Source of the DNA: a virus
Virus record (IMG/VR): IMGVR_UViG_3300043427_004031
Location: 1 to 49,579 of that record
Direction: 5' to 3' (one strand)
Length of the DNA: 49,579 bases
Shown here: positions 1 through 49,579 of the stretch, one piece after another
Position numbering within the stretch: the stretch's first letter is position 1
Layout: the number at the start of each line of letters is the position of its first letter
The notes under the pieces: generated by a model
What the model was told of the DNA's origin: nothing
The model's database searches: none
The model's input: only the letters and a program-made list of their open reading frames with translations
Position numbers and translations under genes: made by a program

Positions 1-1
1 G

Positions 2-52
2 GCTGCTTCAGGTTTCAAGGTTAAAGATCTTAAGGAACTAAATGAGCAATGA
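2..52 (+). CDS. C-terminal end of an upstream gene (truncated by window edge)
   Basis: An open frame runs from the window edge to a TGA at 50-52 and would encode the last 16 residues of an upstream protein (AASGFKVKDLKELNEQ). Its stop overlaps the start region of the next gene by about 11 bases, the usual arrangement in this window. Too little is present to assign a function. It could also be chance open frame, but the compact packing makes a real gene end likely. Confidence 0.5.
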   Translation, partial: AASGFKVKDLKELNEQ

Positions 53-770
53 AGATAGTGTAAAAAAACTAAAAGAAAAAATATCAAAGTATATAACAAA
101 TCTAACCCCAAAAGGCTCTAAGTATCCAATTGGGGTTGGTTGGTCTATATGGAACTCTTTTGAGATATCAAAAGAAGAAAGCCTAACTCTTTTTAATGAA
201 AAATCTTTTTATAGATTTATTTCTGCAAAAACAGGATCTATTTATGCTTTTAGGGCAGTAGTGCTTCATGCAGCATCTTTACATCCAGAGTTGGCAGTTG
301 AGATTTTATCTTCTGATAAGAAAAGCAATCTTTTTCCATATAAACAAACAGTAATATCAAATGGTTTATACGTCGATAAAATAGACCCCTCTATTTTTAA
401 AGATTATGATGCTGCGGCAAAGGTAGAATACATAAAGATTTGCTCCTCAGATGAGGTAGAAAGATTTTTAAAAGATCCCTCTGATAAGGTCCGCATGGAA
501 GCGTACCATAGAAGGGGGATGCTATCCTGCGCCGAGGAAATGTCGAAGGATAAGTCAGCAAAGATTAGGGCGGCAATATGTCAAGTTTTGCCACATAATC
601 ACCCAGCATTAGAAAATATGGTTAATGATAGATCTAAATGGGTTTTTTACTCAGTATTGAAAAAAGTAAATAAATCAAAGATTCCAATGATGCTAGGAAG
701 CAGGCATCTAAAAGAAAGCTTCGTTAATTCAATCCTTCAGAAAAGAATGAGTAATTTAGGAGAAAAATGA
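42..770 (+). CDS. Hypothetical protein with HEAT-like helical repeats
   Basis: A 242-residue soluble protein with no signal peptide or membrane segment. I do not recognise its family. The C-terminal half (about residues 140-220) contains three spaced segments of the form D-x-S-x-x-(V/I)-R-x-x-A (DPSDKVRMEA, DKSAKIRAAI, DRSKWVFYSV). These resemble the turn and second helix of HEAT/armadillo-type repeats, which usually serve as protein-binding scaffolds. The start ATG at 42 follows an AAGGA-type ribosome-binding site. The stop overlaps the next start as ATGA. A short stretch near 480-560 uses more G/C than the rest of the gene. The repeat reading is inference from spacing only. Confidence 0.8.
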   Translation: MSNEDSVKKLKEKISKYITNLTPKGSKYPIGVGWSIWNSFEISKEESLTLFNEKSFYRFISAKTGSIYAFRAVVLHAASLHPELAVEILSSDKKSNLFPYKQTVISNGLYVDKIDPSIFKDYDAAAKVEYIKICSSDEVERFLKDPSDKVRMEAYHRRGMLSCAEEMSKDKSAKIRAAICQVLPHNHPALENMVNDRSKWVFYSVLKKVNKSKIPMMLGSRHLKESFVNSILQKRMSNLGEK

Positions 771-946
771 GATACAACATCCGAGTAACTAACAAAGAAA
801 CAAAGACAGTATGGTATCACGATGGCCTTACAAAAGAGGAGATTGGATGGATACAGTGCAATAGCAATCTAGTTGTAGAGATTCGATCCGAATCACACGA
901 GCCACAGACAAGAGATTCTAGAGCACAGAGAGAAGACCAGGAGTAA
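767..946 (+). CDS. Small hypothetical protein, 59 residues
   Basis: ATG at 767 overlaps the upstream stop (ATGA), with GGAG at 759-762 as the ribosome-binding site, and the frame ends at TAA 944-946, three bases before the next start. The product begins MRYNIRVTNKETKTVWYHDG and ends in a charged, hydrophilic tail (SRAQREDQE). The first 40 residues alternate hydrophobic and polar residues as in a small beta sheet. No family is recognised. It fills exactly the gap between two genes and is translationally coupled to the upstream one, which supports it being real. Confidence 0.7.
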   Translation: MRYNIRVTNKETKTVWYHDGLTKEEIGWIQCNSNLVVEIRSESHEPQTRDSRAQREDQE

Positions 947-949
947 AAA

Positions 950-1498
950 ATGTTTCTTCTAATGGCCGGATTTGCTCTAGCTTATGAACCGGTTGAAGGA
1001 ATTAGCTTCCCAAATGAATCAGAGGTGGAAGAATATAACTTTTATCACAACATAGATCTTAAGTATAAAATATATAGACAGGCTAACTCTGGCTATTATG
1101 ATAATCTTATTTATGATGCAATTTATTCTTCTACATTAGCTTCATTTAAAGAAATCCGGTCATTAGGAGCAATTGATAAAAAGTGTGGAAAAGATGATTT
1201 TATTGAGATATATGAAATTTCAGAAAATCAGTTAAATGATCCATCTAGATTTCCTTCTCAATATATAGGTGGTGGTAAAACTGGCCGTGACTCACTTTGG
1301 GGATACTTTGATCCAAGGGCAAATGAGCCAGGATATAATGCAATAGTAATTACATCACATAATGATAAATCAAATTACAGAGTTATGGTGCATGAAATAG
1401 CCCACCATTGGTATTCTGAATTCTGTCTTGATAGGTTTACAAAAGTCAGTACAGAAGAGTTTGCAATTGCAATACAAGAAAAGGTAAGGTGGAAATAA
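950..1498 (+). CDS. Exported HExxH metallopeptidase-like protein, copy 1
   Basis: A 182-residue protein with a very short hydrophobic N-terminus (MFLLMAGFALA, then YEPVEG) that looks like a minimal signal peptide or membrane anchor with cleavage near residue 11. Near the C-terminus, at residues 148-152, it has HEIAH followed by HWYSEFCLD. HExxH is the zinc-binding and catalytic motif of many metallopeptidases. A downstream acidic residue (TEEFA, about 167-171) could be the third ligand. The next gene encodes a diverged paralogue with the same layout, so this is a tandem duplication. The protein is far smaller than typical exported peptidases, and the family is not recognised. Possible roles are cell-envelope degradation, processing of surface proteins, or superinfection exclusion; these are inference. 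Confidence 0.75.
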   Translation: MFLLMAGFALAYEPVEGISFPNESEVEEYNFYHNIDLKYKIYRQANSGYYDNLIYDAIYSSTLASFKEIRSLGAIDKKCGKDDFIEIYEISENQLNDPSRFPSQYIGGGKTGRDSLWGYFDPRANEPGYNAIVITSHNDKSNYRVMVHEIAHHWYSEFCLDRFTKVSTEEFAIAIQEKVRWK

Positions 1499-2052
1499 TG
1501 CTATATACTTTTCTTATATCATCTGCACTGGCTTATTATCCAGTTGATGAGATTAAATTTCAGGACTGGATTCAAAATGATGTAGTTAAGATTGGCGAAA
1601 AAAATACGGTACAATATTCTTTTCGTAGACAAGAAAAAACAGGATATTCTGTTTCCCTAACAAAAAGAGGAATATTAGTATCCTCTATTGCTAGCTTGAA
1701 AAAAATAAAAGAAATAAATTCAAATATAACACCGTGTAGAATAAATCAAAAAATAGAATTTTTTGAGGTTGGCTTTAACCAAATAAGCAGAGATAATCTT
1801 GTTCCAGCGGAACTTCCACTACAAGAAGATATGTTAGGTTATTTTGATCCTAGGCCTTCGGATAGTGGAGTTGATTCAATTGTTTTAACAAAAAATTCTC
1901 CATTTATAAACTTTCAGATAATAACCCATGAGGTTGCCCATCATTGGTATTCTTATTATTGTCTTGAAGAATATACCAATATGACATCTGAAGAATTTGC
2001 TCAAGAAATACAATTTTCCCTAAAGGAGTTTAATGACTATGAATATTACTGA
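1498..2052 (+). CDS. Exported HExxH metallopeptidase-like protein, copy 2
   Basis: A 184-residue paralogue of the preceding gene. I chose ATG 1498, which overlaps the upstream TAA as TAATG and sits after an AAGGT ribosome-binding stretch; a GTG at 1489 would add three residues. The N-terminus (MLYTFLISSALA, then YYPVDEI) is again a short signal-like hydrophobic segment. HEVAH at residues 144-148 is followed by HWYSYYCLEEY, matching HWYSEFCLDRF of copy 1, and both have GYFDPR about 45 residues earlier and EEFA after the motif. Conservation of the zinc motif in both copies, despite much divergence elsewhere, suggests both are active. The 3' end overlaps the next gene by 20 bases. Confidence 0.75.
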   Translation: MLYTFLISSALAYYPVDEIKFQDWIQNDVVKIGEKNTVQYSFRRQEKTGYSVSLTKRGILVSSIASLKKIKEINSNITPCRINQKIEFFEVGFNQISRDNLVPAELPLQEDMLGYFDPRPSDSGVDSIVLTKNSPFINFQIITHEVAHHWYSYYCLEEYTNMTSEEFAQEIQFSLKEFNDYEYY

Positions 2053-3109
2053 AGCTCTAGCATTTGATGATGTACTTTTGGTACCAACATTTACAGAAGT
2101 AAGATCGAGATCTATTCCAAATCTTGATACCGAGATTGCTGGAGTAAAGATGTCACTACCAATGATTTCTTCTCCAATGGATACTGTGACTGAATCTGCT
2201 ATGGCAATAGCAATTGGCCTTGCAGGCGGAATGGGAGTTATTCATCGGTTTATGTCAACTTCAGAGCAAATCGATAATATTCGCTCTATTGTAAGAGCAG
2301 AAGATGCGAACAAAAGAGAGATTCCAAAGGTTGCTGCAGTTGGACTTGGAAAAGATGAGGTAGCAAGATTTAAAGAGCTTTGGGCATCTGTTCCGCTTGA
2401 TGCAGTTCTTGTTGATGTTGCAAATGGTCATTCATCTTATATGGCAGATGGGCTTGGAAAAATAAAGGATATTGCACCAGATGTGAATATAATCGCAGGA
2501 AATGTTGCAACAGGAGAGGGCTTTCATTTTCTTGCAACCACAGGAATGGTAAATGCAGTAAGAGTCGGCATAGGATCAGGAAGTATCTGCTCTACCAGAA
2601 TTCAGACAGGATTTGGTGTACCACTTCTTCATTCTATAATGCAGTGCCTATATATGAGAAATGCAGTTTATAACCACAGAAAAATAGCAATTATAGCAGA
2701 TGGTGGTATTCGCTATCCATCGGATGTTGTTAAGTCAATTGCTGCTGGTGCTGACGCTGTAATGTGCGGAAGTCTTTTTGCTGCTACCGACGAGACACCG
2801 GGAGCCTCCATCCACGATGAAAATGCCGGCATAACATACAAGGTCTATCGAGGCATGGCATCAGCAGAAGTTCAGAGAGATCATCGAGGAGGCTTAAAGC
2901 CATTAACCTGTGCAGAAGGAGTATCCACTAGAATTCCAGCAAAAGGATCAGTAACTCCAATACTAGAAGAATTTGCTGGAGGTCTAAGATCTGGAATGAC
3001 TTATGCTAATGCAACAAGTCTTGAAGAGCTTAGAAGAAACTCTAAGTTTATAAGAATAACCCACGCTGGACTCCTTGAGTCTCATGCTTTTGGAACAAGG
3101 AAGGTATAA
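2033..3109 (+). CDS. IMP dehydrogenase / GMP reductase family enzyme
   Basis: A 358-residue (beta/alpha)8-barrel purine enzyme. The active-site loop GIGSGSICSTR places the catalytic cysteine at residue 186. The phosphate-binding segment IADGGIR and the following AAGADAVMCGSLFA are typical of GuaB and GuaC. IMP dehydrogenase makes XMP for GTP synthesis; GMP reductase makes IMP from GMP. There is no CBS pair and the length matches GuaC. The flap (YRGMAS to RIPAKG) also has the short GuaC-like length and lacks the Arg-Tyr dyad of IMP dehydrogenases. The C-terminal GGLRSGMTYANA and RITHAGLLESHAFG are GuaB-like. The reaction direction is therefore undecided. AAAGGAG at 2022-2028 supports ATG 2033. 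Confidence 0.9.
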   Translation: MTMNITEALAFDDVLLVPTFTEVRSRSIPNLDTEIAGVKMSLPMISSPMDTVTESAMAIAIGLAGGMGVIHRFMSTSEQIDNIRSIVRAEDANKREIPKVAAVGLGKDEVARFKELWASVPLDAVLVDVANGHSSYMADGLGKIKDIAPDVNIIAGNVATGEGFHFLATTGMVNAVRVGIGSGSICSTRIQTGFGVPLLHSIMQCLYMRNAVYNHRKIAIIADGGIRYPSDVVKSIAAGADAVMCGSLFAATDETPGASIHDENAGITYKVYRGMASAEVQRDHRGGLKPLTCAEGVSTRIPAKGSVTPILEEFAGGLRSGMTYANATSLEELRRNSKFIRITHAGLLESHAFGTRKV

Positions 3110-3399
3110 TGAGCGACAAAATAAACGAAACAATAAAATCAGTAATAGAGCTTAAAAGTGGTATAGGTCTCTTTTCAAGAGAGCTTGAAAAGATTCACTC
3201 TCAACTTGAAGAGCTTAAGTCTATCTTGGCAGCAAAACAGGCCGATCCAACTACACAAGAGCAGCAGGTATCAAAGCCTACGCCCATACAGAAAAAGACC
3301 CTTGTAGTCAGAAGGGAAGACCAGGAGGAAGTCGAGATTTTAGACAACAAAGGATACCAGATTCATGTCGTTGGGTTAGGCGTTCAGAAGTTAGAATAA
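3109..3399 (+). CDS. Small coiled-coil hypothetical protein
   Basis: A 96-residue protein whose start overlaps the upstream stop by one base (TAATG), so it is probably co-translated with the purine enzyme. Residues 5-45 are a heptad-like helix (IKSVIELKSGIGLFSREL, then LEELKSILA). A Gln/Pro-rich linker follows, and the C-terminal 30 residues are beta-prone (EVEILDNKGYQIHVVGLGV). It resembles small phage accessory proteins but no family is recognised. The gene ends immediately before the long structured gap at 3400-3605. Confidence 0.7.
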   Translation: MSDKINETIKSVIELKSGIGLFSRELEKIHSQLEELKSILAAKQADPTTQEQQVSKPTPIQKKTLVVRREDQEEVEILDNKGYQIHVVGLGVQKLE

Positions 3400-3417
3400 A
3401 GTTTTTTAGAATGGCAC

Positions 3418-3445
3418 TTGACCTCTGCGGTTCGGTGCCTATATT
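3418..3445 (+). promoter_or_regulatory. Sigma-70-like promoter upstream of the coiled-coil/MoxR region
   Basis: TTGACC at 3418-3423 and TATATT at 3440-3445 are separated by 16 bases, close to the bacterial housekeeping consensus. This is the best two-box promoter in the window and precedes about 150 bases of structured leader before the ATG at 3606. Confidence 0.5.
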
Positions 3446-3502
3446 CATAATGTCGCCAGCCGGAATGGGTAAGGCGAATGACTCAACGGCAAAAAGAAAG
3501 CC

Positions 3503-3536
3503 GATTTAAAAAATAAAAGATTGGATTTAAAAAATA
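3503..3536 (+). repeat. 13-bp direct repeat in leader
   Basis: GATTTAAAAAATA occurs at 3503-3515 and again at 3524-3536, with starts 21 bases apart (two helical turns), between the promoter and the GC-rich hairpin region. It could be a protein-binding pair or an AT-rich unstructured spacer. No function is known. Confidence 0.6.
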
Positions 3537-3537
3537 G

Positions 3538-3605
3538 GTTGCCGCTCACCGCTAGGTGGTTAAGCTATAGGGGCGGGCGGCAAGGTGGCCCACAAAGGAG
3601 GACGG
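3538..3605 (+). promoter_or_regulatory. Structured 5' leader before the coiled-coil gene
   Basis: The sequence is GC-rich against an AT-rich background. An outer stem TTGCCGC / GCGGCAA encloses an inner hairpin CACC-gcta-GGTG, and the ribosome-binding site GGAGGA (3597-3602) follows directly. A further weak stem (TCGCC / GGCGA) lies upstream near 3453-3477. It does not match a riboswitch consensus I know. It may control translation of the downstream gene or stabilise the mRNA. Confidence 0.45.
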
Positions 3606-3917
3606 ATGGACAATTCACAATTTCTTTTTCTTAGAAATGCTTTAGATGATATTTACCGAAAGCTATCAAATGTAGAGGCAGAAGTTCAGGCACTAAGAGC
3701 AGATGTTTCTTCTCTTAGCGTTAGACAGACAACCGGGGAGAATACAACAGATGGTCTAAGAGCAGAATATGAGGAATTCAAGGCACAATGGGATTCTGAG
3801 TCGCCAGATGTTCAGTCACTTAAGGATAATCTCCTTAAGCTAAGAGCCTCTCTCGCTTCGTTGGGCAGCTTAAATGAGGCTCTACAAAATGCAGAGAGCG
3901 TCGGTTCAGAAAAGTGA
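3606..3917 (+). CDS. Small coiled-coil hypothetical protein upstream of MoxR ATPase
   Basis: A 103-residue acidic, helical protein. I chose ATG 3606 because GGAGGA lies six bases upstream at 3597-3602; a GTG at 3585 would add seven residues but has no comparable site. Residues 5-45 (FLFLRNALDDIYRKLSNVEA, then VQALRADVSSL) and 60-103 form two heptad-rich helices joined by a Thr/Gly-rich linker, so an antiparallel coiled-coil or oligomer is likely. It sits between two structured non-coding leaders directly upstream of the MoxR-VWA pair and may be part of the same transcript. No family is recognised. Its general form resembles the small coiled-coil protein at 3109. Confidence 0.75.
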   Translation: MDNSQFLFLRNALDDIYRKLSNVEAEVQALRADVSSLSVRQTTGENTTDGLRAEYEEFKAQWDSESPDVQSLKDNLLKLRASLASLGSLNEALQNAESVGSEK

Positions 3918-4076
3918 TAGATGGGCAAATTCAAAAAATCTAAAAATCGCACCCATCTATGATATAGGGTTGCCGTGGCGAGGTTGCCACGGTACGGAAA
4001 CGGGGAAAGCCCCATAGCAGTCAATAGTCAACAATCGTTCTAACTCAATAATCGCAACTACCGGAGTAAAAAAATC
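3917..4076 (+). promoter_or_regulatory. Structured leader of the MoxR-like ATPase gene
   Basis: This 160-base gap contains three perfect stems in series. ATAGATGGG (3917-3925) pairs with CCCATCTAT (3952-3960) over a 26-base loop. CCGTGGC (3973-3979) pairs with GCCACGG (3986-3992) over six bases. GGGG (4002-4005) pairs with CCCC (4010-4013) over AAAG. None has a T-run, so they are not terminators. GGAG at about 4063-4066 serves the ATG at 4077. It shares the motif ATAGG(G)TTGCCG with the leader near 3534. No known riboswitch consensus is recognised. Confidence 0.5.
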
Positions 4077-5141
4077 ATGAACGTTTCTCATACCAAGCGT
4101 GTTCTTCGTGAAATGCCAATCGACAAGTCCATCATGCTTCGCGCAAAGCACGGTGTTGGCAAGTCCTCTGTAATCAAGCAGGCTGCCGCCGATCAGGGTG
4201 TCGCCTTCTTCGATGTTCGCCTTTCTCAGTGTGAGGTTGGTGATATTAAGGGTCTGCCTCACCTTGATACCGAGAAGGGTATCACCACCTTCCTCAAGCC
4301 TTACTGGTGGCCTCGCGATCCTCAGAGCAAGGGTATTCTCTTCTTTGACGAGCTTAACCGCGCCAGCAAGGACGTTCTTCAGGCAGTATTCGAGATCTGC
4401 CTTGACCGTCGCCTTGACGGTGAGAGGCTTCCCGATGGTTGGCGTGTCGTAGCGGCAGTTAACGCCGATGATGACTACGATGTTGTCGAGATGGACCCCG
4501 CTCTTCTTGACCGTTGGTTTATGATCGATTTCGATCCTACTCCAAAGGAATGGATTGATTGGGCACGTTCCGCGAAGGTTCATCCTGCCGTTGTAGAGTT
4601 TGTTGCTCGCAATCAGAACCTTCTTGATCCACCAGTCGGTAACATCGAGTCTGGTCGCGTCTATCCTTCTCGTCGTTCTTGGTCTGCTCTTTCCGATACC
4701 ATCATCGCTATGAATCTCACCGATGATACGGATGGTATGGTAACTCAGATCGCTAAGGGCTGGGTTGGTCGAGAGGTCGCAGTTATGTTCCAGAAGTTCA
4801 TGACTAACGAATTCTCTCAGCTTAAGGCAGCAGATGTTCTTGACAAGTTTGAGGAAATGGAGCCAAAGATCGAGGCTGCTTGCTCAGACATTGAGGTAAT
4901 CGCTGCACTCGCTAACTCCATCATTGACGAGGTTGCAGGTCGCTCTGCCGCTAAGATGAAGGAGAAGCAGACAGAGGCTCTTAAGAAGTTCTTTGGCATG
5001 GTTCCAAAGGATGTTGCTTCTAACCTCTGGACTTCTCTCCTCTCCAATCCAAAGACAAAGAAGATCGTTATGCCTTGGCAGTCCGATGCAGATTTCTGCG
5101 AGGTTCTCCGCAAGGTATACGGTATCGACTCTAAGAACTAG
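4077..5141 (+). CDS. MoxR-like AAA+ ATPase
   Basis: A 354-residue AAA+ ATPase of the MoxR type. Walker A is at residues 26-31 (GVGKSS), Walker B at about 86-92 (GILFFDE, followed by LNRA), and a sensor-like AAVNADDD follows at about 125-132. LLDRWFMIDF matches the arginine-finger region. MoxR ATPases act as chaperone-like remodelling machines with a partner carrying a VWA domain, and the next gene encodes exactly such a partner. Base and codon use differ from the window: arginine is mostly CGT/CGC and third positions are often C or G, while the neighbours use AGA. That suggests either selection for high expression or recent transfer. A strong terminator follows the gene, so the partner may have separate control. 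Confidence 0.88.
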   Translation: MNVSHTKRVLREMPIDKSIMLRAKHGVGKSSVIKQAAADQGVAFFDVRLSQCEVGDIKGLPHLDTEKGITTFLKPYWWPRDPQSKGILFFDELNRASKDVLQAVFEICLDRRLDGERLPDGWRVVAAVNADDDYDVVEMDPALLDRWFMIDFDPTPKEWIDWARSAKVHPAVVEFVARNQNLLDPPVGNIESGRVYPSRRSWSALSDTIIAMNLTDDTDGMVTQIAKGWVGREVAVMFQKFMTNEFSQLKAADVLDKFEEMEPKIEAACSDIEVIAALANSIIDEVAGRSAAKMKEKQTEALKKFFGMVPKDVASNLWTSLLSNPKTKKIVMPWQSDADFCEVLRKVYGIDSKN

Positions 5142-5152
5142 GGTCTACCCTT

Positions 5153-5194
5153 AATAAGAGGGGGAGGCGTCCCCTCCCCCTCTTATTCTTTTTT
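5153..5194 (+). terminator. Strong intrinsic terminator between MoxR and VWA genes
   Basis: A perfect 15-bp stem, AATAAGAGGGGGAGG at 5153-5167 with its complement at 5173-5187, has a five-base loop and is followed by CTTTTTT. It is the longest perfect stem in the window. It lies between two genes expected to work together, so it may set their expression ratio by partial read-through. Confidence 0.9.
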
Positions 5195-5224
5195 ACACAA
5201 CACCAATCTTTCCAAGGAGAAATT

Positions 5225-6370
5225 ATGTCGTATGATCGTGCTGCGCGTGACAGTCTTGAATCCGCAATCTCCACTCTTGTTCTTCTCTATCCTCTTTACG
5301 GTACTGTGTTCCTCTATCTGAACAAGATCGAGCGAAAGGACTTGCCAACAATGGCAGTCGGCACTACTCGTCGTGTTGACCTCGCTCTTTACTACAACCC
5401 AGACTTTGTGAAGAAGATGACTTACACTCAGCTTCGTGCAGTCCTTAAGCATGAGGCTCTCCACGTTCTTCTTCACCATATCTCTCGTAATCAATACTTC
5501 AACTACAACATGAAGGGCTACAATTACGCAGCAGATATGGCAATCAACTGTCATATCGAGGGTCTGCCAGAAGGTGCCCTCTATCCTAAGAACTTCCAGC
5601 TTCCAGATAACGAGTCCTCTGAGTGGTACTACGAGAAGCTTAAGAAGGAAGAGGAAGAGAAGGGAGAAGGTGCCCTTGAAGGCAAGGGAGAGCTTGTAGA
5701 CGACCACGAAATGTGGGGTGAGTGCGACGACGATATTATCAAGGAGAAGGTCCGTAATATCGCAGAGCAAGCTATTAAGGAGCAGGAGAAGAAGGGCTGG
5801 GGAGATATTTCCGGTAACCTTGCTCAGCAGATCATCGCTGCAAACAAGCCTGTGGTAAATTGGAAGCGTGAGGTTCGTTACTTCATCAATCAGATTATCA
5901 TGATGGGTCGAAAGTCAACCCGTATGCGTCCTAACCGTCGCTTCGGCTACAAAGACCCAGGCTCTAAGCGAGATTACACCAGCAAGATTCTTGTTGCGAT
6001 TGATACCTCTGGCTCTGTATCCGATCAAGAGCTAGAATACTTCCTTCAGGAATTGAACGGTATGATCTCCCATGTCAAGGTGGACTTGCTTCAGTTTGAC
6101 CATGAGATCAAGTCTGACCCGAAGCCATTTGAGAAGAAGGTAAAGAGGCTTGGCATAGTCGGTCGAGGTGGCACAAATGTCGATCCCGTTCTCCGAATGG
6201 CAGACGAAAAGCATTACGATGGTCTAATCGTAATGACCGATGGTGGCTTCGGTATCGGTGTTCCAAAGCCAAAGTGCCGCGTAATGTGGTGTGGTGTTAA
6301 GGCTAACGAGCATCACTTCAATCACATTACCTTCGGCAAGAAGGTAATGATCGAACAGAAGAAGAAGTAA
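5225..6370 (+). CDS. Metallopeptidase-like / VWA domain protein (DUF2201-like), MoxR partner
   Basis: A 381-residue two-domain protein. The N-terminal half carries HEALH at residues 76-80, followed by a YAADMAIN helix, as in the putative zinc-peptidase domain linked to VWA proteins of the DUF2201 type. An acidic linker (about 135-175) follows. The C-terminal third is a VWA-like domain with a metal-ion-dependent adhesion site starting at D260 (DTSGS), then a conserved GRGGTNVDP and a late MTDGG strand. Such proteins pair with MoxR ATPases in bacteria and were proposed to act in protein remodelling or conflict systems. Codon use is GC-richer than most of the window, as in the ATPase gene, which supports shared origin or shared selection. 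AAGGAGAA precedes ATG 5225. Confidence 0.85.
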   Translation: MSYDRAARDSLESAISTLVLLYPLYGTVFLYLNKIERKDLPTMAVGTTRRVDLALYYNPDFVKKMTYTQLRAVLKHEALHVLLHHISRNQYFNYNMKGYNYAADMAINCHIEGLPEGALYPKNFQLPDNESSEWYYEKLKKEEEEKGEGALEGKGELVDDHEMWGECDDDIIKEKVRNIAEQAIKEQEKKGWGDISGNLAQQIIAANKPVVNWKREVRYFINQIIMMGRKSTRMRPNRRFGYKDPGSKRDYTSKILVAIDTSGSVSDQELEYFLQELNGMISHVKVDLLQFDHEIKSDPKPFEKKVKRLGIVGRGGTNVDPVLRMADEKHYDGLIVMTDGGFGIGVPKPKCRVMWCGVKANEHHFNHITFGKKVMIEQKKK

Positions 6371-6379
6371 GCCAAAAAC

Positions 6380-6414
6380 TAGCCGGGCAGGTTAAAATCT
6401 TCCCGGCTATTTTT
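6380..6414 (+). terminator. Intrinsic terminator after the VWA gene
   Basis: TAGCCGGG (6380-6387) pairs with CCCGGCTA (6402-6409) over a 14-base loop and is followed by five T residues. It closes the MoxR-VWA region. Confidence 0.88.
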
Positions 6415-6440
6415 GTATCTATTAAAAGTCAAAAAATTAA

Positions 6441-6447
6441 GTATTAT
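6441..6447 (+). promoter_or_regulatory. Candidate -10 box (GTATTAT) for the M16 peptidase gene
   Basis: GTATTAT lies 15 bases before ATG 6463, just after a terminator and before an AGGGAG ribosome-binding site. No convincing -35 is seen. It belongs to the recurring G-preceded -10 family in this window. Confidence 0.45.
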
Positions 6448-6462
6448 CCTTAGGGAGTCAAA

Positions 6463-7662
6463 ATGAAGTTCATTATCAATAAAAATCCATCAAAGCTGGC
6501 CACAATTGCGGTTGCATTTCAGGCAGGTTCGGCATTAGAGCGAGAGGCATCTGTGCCAGATGGTACTGCTCATTTCCTTGAGCACTTTCTCTTCAAGGGT
6601 ACTCCTACTCGCGATTCTTTTGAGCTTTCTCGCCAGATTGCTTTCTATGGCGGTGACTCAAATGCCTATACCTCACATGAAGAGGTTGTATATTTTATTA
6701 CGCTGCCTGTAGATCACTTTGAGGCTGGAGTAGAGATTCTACATGATATGGTTACAAATCCAGCCTTTCCAGAGTCCGAGTTTGACAAGGAAAAGCAGGT
6801 AATCCTAGAGGAGCTTGCATCTGGAAATGACTCTGTTAATCGAGCACTTGGAAAGGAATTTGCAAGCAAGTTCTACTCAAACTATCTTTCCCGTCCTGTA
6901 ATTGGAACAGAAGAGTCAATTAATGCAATCCAGCTAGATCACCTAAAGCACTTCTTCTCTACCTTCTACAAGAAGGAGAATATGCTTATCTCTGTTTGCG
7001 CTCCAATGAAGCAATCAGAGACAGAGGCAGTTATCACCAAATACTTTGGTGAGCAGGATGGACAGGCAAACTTCCTTCTTACTCCAGAAAAGACAAAGGT
7101 CAAAAAGACTCTTACTGTAGAGGTTCCAAGAAACGATCTAGAGCAAGCTCACGTTATTTGGGCTTGGCCTTCATTCAAGTATGGCTCCAAGGAGGTATAT
7201 GCAGCGGCAGTCCTAGGAAATATTCTTGGTGATGGTATGGATAGCAGACTATTTCAAGAGGTAAGAGAAAAGGCAAACCTTGTGTATGGAATCGGTGCCG
7301 GTAATTCAACAGATCGTACATCTGGATCTTTCTCAATCCACTTCTCAACTAGACCACAGAATATGGAGCAGGCAAAGAGCATCATTCTTGCAGAGATTCA
7401 GAAGGCTATGACTACCCTTCCAACAGAGGAAGAGGTCCAGCGTTCAAAGAATAAGATGCGTACAGGAATCTATAGAAGCTGGCAGTCAGCAGAAGGAATT
7501 GCTCTTAAGTGCGTAGATCATTACTTTATGAAGAAGAAGATTCCAAGTATTGCAGCAACAAACCGTAAGCTTTCAAAAGTAACAGCAGAAGATGTAATGG
7601 CAGCAGCAAAGAAGATTTTTGTAGGAAAGAATGTTATTGCTGTAGCAAAGAAGGTGGAATAA
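6463..7662 (+). CDS. M16 family zinc peptidase (processing-peptidase-like)
   Basis: A 399-residue M16 metallopeptidase. The inverted zinc motif HFLEH is at residues 37-41, with H37 and H41 as ligands and E40 as the catalytic residue. The downstream acidic ligand lies in the segment ending ILEEL near residue 117. A second M16 half follows, with the substrate-side Arg-Tyr-type region near LVYGIGAGN. The length matches bacterial single-chain M16B enzymes. Family members degrade or trim peptides and act inside or outside the cell; there is no signal peptide, so action is probably cytoplasmic. The stop overlaps the thyX start by one base. Carriage by a phage is unusual; a role in virion protein maturation or host protein turnover is inference. 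Confidence 0.92.
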   Translation: MKFIINKNPSKLATIAVAFQAGSALEREASVPDGTAHFLEHFLFKGTPTRDSFELSRQIAFYGGDSNAYTSHEEVVYFITLPVDHFEAGVEILHDMVTNPAFPESEFDKEKQVILEELASGNDSVNRALGKEFASKFYSNYLSRPVIGTEESINAIQLDHLKHFFSTFYKKENMLISVCAPMKQSETEAVITKYFGEQDGQANFLLTPEKTKVKKTLTVEVPRNDLEQAHVIWAWPSFKYGSKEVYAAAVLGNILGDGMDSRLFQEVREKANLVYGIGAGNSTDRTSGSFSIHFSTRPQNMEQAKSIILAEIQKAMTTLPTEEEVQRSKNKMRTGIYRSWQSAEGIALKCVDHYFMKKKIPSIAATNRKLSKVTAEDVMAAAKKIFVGKNVIAVAKKVE

Positions 7663-8702
7663 TGAATTTAATAATTACAGGAAATTTAAGAAGTGTTGCA
7701 AATTCTGCTTGGGTTTCTACACTTGATGAATCAAAGGCGGCTGCAAAATCAGATGAAGAGGTTATTCGTGTAACAAAGTTTTTAGTTGAAAATAATCATA
7801 CCTCGCCATTTGAATCGGTAACCTTAACCTTCTCATTCTCAACCTCAGAAGAATCAGAAGATGCATCTTACCAGCATTGGGAAATGGCTCCATTCCTTGC
7901 CTCTCCATATGTAAAGTCTTCTCAGTCTGAAGATGGATCGGTTGCATATATTACAACAGATCTCTTTAACTTCATAAAGATTGCAAAGTCTGCATATAGG
8001 AATGGCGAGTATAAGAGCACAACCTTCTGGAAGATTTTTGAAGGACAAGATCCGCTGCTTGCATCAACGGTAGATGGATTTAAGGCACCAGAGCCTTATA
8101 GCGGTGGTGCTCCAGATGTATCCAGCCTTATTGGAGAGACAGGGATTACCGTTGAGTTGGTAGACGTTCACCACGCACCCGTGCGTGAGCATGTGCGTGC
8201 AACATGGCGTATCTGCTGCCCGCTATCCATCGCAGTCCAAATGCTTCGTCATAGGACAGGAAGCTGGAACATGACCAGCGGAAGGTATCGAACACTCAAC
8301 CAGGATATGGTTCATCCCTATGTAGATATACAGGAAATAATGGGAAAGATATTTGATCCAAACTTGTCACCAAATGACACTGCTAAGTGGTGTGAGCTTT
8401 CATTCAAGGCAAAATTCAGGAACACCAGCGAATCATTTCGTGATTACGATTGGGCAATGAAAGAGTCAAAAAAAGCAAAGGAAGATGGAAAAATTACAAA
8501 CGATGAGTATAAGAGATTCAGAGAATTTGCTCGTTACGTTCTGCCAGAAGGTAGAATGACAGAGCTATACTGCACATTCTACCTTCCAGATTTTATTCAC
8601 TATCTTCAGCTTCGTGACTCTCCCCATGCTCAAACAGAGCACATCTACGTTGCACAACAGATGAAAAAGACCCTGAATGAAAAATTAAAAGAAAAAATAT
8701 AA
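7662..8702 (+). CDS. thyX: Flavin-dependent thymidylate synthase
   Basis: ThyX makes dTMP from dUMP using FAD, NADPH and methylene-tetrahydrofolate. The signature RHRTGSWNMTSGRY starts at residue 196 and fits the family motif RHR-x7-S with its following S-x-R-Y. ENNHTSPFE near residue 45 and the C-terminal LRDSPHAQTEH helix are also family features. At 346 residues it is about 100 longer than usual; the extra length is an insertion at about residues 60-150. Phages use ThyX to secure dTTP for replication. The start overlaps the M16 stop. A GC-rich island within the gene (about 8150-8290) covers the catalytic motif and contains a perfect hairpin at 8172-8187. Confidence 0.95.
   Translation: MNLIITGNLRSVANSAWVSTLDESKAAAKSDEEVIRVTKFLVENNHTSPFESVTLTFSFSTSEESEDASYQHWEMAPFLASPYVKSSQSEDGSVAYITTDLFNFIKIAKSAYRNGEYKSTTFWKIFEGQDPLLASTVDGFKAPEPYSGGAPDVSSLIGETGITVELVDVHHAPVREHVRATWRICCPLSIAVQMLRHRTGSWNMTSGRYRTLNQDMVHPYVDIQEIMGKIFDPNLSPNDTAKWCELSFKAKFRNTSESFRDYDWAMKESKKAKEDGKITNDEYKRFREFARYVLPEGRMTELYCTFYLPDFIHYLQLRDSPHAQTEHIYVAQQMKKTLNEKLKEKI
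8172..8199 (+). other. Intragenic hairpin with a second competing arm (thyX)
   Basis: CACGCAC (8172-8178) and GTGCGTG (8181-8187) form a 7-bp palindrome around CC, and a second copy of GTGCGTG lies at 8193-8199. It sits within the GC-rich island coding for the ThyX active site. There is no T-run. Confidence 0.55.
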
Positions 8703-8731
8703 AAATATTTTGATTATCAATAAGAAAAAAA

Positions 8732-8738
8732 GTATATT
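8732..8738 (+). promoter_or_regulatory. Candidate -10 box (GTATATT)
   Basis: GTATATT lies six bases before ATG 8745, and no ribosome-binding site is visible between them. If used, the transcript would start at or near the start codon, giving a leaderless or nearly leaderless mRNA. No -35 is apparent. Confidence 0.35.
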
Positions 8739-8744
8739 AATATC

Positions 8745-9080
8745 ATGAGCACAGAACTTATAATCCTAGGGCTAGTTGGAATTACAATAATAATAACTAC
8801 TGGTGCTATTTTTGAAGAGCTAAGAGAAAAAGTATCTAATATTTCTCAGGTACTAGGAAAACTAATAAACTGTCCAATGTGTACTGGATTTTGGGTAGGA
8901 TTCTTTTTTGGTTTTCTATCTGAAATTGCGCCACCAATAATAGTTGGTGGGCTAGTAAGCGTGCTTTCTTGGGCGCTATATTCAGTTGTTGATTACTTTA
9001 GTACTAAAAGCACTTGGTATGCAACACAAATTGTAAAAGAAACAGAGACCGAATCTATTGCTGAGGAACAAAATGAATAG
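8745..9080 (+). CDS. DUF1360-like small membrane protein
   Basis: A 111-residue inner-membrane protein with a hydrophobic N-terminal helix (LIILGLVGITIIITT), a second region WVGFFFGFLSEIA, and a third (IIVGGLVSVLSWALYSVV). The central CPMCTGFWVG is characteristic of the DUF1360 family, found in bacteria and several large phages, whose function is unknown. The two cysteines could bind metal or form a disulfide. Its acidic C-terminus overlaps the next gene. It may act in envelope remodelling or phage-host interaction, but that is speculation. Confidence 0.8.
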   Translation: MSTELIILGLVGITIIITTGAIFEELREKVSNISQVLGKLINCPMCTGFWVGFFFGFLSEIAPPIIVGGLVSVLSWALYSVVDYFSTKSTWYATQIVKETETESIAEEQNE

Positions 9081-9591
9081 AAATAAGGCTAGCAGAATAT
9101 CAATACCAGGAAGAATAGTACAACTACTTCTTCACGATGATGAGTTTTTTAGAGAAGTTACAAATATAAAGAAGGTTGGAACAGCAGGTACTTTTCCAAA
9201 GTATGATCAGTGGTGCGATGCTGAAGGATTTCATATGGAATTTGCTTTAGCCGGATATGCAAAAAAGGATCTTGAAGTTTGTTACTATGGACAGGAGCTT
9301 ATAGTTAAATCAACAAAGACAAATCAAGAAGTTGAGCTTACTGAAGATAGTGTAACAAGCGAAGTTATAATTGACGTTCCAAACAATAGAAGTTCTTCCC
9401 TACCAAAGATCCATCATGGTGCAATAGTAAGAGGAATTGCTAGAAGAAATTTCTCAACAAACTTTCTAATAAGTCATGACTTTGATGTGTCTGCAGCAAA
9501 AGCATCTGTAAAGGATGGACTCTTGCACATTACAATCCCAGCAAAGGGTGAAATTACAACAAATAAAATTGAAATTCAAAATGGAGAATAA
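9073..9591 (+). CDS. Hsp20 / alpha-crystallin small heat-shock protein
   Basis: A 172-residue protein with an alpha-crystallin domain. EGFHMEFALAGYAKKDLEV at about residues 53-71 is the first strand pair, the middle portion has an acidic loop, and ASVKDGLLHITIPA (about 142-155) is the classical C-terminal strand signature. Small heat-shock proteins hold unfolding proteins in an ATP-independent way. ATG 9073, overlapping the upstream stop and preceded by GAGG, is preferred over a TTG at 9058. Related proteins occur in many cyanophages and large myoviruses, where they are thought to aid virion assembly. It belongs with GroEL and the M16 peptidase in this window's proteostasis set. Confidence 0.88.
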   Translation: MNRNKASRISIPGRIVQLLLHDDEFFREVTNIKKVGTAGTFPKYDQWCDAEGFHMEFALAGYAKKDLEVCYYGQELIVKSTKTNQEVELTEDSVTSEVIIDVPNNRSSSLPKIHHGAIVRGIARRNFSTNFLISHDFDVSAAKASVKDGLLHITIPAKGEITTNKIEIQNGE

Positions 9592-9592
9592 A

Positions 9593-9841
9593 ATGACTGG
9601 TATATCTGAATTAATTGGAACTATGATTAAGGCCATTGTAGATGATCCTGCTGCCGTAGCAGTTTCCGAGGTAAGCTCACCAAAGGGTCCACTTTATGAG
9701 GTTCGTGTTGGAGCCTCAGATGTTGGCAAGATTATTGGAAAGCAGGGCCGTATTGCAAATGCAATTAGAACAATTGCAAAAGCAGCTGGTGCAAAATCAA
9801 ACCAGAGAGTAATGGTAAATGTTTTAAATAAGTCAGCATAG
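9593..9841 (+). CDS. KH-domain RNA-binding protein (KhpA-like)
   Basis: An 82-residue protein that is essentially one KH domain. The GxxG loop is GKQG at residues 49-52, within VGKIIGKQGRIANAIRTIAK, which closely matches bacterial KhpA (YlqC) proteins in length and sequence. KhpA binds RNA, often with KhpB, and influences small-RNA function and cell division in Gram-positive bacteria. An upstream in-frame TTG-type start at 9515 would overlap hsp20 by 77 bases; ATG 9593, just after the hsp20 stop and preceded by GGAG, is far more likely. A phage copy could affect host or phage mRNA fate. The domain assignment is secure; the biological role is inference. Confidence 0.9.
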   Translation: MTGISELIGTMIKAIVDDPAAVAVSEVSSPKGPLYEVRVGASDVGKIIGKQGRIANAIRTIAKAAGAKSNQRVMVNVLNKSA

Positions 9842-9849
9842 GAAATATT

Positions 9850-10230
9850 ATGAGCGCATTCTGGAACAATTTAATTGATAAAAAAGCACTGTCGATGTTT
9901 CAGAAGGCCCATCGTGCTGCAAACAGAAGAGCAGCAAAAAAGAACCTACCATTTGAGATATCTATTGATGATATAATTCATCAGTTTATATCTCAAGATG
10001 GTAGGTGTTTTTATTCTGGCCTAGAAATGAACATATCAAAAGCTAATAAATCAATTCTTCACGATCCATATAAGATGACACTTGATTGTAAAAAATCAGA
10101 ACTTGGATATAAAAAAGAAAATATAGTTTGGTGTATTTATTGCGTAAATTCTTTCAAACAAAAAATGGAAAAAGAAGAAATTATTAATATATGTAAGAAT
10201 ATAGTGAAGCATAATGAAGAAAAAAATTAG
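9850..10230 (+). CDS. HNH/endonuclease VII-like protein, possibly degenerate
   Basis: A 126-residue basic protein. GRCFYSGLEMN (about residues 51-61), then MTLDCKKSELGYKKENIVWC and CVNSFKQKM (about 74-105), follow the pattern of small phage HNH proteins that read C-x-x-S-G, then S/T-L-D-R-I-D, G-Y, N-V-V-W and N-x-x-K. The usual catalytic D-R/H-I-D is replaced by D-C-K-K, so nuclease activity is uncertain. Such genes are often homing-type mobile genes between conserved genes, here between khpA-like and HU. AGGAAATATT provides a ribosome-binding site before ATG 9850. Confidence 0.6.
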   Translation: MSAFWNNLIDKKALSMFQKAHRAANRRAAKKNLPFEISIDDIIHQFISQDGRCFYSGLEMNISKANKSILHDPYKMTLDCKKSELGYKKENIVWCIYCVNSFKQKMEKEEIINICKNIVKHNEEKN

Positions 10231-10417
10231 TGAAGAAAAAATATTAGAGAGAATAAAAAAACTATACCAAAACTATGGAATTGACATCTTAGTAATGGAA
10301 GATGAAGAATTCAAGAGGATTGTTGAGTTTTATAAATCAAATATTGAAAAACTTGCCGAAGATTTAAAAAAGTCAAGTTCTCATGCGAATAGTTTTTCGG
10401 ACGTAGATATAATCTAG
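10214..10417 (+). CDS. Small hypothetical protein, 67 residues
   Basis: ATG 10214 lies inside the 3' end of the preceding gene (17-base overlap). The product is highly charged and helical (KKKISEEKILERIKKLYQNY, then a second helix near EEFKRIVEFYKSNIEKL), ending in a Ser/Asp-rich tail. No domain is recognised. The overlap and the shared direction suggest translational coupling to the HNH-like gene. A short coiled coil or partner-binding role is possible. Confidence 0.6.
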   Translation: MKKKISEEKILERIKKLYQNYGIDILVMEDEEFKRIVEFYKSNIEKLAEDLKKSSSHANSFSDVDII

Positions 10418-10447
10418 TCATATTTACTATTTATACTTATATAGTAT

Positions 10448-10454
10448 GTATAAT
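10448..10454 (+). promoter_or_regulatory. Candidate -10 box (GTATAAT) for HU
   Basis: A consensus TATAAT preceded by G ends 19 bases before ATG 10474, with AAGGA as ribosome-binding site between. Upstream sequence is AT-rich with no good -35 at 16-18 bases. Confidence 0.5.
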
Positions 10455-10473
10455 AAAACTAAGGATATGAGAA

Positions 10474-10755
10474 ATGGTTAACAAAAAAGAATTAGCAAGA
10501 AAGTTATCAGAAAAAACTTTATTTTCAATAAAAGAAAGCTCACAAATGATAGATGTTCTTTTCGACTGCATTACAGAAGAGCTTTCATCAGGAAATGAAA
10601 TTTCTATAGTTAATTTTGGAAAATTTACGCTATATAAGCAGAAGCCAAGACCGGTAAGAAATCCAAAGACAATGCAAGAAATGGTATTGGATGAATTTTT
10701 GTCTGTAAAGTTTAAGCCATCTACTTATATTAAAGATAAAGTAAAGAATAAATAA
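10474..10755 (+). CDS. HU/IHF-type nucleoid protein
   Basis: A 93-residue DNA-bending protein of the HU/IHF family. The N-terminal helices (ELARKLSEKTLFSIKESSQM) and the core strand INFGKFTLYKQKPRPVRNPKT match the family, including the arm tip around the conserved proline in RNPKT. It lacks the GRNP glycine, a normal variation in phage copies. HU dimers bind and bend DNA nonspecifically and assist replication, recombination and packaging. A promoter-like GTATAAT lies directly upstream and the next gene starts two bases after its stop. Confidence 0.92.
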   Translation: MVNKKELARKLSEKTLFSIKESSQMIDVLFDCITEELSSGNEISIVNFGKFTLYKQKPRPVRNPKTMQEMVLDEFLSVKFKPSTYIKDKVKNK

Positions 10756-10756
10756 A

Positions 10757-12469
10757 ATGGCAACCTCAAGCAAAAAATTAACAAAATATACTTCTGGCTC
10801 CACGATAGTAACTGCGGATGTTGCAAACTCTTGGTTTGGAGGCCTATATGGAAGTTATGAAGGCTCCCTATTAGATGCAGATGATCCAAGGCTAACAGGT
10901 CACGTTCACGACGGAGAGCCATATGATGGTCATGCAGGAAAAATTGATTTGGTTGCTCATGTTAAGTCAAAGTTGCAGCACCAGAATCTTGCCGATAATG
11001 CTGTTGAGGTAAATAATGTCGCAAGATTTGAAGATCAGGCATCTGCAATACCAGAGTATCAGGATATTGATGGAACAAGATATTATTATCTTGACCTAAG
11101 AGAAGTGTATGAATATACTGATGCTGCAGTTGCATCAGTAGTCATTGGTTCTTCTCCTTTTGAAACTGCAGATACAAACTCAGATACAGTTGATGATGTA
11201 GTAAGGCAAGCCGATACAGACTATACAACAGGAATGGACTTTGTTTACGGATCATCAAAGCTTGATGATATGAACGATGGAACAAAGGGTAATGAAAGAT
11301 TTCTTTTTGATAAATCAAAAGGTGCCTTTAGAGCAGGAAGCGTAGAGTCAACTCAATGGAATGATGGTAGCAGAGGTAATTACTCTGCAGCACTAGGTAG
11401 AAATACCACGGCGAGTGGAACCTCTTCATTTGCAGCTGGAGCAGAAAATACTGCATCAGGTCAAAACTCATTTGTAGGAGGAGCATCAAATACTGCATCA
11501 GCAAATAATGCTGCAGTATTTGGAAACTCAAATACAGTAGCATCTACCGGATCTTTAGTATCTGGAGAGGCAAATAATATAGCTGGCGGCTCGACAAATC
11601 TTGTCGGAGGAAGAGAGCACCTATCATCTGCAAATAACTCCCTTATAACCGGAAGAGAAAATGAGGTAGAGGGAGATTTTAATGCTGTAACTGGGTATGT
11701 TTCTGACGTAGATGATGATGGTAATATAGTATCTGGAACAAAGAATTATGTTCGTGGAAATTATAATGCCGTATCTGGAGAGGAAAACTCAGCAGATAAT
11801 GACGGTGGAATTAGCGCAGATGCACAAAGAACAAATATATCTGGTTTCAAAAATTCTATAAAGGCAAAAAATTCAATATCTGCTGGAACTCAAAATCTAA
11901 CTAATTTTGGTGCAGATGATTCAGCAGTATTTGGAGTTGGCAATGGAGTATTTGGAAAAGCATCATTAACATTTGGTGTTGATTCATTATCAAAAGTACA
12001 GGGTGAATTTGCTCATGGATCTGGAAAGTTTGCCGTAGTTGGCGATGCCCAAACAAGCGAATATACCGTAAGGGGTAAGATTCTTAATCCATTTGGTCCA
12101 CCAGGATTAGTTCTCAGCATTGATGGTCTTGGCGCAAATTATAGTATGGATTTAAATTCAGCATACCACATATCTGTAATGTTGGTTGGAAAATTAGCTG
12201 GACCAATTCAAGAAGTTGGAGCATATAAGATTGAATCAATGGGGTTTGGACCAGTTACAACTCCAGCCCCAGGATCAATATCTGCTCCACTTATTACCTA
12301 TATATCAAGAACACCTTATTTTACTGCTGGACCGGGATGGGTAGGGGCAACAATGACCCTTGGAGGAACAAATATAATACAAATAAATGTATTTGATAAT
12401 CACCCCGCACTATCCTTCTATCCATCTGCTTGGGTTGCAACAGTAAAGCTAACTACTTGTAAATTTTAG
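10757..12469 (+). CDS. Fibre/adhesin-like protein with YadA-type beta-roll repeats
   Basis: A 570-residue protein. About residues 205-420 hold serial copies of a short repeat of the form xGxxNxASGxxSxxxG (for example AALGRNTTASG and AAGAENTASG, later GGASNTASAN). This matches the left-handed parallel beta-roll heads of YadA-like trimeric adhesins and many phage tail fibres. The N-terminal 130 residues (with HVHDGEPYDGHAGKIDLVAHV) resemble a virion attachment region, and the C-terminal 140 residues form a beta-rich globular domain with no repeats. It is probably a trimeric fibre or capsid decoration that contacts the host surface. It starts two bases after HU and is followed by a second repeat protein, probably of the same structure. 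Confidence 0.8.
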   Translation: MATSSKKLTKYTSGSTIVTADVANSWFGGLYGSYEGSLLDADDPRLTGHVHDGEPYDGHAGKIDLVAHVKSKLQHQNLADNAVEVNNVARFEDQASAIPEYQDIDGTRYYYLDLREVYEYTDAAVASVVIGSSPFETADTNSDTVDDVVRQADTDYTTGMDFVYGSSKLDDMNDGTKGNERFLFDKSKGAFRAGSVESTQWNDGSRGNYSAALGRNTTASGTSSFAAGAENTASGQNSFVGGASNTASANNAAVFGNSNTVASTGSLVSGEANNIAGGSTNLVGGREHLSSANNSLITGRENEVEGDFNAVTGYVSDVDDDGNIVSGTKNYVRGNYNAVSGEENSADNDGGISADAQRTNISGFKNSIKAKNSISAGTQNLTNFGADDSAVFGVGNGVFGKASLTFGVDSLSKVQGEFAHGSGKFAVVGDAQTSEYTVRGKILNPFGPPGLVLSIDGLGANYSMDLNSAYHISVMLVGKLAGPIQEVGAYKIESMGFGPVTTPAPGSISAPLITYISRTPYFTAGPGWVGATMTLGGTNIIQINVFDNHPALSFYPSAWVATVKLTTCKF

Positions 12470-12477
12470 AGGATAAT

Positions 12478-14121
12478 ATGCCAATTGAAATTGACAATGA
12501 TAATAATGAAATTAGAATTGATGGCTATGAATATGCTACAACAAAAGTTGCAGTAAAAAGCTATGGCATATCCTCTGAAAGTAGTCAAACAGGAAATTCT
12601 GCAGATCTAAGACTGACAGACTCCGATGGTTATACCGACAATGTAACTTTTGTTGGCGGTACAAACGTTACAATAATAAGAACAAATGAAAATACAATTA
12701 CATTTTCAACGGCAGATATTGATACCAATACAAAGTATTCTGTATCAGCAGAGACAAGTCAAACAGGAAATTCTGCAGACTTAAGGTTAACAGATACAGA
12801 TGGCTATACTGATAATGTAACTTTTACCGGCGGAAGTAACGTAACAATAGTTAGGACTGATGCAAATAAAATTACAATTTCTGCATCAGCAAACGATACA
12901 AATACTACATATGGTATTTCAGCAGAAACAAATGCTACACCAAAATCAGCAGACCTAAGACTTACCGGATCTGATGCATCAACAGACAATGTAACTTTTG
13001 TTGGTGGCACAAATGTTAACGTAGTAAGAACAGATCAAAATACGTTAACTATAAATTCTTCCCAGCCAGCATTTGGAACAATGTCAGATGGAAATGTATC
13101 TGCAGTTGCAGATCAGGCAAATGATACATTTACTTTTGTTGCCGGAACAGGAATTGGGGTATTGGTAAACGGCCCAGCAGATTCTATGACAATATCAAAT
13201 ACTGGCGTAACTCAGGCTGTAGCTGGAACAGGGATTTCTGTTTCTGCTGGAACGGGAAGCGTTACAATAGGTAACACTGGTGTTACTGCCATAACAGCAG
13301 GAACTGCCATTACAACATCTGGCTCAGGAAATGTAACAGTAAATAATGATGGCGTAACTACATTTAATGGCGCAAAGGGAGCAATAACATATAACTCATT
13401 TGGAACCATGTCAGATGGAACAAATACAGCAGCCGCAGATCTTGCAAATGATACATTTACCTTTGTTCCAGGAACTGGCATTGGAGTTTTGGTCTCATCT
13501 GCATCAGATAATATAACAATATCAAATACCGGCGTTACATCCCTTAACGGTGGAACTGGCGCTACATATACTTATAGCACATTTACAGATGGTGCAACTC
13601 CAACAACTGCTAGCTTGGGCAACACAACTATGACTTTGTCTGGAACAAACGGAGTAAAAGTTACAACAAGCCCAAATACTGCAACAATATCAATGACGGA
13701 AACATCAAAAATATTGGCAGGAACAACTACAATACCAATAGCTCCATCTGGCCCAAATACATTTTTTAATATTGCAAATATGCCAGTAAACTCTGCTGTA
13801 GAAATAAGAGGAGTAATTTTACTAAAGTTTAGCGGAGCAGGAGCAAACAATACTATAAACTTTACTCTTGCAACAAGCGGAACATTTACTCACGCCGGAG
13901 TAGATCTACAGCTTGGTGTTCAAAATGCAGAGATAACGTCAAGTGTACCAGGCTTTACAACAGCAGCATTAAATGATTCAAATGTTCATGCTCTATGGTT
14001 CAGCGGAGTTATTGTGAATGGTGGAACAACAGCAACACCATCAATAAATATAAATAATAATTCAGGCGTGAATACACTAGATATTTTGGCGAAATCATTT
14101 ATCAAGTTTAACTATATATAA
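12478..14121 (+). CDS. Repetitive fibre-like virion protein
   Basis: A 547-residue Ser/Thr/Asn/Gly-rich protein. Three tandem 58-residue repeats occupy residues 29-86, 87-144 and 145-202, each with SADLRLTxSDxxTDNVTF and GG(T/S)NVxxxRT. A second, unrelated pair of about 95-residue units starts at FGTMSDG and contains ANDTFTFV(A/P)GTGIGVLV and ISNTGVT. The last 140 residues are nonrepetitive and may be the trimer tip or receptor-binding domain. This type of repeat is common in fibre proteins of marine and freshwater myoviruses. AGAGGA precedes the ATG. Repeat number may vary between related phages through recombination between the DNA repeats. Confidence 0.8.
   Translation: MPIEIDNDNNEIRIDGYEYATTKVAVKSYGISSESSQTGNSADLRLTDSDGYTDNVTFVGGTNVTIIRTNENTITFSTADIDTNTKYSVSAETSQTGNSADLRLTDTDGYTDNVTFTGGSNVTIVRTDANKITISASANDTNTTYGISAETNATPKSADLRLTGSDASTDNVTFVGGTNVNVVRTDQNTLTINSSQPAFGTMSDGNVSAVADQANDTFTFVAGTGIGVLVNGPADSMTISNTGVTQAVAGTGISVSAGTGSVTIGNTGVTAITAGTAITTSGSGNVTVNNDGVTTFNGAKGAITYNSFGTMSDGTNTAAADLANDTFTFVPGTGIGVLVSSASDNITISNTGVTSLNGGTGATYTYSTFTDGATPTTASLGNTTMTLSGTNGVKVTTSPNTATISMTETSKILAGTTTIPIAPSGPNTFFNIANMPVNSAVEIRGVILLKFSGAGANNTINFTLATSGTFTHAGVDLQLGVQNAEITSSVPGFTTAALNDSNVHALWFSGVIVNGGTTATPSININNNSGVNTLDILAKSFIKFNYI
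12562..13083 (+). repeat. Three tandem 174-bp coding repeats
   Basis: Units start at 12562, 12736 and 12910. Copies 1 and 2 are the most similar at DNA level (both contain AGTCAAACAGGAAATTCTGC). Copy 3 is more diverged. They encode the 58-residue beta units of the fibre-like protein. Confidence 0.8.
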
Positions 14122-14130
14122 TTATTTTCA

Positions 14131-14137
14131 GTATAAT
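14131..14137 (+). promoter_or_regulatory. -10 box (GTATAAT) giving a probable leaderless transcript
   Basis: TATAAT preceded by G ends only eight bases before the GTG start at 14146, and no ribosome-binding site is present between them. A transcript starting about seven bases after the box would begin at the start codon. No clear -35. Confidence 0.45.
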
Positions 14138-14145
14138 GAAAAACA

Positions 14146-14469
14146 GTGACAAAATTGAACTTATACTTAGGATGCCACGGAAATGCTGATAAGGACGGCT
14201 TTATTTATTGTTCTTCTAATAATAATCTGCTGCTAGATCTATCTACGGTTCCTGCTGAAAAGCAGCAAAAGCTAATGAACTTCTTAGATAGCGCAGCGGA
14301 TCTTTTCTCTGGGCCAGTAGAAAATTATAACAAAGCATTTAATGTTATTAATTTTTTGCATCGAGATTTTGGTATATTTAGTTCAGATAAAATTTTAAAA
14401 ATTCAGAAATTCTTTCAGATGCATAAAGAATGCGGAATTTACCTAGTGTTAATACCGGAGAAAAAATGA
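14146..14469 (+). CDS. Hypothetical protein, 107 residues
   Basis: Starts with GTG at 14146 immediately after a GTATAAT box; the first ATG lies far into the frame. The protein begins TKLNLYLGCHGNADKDGFIY and is mixed alpha/beta with two cysteines; no motif or family is recognised. Its end overlaps the next start as ATGA, so it heads a small operon running into the FtsK-like gene. Function unknown; the position suggests a packaging or DNA-processing accessory. Confidence 0.65.
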   Translation: MTKLNLYLGCHGNADKDGFIYCSSNNNLLLDLSTVPAEKQQKLMNFLDSAADLFSGPVENYNKAFNVINFLHRDFGIFSSDKILKIQKFFQMHKECGIYLVLIPEKK

Positions 14470-14807
14470 GTGACGAAATAGAAATTCCAAAAAACTCTTC
14501 TTATCTTGATAATAAAAAGCAAGAAGCAAAGATTAGATTCTCTGGAGTCATAGAGGAATATAAAAAGTTATTAGCCGATAAAACGCATCCTGACAACCAG
14601 ACACAAGCCTATCATAACAATGTCAAATCAATTTTAACAAGGCTATTGACAACGGCTGACGAGTTGGATAAGGTAGTACCGGGTGAAGGAATATTCGGCC
14701 TCATTATTCTTTCCCTTCGCTCCTCGTTAAAAACGAGGGATGAGCTGGTAAAAAACGAGGTTAAGTTAAGAGAACTTGAAAGGGAGTTGAAAAAACTCAA
14801 GAGGTAA
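14466..14807 (+). CDS. Helical hypothetical protein upstream of FtsK-like ATPase
   Basis: ATG 14466 is preceded by CCGGAG and overlaps the upstream stop. The 113-residue product is strongly helical and charged, ending in a heptad-type coiled coil (VKLRELERELKKLKR). No family is recognised. The gene ends two bases before the FtsK-like gene. Its second half lies in a GC-richer island with a perfect hairpin at 14722-14738. Confidence 0.7.
   Translation: MSDEIEIPKNSSYLDNKKQEAKIRFSGVIEEYKKLLADKTHPDNQTQAYHNNVKSILTRLLTTADELDKVVPGEGIFGLIILSLRSSLKTRDELVKNEVKLRELERELKKLKR
14722..14760 (+). other. Intragenic hairpin with a second competing arm
   Basis: CCTCGTT (14722-14728) pairs with AACGAGG (14732-14738) across a three-base loop, and a second AACGAGG occurs at 14754-14760. 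The arrangement (one left arm, two right arms) is the same as in the thyX hairpin at 8172-8199. Confidence 0.5.
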
Positions 14808-14809
14808 AT

Positions 14810-15856
14810 ATGGATAAAGATGTAGAGAGAGCAAGACACTTCTTCTTCATTCAAAAAATCCAAGTTGCAGAAATCAAAAAGACCCAGATTGGGTCTTTTG
14901 ACATATTTGACGTTTATCCAGAATTTGGAACAAAACTGTCTAAACTTGCAAAATCAATTGGAGATTTTGCACTTTACATGGGATCAATGAGTGAGCCAAA
15001 TGGTGAGATCAATTACCAAACGGGTTCCTACAAGATTTCGATCCAAAGAAGGGACGTTGACCAGATGCTCCTAAGTCAAGCCCTAGCCCTCCTGCCCGCT
15101 TCGGCCCTCTCCCCTATGGTGCTTGGCTGCACCGCGCTAGGCGGGCCGCTGGTAGTGGATCAAGGGGCTGTCCCCAATACCCTAGTGGCAGGTGCCCCCG
15201 GCGCAGGAAAGAGTACGCTTTTAAAGGTAATGGTTGAGTGCCTTTTGACATCTGGTGTTGCAGTAACAATAATTGACCCTAAAATTGTAGACTTCAATGA
15301 ATTTAGCAAAAGACGGCCCTGTACGGTTGTTTCCGATCCTGATGATTTCGGAAGAACGCTTGATTCTATTATAGATAGGATGAATACAATTTATTCTCTT
15401 TTGAGCAAAAGAGGATATGTCTCTGCAGTCCAGAACAATATGATGAGTTCTCAGAAGATTTGCCCATATGCCTTAATTATTGATGAGTGGTCAGATGTTT
15501 ACCTTTCTGACAAAAAGAATCTAAACAAGGTTCTTACAATTTCTCAAAAAGGTAGAGCCGCAGGAATCTCTGTTATCCTAGCAACACAGCGTCCATCATC
15601 ATCAATTCTTCCAGGTCAAATTAAGGCAAACTTTACAGGAAGAATTGCAATGAGAGTTTCTTCAGATATGGAATCAAGAATTATTATGAATTCTTCTCTT
15701 GCAGCAAATATAACTGAGCCAGGAATGGCGTACTATATAGACCAGAGCTGTAGGCAGCCCGTCTATTTTAGAGTTGCAAAGAATGATATTGCAAAAATTG
15801 AGCCACAGCAAAAGGGTACGTCATTTTGGTCAAATTTAATTTCAATATTTAAGTAA
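14810..15856 (+). CDS. FtsK/SpoIIIE-like DNA translocase ATPase
   Basis: A 348-residue RecA-fold motor ATPase. Walker A is GAPGAGKST from residue 128, Walker B is ALIIDEWSD near residue 223, and the sensor segment GRAAGISVILATQRPS is characteristic of FtsK/HerA-type translocases. It lacks the membrane and gamma domains of cellular FtsK, so it is a soluble motor. It may translocate DNA during replication, recombination or packaging. The neighbours (primase fragment, SbcCD, nuclease) point to DNA processing. The 5' portion contains a terminator-like hairpin at 14877-14899, and the Walker A region lies in a strikingly GC-rich island (about 15070-15215). Confidence 0.88.
   Translation: MDKDVERARHFFFIQKIQVAEIKKTQIGSFDIFDVYPEFGTKLSKLAKSIGDFALYMGSMSEPNGEINYQTGSYKISIQRRDVDQMLLSQALALLPASALSPMVLGCTALGGPLVVDQGAVPNTLVAGAPGAGKSTLLKVMVECLLTSGVAVTIIDPKIVDFNEFSKRRPCTVVSDPDDFGRTLDSIIDRMNTIYSLLSKRGYVSAVQNNMMSSQKICPYALIIDEWSDVYLSDKKNLNKVLTISQKGRAAGISVILATQRPSSSILPGQIKANFTGRIAMRVSSDMESRIIMNSSLAANITEPGMAYYIDQSCRQPVYFRVAKNDIAKIEPQQKGTSFWSNLISIFK
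14877..14899 (+). other. Terminator-like hairpin inside the FtsK-like gene
   Basis: AAAAGACCCA (14877-14886) and TGGGTCTTTT (14890-14899) form a perfect 10-bp stem with a three-base loop and a short T-run, 67 bases into the coding region. It could work as an attenuator or pause site for the gene. Confidence 0.5.
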
Positions 15857-15860
15857 TAAA

Positions 15861-16388
15861 ATGAAAATTGCATCCAGAACAGACATAGCAAAGCAAGTAA
15901 AAATATTAGAGCTTGCATCACAATTTGGAATTCAGCTTGAATCAACTTCAGCAGGTAATTTTGATTACCGTTGTCGTTGCCCATCTGTAGATCATAAACA
16001 TGGAAAAGAAAAGACATCTTCTTGCTATATAAACTCAAGAGATAATAATTTCTTTTGTTATGGATGCAATCAGGGTGTTTCATCAATTGACTTTTATATG
16101 TTTTGCACAGGCAAGACATTCTCAGAAGCAATGGTTGAAATGAGGTCTATGGTTAAAAATCCAGGAGCATATCAAGATGTAATAGAGCAAAAAAGGGTTG
16201 CCTTTCCAATTCTTTTAAATACATCTGCAATAATTAGAGAGTTTCTTTCAAAGAACCCAGGCCAAATAGATAATATGTCTGGACTATTGAGAAAAATAGA
16301 TCGTATTTCTTTTGAAAGCTCAAAGGAAGATCCTGATAAAATAGAAAGACTAAATGAAAAATTGAAAAAAATGCTGGAGTCAAAATGA
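15861..16388 (+). CDS. CHC2 zinc-finger primase-like protein (N-terminal part of a split DnaG)
   Basis: A 175-residue protein. Residues 34-80 contain YRCRCPSVDHKH, then SCYINSRDNNFFCYGC, followed by SSIDFYMFCTGKTFSEAM. This is the CHC2 zinc-binding domain of DnaG-type primases, which recognises the priming site. There is no TOPRIM domain in this protein. The catalytic TOPRIM core is encoded separately at 42445, so the primase is split over two genes about 26 kb apart. The C-terminal 80 residues are helical. The stop overlaps a vestigial sbcD start (ATGA), showing the original operon order before the homing gene arrived. Confidence 0.85.
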   Translation: MKIASRTDIAKQVKILELASQFGIQLESTSAGNFDYRCRCPSVDHKHGKEKTSSCYINSRDNNFFCYGCNQGVSSIDFYMFCTGKTFSEAMVEMRSMVKNPGAYQDVIEQKRVAFPILLNTSAIIREFLSKNPGQIDNMSGLLRKIDRISFESSKEDPDKIERLNEKLKKMLESK

Positions 16389-16408
16389 AAACCGTAATTA
16401 ATAACTGA
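16385..16408 (+). pseudogene. Vestigial duplicate start of sbcD
   Basis: ATGAAAACCGTAATT here encodes MKTVI and continues NN to a TGA at 16406. The real SbcD gene at 17221 begins ATGAAAACTGTTATT, also MKTVI. Thirteen of the first 15 bases match, and both copies overlap the preceding stop as ATGA. The most economical reading is that a block carrying the homing endonuclease was inserted at this junction, leaving the old start behind. Confidence 0.6.
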
Positions 16409-16441
16409 TATATTATCATAAATAAATTTGCTTTAGTGACA

Positions 16442-16465
16442 CTCACTTTGGTATAATAAAGTGAG
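16442..16465 (+). promoter_or_regulatory. Extended -10 promoter inside an 8-bp palindrome
   Basis: TGGTATAAT (extended -10; TATAAT at 16452-16457) is framed by CTCACTTT (16442-16449) and AAAGTGAG (16458-16465), a perfect inverted repeat. This gives the homing endonuclease its own promoter with a likely operator or an RNA hairpin at the start of the transcript. Confidence 0.6.
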
Positions 16466-16471
16466 GTGCTT

Positions 16472-17224
16472 ATGATAAAATTCAAAGGAAATAAGGATGA
16501 TCTTAATAAATGTGGAATATACTGCATTTTAAACCTTAAGGATGGGAAGATGTATATTGGATCCACCTCTAACTTTGAAAATAGGTTGCGAGATCATTTT
16601 AAAAATCTTACGGCTAAGAGGCATGCAAATATTTTTCTGCAAAATGCATATAACAAATATGGAAATGATTCTTTTGAATTTAAAATTTTAGAGATATGCA
16701 GCAATTCACTTGCTACTACTGATCTTCTTTCTGTAGAACAAAAGTATTTAGATGATATTTTTAAGATCAAAAATCACTACGATTACCATTATAATATGGC
16801 AGTTATGTCAAACTCGCCTATGGCCGGAAGAAAACATTCCAAAGAGACAATACAAAAGATGAGTGGCAAAACTCCACATAATAAGGGTAAGAGCCTTACC
16901 GAAGAGCAGAAGAGACACCTTAGCGAAATTAATAGTGGAGAAAAAAATCCAAACTTTGGTAAGAAACGCTCTGCAGAGACTAAAAAGAAAATTAGCGATT
17001 CAAGGTGGGGAAGCGATAATCCAGGTTATATTTCCGAGATTGAAGCAAAAAATGTTAATACTGGAGAAATAAAGACAGGATCATCCTATAATGATATAGC
17101 AAAGATGTTTGGAGTTTCTCGCTCTGCAATTCAGCGCAGACTAAATAAAGATCACGAAAAATATACAGAAAAATTAATCAACGGTTGTTGGAAAATATAT
17201 AGAATAAATAACGAGGAAAAATGA
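16472..17224 (+). CDS. GIY-YIG homing endonuclease
   Basis: A 250-residue free-standing homing endonuclease. The N-terminal GIY-YIG domain has CGIYCILN (about residues 14-21) and KMYIGSTSNFENRLRDHF (about 26-43), with the catalytic Arg in the latter. Two NUMOD3-type DNA-binding modules follow (GRKHSKETIQKMSG and HLSEINSGEKNPNFGKKRSAET), then a helix-turn-helix like NUMOD1 (SYNDIAKMFGVSRSAIQRRL). Such enzymes cut an unoccupied allele and spread their own gene. ATG 16472 fits the GTGAGG ribosome-binding site; a GTG at 16466 is less likely. It has its own promoter and separates the primase fragment from sbcD. Confidence 0.92.
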   Translation: MIKFKGNKDDLNKCGIYCILNLKDGKMYIGSTSNFENRLRDHFKNLTAKRHANIFLQNAYNKYGNDSFEFKILEICSNSLATTDLLSVEQKYLDDIFKIKNHYDYHYNMAVMSNSPMAGRKHSKETIQKMSGKTPHNKGKSLTEEQKRHLSEINSGEKNPNFGKKRSAETKKKISDSRWGSDNPGYISEIEAKNVNTGEIKTGSSYNDIAKMFGVSRSAIQRRLNKDHEKYTEKLINGCWKIYRINNEEK

Positions 17225-18384
17225 AAACTGTTATTTGCGGTGACACCCACATTGGTAATATCATGTCGCTTGGACGCCCCAACGGATCTGGTGGAAACAC
17301 CAGAGTTGATGATTACGAGCGTTCCTTAAACTTTATAATTGACTACTGCATTTCAAATAATGTTGAAGTATTTATTCAGACTGGAGATCTTTTTGAAGTA
17401 AGAAATCCAACCACTGAGCATATTCAGATTGCAGATCGTGCAATAAAAAGACTTTCTGATGCAAATATCTTTACTGTAGTCATAATGGGAAATCATGACT
17501 ACAGAAAGACTGGAGATAGCTATACCAGCGCATTAGCAACAATGCAGGCAAACTCCTACAAGAATGTTAGAATTCTTCTTAAGCCAGAGTCAATAATCTA
17601 TTCAAATAAAAATGGCGAATCTCAAGCCATGCTTCTTATTCCATACCGTGACAAAAGAATGTATGCCGGTACCGGAGCAAAAGAATGCACAGATCTTTTT
17701 AACTTGCAGTTAAAAGAAATGGCAGAGAGAATACCAGATGATATCCCATCAATAGCGGTTGGTCACAATTTCTTCTTTGAAGGAAATTATTTTGACTATG
17801 GTGGACACGAAGTTCTTGTATCACCAGATTCTCTAAAGAATCTAAGTGGTGTGGTAATGGGTCATCATCATGAGTTTAGAAGAATTAGAAAGTCAGGTCC
17901 AAAAGCTTATTATGTTGGATCTCTTGAAAAGACAAATTTTGGTGATGCAGATGTTGAAAAGTTCTTTTTAGTTTTTGATTCAGAAAAATCTGACTTTGAA
18001 CAGGTCAAGATTCCAACCAGAGAACTATTAGACTTATCATTTGATCTTTCTGGATCTACAGCTTTTACTTATCTTCAAGATTATAGTGAGCAGATTAAAA
18101 AGTTCTCACTTGATGATAAAATTTGCAGAGCAAAAATTAAAATAAAAGATGGAACCCAAGCATTATTTTCAAGGGGTGAGATAGAGAAAACTCTTTATTC
18201 TGCTGGAGCATTTCATGTTTCAAAAATAATATGGGACGTTGAGCAGGTAAAGCTTGAGAAAGATAAAGAAATTCTTTCTCACAAAACAGACTATGAGGTA
18301 TTTCAGGCTTTTGCAAAAACCCAAGGTCTTAACGACGATTTCTTAAACAAGCTTCTAGAAGAAGCAAAAAAGATTATGGTGTAA
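17221..18384 (+). CDS. sbcD: SbcD/Mre11-type nuclease subunit (T4 gp47-like)
   Basis: A 387-residue calcineurin-like phosphoesterase. The metal motifs are all present: GDTHIG at residues 7-12, GDLFE near 58-62, GNHDY near 94-98, GHNFF near 181, and GHHHE near 217-221. With SbcC it forms a double-strand-break nuclease that processes DNA ends and hairpins; in T4 the homologous gp46/47 complex drives recombination-dependent replication. The gene starts in an ATGA overlap with the homing endonuclease, and the SbcC gene follows after one base. The C-terminal 100 residues form the capping and SbcC-binding region. Confidence 0.93.
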   Translation: MKTVICGDTHIGNIMSLGRPNGSGGNTRVDDYERSLNFIIDYCISNNVEVFIQTGDLFEVRNPTTEHIQIADRAIKRLSDANIFTVVIMGNHDYRKTGDSYTSALATMQANSYKNVRILLKPESIIYSNKNGESQAMLLIPYRDKRMYAGTGAKECTDLFNLQLKEMAERIPDDIPSIAVGHNFFFEGNYFDYGGHEVLVSPDSLKNLSGVVMGHHHEFRRIRKSGPKAYYVGSLEKTNFGDADVEKFFLVFDSEKSDFEQVKIPTRELLDLSFDLSGSTAFTYLQDYSEQIKKFSLDDKICRAKIKIKDGTQALFSRGEIEKTLYSAGAFHVSKIIWDVEQVKLEKDKEILSHKTDYEVFQAFAKTQGLNDDFLNKLLEEAKKIMV

Positions 18385-18385
18385 A

Positions 18386-20500
18386 ATGCTTCCAAAGAAA
18401 CTAAAGTTAGAAAACTTCTTTTCTCACAAAGTAAGTGAAATAGATTTTTCACTTTTTAACTCTGCACTTCTAGTTGGCTCTGTTGATGGAGATTATTACA
18501 GATCAAATGGATCTGGTAAATCTGCAATAATGGAATCAATCCTATGGTGTTTATATAACAAGTCCAGAGCAACAACAATGGACGATGTAATAACATGGGG
18601 AGAAAATAAGTGTGAGGTTTCGTTGGAGTTTTCTCATGGCGATGGAACTTATCTCGTAAAGAGAGTTAGGCTAAGAAATACTTCTACTTCAACAGTAGAT
18701 CTTTTTACTCTTGACTCAGAAGGAAAATGGAAGTCACTATCTGGCTCAACATCAGGAGAAACAAATGACAGAATTGTCAATCTTTTAAAGATTGATTATA
18801 AAACATTTGTAAATTCAGCTTACTTTAGACAGAATGATATCTCAGAATTTGCAACATCAGAAGCTTCAAAGAAAAAAGAAATTCTTAAAAGTATTGTAGA
18901 TATTTCAAAATGGGACTCTTTTGAAAAAGAAGCAAAGAAAAAAGCAAAAGATATTCAAACTGAAATTGTAAAATATCAGGCAAGATATGACTCTTTAAAT
19001 GCGGAGGTTCAAGCTCTTATTGCTAGTGAAGCAGAGCTTTTGACTGCTACAAAGATACTTGAGACAAAGTCGAAAGAGAAAGAGGATCTGCAGGAGTCTG
19101 TAGAGGCACTTTCCGAAAAGTATCTTAAGATGAAAAACAACATTGATACTGCAAGCTGGGATAAGGCAATCGCAGAGATAGCCTCTCTAAAGGCATCCGG
19201 AAAGGATCTAAAGGCTAGATTTGATCAAGTATTACAATCTCTTACAAAAAGATTGGAGAGAAGCGATTCGTTAGTATCAAAAATAAGCCTACTTGAAAAA
19301 AAGATCAAGACACTATCTTTTGATCCAGATGTTGAGCAAAAGATTGAGAGAATGTCCACAGAGTGGATTGAATATTCTGGATCAATTCAGCAATCAAAGA
19401 TAAAGCTAAAAGAGCTTTCTGATGTTCATCTTCACACTGGAAAGTGTCATGTTTGTCTTCAGGAGGTAAATGAAGAAATTGCATCAAGATTGCACACAGA
19501 GCATCAGTCAAGTGTTGATTACTATACAAAAAAGAAGGCAAATGCAGAGAAAAGAATTCAGTACCTATCAGAGCTGAAAAAAGAACTTGAGAAGCAAAAG
19601 GCAGATAACCTAGAAATAGAGAGGGGAAAGGAAGAGATTAAAAACCTTCTTTCTCAAAAAGAAATATTAAAAGAAGAAATCTCTGCTGGAGAAGAAGAAA
19701 AAGAAGATCTTTATTCAAGAATGGTAGAAGTAAAGAGAAAAATATCTGCAAATGAAGATATTTTAAATTCGCTAAAGAATGAAGATTTTCAAATCCTACA
19801 CGATGATTTAAAGGCAGGAAAGGAAAAGCTTCAAGTCATTTCTAATGAAATACTGCAGGCAGGAATAAAGGTTGGCTCTCTTAGAGAGAAAACAGAATCT
19901 TTATCGGCAAAGAAGATTGAGCTAAATGAACTAAAGAAATCTTTTGACTCAAAGAATGAGCAAATGGCAATCTTTGACAAGATGGTAAAAATGTTTGGAA
20001 AGAGTGGAATTCAAGCACTTCTTCTTGAGGCTGTAATTGAAGATCTTCAGAGAACAGCAAATAGAATTCTTTCTTCTATCTCTGATCAGTTTTCAATTTC
20101 TTTAGAAACACAGAGGGTTGGATCCGATGGTATTTCTACAGTAGAAACTCTTGATCTTAATGTAAAGAAAGATGGTGCTCTCTGCGGATTCTCCTCTCTC
20201 AGTGGTGGAGAGCAATTTAGAATAGCTCTATCACTTAGAATCGCCCTGTCAGAAATTGCAACCCAACATGGCGGTTCTGCACTAGAGTTCCTGCTTCTTG
20301 ACGAAATAAATTCACCTCTAGATAAAAGTGGTGTAGAGACTCTATTTGTAAATATAATAAAGCAGCTTGAAAATAAATATAAGATTTTGGTAATTACACA
20401 TGATGACTCTCTAAAAGAAAGGTTTGAGAATGTTCTAGATGTTTCAAAAATAAATGGAGATAGCTCTATTTCTTTTTACACTGGTAATATATCTGCTTAA
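18386..20500 (+). CDS. sbcC: SbcC/Rad50-type SMC ATPase (T4 gp46-like)
   Basis: A 704-residue SMC-like ATPase. Walker A is at residues 41-46 (NGSGKS), long coiled coils run from about 165 to 350 and from 365 to 560, and the zinc hook CHVC sits between them at residues 354-357. The ABC signature LSGGEQFRIALSLR and Walker B EFLLLDEINSPLD are near the C-terminus. Rad50-type dimers hold DNA and regulate the Mre11/SbcD nuclease encoded just upstream. The length is shorter than E. coli SbcC and closer to phage homologues. Its role here is DNA-end processing for recombination-dependent replication. Confidence 0.94.
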   Translation: MLPKKLKLENFFSHKVSEIDFSLFNSALLVGSVDGDYYRSNGSGKSAIMESILWCLYNKSRATTMDDVITWGENKCEVSLEFSHGDGTYLVKRVRLRNTSTSTVDLFTLDSEGKWKSLSGSTSGETNDRIVNLLKIDYKTFVNSAYFRQNDISEFATSEASKKKEILKSIVDISKWDSFEKEAKKKAKDIQTEIVKYQARYDSLNAEVQALIASEAELLTATKILETKSKEKEDLQESVEALSEKYLKMKNNIDTASWDKAIAEIASLKASGKDLKARFDQVLQSLTKRLERSDSLVSKISLLEKKIKTLSFDPDVEQKIERMSTEWIEYSGSIQQSKIKLKELSDVHLHTGKCHVCLQEVNEEIASRLHTEHQSSVDYYTKKKANAEKRIQYLSELKKELEKQKADNLEIERGKEEIKNLLSQKEILKEEISAGEEEKEDLYSRMVEVKRKISANEDILNSLKNEDFQILHDDLKAGKEKLQVISNEILQAGIKVGSLREKTESLSAKKIELNELKKSFDSKNEQMAIFDKMVKMFGKSGIQALLLEAVIEDLQRTANRILSSISDQFSISLETQRVGSDGISTVETLDLNVKKDGALCGFSSLSGGEQFRIALSLRIALSEIATQHGGSALEFLLLDEINSPLDKSGVETLFVNIIKQLENKYKILVITHDDSLKERFENVLDVSKINGDSSISFYTGNISA

Positions 20501-20503
20501 GAT

Positions 20504-21385
20504 ATGGCAATCATTCTTACAGTAGTTCAAAGCACAAATCAAATAATATCAGGTATACCAGAGTATGTCGAGGTAGAGACAAATGTACCGTCAGTTGTAT
20601 TTTATACATTTGATGGTACAGATCCAACAATAGAATCTGAGTTTTTAACCGGAACAAGGCTTTTGCTTCCGACCTCTGGAAACAGCGTTCTCTTGAAACT
20701 TGTAGCTATAGCAGGATCAGAATCTTCTGATGTATTTGAGCATGAGTGGGGAACCATTCTAAATGCAATAACAAGAAGATTTGAAGAAAATCAAGGAATA
20801 AATATTCTTCCTCCAAATGCAGAAGTAGTTGATTCACTTGCTGTAACTGAGTCAGGTAGTCCAGCAAGAGAAACATCAATAGAATTTGTTGACCTTGAAA
20901 TGAAGGCAACAGATAGAGATAAATATAAAAAATTTGACGGAGGAAAAACTAGCTTAGATTTTATTAATTTTAGACTTGAAATTTTAATAAATGAACAGCC
21001 ATATCAATCAAAAGTATCTACGGTAAACAACAATCTTGATTTTGATCCAAAGGCAGGACTAGTAATAATTGATGGATCTACTCCAGAAAAAATGACAGCA
21101 CAAGCTATAAAAATAATAAATAGGCCAACAGATACTATGGCACCAAGATCTGATTCCTATAATTTTAGGGTCGGGCTTGACTCTGTTCAAAGCAGCAATC
21201 TTGTAAGATATTTTATAAATCCAAAGACTGGAAAAATGGTCTTTTATTATTTTGATTCAAGAGAGTGCAGATGGATTCAATCTATTCAGCAGGTTACACC
21301 AAGGCCATTGGATCTCGGCCAACAAGTTGGCAATCCAAAGGTTTTTTCCTGGATTCAGGATCCAATTATGAGTAAAATATTCTAA
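20504..21385 (+). CDS. Hypothetical virion-like protein with chitobiase C-terminal-type domain
   Basis: A 293-residue beta-rich protein. Residues 20-65 (VETNVPSVVFYTFDGTDPT, then GTRLLLPTSGNSVLLKLVAIAG) resemble the small Ig-like chitobiase/beta-hexosaminidase C-terminal domain (often found in surface and virion proteins). The rest (about 90-293) is not recognised. Its occurrence between sbcC and a nuclease gene is unexpected for a structural protein. It starts four bases after sbcC and its stop overlaps the nuclease start. Function unknown. Confidence 0.65.
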   Translation: MAIILTVVQSTNQIISGIPEYVEVETNVPSVVFYTFDGTDPTIESEFLTGTRLLLPTSGNSVLLKLVAIAGSESSDVFEHEWGTILNAITRRFEENQGINILPPNAEVVDSLAVTESGSPARETSIEFVDLEMKATDRDKYKKFDGGKTSLDFINFRLEILINEQPYQSKVSTVNNNLDFDPKAGLVIIDGSTPEKMTAQAIKIINRPTDTMAPRSDSYNFRVGLDSVQSSNLVRYFINPKTGKMVFYYFDSRECRWIQSIQQVTPRPLDLGQQVGNPKVFSWIQDPIMSKIF

Positions 21386-22143
21386 TGCAAGACCAAAATT
21401 CAACACCAAAAAAAATAAAACTTTCAGTATCATCAATCAAAACATACGAGGACTGTCCAAAAAAATATTGGTATGGCTATGTAGAGAAGCCTCCAATAGA
21501 AAAGAAGCCATGGGTCCATCTTGAGTTTGGATCATGCCTACATTTAGTACTTGAGAATTTTCATGAATTCTTAATGGAAAATCAGCTACCATCAACAGAG
21601 TATCCAGGCCTAATGAAGAAGTGCATGGAGGCTGCAATAAAAGATTTCAATCAGGAGCTTTTGGAGCCAGAATATAAAAACATGCAATTGATAATGCAGT
21701 CCTACTTAAATGACATAAAGACCAGGGGTCTCCCCAACGTTCTTTGGGTAGAAAAACCATTCGAAATAACCATCGGAGATTTTTTTCTCAAAGGATTTAT
21801 AGATAGGGTTGACCGCACCGGCCCCGGTGCTTATAAAGTAGTGGACTACAAGACGACGAAGAACCCTGCCTACCTCGACAGCTTTCAGTTGCTCGTTTAT
21901 GCGATGGTTCTAAAGAATGAGCTTCCCGACCTAGAAAAGATTTCCGGAAGCTACACTCTTCTAAAGCACGATTGCAAGGAAAAGTCTTGGGATTTTACAT
22001 TTGATGATCTTAAAAAATGTGAGGAGAAGATTTTAAAATATGGGCACCTAATCCTAAAAGAAGATACTTGGCAGAAGAAGCCCTCTAAGCTCTGCGACTT
22101 CTGTGATTATAAAGAGCTTTGTATTAGCAACTGGTCTGACTAA
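21385..22143 (+). CDS. PD-(D/E)XK nuclease, Cas4/RecB-like, with likely Fe-S cluster
   Basis: A 252-residue exonuclease of the RecB/Cas4 group. The N-terminal SSIKTYEDCPKKYWY box has C24; the catalytic GFIDRVD (D140) and VVDYKTT (D154, K156) form the PD-(D/E)XK core; QLLVYAMVL is the RecB Q-Y motif IV helix. C237, C240 and C246 complete the four-cysteine pattern of an iron-sulfur-stabilised nuclease, as in AddB and Cas4. It likely resects DNA ends for RecA. The middle of the gene (about 21721-21960) is a GC-rich island with hairpins at 21725-21735 and 21815-21830. Confidence 0.88.
   Translation: MQDQNSTPKKIKLSVSSIKTYEDCPKKYWYGYVEKPPIEKKPWVHLEFGSCLHLVLENFHEFLMENQLPSTEYPGLMKKCMEAAIKDFNQELLEPEYKNMQLIMQSYLNDIKTRGLPNVLWVEKPFEITIGDFFLKGFIDRVDRTGPGAYKVVDYKTTKNPAYLDSFQLLVYAMVLKNELPDLEKISGSYTLLKHDCKEKSWDFTFDDLKKCEEKILKYGHLILKEDTWQKKPSKLCDFCDYKELCISNWSD
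21815..21830 (+). other. Intragenic palindrome in nuclease gene
   Basis: GCACCGG (21815-21821) and CCGGTGC (21824-21830) form a 7-bp perfect hairpin around CC, the same loop as in thyX. GGGG-TCT-CCCC lies just upstream at 21725-21735. Both are in a GC-rich island. Confidence 0.5.
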
Positions 22144-22184
22144 CTGATTCCTAGCTGATTAATAAAAAACCAAAAGGAGAAAAT

Positions 22185-22964
22185 ATGAGCACTCATTTCG
22201 AAGGCAATGTAAGGCTTTACAATGAAGAATTTTATGTAAATACAAATACAGGAGAGGGACTAGACAGAGTTCTAAAGAAAATCGATCCACTCCTATTTAA
22301 GATGTCAAACTCTCTATTTATTCCAAACTATGCGCCAGAAGATGTAAAGCAGGAGTTGGCAATAATTGCAATTGAGGGTGTTAGATCTTATGACTCTACA
22401 AAGAATGTGAAGCTTAGCACATTTCTTCACATTCATCTTCACAACAAGATAATTTCAAAAATTCGTAGCAAAAATAAACTTTCAAACAATGCATTTTCTG
22501 TTTCTGAGGATGCATCACTACCATCGACCTGTGAGTGTGGCTCAACGGCATTTAAATCAGAAATTAAAGATGGTGCAGAGATTTCTCGCGAATGCTCATC
22601 ATGTGATAAGGTATATAGAAAAGAAATTAGAACAGCAAAAAAAGAAGTTCTTTTTTCTGAAATTGGAACCAGAATGAGCGCAAACCTTGATGAAGAGGTA
22701 TTGTTTATTGATTCAGTCGGAAATGAAGATGCAATATTCGGAAATATGAGAGCCGAATCAGATGCACTAGAGGCTGAGGCATCAATAGCATCTATTTGTG
22801 ACGGTCTTGATGATAAAACATCTCAAATCTTGAGACTAATTTCACTTGAAGACTATAGCATTAAGGACGCAGCAGAGGAGGTTGGACTTTCTCCTTGGGC
22901 TGCAAATCTAAGATTAAAGAATCTTTCTAGGAATAAAAAGATTCGTGATATGCTTCAGAAGTAA
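22185..22964 (+). CDS. Sigma-70 family factor with inserted zinc ribbon
   Basis: A 259-residue sigma factor. Region 2 lies at about residues 30-105 (YAPEDVKQELAIIAIEGVRS, then KLSTFLHIHLHNKIISKIR). Region 4 is a C-terminal helix-turn-helix (LRLISLEDYSIKDAAEEVGL, then SPWAANLRLKNL). Between them is a four-cysteine zinc-ribbon-like insertion: C116-x-C118, then C137-x2-C140. Region 3 is not evident. It would redirect host RNA polymerase to phage promoters, possibly the GTAtaAT boxes seen in this window. AAGGAG precedes ATG 22185, and the stop overlaps the next start by one base. The zinc ribbon recalls polymerase-binding or DNA-binding ribbons and is unusual in a sigma factor. Confidence 0.82.
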   Translation: MSTHFEGNVRLYNEEFYVNTNTGEGLDRVLKKIDPLLFKMSNSLFIPNYAPEDVKQELAIIAIEGVRSYDSTKNVKLSTFLHIHLHNKIISKIRSKNKLSNNAFSVSEDASLPSTCECGSTAFKSEIKDGAEISRECSSCDKVYRKEIRTAKKEVLFSEIGTRMSANLDEEVLFIDSVGNEDAIFGNMRAESDALEAEASIASICDGLDDKTSQILRLISLEDYSIKDAAEEVGLSPWAANLRLKNLSRNKKIRDMLQK

Positions 22965-23998
22965 TGGAACAAGATTATTTAAAATACTTAAATACAGAAA
23001 GAGAAATATCTCAATTTAAAATTGAATATTTAAAAAAAATGCTTCACAAGGGTGATGCATCAACAAGGAGGCTTCTTGCAATAGAGGAGGAATTTCTACA
23101 GATTCCTTTTGAAAATATTGCAGGAAGTCTCTCAGAGCTTTTGTCCGCTATAAAAATATTTAGAGATTCAAGAACTGCCTTTCACGATCTTTATCCAGAT
23201 GATAAAAAAATAAAAAATAACGTCTTAAGTTTATTTCAAGATAAAGTTAAAGAAAAAATATTAGAAATAGACAAGGGAATGAATGGACTAAAGATAAAGC
23301 AGGCAAGAGAAAGAGCAAGGGTTCTGACAATTCTTTTGTGCATTCATTTATATTTAAATGAAAGTGTTAGAAAAATAAATGGTCTAGGCTTAAATATAAA
23401 TGAAGGCGACCTTCTTATTGAAATAAGCAAAAAATACGAAGATGATATTTTTATCTTTTATAATTATGTTATTGAAAATATTAAAAGTTTTGCATTTTTA
23501 AGCGAATCTTCAAGAGAAATAATATCTGAAATAAAAAAGCTAGATAATATTTCAGCCGACCACCAAAGTGGTTTTTTTGAAATAAAACAAAAATCATTTA
23601 GAAATAGAAAGCTATTTGGATTTTTCTTGCCATCAAAGCACTCTGGAAGAGAAACTCTAAGGCCATATTATATGAGTATATTTGATGAAGATGGATTTAA
23701 TCTGTCAAAATTATTTTTGAATGCACCAAGAGCAGTTCTGTTGGATGATGAATATTATAAGTTTATAACACTTGTATCTTTGGATGAAATAAAAGATAAT
23801 CTGGTATTATTGGAAAAATATGAAGAGTTAATAAAGAAAATTTTTCATATAAAACTAAGTGGAAAAAATAACCTAAAAATAGATACAAATTCATCTGAAA
23901 TCTTAATACCATCATCAAGAACAGAAGATGAGGGCATTAGGGATGCGCTAAAAGAATCTTCTGCTATTTTTTCAAATATATTAAAAAGTATTATTTAA
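22964..23998 (+). CDS. Hypothetical helical protein, 344 residues
   Basis: The start overlaps the sigma factor stop (TAATG). The protein is mainly helical and lysine/glutamate-rich, with no signal, membrane segment or recognised motif. A central beta-like portion (SRNRKLFGFFLPSKHSG-like region, about 205-225) separates two helical halves. Because it is coupled to the sigma gene and precedes the 2457-residue gene, it might be a late structural or assembly protein, but nothing in the sequence decides this. Codon use is typical of the AT-rich background. Confidence 0.75.
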   Translation: MEQDYLKYLNTEREISQFKIEYLKKMLHKGDASTRRLLAIEEEFLQIPFENIAGSLSELLSAIKIFRDSRTAFHDLYPDDKKIKNNVLSLFQDKVKEKILEIDKGMNGLKIKQARERARVLTILLCIHLYLNESVRKINGLGLNINEGDLLIEISKKYEDDIFIFYNYVIENIKSFAFLSESSREIISEIKKLDNISADHQSGFFEIKQKSFRNRKLFGFFLPSKHSGRETLRPYYMSIFDEDGFNLSKLFLNAPRAVLLDDEYYKFITLVSLDEIKDNLVLLEKYEELIKKIFHIKLSGKNNLKIDTNSSEILIPSSRTEDEGIRDALKESSAIFSNILKSII

Positions 23999-24010
23999 TT
24001 AGAGTGAACT

Positions 24011-27000
24011 ATGATTAAAAAGACCGCACAGAGCTTAGAAGAACTAGACTATATGTACAAAAATATAGTCTTTAATAATTCAGAAGATATAAGGCCATCG
24101 CTTCAAGATAGAATAAGAATTTCTGAATATGCAATTAAAGAAGCGCAAGAGGCTATTGCTGCCGGAAATAATCCCTTTTATTATAATACTGATTTTATTG
24201 AAAAGCTTTTTGGGTCTCCAGATTATAACACATTATCACAGGAAGAAAGAAAGACTCTAATAACTGCAGCCGGAACAATAATGTTAACATCAGATCTTGA
24301 TGCTGACATATTATTAGAAGGAATAACCTCTGCTTTTAATAAGTATAAAACAGAATTTTATTCAAAAAATAAACCAGAAGAGGTTGTAGAACAAGAGGTA
24401 GTAACAGAAGAGCTACCAGCAGAGGATAACTTATATGGCTGGTATGTAACTAGCGGACAATCTTTTTCACCATCAGAGCGCTTCTTTGGTCCATTTCAAA
24501 GTAAGACAGAAGCAATTCTACATTCGATATTGATACATCCAAGTGGTGCTGCAGGAGAAAATACAGTTCTTTCTGCAGCACAAGCTCTAAACTCACTAAG
24601 AGGGTTTGACAAAAATATACTCGATCTTGATGGATCAAGCGATATAAAAAATGAGCCAGTTTTAAATGCAAATATATCTGGTGCAATTCTACAGGTTATA
24701 TCAGAACTTTCCTCTGGTTCCATTGATGCAGATATATCAAAAAATGAAGATTTATTTTATTCTTTAGCTGATTATATAGAGGATAAAAATTCTGAATCTT
24801 CAATCGATTCAATATTAAAAATTAACAATGTTTTAAGCTTAAACTTTATAAAAGATTTTGCAACTTATTATTTGAATAAACTTGGCTTGCTTAAGTCCAA
24901 AAAAGAAGAAGATGTTCCAGTAGAAGTTCAGCCTGATAAAGTTAATGAAGAAAAAAAGGATATATCAGAAGCAATATTAGAATTAAACTCAAAAAATAAT
25001 CAGAAAAAACTAGACCTGCCAAAGAGTGATGTTCCACTATCAAAAGCAGTATATAATGCATTTGATTCATCTGGACTTCAATCAATATCTATAGTTGACG
25101 AACAGGATGCAGATATGCTTTCTGATTCTAAAATCTCTGAGTTTATAACTCAGATGAGCATTAAATCAGCAGAGCTTTCAAAAATAACAGACGAAGCAAT
25201 TGATGGAACGCTTGACAAATGCTTTGATCAGCTAAAAGAGTTTTTTGAAAAAAGCATAAAAAAAGATAGAGAAATTAAGCAGCTGATATATGAGTTTAGA
25301 AGAAAAAATCCTCTTCTTTTAAGCCAAGAGTGGACACAAACAAAGTCTGCTGAGTGGGAATTTCAAAGCAGATTTTCTATTACAAAAAGACTTTTTGAAA
25401 ACAAAGAAACATTTGAAAATATAAGTTCATTTTTTTACAGATTAATGAAGTCTTTTCTTTTTGGAAGAGAGCAAAAGATAAAAAAAGATATTGATATAAA
25501 GGTATCAAAATACGTTGCAAGATCTAACATAAAAATAGATAGCGATGGAACTGAAGATGCGGCATATTATGTATATGGAAATATCTTAGTTATATTAGAA
25601 AAAGTTGCAAAAAATGCAATAAAAGAAAAAATAGATAGAATAATTTCAACTTCATTATTGGATATGATTGATGCATCATCAGTTATTGATGAATTGGCAC
25701 TTAATGATATTAGCCTTCAGTCATATATAAATAACGAGATTCAAAAATATTTTCAATCAGAAGAAAATATACTAGACCAGCAATCATTCAACACTATTGC
25801 ATGCGGAGTGTGCGGTCAAGTTACGCAGGTTCCATCGGAATATAAAGATGAGCTAACTGAATTTTCAAGATCTGAAAATCAATATTCTTTCTTTAAAGAA
25901 AATGGAGATTTTATATCAGAATCAGAATTAGCATCCCAATCTCACAGTCTATCTGCTGATGCAAAAAATATGATATCAGCAATAATAAATAAGCAATATT
26001 CAAAAAAATCAGCAACAGAGCTATCCTCTATATTAAATAGCATACTAAATAAGAGTTATCCTTGGGAAGAAATTAATCGTATGATATATGATCCAGAGGC
26101 AATTGATGGATCTCAAGAATCTAAGATTTTATTAAACGTAATTGGGCATATAATAAGAAATGATAAGTTAAAATCTCTTGGTGCATCTTCATCTGGAGTT
26201 AGAGGAATTTTCCAAAATAAAACACTCTGTGCGGCATCATTAATTAAGCTTGCTGCATCAATGAAGCAGGATACAAGAATACTTAAGAGTCTAGAAGAAA
26301 AAAGAGATTATGCCTGTCTTGCAAGAGTTAGAAAGAGCTATATAAACGAAGGTGAATCAATTCCAGAATATCAACTTGCTGCATATAGCGAATATTCTGG
26401 AAGCGGAGTTTCAAGCGAGCAGTCTGAAAGTGGATTTAAGATTGGCTATAGGTTCTCAAGAAATACTGCAAATTGTCCATGTCATATAAGCCAAGATTCT
26501 GCAGTAGGATCATCAATACTTAGCTCAAAGAAGTATGAAGGATTAATTAATTTTATAGCCATACCAAAAGTACCAGGAAATATGGTTGATGAGTTGGTAG
26601 GTAATGAAAGACTTGGATTAAAAAGAGAGGATATATATTATCCGCCAACTGCACCAGATGGAAGTCTTTCTTCTGGTGATCAGTTATCAAGGGTAGCTTA
26701 TCCAATCTGCGGAAAGAAAGTATCTATATCAATGTTTGATAAGGATCCTTCTAGCAAAAATTATATTAGAAACGTTCTTTTGAATATTCTAAATTCAAAA
26801 GGAAAAGAATCATTTGTTTCAGCCGTAAAAACACTTATAAATTACGGAATAGAAATGAATGATTTGAGGCCACACGTTGAAGCTGTTGTTGGCAATATAG
26901 TATCTGTATCTTCAAGAAAAAATATACTTGATGTTTTATTTAAAAAATCAAAAATATCAACAGCACAAGAGATAAAAGAAACAGATGCTTATATAATTAA

Positions 27001-30000
27001 GGATTTGGGCTTGGTATGTGACAGTGGCCATAGATTTACTCTTGAGCAATCTTGGATGTTTTCTAGAGCACATTCTTCAATTGCAATCACTCACACAACA
27101 AGAACTGTGAGCAAAAAAGCAATACTATCATTACTATCTGGAGACGATGATTCAATTCTAAAGACTTTAACATCTTCAAAGTATTCTGATGGAATTGGAA
27201 TAATTAAAGTTTTTAGCGAAAATGAGCCAATACCATCTGGATATATCATGCCAAATCAAGCATCCAGTATAGAGGAGCTGATTGGAGCAATAAACGATCA
27301 AAGACTTTATTTTAAAGTTGGTAGCTTGGTCTATATAATTGGGCAAAAGTCATCATCAGGTTTATTTAAAAAGAATCCTTGGGAATATGGCAAACTATCA
27401 ATGCCATCAAGAACTGATTTTTATGTAACAAGATATATAGGCGGTCTTCAAAGCACAACTGTATCATCCGAAGAGGGTGGAACTACAGAGCTTGATATAG
27501 CAGATATCTCTGAAATGCCCGATGAATCAGCATACGAATCAATGGTGGCATCAAAAGCTGCTACTACTAAAATTATTGGCTCTACTTATACAAAAGAAAT
27601 AATTGAAAAATATGGGTTATTAGAGGCATTGATGCCTGGAATAACAAAAGAATATTTTAGATCATATTCTGAGATTCCAGAAGATGCAGAATCTTTTTCT
27701 GCCTCAATATTTTCAGAGGCTGTATCGGAATTTATAAATAAATTTGTAAAGCTCTTGAAGATGTCAAGATATTGGGGAAAGATATCTGCGGATGGTCAAG
27801 CTGACTTCTTAATGAATCCGCTATCAGTTCCAAAGAAAGATCCAAAGATAATTGACAAAATAAAATTAGAACTTCAGTCTATTTCAAATACATTAAACAT
27901 AAGTAATGATAAACTGGAAGTAGTTTATTCTAACTTTTTTAACGCATATGATATAAATGGCTTATTTGAAAGAAACGTATCTTTTGATAAGTTTGTTAGT
28001 TTGGCCGGTATAGCACAATACTATAGGGACTTTTCAGTTCCATTTATTTCAAATCTTAATGAAAAATTAGCAGTTAGCGCAATAATTGAGAATATATCAT
28101 CCGCTGTATATAAAAACATCGGTCTTATATTTGGAGTAGACGAGAGCAGCATAACGTCTATAGTTGGAGAAAATAAGGTAAGAGAATTTTGCAATAATAT
28201 TTCAGCATTACTTTATTCTCCATATAAAAATTATGAAGTAAAAAGAATACTAGAAGATGCAATAGTCAACTACACAGGAAGGGCAATAACATTCTCATAT
28301 GCAATAGATGTAGTAAATAACATAAGATCTTTTTACTCAAGATATTTCTTAAATCAATCATCTCAGCTTTATATAGGTGTTACTGGAGCAAGATCTGATG
28401 TATTTGGATTGATAAATGAATCTCTTCAATCTGCAAAGTTTGATGAGTCTGCAGATTCAGCATTTATTCCAAAGATTATAATAATGGATAATGAAGAATT
28501 TAATGCAAATATATCTGAAATAGAATCAGGGCTAAAAGATGCATATTCTTTAGATACAGTCTTTTTGGGATATATGAGATCTAAGGGTATATCTCCTGAT
28601 ATAAGCAATAAAAGCCTATATAGCGTGCAAAGAGCCATTGTTTTTTCTCGATTTGAACAATGTATAAAGATGGCAACAGCATCTATCGACTATCTCATTC
28701 TAGACCTAATATCAAAGCCAATTGGATCAAGATCAATAGGTAATGCGGCAAGGCAGCTTGATTTATGTATAGAGCCGCTAATGAAGCAAAGAGATCCTCA
28801 GAATTTTGAAATAATTAAACCAAAGATATTAGAATCAAGAATGCTATATGGCGAAGCTGATAGAATATTTGAAAGAAATGCTGTTCAATATGGAAAAATA
28901 CAGCTAAATCCAGACTTAGTAAGATTTGACACAACAGAAGATATATATCCTGCTCCAATGGTATTTTCTGTTCAACAGTTTTATTCAATGCAAATAAACA
29001 AAAACAAACTAATCAATGGAAATAACTATATATATAAGTTTGCACAAACTACAATAAAAGAGCCTTACTTAATTTTAATAAAAGAAATTATTGTAGATGG
29101 AGCTGATTCTGCAAAAAGACTTTATATATGTATTGCTCCAAAAGATATTATAATAAAAGATCCATCCAAAGTTGGAGATCTGCCAAATATTGATATAATG
29201 GATATTATGCCAAGTGGAACTATAAGACTCAATACAAAGCAGGGTCTTGAGTTTGCATCAAGATATATAAAAAATATCGATTCATTTGATAAGTCAAGAT
29301 TATTGCTAGTTGATTCCAGCATAAGAACTGGAATATTATTTACTCAATCACATGTTGATTCTGCAATATCTGGATCATCAGACCAAAATAATATATTTGA
29401 AATAAGAATTCAAAAAATAGATGAACCACCAGTATTTTGGCCACCACCAAACAATTTGATTATGAATAATTACTATGTTGCAAGATCTCCTGGTGATGTG
29501 AGTAAAAAATACATAGAAGACCTCAATGAAATACTACTATCAAAAGGTATTTCCCCACAAATTCAAAATAAAGAAGATGCAATAATTGACAAGAAAATGG
29601 CAGAGCATCTAAAGACTGGATTTAGGGGTGATAAGACAAAGGATATAGAGCTATATTACAGAAGCTTGCTTGGAGAAAGTATTAGAGATTTTATTACAAA
29701 TATAGATGTATTTCCAACGTCACAAACATCAAAGACCATGATAACCTCATCATCACATGGACTAATATTGCCAGTCGGTGGAGAGTATGAGAATATATCA
29801 AGAGCAGTAAACTCAATTGATAAGGAGTTAATTCAGGATACAAAAGATAGCTTTACATTAACAGAGTCAAATATATTTATTCCAAGAGATGGAATGACAC
29901 CACTAAATATTTCTTGGGCCTTTATTGCAAAAGATCCACAGTTTAAAGATGAGAATGGTGTTGTTAAGACAAAAATAGTTCAGTCTGGATGTGTACAAAA

Positions 30001-31384
30001 GTTAAAATATATATCTATTCAGCTATCAGAATTATATAATTGGTTTAAGCAAACGGAGTCTATACTTCTTGAGATAAAAAAGAAAAAGTTTAGAAGAAGC
30101 TGGAATATATCTGTTCAAACAGAGGATATGTTTTTGCAGAACATGATATCTGAGGTATCTCCGCTTGTAAATATAAGCATAGATCTTTCGTCTGGATTGC
30201 GTACAGCATATCCTGCAAAATATGAGTCTGTTCTTCCTGCTTATCCAAAAGAATCAAATATAACTTTGCAGGCATTTATGGAAAAACTTGGCCTATTGTG
30301 TGACCTTTATAATGCAGCACAAAAGGTAAATAAGATATATATGGAGCAGACTCCAATGATTGATTCTGTTTCTGCAATAAATTTGGCTGACAAAAAATCT
30401 GCAGGAAAACAAACAAAGAAGACAAGTCAGCAGGCATTCTGTTTGAGGTTGCTCGATCCATATTCAATTTGGTCAATGTTGAATAATCCAGCAATGCACA
30501 CCACTTTTGGTGGGCCAATAAATCCAGATGATATAGATAGCTATAAGGAATTTGTAAAGTCAACATTTGGATTACAGGATATAGTATCTGCAGTTCATTC
30601 AGAAACTAAGATTGCAGAAAATCTATTTACAGTAGAAGATTTATTCGATCTGCCAGGATTCTTCTTAAGGTCTAAGAATGTAAACGAAGATATACTAAAG
30701 AAGGTTGCAGAATTCTTTAATCTTCAACTAGATGAAAATAATAATGTAGAGACTCATATGCTAGGAACTCCAAAGGCATCTGCTGTTAAAAATAAAAAGA
30801 TAAGCGGAGTTATAGAGTCATGTCAAACATCTGATTATGCAGTTCACCCAGATTCTCATGTAATATACCCAGCAAAATTAACTCATTCTCTAAACGATCT
30901 TACAAATAGTGCTCTTAATGCAATATTAAAAGAAGCAAGAAACAAAGTAAAGCAGATGAGAGGCGATGTTGAAGAAAGAATAACTTCAGAATCAGTAGGA
31001 TTGACAAGCGAAGAAATTAATCAAAAAATTCTAAATGAACTAAAGAGACTAACAATAGAAGAGGTAATGAATCATAAGGATGTACTTGAATCAAGAAGAA
31101 AGGCTGCTGCTCTAAACTCAGGAGAGGAAGTCCTATCAATTGATTCTATTGTAAAAGCATCTACATCAGTGCCAAATATTCAGAGGCCAAACGAACTTAT
31201 AGAGGAAACCCTAAAGATATTTAGGGATCTTTGGACCTCAGATACAAAGAAGGTTGGAAAAGATTTGTCCTGGAGAAAGATTGCACAGTCCGCAACTGAT
31301 GATGACGGTACTATAATAACGTCCCTCTACCGCAGGTGGTGGGAAGCGTACCTAAACACAATCGCCAAGAACTACTACAATTAG
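24011..31384 (+). CDS. Giant hypothetical protein, 2457 residues
   Basis: The single largest gene, 15% of the window. No family is recognised. The protein is soluble and mixed helical, with no transmembrane segments. It contains several cysteine pairs that could bind zinc: ACGVCGQV (near residue 597), NCPCH (near 818), PICGKK (near 898) and VCDSGH (near 1000). I find no polymerase motif such as DFDGD, no Walker motif, and no lysozyme or peptidase signature. The N-terminus (MIKKTAQSLEEL) resembles the start of several other proteins in the window that may be virion components. Candidates are a large internal virion or ejected protein, or a tail-associated protein. The last 60 bases are much GC-richer than the body. 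Confidence 0.85.
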   Translation: MIKKTAQSLEELDYMYKNIVFNNSEDIRPSLQDRIRISEYAIKEAQEAIAAGNNPFYYNTDFIEKLFGSPDYNTLSQEERKTLITAAGTIMLTSDLDADILLEGITSAFNKYKTEFYSKNKPEEVVEQEVVTEELPAEDNLYGWYVTSGQSFSPSERFFGPFQSKTEAILHSILIHPSGAAGENTVLSAAQALNSLRGFDKNILDLDGSSDIKNEPVLNANISGAILQVISELSSGSIDADISKNEDLFYSLADYIEDKNSESSIDSILKINNVLSLNFIKDFATYYLNKLGLLKSKKEEDVPVEVQPDKVNEEKKDISEAILELNSKNNQKKLDLPKSDVPLSKAVYNAFDSSGLQSISIVDEQDADMLSDSKISEFITQMSIKSAELSKITDEAIDGTLDKCFDQLKEFFEKSIKKDREIKQLIYEFRRKNPLLLSQEWTQTKSAEWEFQSRFSITKRLFENKETFENISSFFYRLMKSFLFGREQKIKKDIDIKVSKYVARSNIKIDSDGTEDAAYYVYGNILVILEKVAKNAIKEKIDRIISTSLLDMIDASSVIDELALNDISLQSYINNEIQKYFQSEENILDQQSFNTIACGVCGQVTQVPSEYKDELTEFSRSENQYSFFKENGDFISESELASQSHSLSADAKNMISAIINKQYSKKSATELSSILNSILNKSYPWEEINRMIYDPEAIDGSQESKILLNVIGHIIRNDKLKSLGASSSGVRGIFQNKTLCAASLIKLAASMKQDTRILKSLEEKRDYACLARVRKSYINEGESIPEYQLAAYSEYSGSGVSSEQSESGFKIGYRFSRNTANCPCHISQDSAVGSSILSSKKYEGLINFIAIPKVPGNMVDELVGNERLGLKREDIYYPPTAPDGSLSSGDQLSRVAYPICGKKVSISMFDKDPSSKNYIRNVLLNILNSKGKESFVSAVKTLINYGIEMNDLRPHVEAVVGNIVSVSSRKNILDVLFKKSKISTAQEIKETDAYIIKDLGLVCDSGHRFTLEQSWMFSRAHSSIAITHTTRTVSKKAILSLLSGDDDSILKTLTSSKYSDGIGIIKVFSENEPIPSGYIMPNQASSIEELIGAINDQRLYFKVGSLVYIIGQKSSSGLFKKNPWEYGKLSMPSRTDFYVTRYIGGLQSTTVSSEEGGTTELDIADISEMPDESAYESMVASKAATTKIIGSTYTKEIIEKYGLLEALMPGITKEYFRSYSEIPEDAESFSASIFSEAVSEFINKFVKLLKMSRYWGKISADGQADFLMNPLSVPKKDPKIIDKIKLELQSISNTLNISNDKLEVVYSNFFNAYDINGLFERNVSFDKFVSLAGIAQYYRDFSVPFISNLNEKLAVSAIIENISSAVYKNIGLIFGVDESSITSIVGENKVREFCNNISALLYSPYKNYEVKRILEDAIVNYTGRAITFSYAIDVVNNIRSFYSRYFLNQSSQLYIGVTGARSDVFGLINESLQSAKFDESADSAFIPKIIIMDNEEFNANISEIESGLKDAYSLDTVFLGYMRSKGISPDISNKSLYSVQRAIVFSRFEQCIKMATASIDYLILDLISKPIGSRSIGNAARQLDLCIEPLMKQRDPQNFEIIKPKILESRMLYGEADRIFERNAVQYGKIQLNPDLVRFDTTEDIYPAPMVFSVQQFYSMQINKNKLINGNNYIYKFAQTTIKEPYLILIKEIIVDGADSAKRLYICIAPKDIIIKDPSKVGDLPNIDIMDIMPSGTIRLNTKQGLEFASRYIKNIDSFDKSRLLLVDSSIRTGILFTQSHVDSAISGSSDQNNIFEIRIQKIDEPPVFWPPPNNLIMNNYYVARSPGDVSKKYIEDLNEILLSKGISPQIQNKEDAIIDKKMAEHLKTGFRGDKTKDIELYYRSLLGESIRDFITNIDVFPTSQTSKTMITSSSHGLILPVGGEYENISRAVNSIDKELIQDTKDSFTLTESNIFIPRDGMTPLNISWAFIAKDPQFKDENGVVKTKIVQSGCVQKLKYISIQLSELYNWFKQTESILLEIKKKKFRRSWNISVQTEDMFLQNMISEVSPLVNISIDLSSGLRTAYPAKYESVLPAYPKESNITLQAFMEKLGLLCDLYNAAQKVNKIYMEQTPMIDSVSAINLADKKSAGKQTKKTSQQAFCLRLLDPYSIWSMLNNPAMHTTFGGPINPDDIDSYKEFVKSTFGLQDIVSAVHSETKIAENLFTVEDLFDLPGFFLRSKNVNEDILKKVAEFFNLQLDENNNVETHMLGTPKASAVKNKKISGVIESCQTSDYAVHPDSHVIYPAKLTHSLNDLTNSALNAILKEARNKVKQMRGDVEERITSESVGLTSEEINQKILNELKRLTIEEVMNHKDVLESRRKAAALNSGEEVLSIDSIVKASTSVPNIQRPNELIEETLKIFRDLWTSDTKKVGKDLSWRKIAQSATDDDGTIITSLYRRWWEAYLNTIAKNYYN

Positions 31385-31392
31385 GAGAATAA

Positions 31393-31674
31393 ATGAGCGC
31401 CGAATCTACCGAAACAACCACAAAGACAGAAGTAAAGAATGGCAACTACAGTATGGACAATGTTCGTTCAATGGTTCGCCAGCTGAATGAACTCGATGCT
31501 CAAATGAAAGAGCTTCGTGAAGAGCGCAAGCGAGTTGTAGCAGACTTTGTTGATGAATACAATGTTCCACTAAAGGAAGTAAAGGAAGCCGTCAAGATGG
31601 CTAAGTCCGATATCGATCCTGAGGTAACAGCATCAATCTACGCTCACATTGCAGATCTTGTAGAGCAGAAGTGA
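31393..31674 (+). CDS. Small helical protein, possible GapR-like DNA-binding protein
   Basis: A 93-residue protein. After a Thr-rich N-terminus, residues 25-60 form a charged helix (VRQLNELDAQMKELREERKR) followed by VADFVDEYNVPLKEVKEAVKMAK. The pattern of a long E/K/R helix, a short turn and a second helix beginning V-x-L-K-x-V-x-x-x-V resembles GapR/DUF2312 proteins, which clamp overtwisted DNA near replication forks. The match is by pattern only. GGAG lies just upstream. It could equally be a small coiled-coil protein of another family. Confidence 0.7.
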   Translation: MSAESTETTTKTEVKNGNYSMDNVRSMVRQLNELDAQMKELREERKRVVADFVDEYNVPLKEVKEAVKMAKSDIDPEVTASIYAHIADLVEQK

Positions 31675-31708
31675 TCGCTAATAGCGCAGAGTAATCAGGA
31701 GTAATAAG

Positions 31709-32365
31709 ATGATAAATAGAGTAGAGCAGGTAAGCACCTCTAATGATTTTTATGACTTTATAACACAAAAATTTTCAGATGGTGTTAATTTGGTAGAAAG
31801 CGTATCCGATGATCTAACAAAAGAAATAGAAGAAGAGACTGGATATCTTATTGGTGGCTCTCAGTACTTTGATCTTGAAAAAAATGAAAGTGTTGCTGTT
31901 TTTTCCATGCAAAAGAATATAGATAGGGAACATAGTCATTGGGTAAATCCAAAGTATGATAAAGTAGTAAGAATATCAAGCAATCCATATTCTGATAGAA
32001 AGGAAAATATAGAGCACAAAAGCATAGAGTCTGCAAAAGATGCATATGATAGAGCAATTCAAAATGATTGGCTTGTAGTAAGGGCTGATATACCAAATAT
32101 GCTAAAATTTGGATGGCTTGAAGTAAGAGGATCTGGAACAACTCATCACTGTATTTCTGCAAGAAATCTAAAAGGATTACAGAGAAAAGCTCCTGATTCA
32201 ATAGGAAAAACACTAGAAGAATATAACAGAATGTTTCCAGATGCAGTTTACTCTGAGGAGTTTACTACAACCAAAAAAGATGGAACTGTAGTAAATGTTT
32301 TAGAGACGGTTAGCAAGGTAGCAGAAGTTATTGCAATAACTCATGCAAAATCTATTGAAAAATAG
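31709..32365 (+). CDS. Hypothetical protein, 218 residues
   Basis: AGGAG at about 31698 precedes ATG 31709. The protein is mixed alpha/beta, acidic at the N-terminus, with a conserved-looking core VVRADIPNMLKFGWLEVRGS and THHCISARNLKG (about residues 130-165). No family is recognised. A strong terminator follows, so the transcript from the sigma factor onward probably ends here. Confidence 0.75.
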   Translation: MINRVEQVSTSNDFYDFITQKFSDGVNLVESVSDDLTKEIEEETGYLIGGSQYFDLEKNESVAVFSMQKNIDREHSHWVNPKYDKVVRISSNPYSDRKENIEHKSIESAKDAYDRAIQNDWLVVRADIPNMLKFGWLEVRGSGTTHHCISARNLKGLQRKAPDSIGKTLEEYNRMFPDAVYSEEFTTTKKDGTVVNVLETVSKVAEVIAITHAKSIEK

Positions 32366-32387
32366 TACGGCCTTTTAAAAATAAAAG

Positions 32388-32421
32388 AAGAGCGGGAGAA
32401 GTAGAATTCTCCCGCTCTTTT
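32388..32421 (+). terminator. Intrinsic terminator before dnaE
   Basis: AAGAGCGGGAGAA (32388-32400) pairs with TTCTCCCGCTCTT (32407-32419), a 13-bp perfect stem with a six-base loop and a short T-run. Confidence 0.9.
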
Positions 32422-32428
32422 CGTTCGC

Positions 32429-32435
32429 GTACAAT
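32429..32435 (+). promoter_or_regulatory. Candidate -10 box (GTACAAT) for dnaE
   Basis: GTACAAT lies 16 bases before ATG 32452. The context CGCGTACAATATAAGG is nearly repeated as CGCGTACTATTTAAGG at 37374-37389, upstream of another transcription unit. Confidence 0.45.
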
Positions 32436-32451
32436 ATAAGGCGAGGATTTT

Positions 32452-35400
32452 ATGCCCAACGGACCTTTCGTATCTCTTCACAACCACACAGAGCAGGGTA
32501 GCCCACTAGACGGAATGAATGATGTAGGGCTTCTTTTTGAGAAGGCAAAGGAGCTAGATCATCCTTCTATTGCTATTACCGATCACGGTACAATGACTGC
32601 TCATTATGATGCTTACAAGGCATCACAGAAGACTGGAGTAAAGCTTATTCCAGGAATGGAAGTTTATTTTGCTCCAGATCTTTCTGAGAAAAAGTCAAAT
32701 CACATGGTTCTTGTTCCAAAGACAGAGAGGGGCTACAAGAACATTCTTCGTCTAAATTATGAAGCTTATAACAATCAGGCATCTGGTTATATGGGTAAGC
32801 TTACACCAAGAATCTCCTGGAATCACATTGAAGAGTTCAATGAAGATATTTTCTGCCTTACTGCTTGTTCAAATGGAGTTCTATCAAGAGATATCGTTCA
32901 AGATCGTCTTGATAAAGCTGAAGAAAATGTCTTGAGATTAAAGTCTGTGTTTAAGGACAGGTTGTTTCTTGAGATTCAGCCACATGCTCTTAAGACAGAC
33001 GATGGAAATGTAGATCAGGTAAAGCTAAACGACACACTTATTGGTCTATCTAGAAAGCACGATATTCCATATGTTGCTACTTGCGATGCGCATTATCTTG
33101 ATCGTGATCATGCAAAATATCACGATATGATGCTTGCGATTAAAGATAAGAAGCCACTGTCAGATCCAAATCGCTTCCGTTATGGCGTACAGGAAATGTA
33201 CCTAAAGCCATTCCATGAGATTACAGATTTCTTCGGTAATCATGTTGGAACAATCGCTATGAACAACTCTCTTAAGATTGCAGCAGCTTGTGAAGAGCCT
33301 CATTATCTTAAGTCTCGTGGAGCTATTCTTCCGCAGTTTCCAGTAAAGCACCAGCAAGATTATATTGAATTTAAAGTATGGTGGCAGGAGAATTGCGAGG
33401 AGCTGCCAGAGGATAAAGCATATCTTCGCTATCGTTGCGTAGAAGGTTTCAAGCTATTCACCGATGGTTTCTCTCCAGAGAAAAAGAGAGACTATTGGAA
33501 TCGAGTAAAGTATGAGCTTTCTGTATTAGAGCTGCATAACTTTTCGTCTTATATGTTAATCGTTGCGGACTATATCAATTGGGCAAATAATAATGGCGTT
33601 ATTGTTGGTCCGGCCCGTGGATCTGGAGCAGGCTCTCTTGTTGCATTTCTAATTGGAATTACAAAGGTAGATCCAATCAAATACAACCTTCTTTTTGAGA
33701 GATTCCACAACAAGCAGAAGAAGTCTTTCCCAGATATTGACTCTGATTTTTCTCACCCAGATAAGGTTAAGGCCTATATTAAGGAAAGGTACGGAAAGGA
33801 ATATGTTGCCCAGATTAGTAACTGGTCAACACTGTCTCCAAAGGTAGTTCTAAAGGACGTTGCCAGATCTCTTGAAATTGGTGGTGATAAATCCTCTGCA
33901 TTTGAAATCGCAAATCACCTTACTTCCATCATGCCAGACGTTCATACGATAGAAGAGGCTATTGATGGAAATAAGGAATTTGCAAAATTTATGCAAAAGT
34001 ATCCTGATGTAAAGGAGTTTTCAACAAAGCTTCAAAACCTTACTCGTCAGTGGTCAGTTCATGCCGCAGGAGTGGTGATTGGAGATCGTCCACTATATGA
34101 AATGGTACCTCTAAGAATTGGTGTCGATGAAGACTCTGGTGAAACAGTAACTGCAACTCAGTGGGAAAAGACAAGAGCAGAGGAATTTGGTCTTGTAAAG
34201 ATGGACGTTCTTGGACTGAAGACTCTGATTATTATCTCTGAGACACTAAAGTATATTGAGGAGACAACGGGCAAGAAGATTGGAATTGATGAGATTCCGC
34301 TTGATGATCCAAAGACATACAAGATGATTTCCAAGGGAGATAATCTTGGAGTATTTCAGCTAGAGTCTTCGCTATCACCACTTTGTATGAAGATTAAGCC
34401 AACAGACGTTGATACTGTTGCAGCGATCAATGCACTAGGTCGTCCAAGCTGTCCACCAGAACAGAGAAAGGCCTATATTCAACGTCGCTTTGGCATAGAA
34501 AAGATTAGATATACTCATCCAACTCTTGAGAGAGCACTAAAAGATACTTATGGAATTTCCCTCTATGAAGAGAGCATGATGAGTATTGCAAGGGATTGTG
34601 CTGGATGGGATCTAAATGAAGCAGATAATCTTCGTAAGTTAACAAAGCTAAAGGGTAAAGATCCAGAACTAGCTCTAAAGACAGAGGCAAACTTCATTAA
34701 GGGCTGCATGGAGCACTCAAAGATGACTTATGAAGAAGCCCAAGAGGTTTGGGAGCATGAGATTTCAAGCTTCTCTGGCTACGGATTCAACAAGTCCCAT
34801 GCAATTTCATATTCCATTATCTCTGTTCAAACTGCTTGGCTTAAGTGTCACTATCCAACAGAGTTTATGTGTGCCACTCTAAATCTCACTGATCCAAACT
34901 CAGATGGAGCACAGGAATACCTAGCGGAGTGTAAGCGACTCGGAATTGTAATTACTCCTCCAGATATAAACAAGGGAGCTGAGAACTACAAGGTTATTGA
35001 TGATAAGAAGATTGCAACGGGATTTGCGGCAGTAAAGGGAGTTGGACCAGCAGCAATCTCCCAGCTTCTAAAGGCCCAGCCATTTGAAGATTTCTGTGAC
35101 TTTCTCCTAAAGGGTAACAGCATTATCTGCAAGGGCGAGACTGAGGAAGAGGAAGAGACTGTAACTCCAGCCATGGATTGGGTTGGCACAGGAAACGCAC
35201 TACCAAAGACTTGCAAAATTGAATCTCAGCCCTTCATTGGAAAAGGCTCTATTCAATCTCTTGCTGCCTGTGGTGCTCTAGATGTATTTGGTAGAACAAG
35301 AAAAGATATCTATGATAACTTTGATTCTTACCGAACAAAAGTAAAGAACGCAATTAAGAAGGGCAAGATGATTAAGGATTCCGATCTTGGAAGAACAGAG

Positions 35401-35829
35401 GAGGAGTGGGAAAGAAAAGAATTCCTTTATAACGAAAGAGAGGTTATGGGAAGAACACTATCTGGAGATACTCACGAGATTTTCAAGGGATTCTTTAAGG
35501 GCGGCTCTGATACCTTCAAGTTTAAAGACATAAAGTTTATGAAGGTTAAGTCCAAAGTCAAGGTTGAGGGAATAGTAAAAGCACTCAGCAAAGAGTTCAA
35601 GATCAAGAATGGTAAAAATATCGGAAGGAAATTTGGAAAGTACCTAATTGAAGATCTTGAAGGAAATACAATTGGGTTAACTCTATGGACCGAAGATTAC
35701 GAGAAATATGTTACAACCCTCAAGGATGGCATACCATTTAAAGCAATCTGCGAGATTGGAGAATATATGGAAGAAAAATCACTCAATCTAGTTGAAATGC
35801 TAGAGGTCTTTGGAATCAAAAAGGTCTAG
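32452..35829 (+). CDS. dnaE: DNA polymerase III alpha subunit (family C, DnaE type)
   Basis: An 1125-residue replicative polymerase. The N-terminal PHP domain keeps the metal-binding residues (LHNHTEQG, ITDHGT, GMEVYF, ATCDAHY), so it may have proofreading exonuclease activity, as in Thermus DnaE; no separate DnaQ-like gene is visible here. The polymerase core has GPARGSGAGSL and PDIDSDF with catalytic D428 and D430, and the third aspartate D585 in KMDVLGLKT. A helix-hairpin-helix/fingers region (GYGFNKSHA) and a C-terminal OB-type domain (KVEGIVKALS region) follow. Its presence means this phage does not rely on a phage-type family A or B polymerase, at least in this window. Confidence 0.97.
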   Translation: MPNGPFVSLHNHTEQGSPLDGMNDVGLLFEKAKELDHPSIAITDHGTMTAHYDAYKASQKTGVKLIPGMEVYFAPDLSEKKSNHMVLVPKTERGYKNILRLNYEAYNNQASGYMGKLTPRISWNHIEEFNEDIFCLTACSNGVLSRDIVQDRLDKAEENVLRLKSVFKDRLFLEIQPHALKTDDGNVDQVKLNDTLIGLSRKHDIPYVATCDAHYLDRDHAKYHDMMLAIKDKKPLSDPNRFRYGVQEMYLKPFHEITDFFGNHVGTIAMNNSLKIAAACEEPHYLKSRGAILPQFPVKHQQDYIEFKVWWQENCEELPEDKAYLRYRCVEGFKLFTDGFSPEKKRDYWNRVKYELSVLELHNFSSYMLIVADYINWANNNGVIVGPARGSGAGSLVAFLIGITKVDPIKYNLLFERFHNKQKKSFPDIDSDFSHPDKVKAYIKERYGKEYVAQISNWSTLSPKVVLKDVARSLEIGGDKSSAFEIANHLTSIMPDVHTIEEAIDGNKEFAKFMQKYPDVKEFSTKLQNLTRQWSVHAAGVVIGDRPLYEMVPLRIGVDEDSGETVTATQWEKTRAEEFGLVKMDVLGLKTLIIISETLKYIEETTGKKIGIDEIPLDDPKTYKMISKGDNLGVFQLESSLSPLCMKIKPTDVDTVAAINALGRPSCPPEQRKAYIQRRFGIEKIRYTHPTLERALKDTYGISLYEESMMSIARDCAGWDLNEADNLRKLTKLKGKDPELALKTEANFIKGCMEHSKMTYEEAQEVWEHEISSFSGYGFNKSHAISYSIISVQTAWLKCHYPTEFMCATLNLTDPNSDGAQEYLAECKRLGIVITPPDINKGAENYKVIDDKKIATGFAAVKGVGPAAISQLLKAQPFEDFCDFLLKGNSIICKGETEEEEETVTPAMDWVGTGNALPKTCKIESQPFIGKGSIQSLAACGALDVFGRTRKDIYDNFDSYRTKVKNAIKKGKMIKDSDLGRTEEEWERKEFLYNEREVMGRTLSGDTHEIFKGFFKGGSDTFKFKDIKFMKVKSKVKVEGIVKALSKEFKIKNGKNIGRKFGKYLIEDLEGNTIGLTLWTEDYEKYVTTLKDGIPFKAICEIGEYMEEKSLNLVEMLEVFGIKKV

Positions 35830-35832
35830 AAA

Positions 35833-36390
35833 CTAAATCTTTGTGCAATCCTCTAGTCTCATTGGTTTTGCTTCGCTATGACCAACAGAGTCGAGAGGAT
35901 TGCCGGTTTTGTTACCAAGGGATATATGATAGATTCTATTTGGTTCTGGTTCAGCAGGAATGCCCATTTCGCTTAGTGTTTTAGATATATAATCAGAAAG
36001 TTCTCTCTGTTCTTCAATTACGACAAAGACAGATTCCTTTCCCTCGTCTTCTCTTATTATAGAATATATATCTCCGTATGTTATTGATCCATCATATTCT
36101 GGAAAGGGCTTTCCCTTTAGATCCTTTGCAAATGGCTTTAAAACTGCCTGATTCAAAAGTGTTATATGTAGCTTTTCCACAGGAAGTGGCTTCAATCCGC
36201 GTTCTTCAAAATAGCCAGACAGGGAGCCTTGGAGATCGGTAGGAGGATTTGATGGACTTAGCTTTAATATTCCGGAAAATTCAACCCTGCTTGGAGAGCT
36301 GTCTGCTGTAAGCTCGGAGACTTCAGATGCTTCTTTTTTGAGATTTAGGTTAAAAAGAATTTTTGATAATTTTAATATTTTATTTTTCAT
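35833..36390 (-). CDS. 2H phosphoesterase superfamily protein (possible anti-CBASS, Acb1-like)
   Basis: The only reverse-strand gene in the window, ending three bases from the dnaE stop. The 185-residue product has the two signature motifs HITL (H75, T77) and HISL (H155, S157) separated by 80 residues. This is the 2H phosphoesterase fold, whose members hydrolyse 2',3'-cyclic or 2'-5' phosphodiesters. The phage anti-CBASS enzyme Acb1 belongs to this superfamily and destroys cyclic oligonucleotide alarm signals. Other members process tRNA ends or ligate RNA, so substrate is not settled. The first 35 residues are an extra helical region (with LKKEASEV) that resembles the N-termini of several probable virion proteins here. 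Confidence 0.8.
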   Translation of the reverse strand: MKNKILKLSKILFNLNLKKEASEVSELTADSSPSRVEFSGILKLSPSNPPTDLQGSLSGYFEERGLKPLPVEKLHITLLNQAVLKPFAKDLKGKPFPEYDGSITYGDIYSIIREDEGKESVFVVIEEQRELSDYISKTLSEMGIPAEPEPNRIYHISLGNKTGNPLDSVGHSEAKPMRLEDCTKI

Positions 36391-36438
36391 AATATAAAAT
36401 TTTAAAATTAGTAGCTAAAATATTAGATATAAAAATTA

Positions 36439-36445
36439 GTACAAT
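36439..36445 (+). promoter_or_regulatory. Candidate -10 box (GTACAAT)
   Basis: GTACAAT ends 18 bases before ATG 36464, with a GAGG ribosome-binding site in between, in the divergent gap opposite the reverse-strand 2H gene. Confidence 0.45.
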
Positions 36446-36463
36446 TAAAAATGAGGAATCATC

Positions 36464-37066
36464 ATGTTAAGTTGTCAAAAATGTAATTTTAAAATTCTGC
36501 CAAAGATGAGATTTGCACTTGTAAAAAACTTTTGTCCTTCTTGCGGAGGAACTCTGCTATCAGATCTTGATTCTCATGAGATTGGAGCAATAAATAAGAA
36601 GCTTCAGGCTCAAGAATTTATGATATCACTATCTGAACAGCTAAATAAAGATTTAGTTCAAAACCTTATTTATGATCTAAGTATTTTTATTAAATTTGAT
36701 CTAAAGAAAGAAATGGGTCTTTCCGCTGTAAGCGACAATACAAAAAATGAGCCAGAGTCTGATGATAGTGAAGAATTAGAAAATTCTTCTGCCCCTGAAG
36801 AAGATGATAGACCAAAACTTCCAACAAAAAGAATAGCAAGAATTGCAGCAATAGCAGATCGTAATAACCAGGCCACTCCAGCCAGATCTCTGAGAAGAAT
36901 GTCATCTGCAGATAATGAACCAGATGACGAGTATGGTGATGACGAAGATTCTTCTGATGACTCAGATGAAGATGTTGATGATAGAGTAAAGAGATTAAAG
37001 CATCTTTATAAAACATCTCCAACTTTAAGAAAGTTTCAGGGAATATCAAGATCTGACGATGTCTAA
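36464..37066 (+). CDS. Zinc-ribbon protein with acidic tail
   Basis: A 200-residue protein. The N-terminus is a four-cysteine zinc ribbon, CQKC at residues 4-7 and CPSCGG near 24-29. A helical segment follows (to about 85), then two strongly acidic Ser/Asp/Glu-rich stretches flanking a basic patch (PTKRIARIAAIADRN). No family is recognised. Such ribbon plus acidic-tail proteins often contact DNA or RNA polymerase. It overlaps the next gene by eight bases. It may be a transcription or replication accessory. Confidence 0.75.
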   Translation: MLSCQKCNFKILPKMRFALVKNFCPSCGGTLLSDLDSHEIGAINKKLQAQEFMISLSEQLNKDLVQNLIYDLSIFIKFDLKKEMGLSAVSDNTKNEPESDDSEELENSSAPEEDDRPKLPTKRIARIAAIADRNNQATPARSLRRMSSADNEPDDEYGDDEDSSDDSDEDVDDRVKRLKHLYKTSPTLRKFQGISRSDDV

Positions 37067-37352
37067 TTTTAAATCAATTGCAAATACAAGAATCTCTTTA
37101 TCAAGAGAAGAATGGGAATATTACGAGAGGTTAAAGCAAATGTTTGGAGAAGATTCTTTCAGGGGTCTTTTCCAAACCGATCTTGCCGGAAATATTGCCG
37201 GAATATCTCCACCACTAGACAAACCAACCCCTCAGCCTGTATTGTTTTTTCTCCTAAATGTATCTTTCAACCAGAGAATGAGGCAGGTAGAAAGGTTCGT
37301 TCAAAAGGTAGCAGATCTTGAAGAGAGAATTAAAACTCTGGAGCAAAAATAG
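37059..37352 (+). CDS. Small hypothetical protein, 97 residues
   Basis: Starts inside the end of the zinc-ribbon gene. The protein has an N-terminal amphipathic part (SLSREEWEYYERLKQMFGED), a Gly/Pro-rich middle and a C-terminal coiled coil (VEKVADLEERIKTLEQ-type heptads, about 75-97). No family is recognised. It closes the small cluster that begins at 36464; a promoter-like box follows in the gap. Confidence 0.7.
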   Translation: MSNFKSIANTRISLSREEWEYYERLKQMFGEDSFRGLFQTDLAGNIAGISPPLDKPTPQPVLFFLLNVSFNQRMRQVERFVQKVADLEERIKTLEQK

Positions 37353-37376
37353 AATAGTTCCGCTATAACGAGCCGC

Positions 37377-37383
37377 GTACTAT
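37377..37383 (+). promoter_or_regulatory. Candidate -10 box (GTACTAT)
   Basis: GTACTAT, 23 bases before ATG 37407, lies in the context CGCGTACTATTTAAGG that nearly repeats the dnaE promoter region. The purine-rich GGAAGGAAGGAAGG that follows is an unusually long ribosome-binding stretch. Confidence 0.45.
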
Positions 37384-37406
37384 TTAAGGGAAGGAAGGAA
37401 GGCACG

Positions 37407-37970
37407 ATGCGCTTCAGCGAGGTAATAAATACCAAGGAGTTTTCAATAGAAAACCTTGATATAACTGAAATTCAAAGGTTGGCAGCTTCTCTGCCAAAAA
37501 CAAAAGTTATTGATGCAAATATTGCAGAGCTTTACTTGGTATCAACAATCGAAGCGCAAGATCTTTGTCAAGAAAAGATAATCCAGGTTGAAAGATGGAT
37601 TTCGATAAAGAAAACAGCCTATGACAAAGCAGAAGCAGAGTCCGCGCTTATAAGAGCAAAAAATGCAGGCTATAAAACCGCAAAAGAAAAAGAATGGTTT
37701 ATTCAATCTGATGATGAAGTTATTGCAGTTAAAGATGAGCTTGAAAAAGCAAAAGTCTGCAAGCTATGGCTAGAAAATAAAATAAAGTATTTTTCAATGT
37801 GGCATTATTCTCTAAAATCATTCCTAAGGAGAGATTATGGTATAGAGGCCTCCTCAAATTATTCAACTTTTGCTCCCACGCCGGAGTATAATGAATCTGA
37901 CGATCACGGGTTCCGCAGCCGTGGAAGTCAGGAAAATAAAGACATCTGTGGTGATATTGATTGGAAATAA
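37407..37970 (+). CDS. Helical protein, possible UvsY-like recombination mediator
   Basis: A 187-residue, mostly helical, charged protein. The central part (EKIIQVERWISIKKTAYDKA, then a segment around YKTAKEKEWFIQSDDEVIAV and LENKIKYFSMWHYSLKSFLR) has the spacing of conserved helices in phage UvsY-type mediators, which load the recombinase on SSB-coated DNA. The next gene encodes an ssDNA-binding protein and RecA is 3 kb downstream, which fits. The similarity is by pattern only. Near its 3' end a GC-rich stretch at 37897-37931 forms a strong two-part hairpin upstream of the SSB gene. Confidence 0.7.
   Translation: MRFSEVINTKEFSIENLDITEIQRLAASLPKTKVIDANIAELYLVSTIEAQDLCQEKIIQVERWISIKKTAYDKAEAESALIRAKNAGYKTAKEKEWFIQSDDEVIAVKDELEKAKVCKLWLENKIKYFSMWHYSLKSFLRRDYGIEASSNYSTFAPTPEYNESDDHGFRSRGSQENKDICGDIDWK
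37897..37931 (+). other. Bipartite RNA hairpin upstream of the SSB gene
   Basis: CTGAC (37897-37901) pairs with GTCAG (37927-37931), and CACGG (37905-37909) with CCGTG (37919-37923). The two are separated by a symmetric 3x3 internal loop. It lies in coding sequence 76 bases before the SSB gene. Confidence 0.5.
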
Positions 37971-38006
37971 CTGATTCTAATTTGATTCATAAAATAGGAG
38001 TATAAA

Positions 38007-38657
38007 ATGGCAAAAGAAGTAGTATCTGGCGAGATTGATTGGAACGAAGCAGACCTCCCATCCCCAAAGAGCGGTGGCGGTAAAAATGATTACATGAGAC
38101 TAAAAGAGGGAGAAAATGTAGTTCGAATCATGGGCAATCCAGTTCAGACATATATTCACTGGGTAACTCTTCCAGATGGAACACAGAGAAAGATTGTAAG
38201 TCCATCAAATAGTCCAGCTCTAGTTAAGAAGCTTGAGGAGGCTGGCTTCCGTCGTCAGCCAAACTGGATTATCAAGGTACTTGATCGCTCAGATAATGAG
38301 TTCAAGCTTCTTGAGATTGGAAACCAAATCTACAAGGGTATTCAGACTCTTTTCAATAATCCAAAGTGGGGTAAGGTAACCGGATATGATATTTCAATTA
38401 ACCGTGGACCAAAGGGTCAGCAGCCACTATACTCAGTAACTCCAAATCCAAAGGAATCACTTGAGTCAACCTTTAAGCAGAAGTTCATTGACTTTAATGA
38501 TCGAATCAATCTTGATAAGTTAATTTCACCAATGCCTGCTGATGAAGTATCAAAAATGCTCGGATTTTCTACATCTTCTGCTAGAGACGAAGATGACGAT
38601 GTTCCAGCAAAGAAGACTGCATCTTCCTCAAAGAGCTTTGACTTTGACTTTGAGTAG
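38007..38657 (+). CDS. Single-stranded DNA-binding protein (gp32-like)
   Basis: A 216-residue protein. The core (about 28-130) has the LKEGENVVRIMGNPVQ start typical of phage gp32-type OB folds, which open with K/L-x-G-E-N-x-(V/I)-R-I. The C-terminus is disordered and acidic with aromatic ends (SFDFDFE), the hallmark of SSB tails that recruit replication proteins. GGAG precedes the ATG. The gene stands just before a terminator and upstream of RuvC-like, GroEL and RecA genes. It coats ssDNA during replication and recombination. Confidence 0.82.
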   Translation: MAKEVVSGEIDWNEADLPSPKSGGGKNDYMRLKEGENVVRIMGNPVQTYIHWVTLPDGTQRKIVSPSNSPALVKKLEEAGFRRQPNWIIKVLDRSDNEFKLLEIGNQIYKGIQTLFNNPKWGKVTGYDISINRGPKGQQPLYSVTPNPKESLESTFKQKFIDFNDRINLDKLISPMPADEVSKMLGFSTSSARDEDDDVPAKKTASSSKSFDFDFE

Positions 38658-38670
38658 TCTTTTATAAAAT

Positions 38671-38709
38671 AAACGCGCACATGTGCAAACACGCATGTGC
38701 GCGTTTTTT
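38671..38709 (+). terminator. Intrinsic terminator after the SSB gene
   Basis: AAACGCGCACATG (38671-38683) pairs with CATGTGCGCGTTT (38694-38706) over a ten-base loop, followed by a T-rich run. The flanking A and T tracts would let it work in either direction. Confidence 0.9.
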
Positions 38710-38718
38710 ATTTTTGCA

Positions 38719-38725
38719 GTATCAT
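38719..38725 (+). promoter_or_regulatory. -10 box (GTATCAT) giving a probable leaderless transcript
   Basis: GTATCAT ends five bases before ATG 38731 with no room for a ribosome-binding site, directly after the terminator. If active, the mRNA starts at the ATG. Confidence 0.4.
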
Positions 38726-38730
38726 AACCT

Positions 38731-39270
38731 ATGAAAAAAGTAATTGGATTAGATGTTAGTTCATCTGTAATAGGTTATGGAATAATTGAGTTTGATAAGG
38801 ATAGTATAAACCTTATAAAGTATGGGCATATAAAGCCACCAGGTTCCGATAAAGGCTCTCTTGCGTTCAGGGGTCTTGAGGCTTCAAAAAAAGTAAGGGA
38901 GCTTTTAAAGGCAGAATCTCCAGATGCCGTGGCAGTTGAAATGTATGCAAATAGATTTAGTGCTGGCAGAAGTAGCGCAAGAACAATTATAGTTCTTTCA
39001 TTTTTCAATGAATTGATGTCACTAACATCGCTTGATTCAATTGGAATTGAAACAGATAAATATACTGTAGCAAACATAAGATCTACAATTTCAAAATATT
39101 TAAAAAACAAGTCAATATCAAAAGATCAAATATTTGAAGTTATAAAATCAACATTTTCTAATTTTACACCAAGAGTAAATAAAAATGGTAACATAGGTAC
39201 AGAATCTTTTGATCAGGCTGACGCTATTGCGGTTGCGTTTTGTCACGCAATAGTAAATCAAAATAAATAG
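38731..39270 (+). CDS. RuvC-like Holliday junction resolvase
   Basis: A 179-residue RNase H-fold nuclease. The first strand holds the catalytic aspartate in VIGLDVSSS (D8), a second acidic residue lies in VAVEMYA (near 71), and the C-terminal helix SFDQADAIAVAFCHA has the paired aspartates of RuvC-type enzymes. It cuts four-way junctions made by recombination or replication, before packaging. Many phages use a different endonuclease VII-type resolvase. The next gene starts nine bases on. The first box upstream suggests leaderless expression. Confidence 0.85.
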   Translation: MKKVIGLDVSSSVIGYGIIEFDKDSINLIKYGHIKPPGSDKGSLAFRGLEASKKVRELLKAESPDAVAVEMYANRFSAGRSSARTIIVLSFFNELMSLTSLDSIGIETDKYTVANIRSTISKYLKNKSISKDQIFEVIKSTFSNFTPRVNKNGNIGTESFDQADAIAVAFCHAIVNQNK

Positions 39271-39279
39271 GAGTTAAAG

Positions 39280-40923
39280 GTGTCTAAGATTACTTTATAT
39301 GGAGAAGAAGCAAGAAATAGAGTTCTTGAAGGTGCAAATAAGCTTGCAAGAACCGTTGCTACAACTATGGGACCATACGGAAGAAATGTTCTTATGGGCA
39401 GATCAGTTGGAGCACCTGTAGTTACAAAGGACGGAGTATCTGTAGCAAGAGAGGTTGTTCTTGACGATCCAATAGAAGAACTTGGTTCTCAGATGGTAAA
39501 AGAGGTATCTGGAAGAACCGCCGATGTTGCTGGTGATGGAACTACAACGGCAACTGTTTTGGCCGCAGAAATACTCGGTGGAGGAGTAGCCGTAATTAAA
39601 GATGGCGTAAATCCAATCTATTTTAGAGATGGAATCAACTATACACTATCTTTGGTTTTAGATCAGATAAATAAGCTTTCAAGACCAGTATCATCTACGA
39701 GAGACATTCAGAGCATTGCTACAATCTCTGCAAATAATGATTCTTCACTTGGCGATGCAATCTCTGGGGCATTTGAAGCTGTAGGTCAAAATGGCGTAGT
39801 TACTGCAGAAGCAACACCAGGAAAGAATACACACTTTAGGGTAACTGACGGTATAGAGATTAGAGCTGGGTATTGCACTCCAGCACTTCTAAATGCTGGT
39901 GAAGATCCTGTAACTCTTGAAAATCCATATGTCCTAATCTGTGATAGAGAAATGACACATATGCAGGATTTTATGCAGGTTCTCTCTAGAGTACATGAGC
40001 AAAACAAGTCACTCTTAATTATTGCGAGAGGAATAAAGCAGGAGGCACTACAGACTCTTGTTGTAAATAGAAGATCCGGCAGACTCAATGCTGTTGCTGT
40101 TGAGTATCCAAACTTTGGAAAGTATAACGATCAGTGGCTAGATGATCTTGCAATTCTTGTTGGAACTTCTGTTTTCTCAGAAGACAAGGGAAATCCTCTA
40201 TCTGGAGCAACAGTAGAATCTCTTGGTTTCGCAAAGAAGATAAATATAACAAGATACAATACCACTATAATTAGTGGTGCAAAAAATGAAGCAGCAATTA
40301 AGGAGAAGGAGTTAATCTATAACGCTACTCTTGATACTGCAATATCAGATACCGACAGAAAGGATGTGCGAGCAAGGCTCGCCTTCCTCCAGAGCAAGGC
40401 AGCAGTTGTATGCGTAGGCTACTCCACTGAGGCAGAGCTTCGCGAGAAGGGTGATAGGGTAGAAGACGCCGTATGCGCTACGAAGGCAGCAATCGAGAGC
40501 GGTATACTTCCTGGAGGTGGAACTGCTCTACTTAGAGCATCACTCTCAATTGATATTTCATCAATTCCAGAGAAATTTAGACCAGCAGCGAAGGTTCTTA
40601 TATCAGCTTGCCAAAAGCCATTCAGACAGATTTTAGAGAATGGCTATATTTCTCCAGAAGATATTTTGGCAAAAATTGGCAACCATAACGATCCTTGGGT
40701 GGGGTATAATTTAGTCACCGGAGAGGTTGGAAATCTTCTAGATCTTGGCGTAGTAGATCCAAAAAAGGTAACAGAAACAGCACTAAAAAATGCAGTTAGT
40801 GCTGCACTACTTCTAATAAACACAGAAGCAGTGATGGCAGAAAATCCAGAGAAACCATCCGGCTGGCAACCTCCCGCTGGCTGGCGTCCACCCTCAGATA
40901 CAAACCTCAATCACAAGTATTAA
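39280..40923 (+). CDS. groEL: GroEL-type chaperonin (Hsp60)
   Basis: A 547-residue group I chaperonin subunit, the normal length. ATP-site motifs are present: TKDGVSVAREV (D51), DVAGDGTTTAT (D86) and the RVEDAV and GILPGGG segments. The C-terminus lacks the Gly-Gly-Met tail and instead ends in a Pro/Trp-rich stretch (PSGWQPPAGWRPPSD), an altered tail. No GroES gene is in the window, so it may use host GroES, another phage co-chaperonin, or none. Several large phages carry GroEL-like genes for folding capsid proteins. GTG start at 39280 follows AGGAG. A GC-rich island at about 40360-40520 includes a hairpin at 40368-40382. Confidence 0.95.
   Translation: MSKITLYGEEARNRVLEGANKLARTVATTMGPYGRNVLMGRSVGAPVVTKDGVSVAREVVLDDPIEELGSQMVKEVSGRTADVAGDGTTTATVLAAEILGGGVAVIKDGVNPIYFRDGINYTLSLVLDQINKLSRPVSSTRDIQSIATISANNDSSLGDAISGAFEAVGQNGVVTAEATPGKNTHFRVTDGIEIRAGYCTPALLNAGEDPVTLENPYVLICDREMTHMQDFMQVLSRVHEQNKSLLIIARGIKQEALQTLVVNRRSGRLNAVAVEYPNFGKYNDQWLDDLAILVGTSVFSEDKGNPLSGATVESLGFAKKINITRYNTTIISGAKNEAAIKEKELIYNATLDTAISDTDRKDVRARLAFLQSKAAVVCVGYSTEAELREKGDRVEDAVCATKAAIESGILPGGGTALLRASLSIDISSIPEKFRPAAKVLISACQKPFRQILENGYISPEDILAKIGNHNDPWVGYNLVTGEVGNLLDLGVVDPKKVTETALKNAVSAALLLINTEAVMAENPEKPSGWQPPAGWRPPSDTNLNHKY
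40368..40400 (+). other. Intragenic hairpin and direct repeat in groEL
   Basis: GCGAGC (40368-40373) pairs with GCTCGC (40377-40382) over a three-base loop. GAGCAAGGC occurs at 40370-40378 and again at 40392-40400, so a second pairing is possible. It sits in the GC-rich island. Confidence 0.5.
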
Positions 40924-40935
40924 ACTGGAGAAAAA

Positions 40936-42093
40936 ATGAGCAGCAAAAAGCCAACCGAAGGCGAAAAGGATATCCTTTCTCTTTTTGGAGAAGATACTCT
41001 ATATCTAGATGGCGATATTGAAACAGTAGGAACATATGATGTAATTAAGACTGGAAGCCCCTCTCTTGATTATGCTCTTGGAATTGGAGGTATGCCAAGA
41101 GGAAGAATTATTCAGCTCGCAGGAAAGGAAAGCTCTGGCAAGACCCTTCTATCACTTCTATGCATGAAGTCTTGGCTTGATGAGAATCCAGAGAATACAG
41201 TAATGTTTATTGATGCAGAATATACTTATGATGCAGGCTGGGCAAGGCAGCTTGGTGTCGATACAAAGAGGGTTATTGTCGCCAAGACAAATGATGCAAA
41301 AAAGATTTTTGAAGGTCTTCTTGGAAAGACTACAGTAAATAAAAATACTGGCAAGTCTTCAAAGAGCGTCAAGGGAGTTCTAGATCTTGTAAAAGAAGGA
41401 GAGGATCCAAAGTTTAAAAACCTAGGACTAATTGTTCTTGACTCTGTAGCGGCAATGAATACTCCAATGGAGGTCGATGCTGCAATCGGCAAGCAGAACA
41501 TGGCACCAATGCCAAGATTCCTCTCTACAGAGCTTAAGAAGCTTACTCCTGCTGTTGCAGAAGCAAACGTCTCAATGATCTTCATCAATCAGGTTCGTGT
41601 TAATCCAGGCGTAATGTATGGTAATCCAGAGGATTCTCCAGGTGGCAAAGCACTAAAGCACGCTTGCAGTGTAATGATCAACATGGCACCAATCAATTCT
41701 GCTGATAGCAGAATTGAAGATGATAATGAGGTTGTTGTCGGTCACAAGGTGAGAGCAAAAATTCAAAAGAATAAAGTTGGCGCTCCATTCCGTGAGGCAG
41801 TCTATACAATAAAGTATACAGAAGGACTAATTAATAGAGAGGAGGAGCTTCTAGATCTTGCAGTTCTTTGTGGAGTAATAAGCAGACCAAACAACAGGAC
41901 ATATGAGATTGGTGATGAGAAATTTACAAGCAGGCAGCTAATGGTAGACTATCTAAAGGACGAAGCTTGCTTCGGCGGAGTAGAAGATCTATGTCGCCAA
42001 AAGTATTTAAGTGGTCAGGTAGAAGGCTCACTACCATCTGACGATGAAGATATGGCAGAAGATACAGAAACAATTTTTGATGTAATGGAGTAA
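40936..42093 (+). CDS. recA: RecA/UvsX-type recombinase
   Basis: A 385-residue strand-exchange protein. Walker A is GKESSGKT at residues 63-70, Walker B is LGLIVLDSVAAM near 159-170, and NQVRVNPGVMYG is the loop L1 region, followed by SPGGKALKHACSVMI as in bacterial RecA L2. The order and length are closer to bacterial RecA than to T4 UvsX. It forms filaments on ssDNA, helped by SSB and the possible mediator upstream. It starts twelve bases after groEL with GGAG and is followed by a zinc protein and the TOPRIM primase. Confidence 0.94.
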   Translation: MSSKKPTEGEKDILSLFGEDTLYLDGDIETVGTYDVIKTGSPSLDYALGIGGMPRGRIIQLAGKESSGKTLLSLLCMKSWLDENPENTVMFIDAEYTYDAGWARQLGVDTKRVIVAKTNDAKKIFEGLLGKTTVNKNTGKSSKSVKGVLDLVKEGEDPKFKNLGLIVLDSVAAMNTPMEVDAAIGKQNMAPMPRFLSTELKKLTPAVAEANVSMIFINQVRVNPGVMYGNPEDSPGGKALKHACSVMINMAPINSADSRIEDDNEVVVGHKVRAKIQKNKVGAPFREAVYTIKYTEGLINREEELLDLAVLCGVISRPNNRTYEIGDEKFTSRQLMVDYLKDEACFGGVEDLCRQKYLSGQVEGSLPSDDEDMAEDTETIFDVME

Positions 42094-42095
42094 AG

Positions 42096-42479
42096 ATGCT
42101 AGTAAGCTGCAATCCAAGATGTAAAAAGTCAGATGGAAGAACTGATGGATCCCTAGATGTAGAAAGAAATGAGGTTGTATGCAAGCTTTGTGGTGATGAT
42201 ATTGTTGGAATATCTTCATTTACAAAGCAAAGTATGAAACAAAATAAAGATATTGTAACTCCTGCAAAAAAAGCATTTATGTTTGATTGCAAGAACTGCC
42301 ATAAAAAAGTAGAGACTGTTGTGGTGAATGGAGTAGCATACGGAAAGGATTGCCAGACAAAAAACTGTACAATCTTAATTAGCGAAATAATGGCAAATGC
42401 AATGGAAAAAATCTCACCCACACTAAGCAAACTAGAGGAGTCAGATGAACGAGGTCCAGGAGCTAACAAAACTAATTGA
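42096..42479 (+). CDS. Multi-zinc-ribbon protein
   Basis: A 127-residue protein starting two bases after the recA stop. It has four cysteine clusters: CNPRC near residue 5, CKLC near 29, CKNC near 65 and DCQTKNC near 84-90. Two zinc ribbons are likely. No family is recognised; a single-stranded DNA or polymerase-binding accessory is a reasonable guess given its place between recA and the primase core. The 3' end overlaps the primase gene by 35 bases. Confidence 0.7.
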   Translation: MLVSCNPRCKKSDGRTDGSLDVERNEVVCKLCGDDIVGISSFTKQSMKQNKDIVTPAKKAFMFDCKNCHKKVETVVVNGVAYGKDCQTKNCTILISEIMANAMEKISPTLSKLEESDERGPGANKTN

Positions 42480-43203
42480 GATTTGTCACGACAATCTCAA
42501 AAAAACAAAGCTTGGAAAGGACTATATCTTCGGAGAGAGAAATCTCTCCGTTGATGCTTTTCAAAAGTATAAGATTGGTTTCTTTCCAAGAAATATAAAT
42601 AAACTTACAAATTATGTTTCTGATGATTTTTTGAAATCAGCTGGTCTCATGGATTATGATGGCAGCAGTCAGTTTTCAAATTATTATTCAATAACATTTC
42701 CAATCTATGATGATTATGGTGTGCCAGTAGCAATGGCCGGAAGATGTATGCTCTCAAGTGAGGAAAGAGAGATAGTTGGAATTCCAAAGTATAAAAATTC
42801 AAAATTTAAAAAGACAAACTATTTATTTGGATTAAATCTTGCAAGAGCTGACATTCTACTAAATCAAAACGCATATGTTGTTGAGGGCTACTTTGATCAA
42901 ATCAGCATGTATGATGCTGGCATAAAAAATACTGTGGCCGTATGCGGAACTGGATTTTCAAAAAATCACTTTGTAAAGCTTGCAAGATATACTGATAAAA
43001 TATCAGTCCTTTTAGATGGAGATGAGCCTGGACAGAAATCTGCAGAGGCCATTTATAATAAATATATAAATAAAGGAATAAAACTTAGATTTTTGAAACT
43101 TCCATTAGATTATAAAGATGCGGGAGAGTACTTTTTAGATAGTAAAAAATCTCTCGATGACTTTCATAGTGAAATAGAGAGTATTATTCCAATGGAGTGG
43201 TAA
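42445..43203 (+). CDS. DnaG-type primase core (TOPRIM), lacking the zinc finger
   Basis: A 252-residue protein. The N-terminal half contains FQKYKIGFFPRN and SITFPIYDDYGVPVAMAGR, the DnaG RNA-polymerase-domain signature around the basic groove. The TOPRIM part has VVEGYFDQISMYDAG (catalytic Glu), VAVCGTGF, and ISVLLDGDEPGQKSA (the DxD metal motif). The CHC2 zinc domain needed for template recognition is absent and is encoded separately at 15861. Primer synthesis by two separate polypeptides is a plausible reading. GAGGAG supports ATG 42445, inside the previous gene. Confidence 0.9.
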   Translation: MNEVQELTKLIEICHDNLKKTKLGKDYIFGERNLSVDAFQKYKIGFFPRNINKLTNYVSDDFLKSAGLMDYDGSSQFSNYYSITFPIYDDYGVPVAMAGRCMLSSEEREIVGIPKYKNSKFKKTNYLFGLNLARADILLNQNAYVVEGYFDQISMYDAGIKNTVAVCGTGFSKNHFVKLARYTDKISVLLDGDEPGQKSAEAIYNKYINKGIKLRFLKLPLDYKDAGEYFLDSKKSLDDFHSEIESIIPMEW

Positions 43204-43637
43204 TGAAATTAAAAAGTAAGAATTATCAGTATAAAATAGTTGAGGTTGCATTTGATCAATCTAAACTAAATAATTTTTCAGAAGAAAAAGGTATAGGCGG
43301 AATTTTATCTGATAATTCTTATTCTGAAGAGCTATTAGACCTAAGAGAAAAACTTCTTGAAGAAGTTTACTCTGTTGTAAATAGTGAGATGCTTACTGAG
43401 CATCAAAAAAAAGTTTTATTTATGATTCTTATGGGCAAGACACAAAATGAGATAGCAGAGCACCTTGGAATAACTCAATCTGCGGTTCACAAAGCCTTGC
43501 GTGGCAATCTTGATTATAGAAATGATAAAAAAAGATATGGTGGTATTTTTAAAAAATTAAAAAAAATTTGCAAAAATAATGAAAAAATACAGGAAATATT
43601 GCTAGAAATGGAAGCACTAAGAAAGAAGATTGATTAA
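43203..43637 (+). CDS. Sigma-region-4-like helix-turn-helix protein
   Basis: A 144-residue protein; ATG 43203 overlaps the primase stop as TAATG, and GGAG precedes it. Residues about 65-100 (MLTEHQKKVLFMILMGKTQN, then EIAEHLGITQSAVHKAL) match the sigma-70 region 4 or LuxR-type helix-turn-helix that reads -35 DNA. There is no region 2, so it is not a full sigma factor. The basic C-terminus (KKRYGGIFKKLKKICKNN) could add DNA binding. It may act as a transcription regulator or as a separate region-4 partner for another sigma subunit. Confidence 0.8.
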   Translation: MKLKSKNYQYKIVEVAFDQSKLNNFSEEKGIGGILSDNSYSEELLDLREKLLEEVYSVVNSEMLTEHQKKVLFMILMGKTQNEIAEHLGITQSAVHKALRGNLDYRNDKKRYGGIFKKLKKICKNNEKIQEILLEMEALRKKID

Positions 43638-43718
43638 ACTATTAATTATATAAATTATATTATATTTTCATGCAAACTCTTTCTATTAATAAAGCAAAGT
43701 ATCTTCAGAGGTTTCCAT

Positions 43719-44198
43719 ATGTCTAGTTATTTAGACGATATCTTAATTAAGCTTGCAAAAAAACAATCTTCAGATTTGGGCGTAAAAGACCAAATTGAAA
43801 TAAGTAAATCTATTTCATTTAAAAAGGTTGCTTTTGATAGATTTAAGGTTGCAGATGATCCATATGATGGATTGTGGGCCTTACAAGATATTGATGGCAA
43901 ACCACATTTAGTTAGAGCATCTAACCCACAGTTTGAGACTAGAAAAAATGGAGATTGGGAAGTAATCTCTGATTATGACAAAAGAAATGTGACTTTGTCA
44001 TATAAGAATATTCCAATAACAAGATTCTCATCAGATGAATATGGATTTTCATCTGATGATATTTCTATTTTTAAATCAGCATTGATAGAAAAAACATCTT
44101 CTGACAACTCATTTGTAAAAGAACTTCTAAATGATCAGCCTCATACAAAAAGAGAAGCTCTTGTCTCAACTTTTCCAGAATTGAAAAAATTTATTTAG
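43719..44198 (+). CDS. Hypothetical protein, 159 residues
   Basis: AGAGG precedes ATG 43719 after an 81-base AT-rich gap. The N-terminal 55 residues are helical and basic (YLDDILIKLAKKQSSDLG, then SISFKKVAF), followed by a small beta domain (YDGLWALQDIDGKPHLV-like part). No family is recognised. It starts a block of genes whose products share lysine/alanine-rich leader-like segments and may be virion parts. Confidence 0.7.
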   Translation: MSSYLDDILIKLAKKQSSDLGVKDQIEISKSISFKKVAFDRFKVADDPYDGLWALQDIDGKPHLVRASNPQFETRKNGDWEVISDYDKRNVTLSYKNIPITRFSSDEYGFSSDDISIFKSALIEKTSSDNSFVKELLNDQPHTKREALVSTFPELKKFI

Positions 44199-44207
44199 GT
44201 GAAAACT

Positions 44208-45755
44208 ATGTCATTAAAACTTTTAAAGAAACAAGCAGAAAGTGCTCTACGCTCATTAGAAATAGGAAGAGAATATCCTAGTAATTATGTATTAAGCAGA
44301 TTTGATACTGCCTGGGAAAATAACCAAAAAGACCAAGTAATTGGAAATATGAGAAGTGTTATTAAAAAAGTTGCTTCAAGACAGCAATATATAACACAAA
44401 ATGAAATTACCTCTCTTTATGATAGGTTCTCAAATATTTCCGGTGGAGCAACTGCATTTCGTGACGAGCTTGGCGACTTACTTCGTGATGGCTATGGAAA
44501 GCTACCAGAGCCAAAGAAAACAGAAATATCAAAGACAGCAGCAGATATGCAAAAGGCAGTATCATTAACCGGTACAACTCCGCTATCTGATGCATTCTCA
44601 GTATTATTTTCATTTGGCTCAAATGATGACTCTGGAACTTATAATAAGAACTTAGTAAAGAAAGCAGAAAGACTAGTTACATTAGAGCTTAATTCAATGG
44701 GAATTAAGCCAGATATGGTAAAGACTGTAACTGGAAATGACCACTACATACTTTGTAATGCTTATTACAAAAATCCAGATTTTACAACAAGCTATGTCAG
44801 TATACCAGTTCAGGTATCTAATGGAGCTGTTGGAATTCCATCCGAAGTTGTTTCTGAAGGTAACCTTGTAAAGCTAAATAAAGAAAATGTTCTTGTAACA
44901 CTAAAGACTGCACAGAAAAAACAGAAAGACACAAATCTTTCTAAATATGCAGATCTTAGACAGACTGAATCTGTATCAATTCCATCTGTTGCTGCACCAA
45001 CAGGATTAAAAGAGAAATTTGAAATGTCAGAAGAGGTCCTTCTTGCCTCATCAAAATACTCTCCAGCACAGATTAAGCTAGCACATTCTGTTGTATCAAC
45101 AGAAGTTTCATCTTGGGGTGCAAGAGCTCAGGTAAAGTTCTCTGGAACAAGCAAGAAAGGCATGTCCTTCATGGTAAAGACCGCAACATCAGCAGGAGAG
45201 AGAAGTTTTGTAGTTCCTGTTGAGATGGTAGGAGAGAAGGTTCTTATGCCATCAGAGTTTGCATCAGGAAATTCAAAATATGACTTCTCAACTTCTGGTT
45301 ATTCAGAATTTTTAGCTGGAGCAAGACAGGTAAATAATGCCGCATTCTCCAGAGAGTCAGACGAACTAGGAAAACTATCTTATGCTCAGCTTATGGATGT
45401 TGTTATAGATGGCGTTGCAAAGAAGGATTATAAGGCTTCAGAAGACGCATTATCTACAATAGGCACAAAGTTTGGTCCAGAAAGATTTAAGATGGCACTA
45501 GAAGACTTCCAGAAGATGATTAAGACAGCATCACAGTCATTCAACCAGGATCTTATAAAAGAAGCCGTAAAGCGTGGTGATTTAATTCGTACAAGAAACT
45601 CTGTAGAATGGTTCTGTCCAAAGCTTGGTCTTCCCCTCAGCAAAATAGCCTTTGATGAAAGGGGTCGTCCAGTTCCAAAGTTCAGAAATGAAAAAAGAGG
45701 ACTTGATTCAATCGAAGGCACTGTAATTTCAACAAGCAAGATTGTAATGAGCTAA
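44208..45755 (+). CDS. Hypothetical virion-like protein, 515 residues
   Basis: I chose ATG 44208, with AGGTG six bases upstream; a GTG at 44199 would add three residues. The protein begins MSLKLLKKQAESALRSLEIG and has many Ser/Lys-rich segments, including ISKTAADMQKAVSLTG and LVKKAERLVTLELNSM. It is rich in beta segments in the second half. I recognise no domain. It may be a head or tail structural protein or scaffold; repeated KxA-type sites could be maturation protease targets, but this is speculative. Confidence 0.75.
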   Translation: MSLKLLKKQAESALRSLEIGREYPSNYVLSRFDTAWENNQKDQVIGNMRSVIKKVASRQQYITQNEITSLYDRFSNISGGATAFRDELGDLLRDGYGKLPEPKKTEISKTAADMQKAVSLTGTTPLSDAFSVLFSFGSNDDSGTYNKNLVKKAERLVTLELNSMGIKPDMVKTVTGNDHYILCNAYYKNPDFTTSYVSIPVQVSNGAVGIPSEVVSEGNLVKLNKENVLVTLKTAQKKQKDTNLSKYADLRQTESVSIPSVAAPTGLKEKFEMSEEVLLASSKYSPAQIKLAHSVVSTEVSSWGARAQVKFSGTSKKGMSFMVKTATSAGERSFVVPVEMVGEKVLMPSEFASGNSKYDFSTSGYSEFLAGARQVNNAAFSRESDELGKLSYAQLMDVVIDGVAKKDYKASEDALSTIGTKFGPERFKMALEDFQKMIKTASQSFNQDLIKEAVKRGDLIRTRNSVEWFCPKLGLPLSKIAFDERGRPVPKFRNEKRGLDSIEGTVISTSKIVMS

Positions 45756-45757
45756 AA

Positions 45758-46156
45758 ATGAACAAAGCAGAAAGAGCAAAAGCATTAGAAAGATTATACA
45801 AGGTTGCACAGGTCACTGGAATTCTTCAGGAGCCAAGAAATAATGTAATTGAATACAAAAATAGATTTGATATTCTTGACGAAATGGATCTTCCAAAAGT
45901 AGATCCAGAAAAAAGATATGGTGTATTTGGCGAGCATCCAGACTATAAGCCAATTATTTCCGAGGGAAATCACTCACTATCAACAAGGTACGCTCCAGAT
46001 ATGCCAGGAGTTCAGGCAGCAGTTCCATCTGACGGTGTAAGGGTAAATCCATACACCAAGCAGGTATTCAATTACAACGAGGGCTTTAAGACAAGTGATG
46101 GAAGATCTTTCTCTCCAACATCTGTCTCAAATCAGACAAAAATCTTTTCAAGATAA
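45758..46156 (+). CDS. Hypothetical protein, 132 residues
   Basis: Begins two bases after the preceding stop. The protein has a basic helical N-terminus (AERAKALERLYKVAQVTGIL), then a proline/glycine-rich extended region without regular structure. No family is recognised. It is followed by an intrinsic terminator, so it ends an operon with the two genes before it. A small virion or scaffolding protein is possible. Confidence 0.7.
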   Translation: MNKAERAKALERLYKVAQVTGILQEPRNNVIEYKNRFDILDEMDLPKVDPEKRYGVFGEHPDYKPIISEGNHSLSTRYAPDMPGVQAAVPSDGVRVNPYTKQVFNYNEGFKTSDGRSFSPTSVSNQTKIFSR

Positions 46157-46174
46157 AACACTCTGATATTTCGT

Positions 46175-46205
46175 AAAATAAGCCTATTCATGGGCTTATT
46201 TTTTT
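46175..46205 (+). terminator. Intrinsic terminator
   Basis: AAAATAAGCC (46175-46184) pairs with GGCTTATTTT (46193-46202) over an eight-base loop, followed by more T. Confidence 0.85.
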
Positions 46206-46214
46206 AGGAAAAAA

Positions 46215-46916
46215 ATGGAATCAAACAAAGTAGCTAGACATCCAGATAAAGAAGAAATAATAAAAATGCTGCTTAACGGTGAATCAGTTAAGCAGGTTGA
46301 TGCATGGTTAAAAAAGAAATATCCAAAAAAAAGAAGACTCCACATATCATATATGACTTTGCAAAAATTTAGATCAGAGCATCTAAATATAAAGGGAGAT
46401 CTTCTTGAAGATATAAAGTCAAAAAAGAAATCTGATGATCTAATATCAGAAGAAAATGAATTAAAATTAGCAGTATCAAATTCTTCTGAGTATCAAAAAA
46501 AGATAAATGAAATTGTATCAAATGAAATGGACGTTCAAAGAAAGCTTCTTGAAATGGAAAGGCTTATTTCATCAAGAATGGAGTTCTATTACAATACAGT
46601 TGCTGCCGGTGGAAACATAAAGCATGATAGGGTATTTTTAGAATATTTAAATATGATGAGATCAATCATGCAGGATTGGAAAAAGTATATTGAAGGATTT
46701 GCCGATAAAAAAATTGAACATAATCTAAACGTAAATATTGTAAATGATCAAATAAAAATAATGAAAGAAGTAGTTATTGATGTTTTAAAAGATATGGATC
46801 CTGCACTTATATTAATTTTTATGGAAAGATTAAACTATAGAATGTCTAATTTAAAACATGATTCTCCAGAATATAATCAATACTTAATAGAGGTGTCAGA
46901 TGCAGAAGAAGTCTAG
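46215..46916 (+). CDS. Helix-turn-helix protein, possible small terminase
   Basis: A 233-residue protein. The N-terminal 55 residues (HPDKEEIIKMLLNGESVKQV, then LKKKYP and ISYMTLQKFRSEHL) look like a winged or simple helix-turn-helix as in phage small terminase subunits that recognise packaging DNA. The remainder is a long helical oligomerisation region with coiled-coil character. The order before a virion-like set fits, but no large terminase is visible in the window, so the assignment is tentative. It starts after the terminator with AGGA and overlaps the next gene. Confidence 0.7.
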   Translation: MESNKVARHPDKEEIIKMLLNGESVKQVDAWLKKKYPKKRRLHISYMTLQKFRSEHLNIKGDLLEDIKSKKKSDDLISEENELKLAVSNSSEYQKKINEIVSNEMDVQRKLLEMERLISSRMEFYYNTVAAGGNIKHDRVFLEYLNMMRSIMQDWKKYIEGFADKKIEHNLNVNIVNDQIKIMKEVVIDVLKDMDPALILIFMERLNYRMSNLKHDSPEYNQYLIEVSDAEEV

Positions 46917-47154
46917 TCAAAATTCCAATGCCCCAGCTGGTAGCATTATGATAAAAATATCTGATTTAAATAGTGAAATATCAATAAGAAATTGGATAAA
47001 AGAAAAACTTGGATATACAGATCCAGAGCTATCAAATGATTTTATAAAAAAAGCATTAGAAGGTATATCTAGAGATCCTGCTTTTAATTCACTCGATCCA
47101 GCAAAAAAGAATGTTTATCTTAAAAAAGTAAATGAACTAATAGAAAAATTATAA
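46900..47154 (+). CDS. Small hypothetical protein, 84 residues
   Basis: ATG 46900 lies within the previous gene (17-base overlap). The product has a Ser/Asn/Ala-rich leader to residue 16, then a helical protein (ISIRNWIKEKLGYTDPELSN, then FIKKALEGIS). No family is recognised. A second in-frame ATG 16 codons in could be the real start, which would shorten it to 68 residues. Confidence 0.6.
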   Translation: MQKKSSQNSNAPAGSIMIKISDLNSEISIRNWIKEKLGYTDPELSNDFIKKALEGISRDPAFNSLDPAKKNVYLKKVNELIEKL

Positions 47155-47158
47155 GTAC

Positions 47159-48547
47159 ATGAAAAAATATAATCATCCAATTGATAATTTTTTAAAAAAT
47201 CTACCAAAAGATGTAGATGAATCTGAAATAAAAAATTATTTTAAATTAAAAGTTGCATCAAGAAATTTGATTGGCAAAAACCACAGCTCTTTTGTTAAAA
47301 AGGCCTGGCAAAATAAAGATATTATAAATAAGCTAAATACAAAAAATGATTTTTATTTTTTTGTAACTTCATTGTTAATTGGAGATAATCAAATAAAAAA
47401 GAAAGCATATCCAATGATGGAGAATTATTTTTTTAAAGATCCATTCTTTGGGTATGATTTGCAAAAATGGGCAGCATGTGTTCATAGCATTTATGAATCG
47501 ACATTCAGGGATGGTTTAGACTATAACGATGCTGTAAAAAAATATTCTAGTAATATTTTTAAAGATGAAGAAGAAAAGAAAAACTTTTTAAATTGGTTAA
47601 AATATTATAACCAAGGAGAGCACTTGAGATACAACGTAAAGACTGCATCATATCAACTTCCATTAAGCGCAACTGGTGATGCATATACCTCTACCTCAAA
47701 CTATATTGGGGCTGACTATGTATTGGATCATGATAAGCAAGTAAATAGTGCAAAAGAACAGGGTGAGAAAAAATTAAATTATAAAAACTGGAAGAAAAAA
47801 TTTAATACTGCCCTAAGAAGAGTTGATAAGATCTTAAAAGAAAGTGAAGATTATGTTGAGCCAGAGAAGTATGAAGAAATATCTCAGGTTTTAAACAAGT
47901 TGGATATTCAGGTTGGGAAAATAAGACTTCAATCAACAGCATCCGATGTGAGTTTCCGTGCAGCAAATCAGCTTAAGAAGCTTGGATTTAATGATGGTGC
48001 CTCCGTATTGTATAAGTATTCTCAGGAAGCAGCACCACCAGTTGCACCAGAAGAGGTTGCTCCAGTTGAGACTCCAGTAGTAGAGCCTACAGTAGCACAA
48101 GAAGAAATATCTCCAGATCAGCTTCAAAAGAAGCAGCAGGAAAAAGAAAATATTGAAAAAGGAAAAGAAATATTAAGCGATGTTGAGCCAGTTCCTGGGC
48201 CAGCAAAGGGTGAATACGATCAGATTCTATCTGGCGATATTGACGTTGATGACGCATCAAAAAAACTTGAGCAGATTGCTGGAACTCTATCAGATAGACG
48301 TGTAATTAGATACCTTGCAGAATTCGATATTATGCTAGATAAGATTGGTATTGCATCAATGTTTCCTGAGTTAGCTGAAGCACAGAGCAAGCTAATTGAA
48401 TCTTATTCTTATGCCCTAACCAGAGTAACAAAAATGCTAGGTATGTTATCAAATAATAAGGCAATAATGGAAATGGCAAGAGCTGAGGCAGAGCAAGAAC
48501 TACAGCAGCCAGCACAACAGCAGATTACACCACAGACACCACAATAA
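47159..48547 (+). CDS. Hypothetical protein with Pro/Glu-rich linker, 462 residues
   Basis: A 462-residue protein. The N-terminal two-thirds is helical and lysine-rich with segments like LKVASRNLIGKNHSSFVKKA and VKTASYQLPLSATG. A Pro/Glu/Val-rich stretch at about residues 285-320 (VAPEEVAPVETPVVEPTVAQ) is a flexible linker or proteolysis-prone region, followed by a helical C-terminal domain and a Gln-rich tail (QQPAQQQ). No family is recognised. A structural or scaffold-type virion protein is plausible. Confidence 0.75.
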   Translation: MKKYNHPIDNFLKNLPKDVDESEIKNYFKLKVASRNLIGKNHSSFVKKAWQNKDIINKLNTKNDFYFFVTSLLIGDNQIKKKAYPMMENYFFKDPFFGYDLQKWAACVHSIYESTFRDGLDYNDAVKKYSSNIFKDEEEKKNFLNWLKYYNQGEHLRYNVKTASYQLPLSATGDAYTSTSNYIGADYVLDHDKQVNSAKEQGEKKLNYKNWKKKFNTALRRVDKILKESEDYVEPEKYEEISQVLNKLDIQVGKIRLQSTASDVSFRAANQLKKLGFNDGASVLYKYSQEAAPPVAPEEVAPVETPVVEPTVAQEEISPDQLQKKQQEKENIEKGKEILSDVEPVPGPAKGEYDQILSGDIDVDDASKKLEQIAGTLSDRRVIRYLAEFDIMLDKIGIASMFPELAEAQSKLIESYSYALTRVTKMLGMLSNNKAIMEMARAEAEQELQQPAQQQITPQTPQ

Positions 48548-48558
48548 GGTAGGATAAA

Positions 48559-49344
48559 TTGGTAGTTGATTACTTAAAAGATTATAATGATTTTCTTAGT
48601 ACACTTTTAAGTTTAAGTGGCCAATATTCTATTGATAGGCCTTATATTGTTGGCGGCATTGTTAGAAATTATCTTTTAAATGAAAATATAAAAAATAGAG
48701 ATATTGATATTACAACCCTGTCAAGTGAGTGTATAAGGCTCGGCATTCTTCTTTCTTTTATAAAAAAAGCTTCTTTTAAAATGTTTGAAGATAAACATAT
48801 TAGAGTTTTTTATAATGGAAATGGTATAGATTTTTCTCCTGGTGTTTTAAGCAATCAGCATCCAATGGTAAAAGAATGGGTTCAAAAAAATCATCCAGAA
48901 AAAATAAAGTATGTCGAATCTTTTTCTAGAGATTTTACTATAAATTCTATGCATCAAGATTTTGAGACAGGAGATATATTTGATCCAACTGGATTAGGAA
49001 TGCAAGATATTGAGTCAAAAATATTAAGAACACCAATACCACCAGAAATAACAATAAAAAATGATCCAAGAAGAATATTTAGGGCAATAAAATTATCATC
49101 TCAATATGGACTGTCAATAGACAGCAGCATAGTTGATTATGTTAGAGATAATTCTGAAGTTATATTAAACAATAGATTAACAACAAATTATATTACAAAT
49201 GAAATAAATATTGCATTTGAATCAAATTCTGAGTTGGCAATATCAAATATATTTGATCTTGGATTATTCAAATTAATTCCTCTTTCTGGATTTTATTCAG
49301 AGTATCTTATAAAAAATAAGATGCTGTCAAAATATTTATCTTAA
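48559..49344 (+). CDS. CCA-adding / poly(A) polymerase-type tRNA nucleotidyltransferase
   Basis: A 261-residue enzyme of the class II nucleotidyltransferase type. YIVGGIVRNYLL contains the GG motif at residues 32-33, RDIDIT holds D48 and D50 of the catalytic DxD, RDFTINSM is the next motif, and NDPRRIFRAIKLS is the nucleotide-selection helix. It is about 100-150 residues shorter than typical bacterial enzymes, lacking much of the tRNA-binding body. CCA enzymes repair tRNA 3' ends, which suggests phage tRNA genes elsewhere or repair of tRNA cleaved by host defences. TTG at 48559 is the probable start, with AGGTAGGA upstream. Confidence 0.85.
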   Translation: MVVDYLKDYNDFLSTLLSLSGQYSIDRPYIVGGIVRNYLLNENIKNRDIDITTLSSECIRLGILLSFIKKASFKMFEDKHIRVFYNGNGIDFSPGVLSNQHPMVKEWVQKNHPEKIKYVESFSRDFTINSMHQDFETGDIFDPTGLGMQDIESKILRTPIPPEITIKNDPRRIFRAIKLSSQYGLSIDSSIVDYVRDNSEVILNNRLTTNYITNEINIAFESNSELAISNIFDLGLFKLIPLSGFYSEYLIKNKMLSKYLS

Positions 49345-49373
49345 CTACTATTAATATTTTTTGTAAAAACATC

Positions 49374-49579
49374 ATGATTAGAGGAAAAAACAAACAATGT
49401 CCTTTTGGACTTCCAATTCCAGATGCCTGTAAGTGCATTGGAAATTCTGTATTTTCTTTAAAGAAAATAAACGAAGATTCTAGTGAATCTGATAGGGAAG
49501 AAAATTACGAAGTATTTTTATCAATAGAAGAAAAATCAGAGTGCCCATTTGCAGATCTTATAATGGAAAAAAGAGGTGC
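49374..49579 (+). CDS. Cysteine-rich protein, cut by window edge
   Basis: ATG 49374 opens a frame that stays open to the window end (at least 68 residues). The start contains CPFGLPIPDACKCIG (about residues 9-23) and later ECPFADL (about 57-62), so several cysteine and CPF motifs are repeated. No ribosome-binding site is clear; GTAAAAA lies upstream. The rest of the gene is outside the window. A metal-binding or disulfide-rich small protein is possible. Confidence 0.6.
   Translation, partial: MIRGKNKQCPFGLPIPDACKCIGNSVFSLKKINEDSSESDREENYEVFLSIEEKSECPFADLIMEKRG

Follow-up and report, generated by a model that had tools for sequence, protein, structure and literature searches.

The genes at 4077-5141 and 5225-6370 of the window (the whole 49,579-nt stretch of viral DNA analyzed here) probably encode a pair of the N4 gp24/gp25 type of tailed phages, in which a MoxR-type AAA+ ATPase is combined with a metallopeptidase-VWA partner. 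In profile searches the ATPase matched phrog_1297 (E 2.6e-63, residues 15-330) and the VWA protein matched phrog_1314 (E 1e-64), the families also matched by N4 gp24 (E 2e-136) and N4 gp25 (E 1e-135), respectively. Pfam gave a match to AAA_5 in the ATPase and, both above the gathering cut-off, to DUF2201_N (E 1e-20) and DUF2201 (E 1e-13) in the VWA protein. The two genes are the phage form of a widespread protein-remodelling gene pair, familiar to phage biologists and unexplained; among 50,697 phage records, homologues of the ATPase were present in 530 and of the VWA protein in 235. As the first-pass annotation had suggested, the two are kept together: 41 of the 44 ATPase loci have a VWA homologue in the flanking sequence retrieved. 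The pair and its surroundings comprise the following features:

3109-3399, plus strand: 96-aa ORF upstream of the block (80% and 47% identity in related loci L004 and L005)
3400-3605, plus strand: leader 1, structured and non-coding; its sigma-70-like box pair is followed downstream by a GC hairpin (folding, box search)
3606-3917, plus strand: small gene of coiled-coil type, encoding 103 aa when started at ATG 3606 (translation, relatives)
3918-4076, plus strand: leader 2, with a 9-bp stem, a TATGATATAGGG box, a CCGTGGC/GCCACGG hairpin, a GGGG/CCCC hairpin and the ATPase ribosome-binding region
4077-5141, plus strand: MoxR-type AAA+ ATPase, 354 aa, phrog_1297 (Pfam, PHROG, residue conservation)
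5153-5187, plus strand: 15-bp hairpin with a T-run, terminator or attenuator, between the ATPase and VWA genes (folding)
5225-6370, plus strand: metallopeptidase-like (DUF2201_N) and VWA-like (DUF2201) protein, 381 aa, phrog_1314 (Pfam, PHROG, conserved residues, models)
6373-6415, plus strand: hairpin after the VWA gene, likely a terminator (folding z -3.6)
6463-7662, plus strand: M16 peptidase gene, a conserved neighbour of the pair in the present phage group (Pfam, locus comparison)

The motifs first noted in the two proteins, GVGKSS at ATPase residues 26-31 and the partner's HEALH (76-80) and DTSGS (260-264), are present in the translations. The ATPase carries Walker A and Walker B motifs, a sensor Asn and an Arg finger, the last two roles being putatively assigned to N129 and R146; K29, S30, D91, E92, N129 and R146 were invariant in an alignment of 25 homologues. 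The VWA protein holds both HExxH and a complete MIDAS (DxSxS, T, D), and H76, E77, H80, H85 and D104 as well as D260, S262, S264, T317 and D339 were invariant among 32 aligned homologues. By sequence, the residues of both active sites are intact. Searches with the structural model recovered a VWA fold (Z ~12, rmsd ~2.7, ~128 residues aligned within 251-380); for the N-terminus zincins were many of the top matches, which were weak (best Z 4.9, rmsd 3.9, 112 aligned). The zincin-like domain, a predicted protease, possibly cleaves its targets. The VWA domain also matched integrins and toxin receptors, and the N-terminus matched toxin chains (Z 3-4); such matches reflect a common fold at most.

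The earlier statement that no equivalent phage system was known does not hold, as both proteins share PHROG families with N4 gp24/gp25 and a jumbo-phage pair is described in PMC7824862. Window and N4 pairs share the two PHROG families, the gene order and nearly equal gene lengths, whereas identity in alignments is ~19% (gp24) and ~23% (gp25), and the N4 pair has neither an annotated M16 gene beside it nor a strong codon bias. According to PMC4193335, gp24 and gp25 are two of 14 core genes in 25 N4-like phages, with no function listed. In Iyer et al. 2021 (PMC7824862), a MoxR and metallopeptidase-vWA pair of jumbo phages is proposed to act in virion assembly; the likeness to their group 2.2 pair, a MoxR ATPase with a vWA protein bearing an N-terminal metallopeptidase domain, is based on their description. 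The vWA-MoxR conflict systems of Kaur et al. 2020 (PMC7159879) show the same MoxR-vWA coupling but add VMAP, as third component, and effector domains; neither of these was found by Pfam or PHROGs in the seven genes at 2033-8699. RavA-ViaA of E. coli likewise joins a MoxR AAA+ protein to a VWA partner. ViaA is not known to carry a zincin domain. PADLOC gave no match for the ATPase, VWA or M16 proteins; its weak matches for the coiled-coil gene (LmuB) and the ORF at 1489-2052 (PDC-S57), at E 0.001-0.003, were taken as chance. Literature searches on Schitoviridae von Willebrand ATPases found nothing, and PMC3915230 yielded no useful passage on the ATPase-VWA pair.

Gene order around the pair is old. 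Most of 31 related loci (L039-L069) share the order short ORF, ATPase, VWA and M16, conserved down to 62% ATPase identity; VWA is present in 30/31, M16 in 29/31, IMPDH in 26/31 and a short upstream ORF in 29/31, so that the small gene is a regular neighbour, as first supposed. Within this group, some of whose contigs exceed 200 kb, descent has kept the pair and its neighbours together; in the window the neighbours are IMPDH, M16 and ThyX (Pfam). DNA of positions 1-20000 had no match among named phages. What is new for MoxR-vWA/metallopeptidase pairs is another phage group, the neighbourhood of IMPDH, short ORF and M16, and a codon signature.

The 15-bp element announced between the ATPase and its partner proved to be a 15-pair hairpin at 5153-5187 followed by CTTTTTT, and the region 5139-5224 folds with z -4.2. 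Hairpins are present at the same junction in L004, L005 and L006 with changed sequence, and a hairpin-type element occurs in 28 of 30 ATPase-VWA gaps of relatives. In 18 of the 30 the element is a virus-specific RNA motif without Rfam match, which is also located after SSB genes, stands between the SSB and UvsX genes of numerous uncultured phages and is carried by at least 120 viral contig stretches. Blastn of the motif against named phages, a search limited by short queries and low-complexity masking, gave no convincing match, and literature searches returned nothing on an RNA motif with UvsX and a pseudoknot. The motif, which marks gene boundaries in many uncultured phages, is a fresher lead than the pair itself. 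The hairpin after the ATPase gene would pass only part of transcription or translation on to the VWA gene, and hence the ring subunit would be made in excess of its partner; the basis of this suggestion is the hairpin and its T-run.

The ATPase would form a ring that remodels protein targets, and the VWA MIDAS would pick targets for it, the likeliest being phage protein complexes if the proposal of Iyer et al. for such pairs is followed. N4 gp24/gp25 are described as middle genes, with middle transcripts, in PMC4193335, and middle expression sits uneasily with late virion assembly. It is possible, if rather doubtful, that the pair's mid-phase targets are complexes of the host or of replication/transcription, for host takeover or counter-defence, and not virion parts. 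Besides the N4 transcripts, this would agree with the placement of gp24/gp25 between RNAP genes and replication genes, with a pair upstream of replication genes in phiFa, with a DNA helicase gene two genes from the pair in MTATph1, and with the IMPDH, M16 and ThyX genes adjoining it in the window. However, PMC4193335 also reports that the N4-like phage RPP1 encodes four virion proteins near the pair, in a cluster regarded as a second structural module and assumed to be expressed mid-phase, and that an additional cluster of this kind exists in LIT1; two genes after the pair, cyanophage S-TIM5 carries a gene noted as virion structural. Our own composite proposal, speculative and on balance unlikely in its entirety, is a mid-infection remodelling protease machine of capsid-level abundance, its transcript tuned by an element of the RNA-motif class and its ATPase in excess.

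The leaders would act as promoters with 5′ hairpins. In leader 1 the boxes TTGACC at 3418 and TATATT ending at 3445 both lie within a hairpin and recur in L004 and, with the second altered, in L005; its DNA is 90% identical in L004 and 80% in L005, with no match in L006, and for leader 2 the identities to L004 and L005 are 86% and 83%. The one hit of a spaced pattern built for the leader-1 boxes carries no weight, since the spacing used was wrong. Perfect stems had been described in both leaders. They exist in leader 2 (9 bp, 3917-3925/3952-3960; 7 bp, 3973-3979/3986-3992), but the longest stem of leader 1 is imperfect (16 nt, 81%). An improbable alternative is that both leaders are ligand- or protein-binding regulatory RNAs and not promoter-plus-hairpin regions: leader 1 is more stable than shuffles (z -2.5; 1/200 as good) and both leaders are retained in L004 and L005, yet leader 2 as a whole is not clearly so (z -1.3; 20/200), leader copies number three, the promoter-like boxes may account for part of the conservation, and 3350-4100 had no Rfam match even at E 5. 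Rfam at gathering and a tRNA search found nothing in the window. A candidate general phage promoter, GTGGTTAAGCTAT, had one exact site in the window and 21 sites with up to three mismatches against 14.1 +- 3.9 in shuffles, leaving a general promoter unsupported. For the coiled-coil gene, ATG 3606, preceded by AGGAGG, is the more likely start over GTG 3585; relatives occur in L004, L005 and L006, and among more remote relatives its profile also matches 18 upstream ORFs. At E 0.01, neither Pfam nor PHROGs matched the 96-aa ORF at 3109-3399.

The strongest expression-type codon bias of the window, as of its close relatives, belongs to the ATPase and VWA genes. Their arginines are CGT/CGC in 31/39 cases vs. 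85/584 in 47 other plus-strand ORFs (Fisher p 1e-17, treating codons as independent), and they occupy the top two ranks along the main codon axis in three close contigs (74, 50 and 53 ORFs). The compositionally separate block first described thus stands for these two genes, but not for the coiled-coil gene, where AGA makes up 5/6 Arg; codon use in the M16 gene (6463-7662) is intermediate, and the bias is graded through the M16, SSB-like and DnaE genes. Main-axis ranks of the pair are 17 and 20 of 176 in one large relative (G011) and 42 and 111 of 299 in another (G012, 335 kb). With the capsid gene identified as phrog_2522, ATPase and VWA rank 2 and 10 of 175 (G010) and 7 and 5 of 176 (G011) in similarity to it; in G012 they lack capsid-like codon use (183 and 174 of 299), the capsid gene itself being only 15th there. 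PF07068, the T4-type capsid family, gave no match in 16 related records and equally none in control genomes, and is uninformative. Because the pair's codon use resembles that of the major capsid gene for two of the three large relatives, strong expression is more likely to explain the bias than capture from another organism. That the block was recently acquired, hence its clear codon contrast with most of the window, is very improbable, given that ATPase and VWA remain joined, amid mostly unchanged neighbours, in related loci of 62-100% ATPase identity, that the coiled-coil gene is outside the contrast, that the bias is graded, and that for two large relatives codon use is near that of capsid and SSB-like genes; the idea of a foreign block is accordingly not supported. 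Homologues sharing their neighbours' codon profile, earlier named as evidence against transfer, were literally not seen, as the pair stands out in close relatives too, which vertical inheritance with translational selection would explain. The signature suggests that, in the present phage group, the gp24/gp25-type pair belongs with the genes of strongest expression, and the pair merits direct test in a laboratory phage. In N4 the codon use of the pair is ordinary, with gp24 10th and gp25 26th among 37 genes tested.

The MoxR-type ATPase and its VWA partner are a well-preserved example of a gene pair that is known in phages but has no assigned function. The ATPase matched Pfam AAA_5 (E 6e-7) and phrog_1297 (E 3e-63), and the partner matched DUF2201_N (E 1e-20), DUF2201 (E 1e-13) and phrog_1314 (E 1e-64). 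Of 50,697 phage records, 530 hold a homologue of the ATPase and 235 one of the VWA protein, every one below 60% identity. Gp24 and gp25 of phage N4 stand in the same order as in the window and match these two PHROG families; the S-TIM5 and phiFa pairs match them too. PMC4193335 counts gp24 and gp25, without known function, in the 14-gene core of 25 N4-like phages and, citing Kazmierczak and Rothman-Denes 2005, places them among the middle transcripts of N4; PMC2784036 gives them as a putative AAA ATPase and a vWFA protein. For group 2.2 jumbo phages, PMC7824862 reports a MoxR-vWA pair that has a metallopeptidase domain at the N-terminus, and proposes that it serves virion assembly, with peptidolytic processing. 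The novelty assumed in the first-pass annotation is thus superseded, as the pair was already known from N4-like and group 2.2 jumbo phages. From what is known of the families, an AAA+ ring would remodel targets that the VWA partner chooses, and cleavage of these targets may occur beside remodelling. The PHROGs label of phrog_1314, "HNH endonuclease", is unsupported by the metallopeptidase and VWA domains of the partner; the same product name is carried by gp25-type proteins in many records. The arrangement in the window is as follows:

Before 3400: upstream ORF, 96 aa
3400-3605: leader 1, 206 bases
3606-3917: coiled-coil-type gene, 103 aa, start ATG at 3606
3918-4076: leader 2, 159 bases
4077-5141, plus strand: AAA+ ATPase gene
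5153-5187: hairpin with T-run
5225-6370, plus strand: metallopeptidase-VWA gene
6463-7662, plus strand: M16 peptidase gene

The 49,579-base record also encodes DnaE, RecA, GroEL and sigma-factor-like genes. A GroEL-type chaperonin gene (Cpn60_TCP1) lies at 39280-40923, and the ORF at 24011-31384 (2457 aa) is without a PHROG match at E 0.01.

The Walker A, HEALH and DTSGS motifs read earlier from the sequence were found in their places. Alignments were built from a selection of the fetched loci, near-duplicates removed. In 25 ATPases K29, S30, D91, E92, N129 and R146 are invariant; in 32 VWA homologues, N4, phiFa and S-TIM5 included, so are H76, E77, H80, H85 and D104 as well as the MIDAS residues D260, S262, S264, T317 and D339. 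In the predicted structure of the partner (mean pLDDT 82), residues 251-380 match VWA domains with Z of about 12. For the first 230 residues, modelled separately (pLDDT 83), a zincin fold is likely rather than proven, since the top structural matches include many zincins (BlaR1, selecase, MATCAP, SprT), yet also unrelated proteins, with a best Z of 4.9. Other DUF2201-type proteins of phages have predicted structures that match this modelled N-terminus well.

Arginine is encoded by CGT or CGC at 31 of 39 positions in the ATPase and VWA genes vs. 85 of 584 in the 47 other plus-strand ORFs (Fisher p 1e-17). The compositionally separate block proposed earlier therefore holds for these two genes, but not for the coiled-coil gene, in which five of six arginines are AGA. 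The bias covers further codons (Lys AAG 65/66, Ile ATA 1/44) and is graded, being intermediate in the M16 gene, an SSB-like gene (38007-38657), DnaE and RecA. Because the preferred-codon set was picked after the pair had been seen, we placed weight on an unsupervised codon axis and on comparison with the capsid gene. On the axis, the ATPase and VWA genes rank 1 and 2 in three fragments, G001 (the window), G002 (ATPase incomplete) and G005 (74, 50 and 53 ORFs). A capsid gene was not found in these fragments, and therefore three large relatives were used. In G010 (capsid gene phrog_2522, E 1e-69) the axis places the capsid gene first, the ATPase second, an SSB-like gene third and VWA tenth (n=175); ranked by resemblance to the capsid gene, the two genes take places 2 and 10. 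In G011 the ATPase and VWA genes rank 7 and 5 of 176 by similarity, and 17 and 20 on the axis, the top of which is occupied by a repeat array. Near one end of this 211-kb relative (bases 199849-211228) several related ORFs carry a repeated K-x-W-x-LNG-x-x-HREDGPA-type motif. G012 showed no capsid-like signal for the pair, which ranks 183 and 174 of 299 by similarity (capsid gene itself 15th) and 42 and 111 on the axis. For N4 codon bias, gp24 is 10th and gp25 26th of 37 genes tested (72 annotated features). Judging from codon use, the pair is probably highly expressed, and we read the bias as putative translational selection towards strong expression in some members of the group rather than as a trace of recent transfer.

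A search with the ATPase alignment gave 44 loci, among them repeats of earlier contigs (L039-L042, L068, L070, L081) and near copies (e.g., L052/L053, L056/L057, L061/L062, L048/L065). The fetched flank holds a VWA homologue in 41 of the 44, the exceptions being L078, L082 and L068, whose contig stops within the ATPase gene; at some distant loci the VWA gene is not directly next to the ATPase gene. Across the 31 loci L039-L069, where ATPase identity is 62-100% and six contigs exceed 200 kb (up to 335 kb), M16 lies downstream in 29, IMPDH upstream, inside the flank, in 26, and an ORF of 90-137 aa immediately 5′ of the ATPase in 29. Eighteen of these upstream ORFs, a set excluding L063 and L064, matched the window's coiled-coil family in profile comparison (probability 93%, E 4e-7), a kind of score that coiled coils inflate. 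M16 was not found in the 13 distant loci L070-L082. In N4, phiFa and MTATph1 the pair sits amid middle or replication-type genes; in S-TIM5 it is preceded by an Hsp20 gene, and two genes downstream stands one annotated as virion structural. Tandem related ORFs at 950-1498 and 1489-2052 (HEIAHHW/HEVAHHW) are zinc-protease-like without a Pfam match, and many loci have relatives of them 5′ of the ATPase block. The window's IMPDH is free of intein-like inserts. In the GGG-S-I-C loop of the L042 IMPDH (1728-3221) one stands immediately ahead of the catalytic S-I-C, with Hint-type matches and a weak match to Intein_splicing; inserts at this position were seen by eye in the IMPDH of L063 (1994-3562) and L044 (1609-3270), the latter apparently with a second one.

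Leader 1 folds better than its shuffles (z -2.5) and leader 2 only slightly better (z -1.3). L004 and L005 retain both, and L006 gave no match to either. Leader 1 carries the box pair TTGACC-16-TATATT; L004 has these boxes as well, and L005 has them with a single change in the second, while the spacer is variable. Single boxes are weak evidence, as the region holds 41 promoter-like sites vs. 30.0 ± 5.8 in shuffles. Many relatives show, by eye, uncounted and without control, a TATA-like box and then a GC hairpin of varying sequence 5′ of the ATPase, and L048, L052, L054 and L058 a second such unit; the box pattern was not found before the ATPase in L042, L044 and L066. We infer that the leaders are presumptive, not proven, promoters with 5′ hairpins.

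Between the ATPase and VWA genes, the window has a 15-bp hairpin (z -4.2), and L004, L005 and L006 have hairpins of altered sequence at that site. Among 30 full-gap loci (the 31 minus L068, near copies counted, L039 being the window), 18 have, in place of this hairpin, the motif CCCAC[A/G]GG..GGCA[C/T].GGG..GGTG[C/T]C (e.g., L047:5088-5128, with equivalents in L043-L067). Of the other gaps, L046 has a near variant, eight have a perfect stem of 8 bp or more and L041 has the window's hairpin in imperfect version; neither type was found in L063 and L064, and a pattern scan did not find the motif in the window. In 15 aligned copies 98% of stem cells are paired, and nine are altered on both sides vs. 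2.2 ± 1.3 in shuffles (at most two when slid), one pair supplying most of this signal; pair types are no more numerous than in shuffles (6 vs. 5.7). The sequence would allow a possible CCC:GGG pseudoknot. Rfam returned no family above cut-off (two copies at E 10; six loci at gathering).

We analysed 126 distinct copies, the ATPase-VWA type included (others are L123:3261-3292 and copies in L124-L249). An upstream ORF was present for 123, its stop at most 20 bases away in 113; SSB family matches were obtained for 31 of 45 upstream proteins chosen (of 121), and UvsX matches for 17 of 33 downstream proteins chosen (of 103). Hence the motif is a mark of gene junctions downstream of genes that include SSB and the pair's ATPase. 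A T-run (6 of 8) follows only 36 of the 126 copies, which argues against plain termination; termination, stabilisation and translation control are candidate roles. As a conserved RNA motif without an Rfam match, often after SSB and before UvsX genes, the pattern occurs in at least 120 stretches of viral contigs and, among 84,980 genomes, in one stretch of a WOR-3 MAG.
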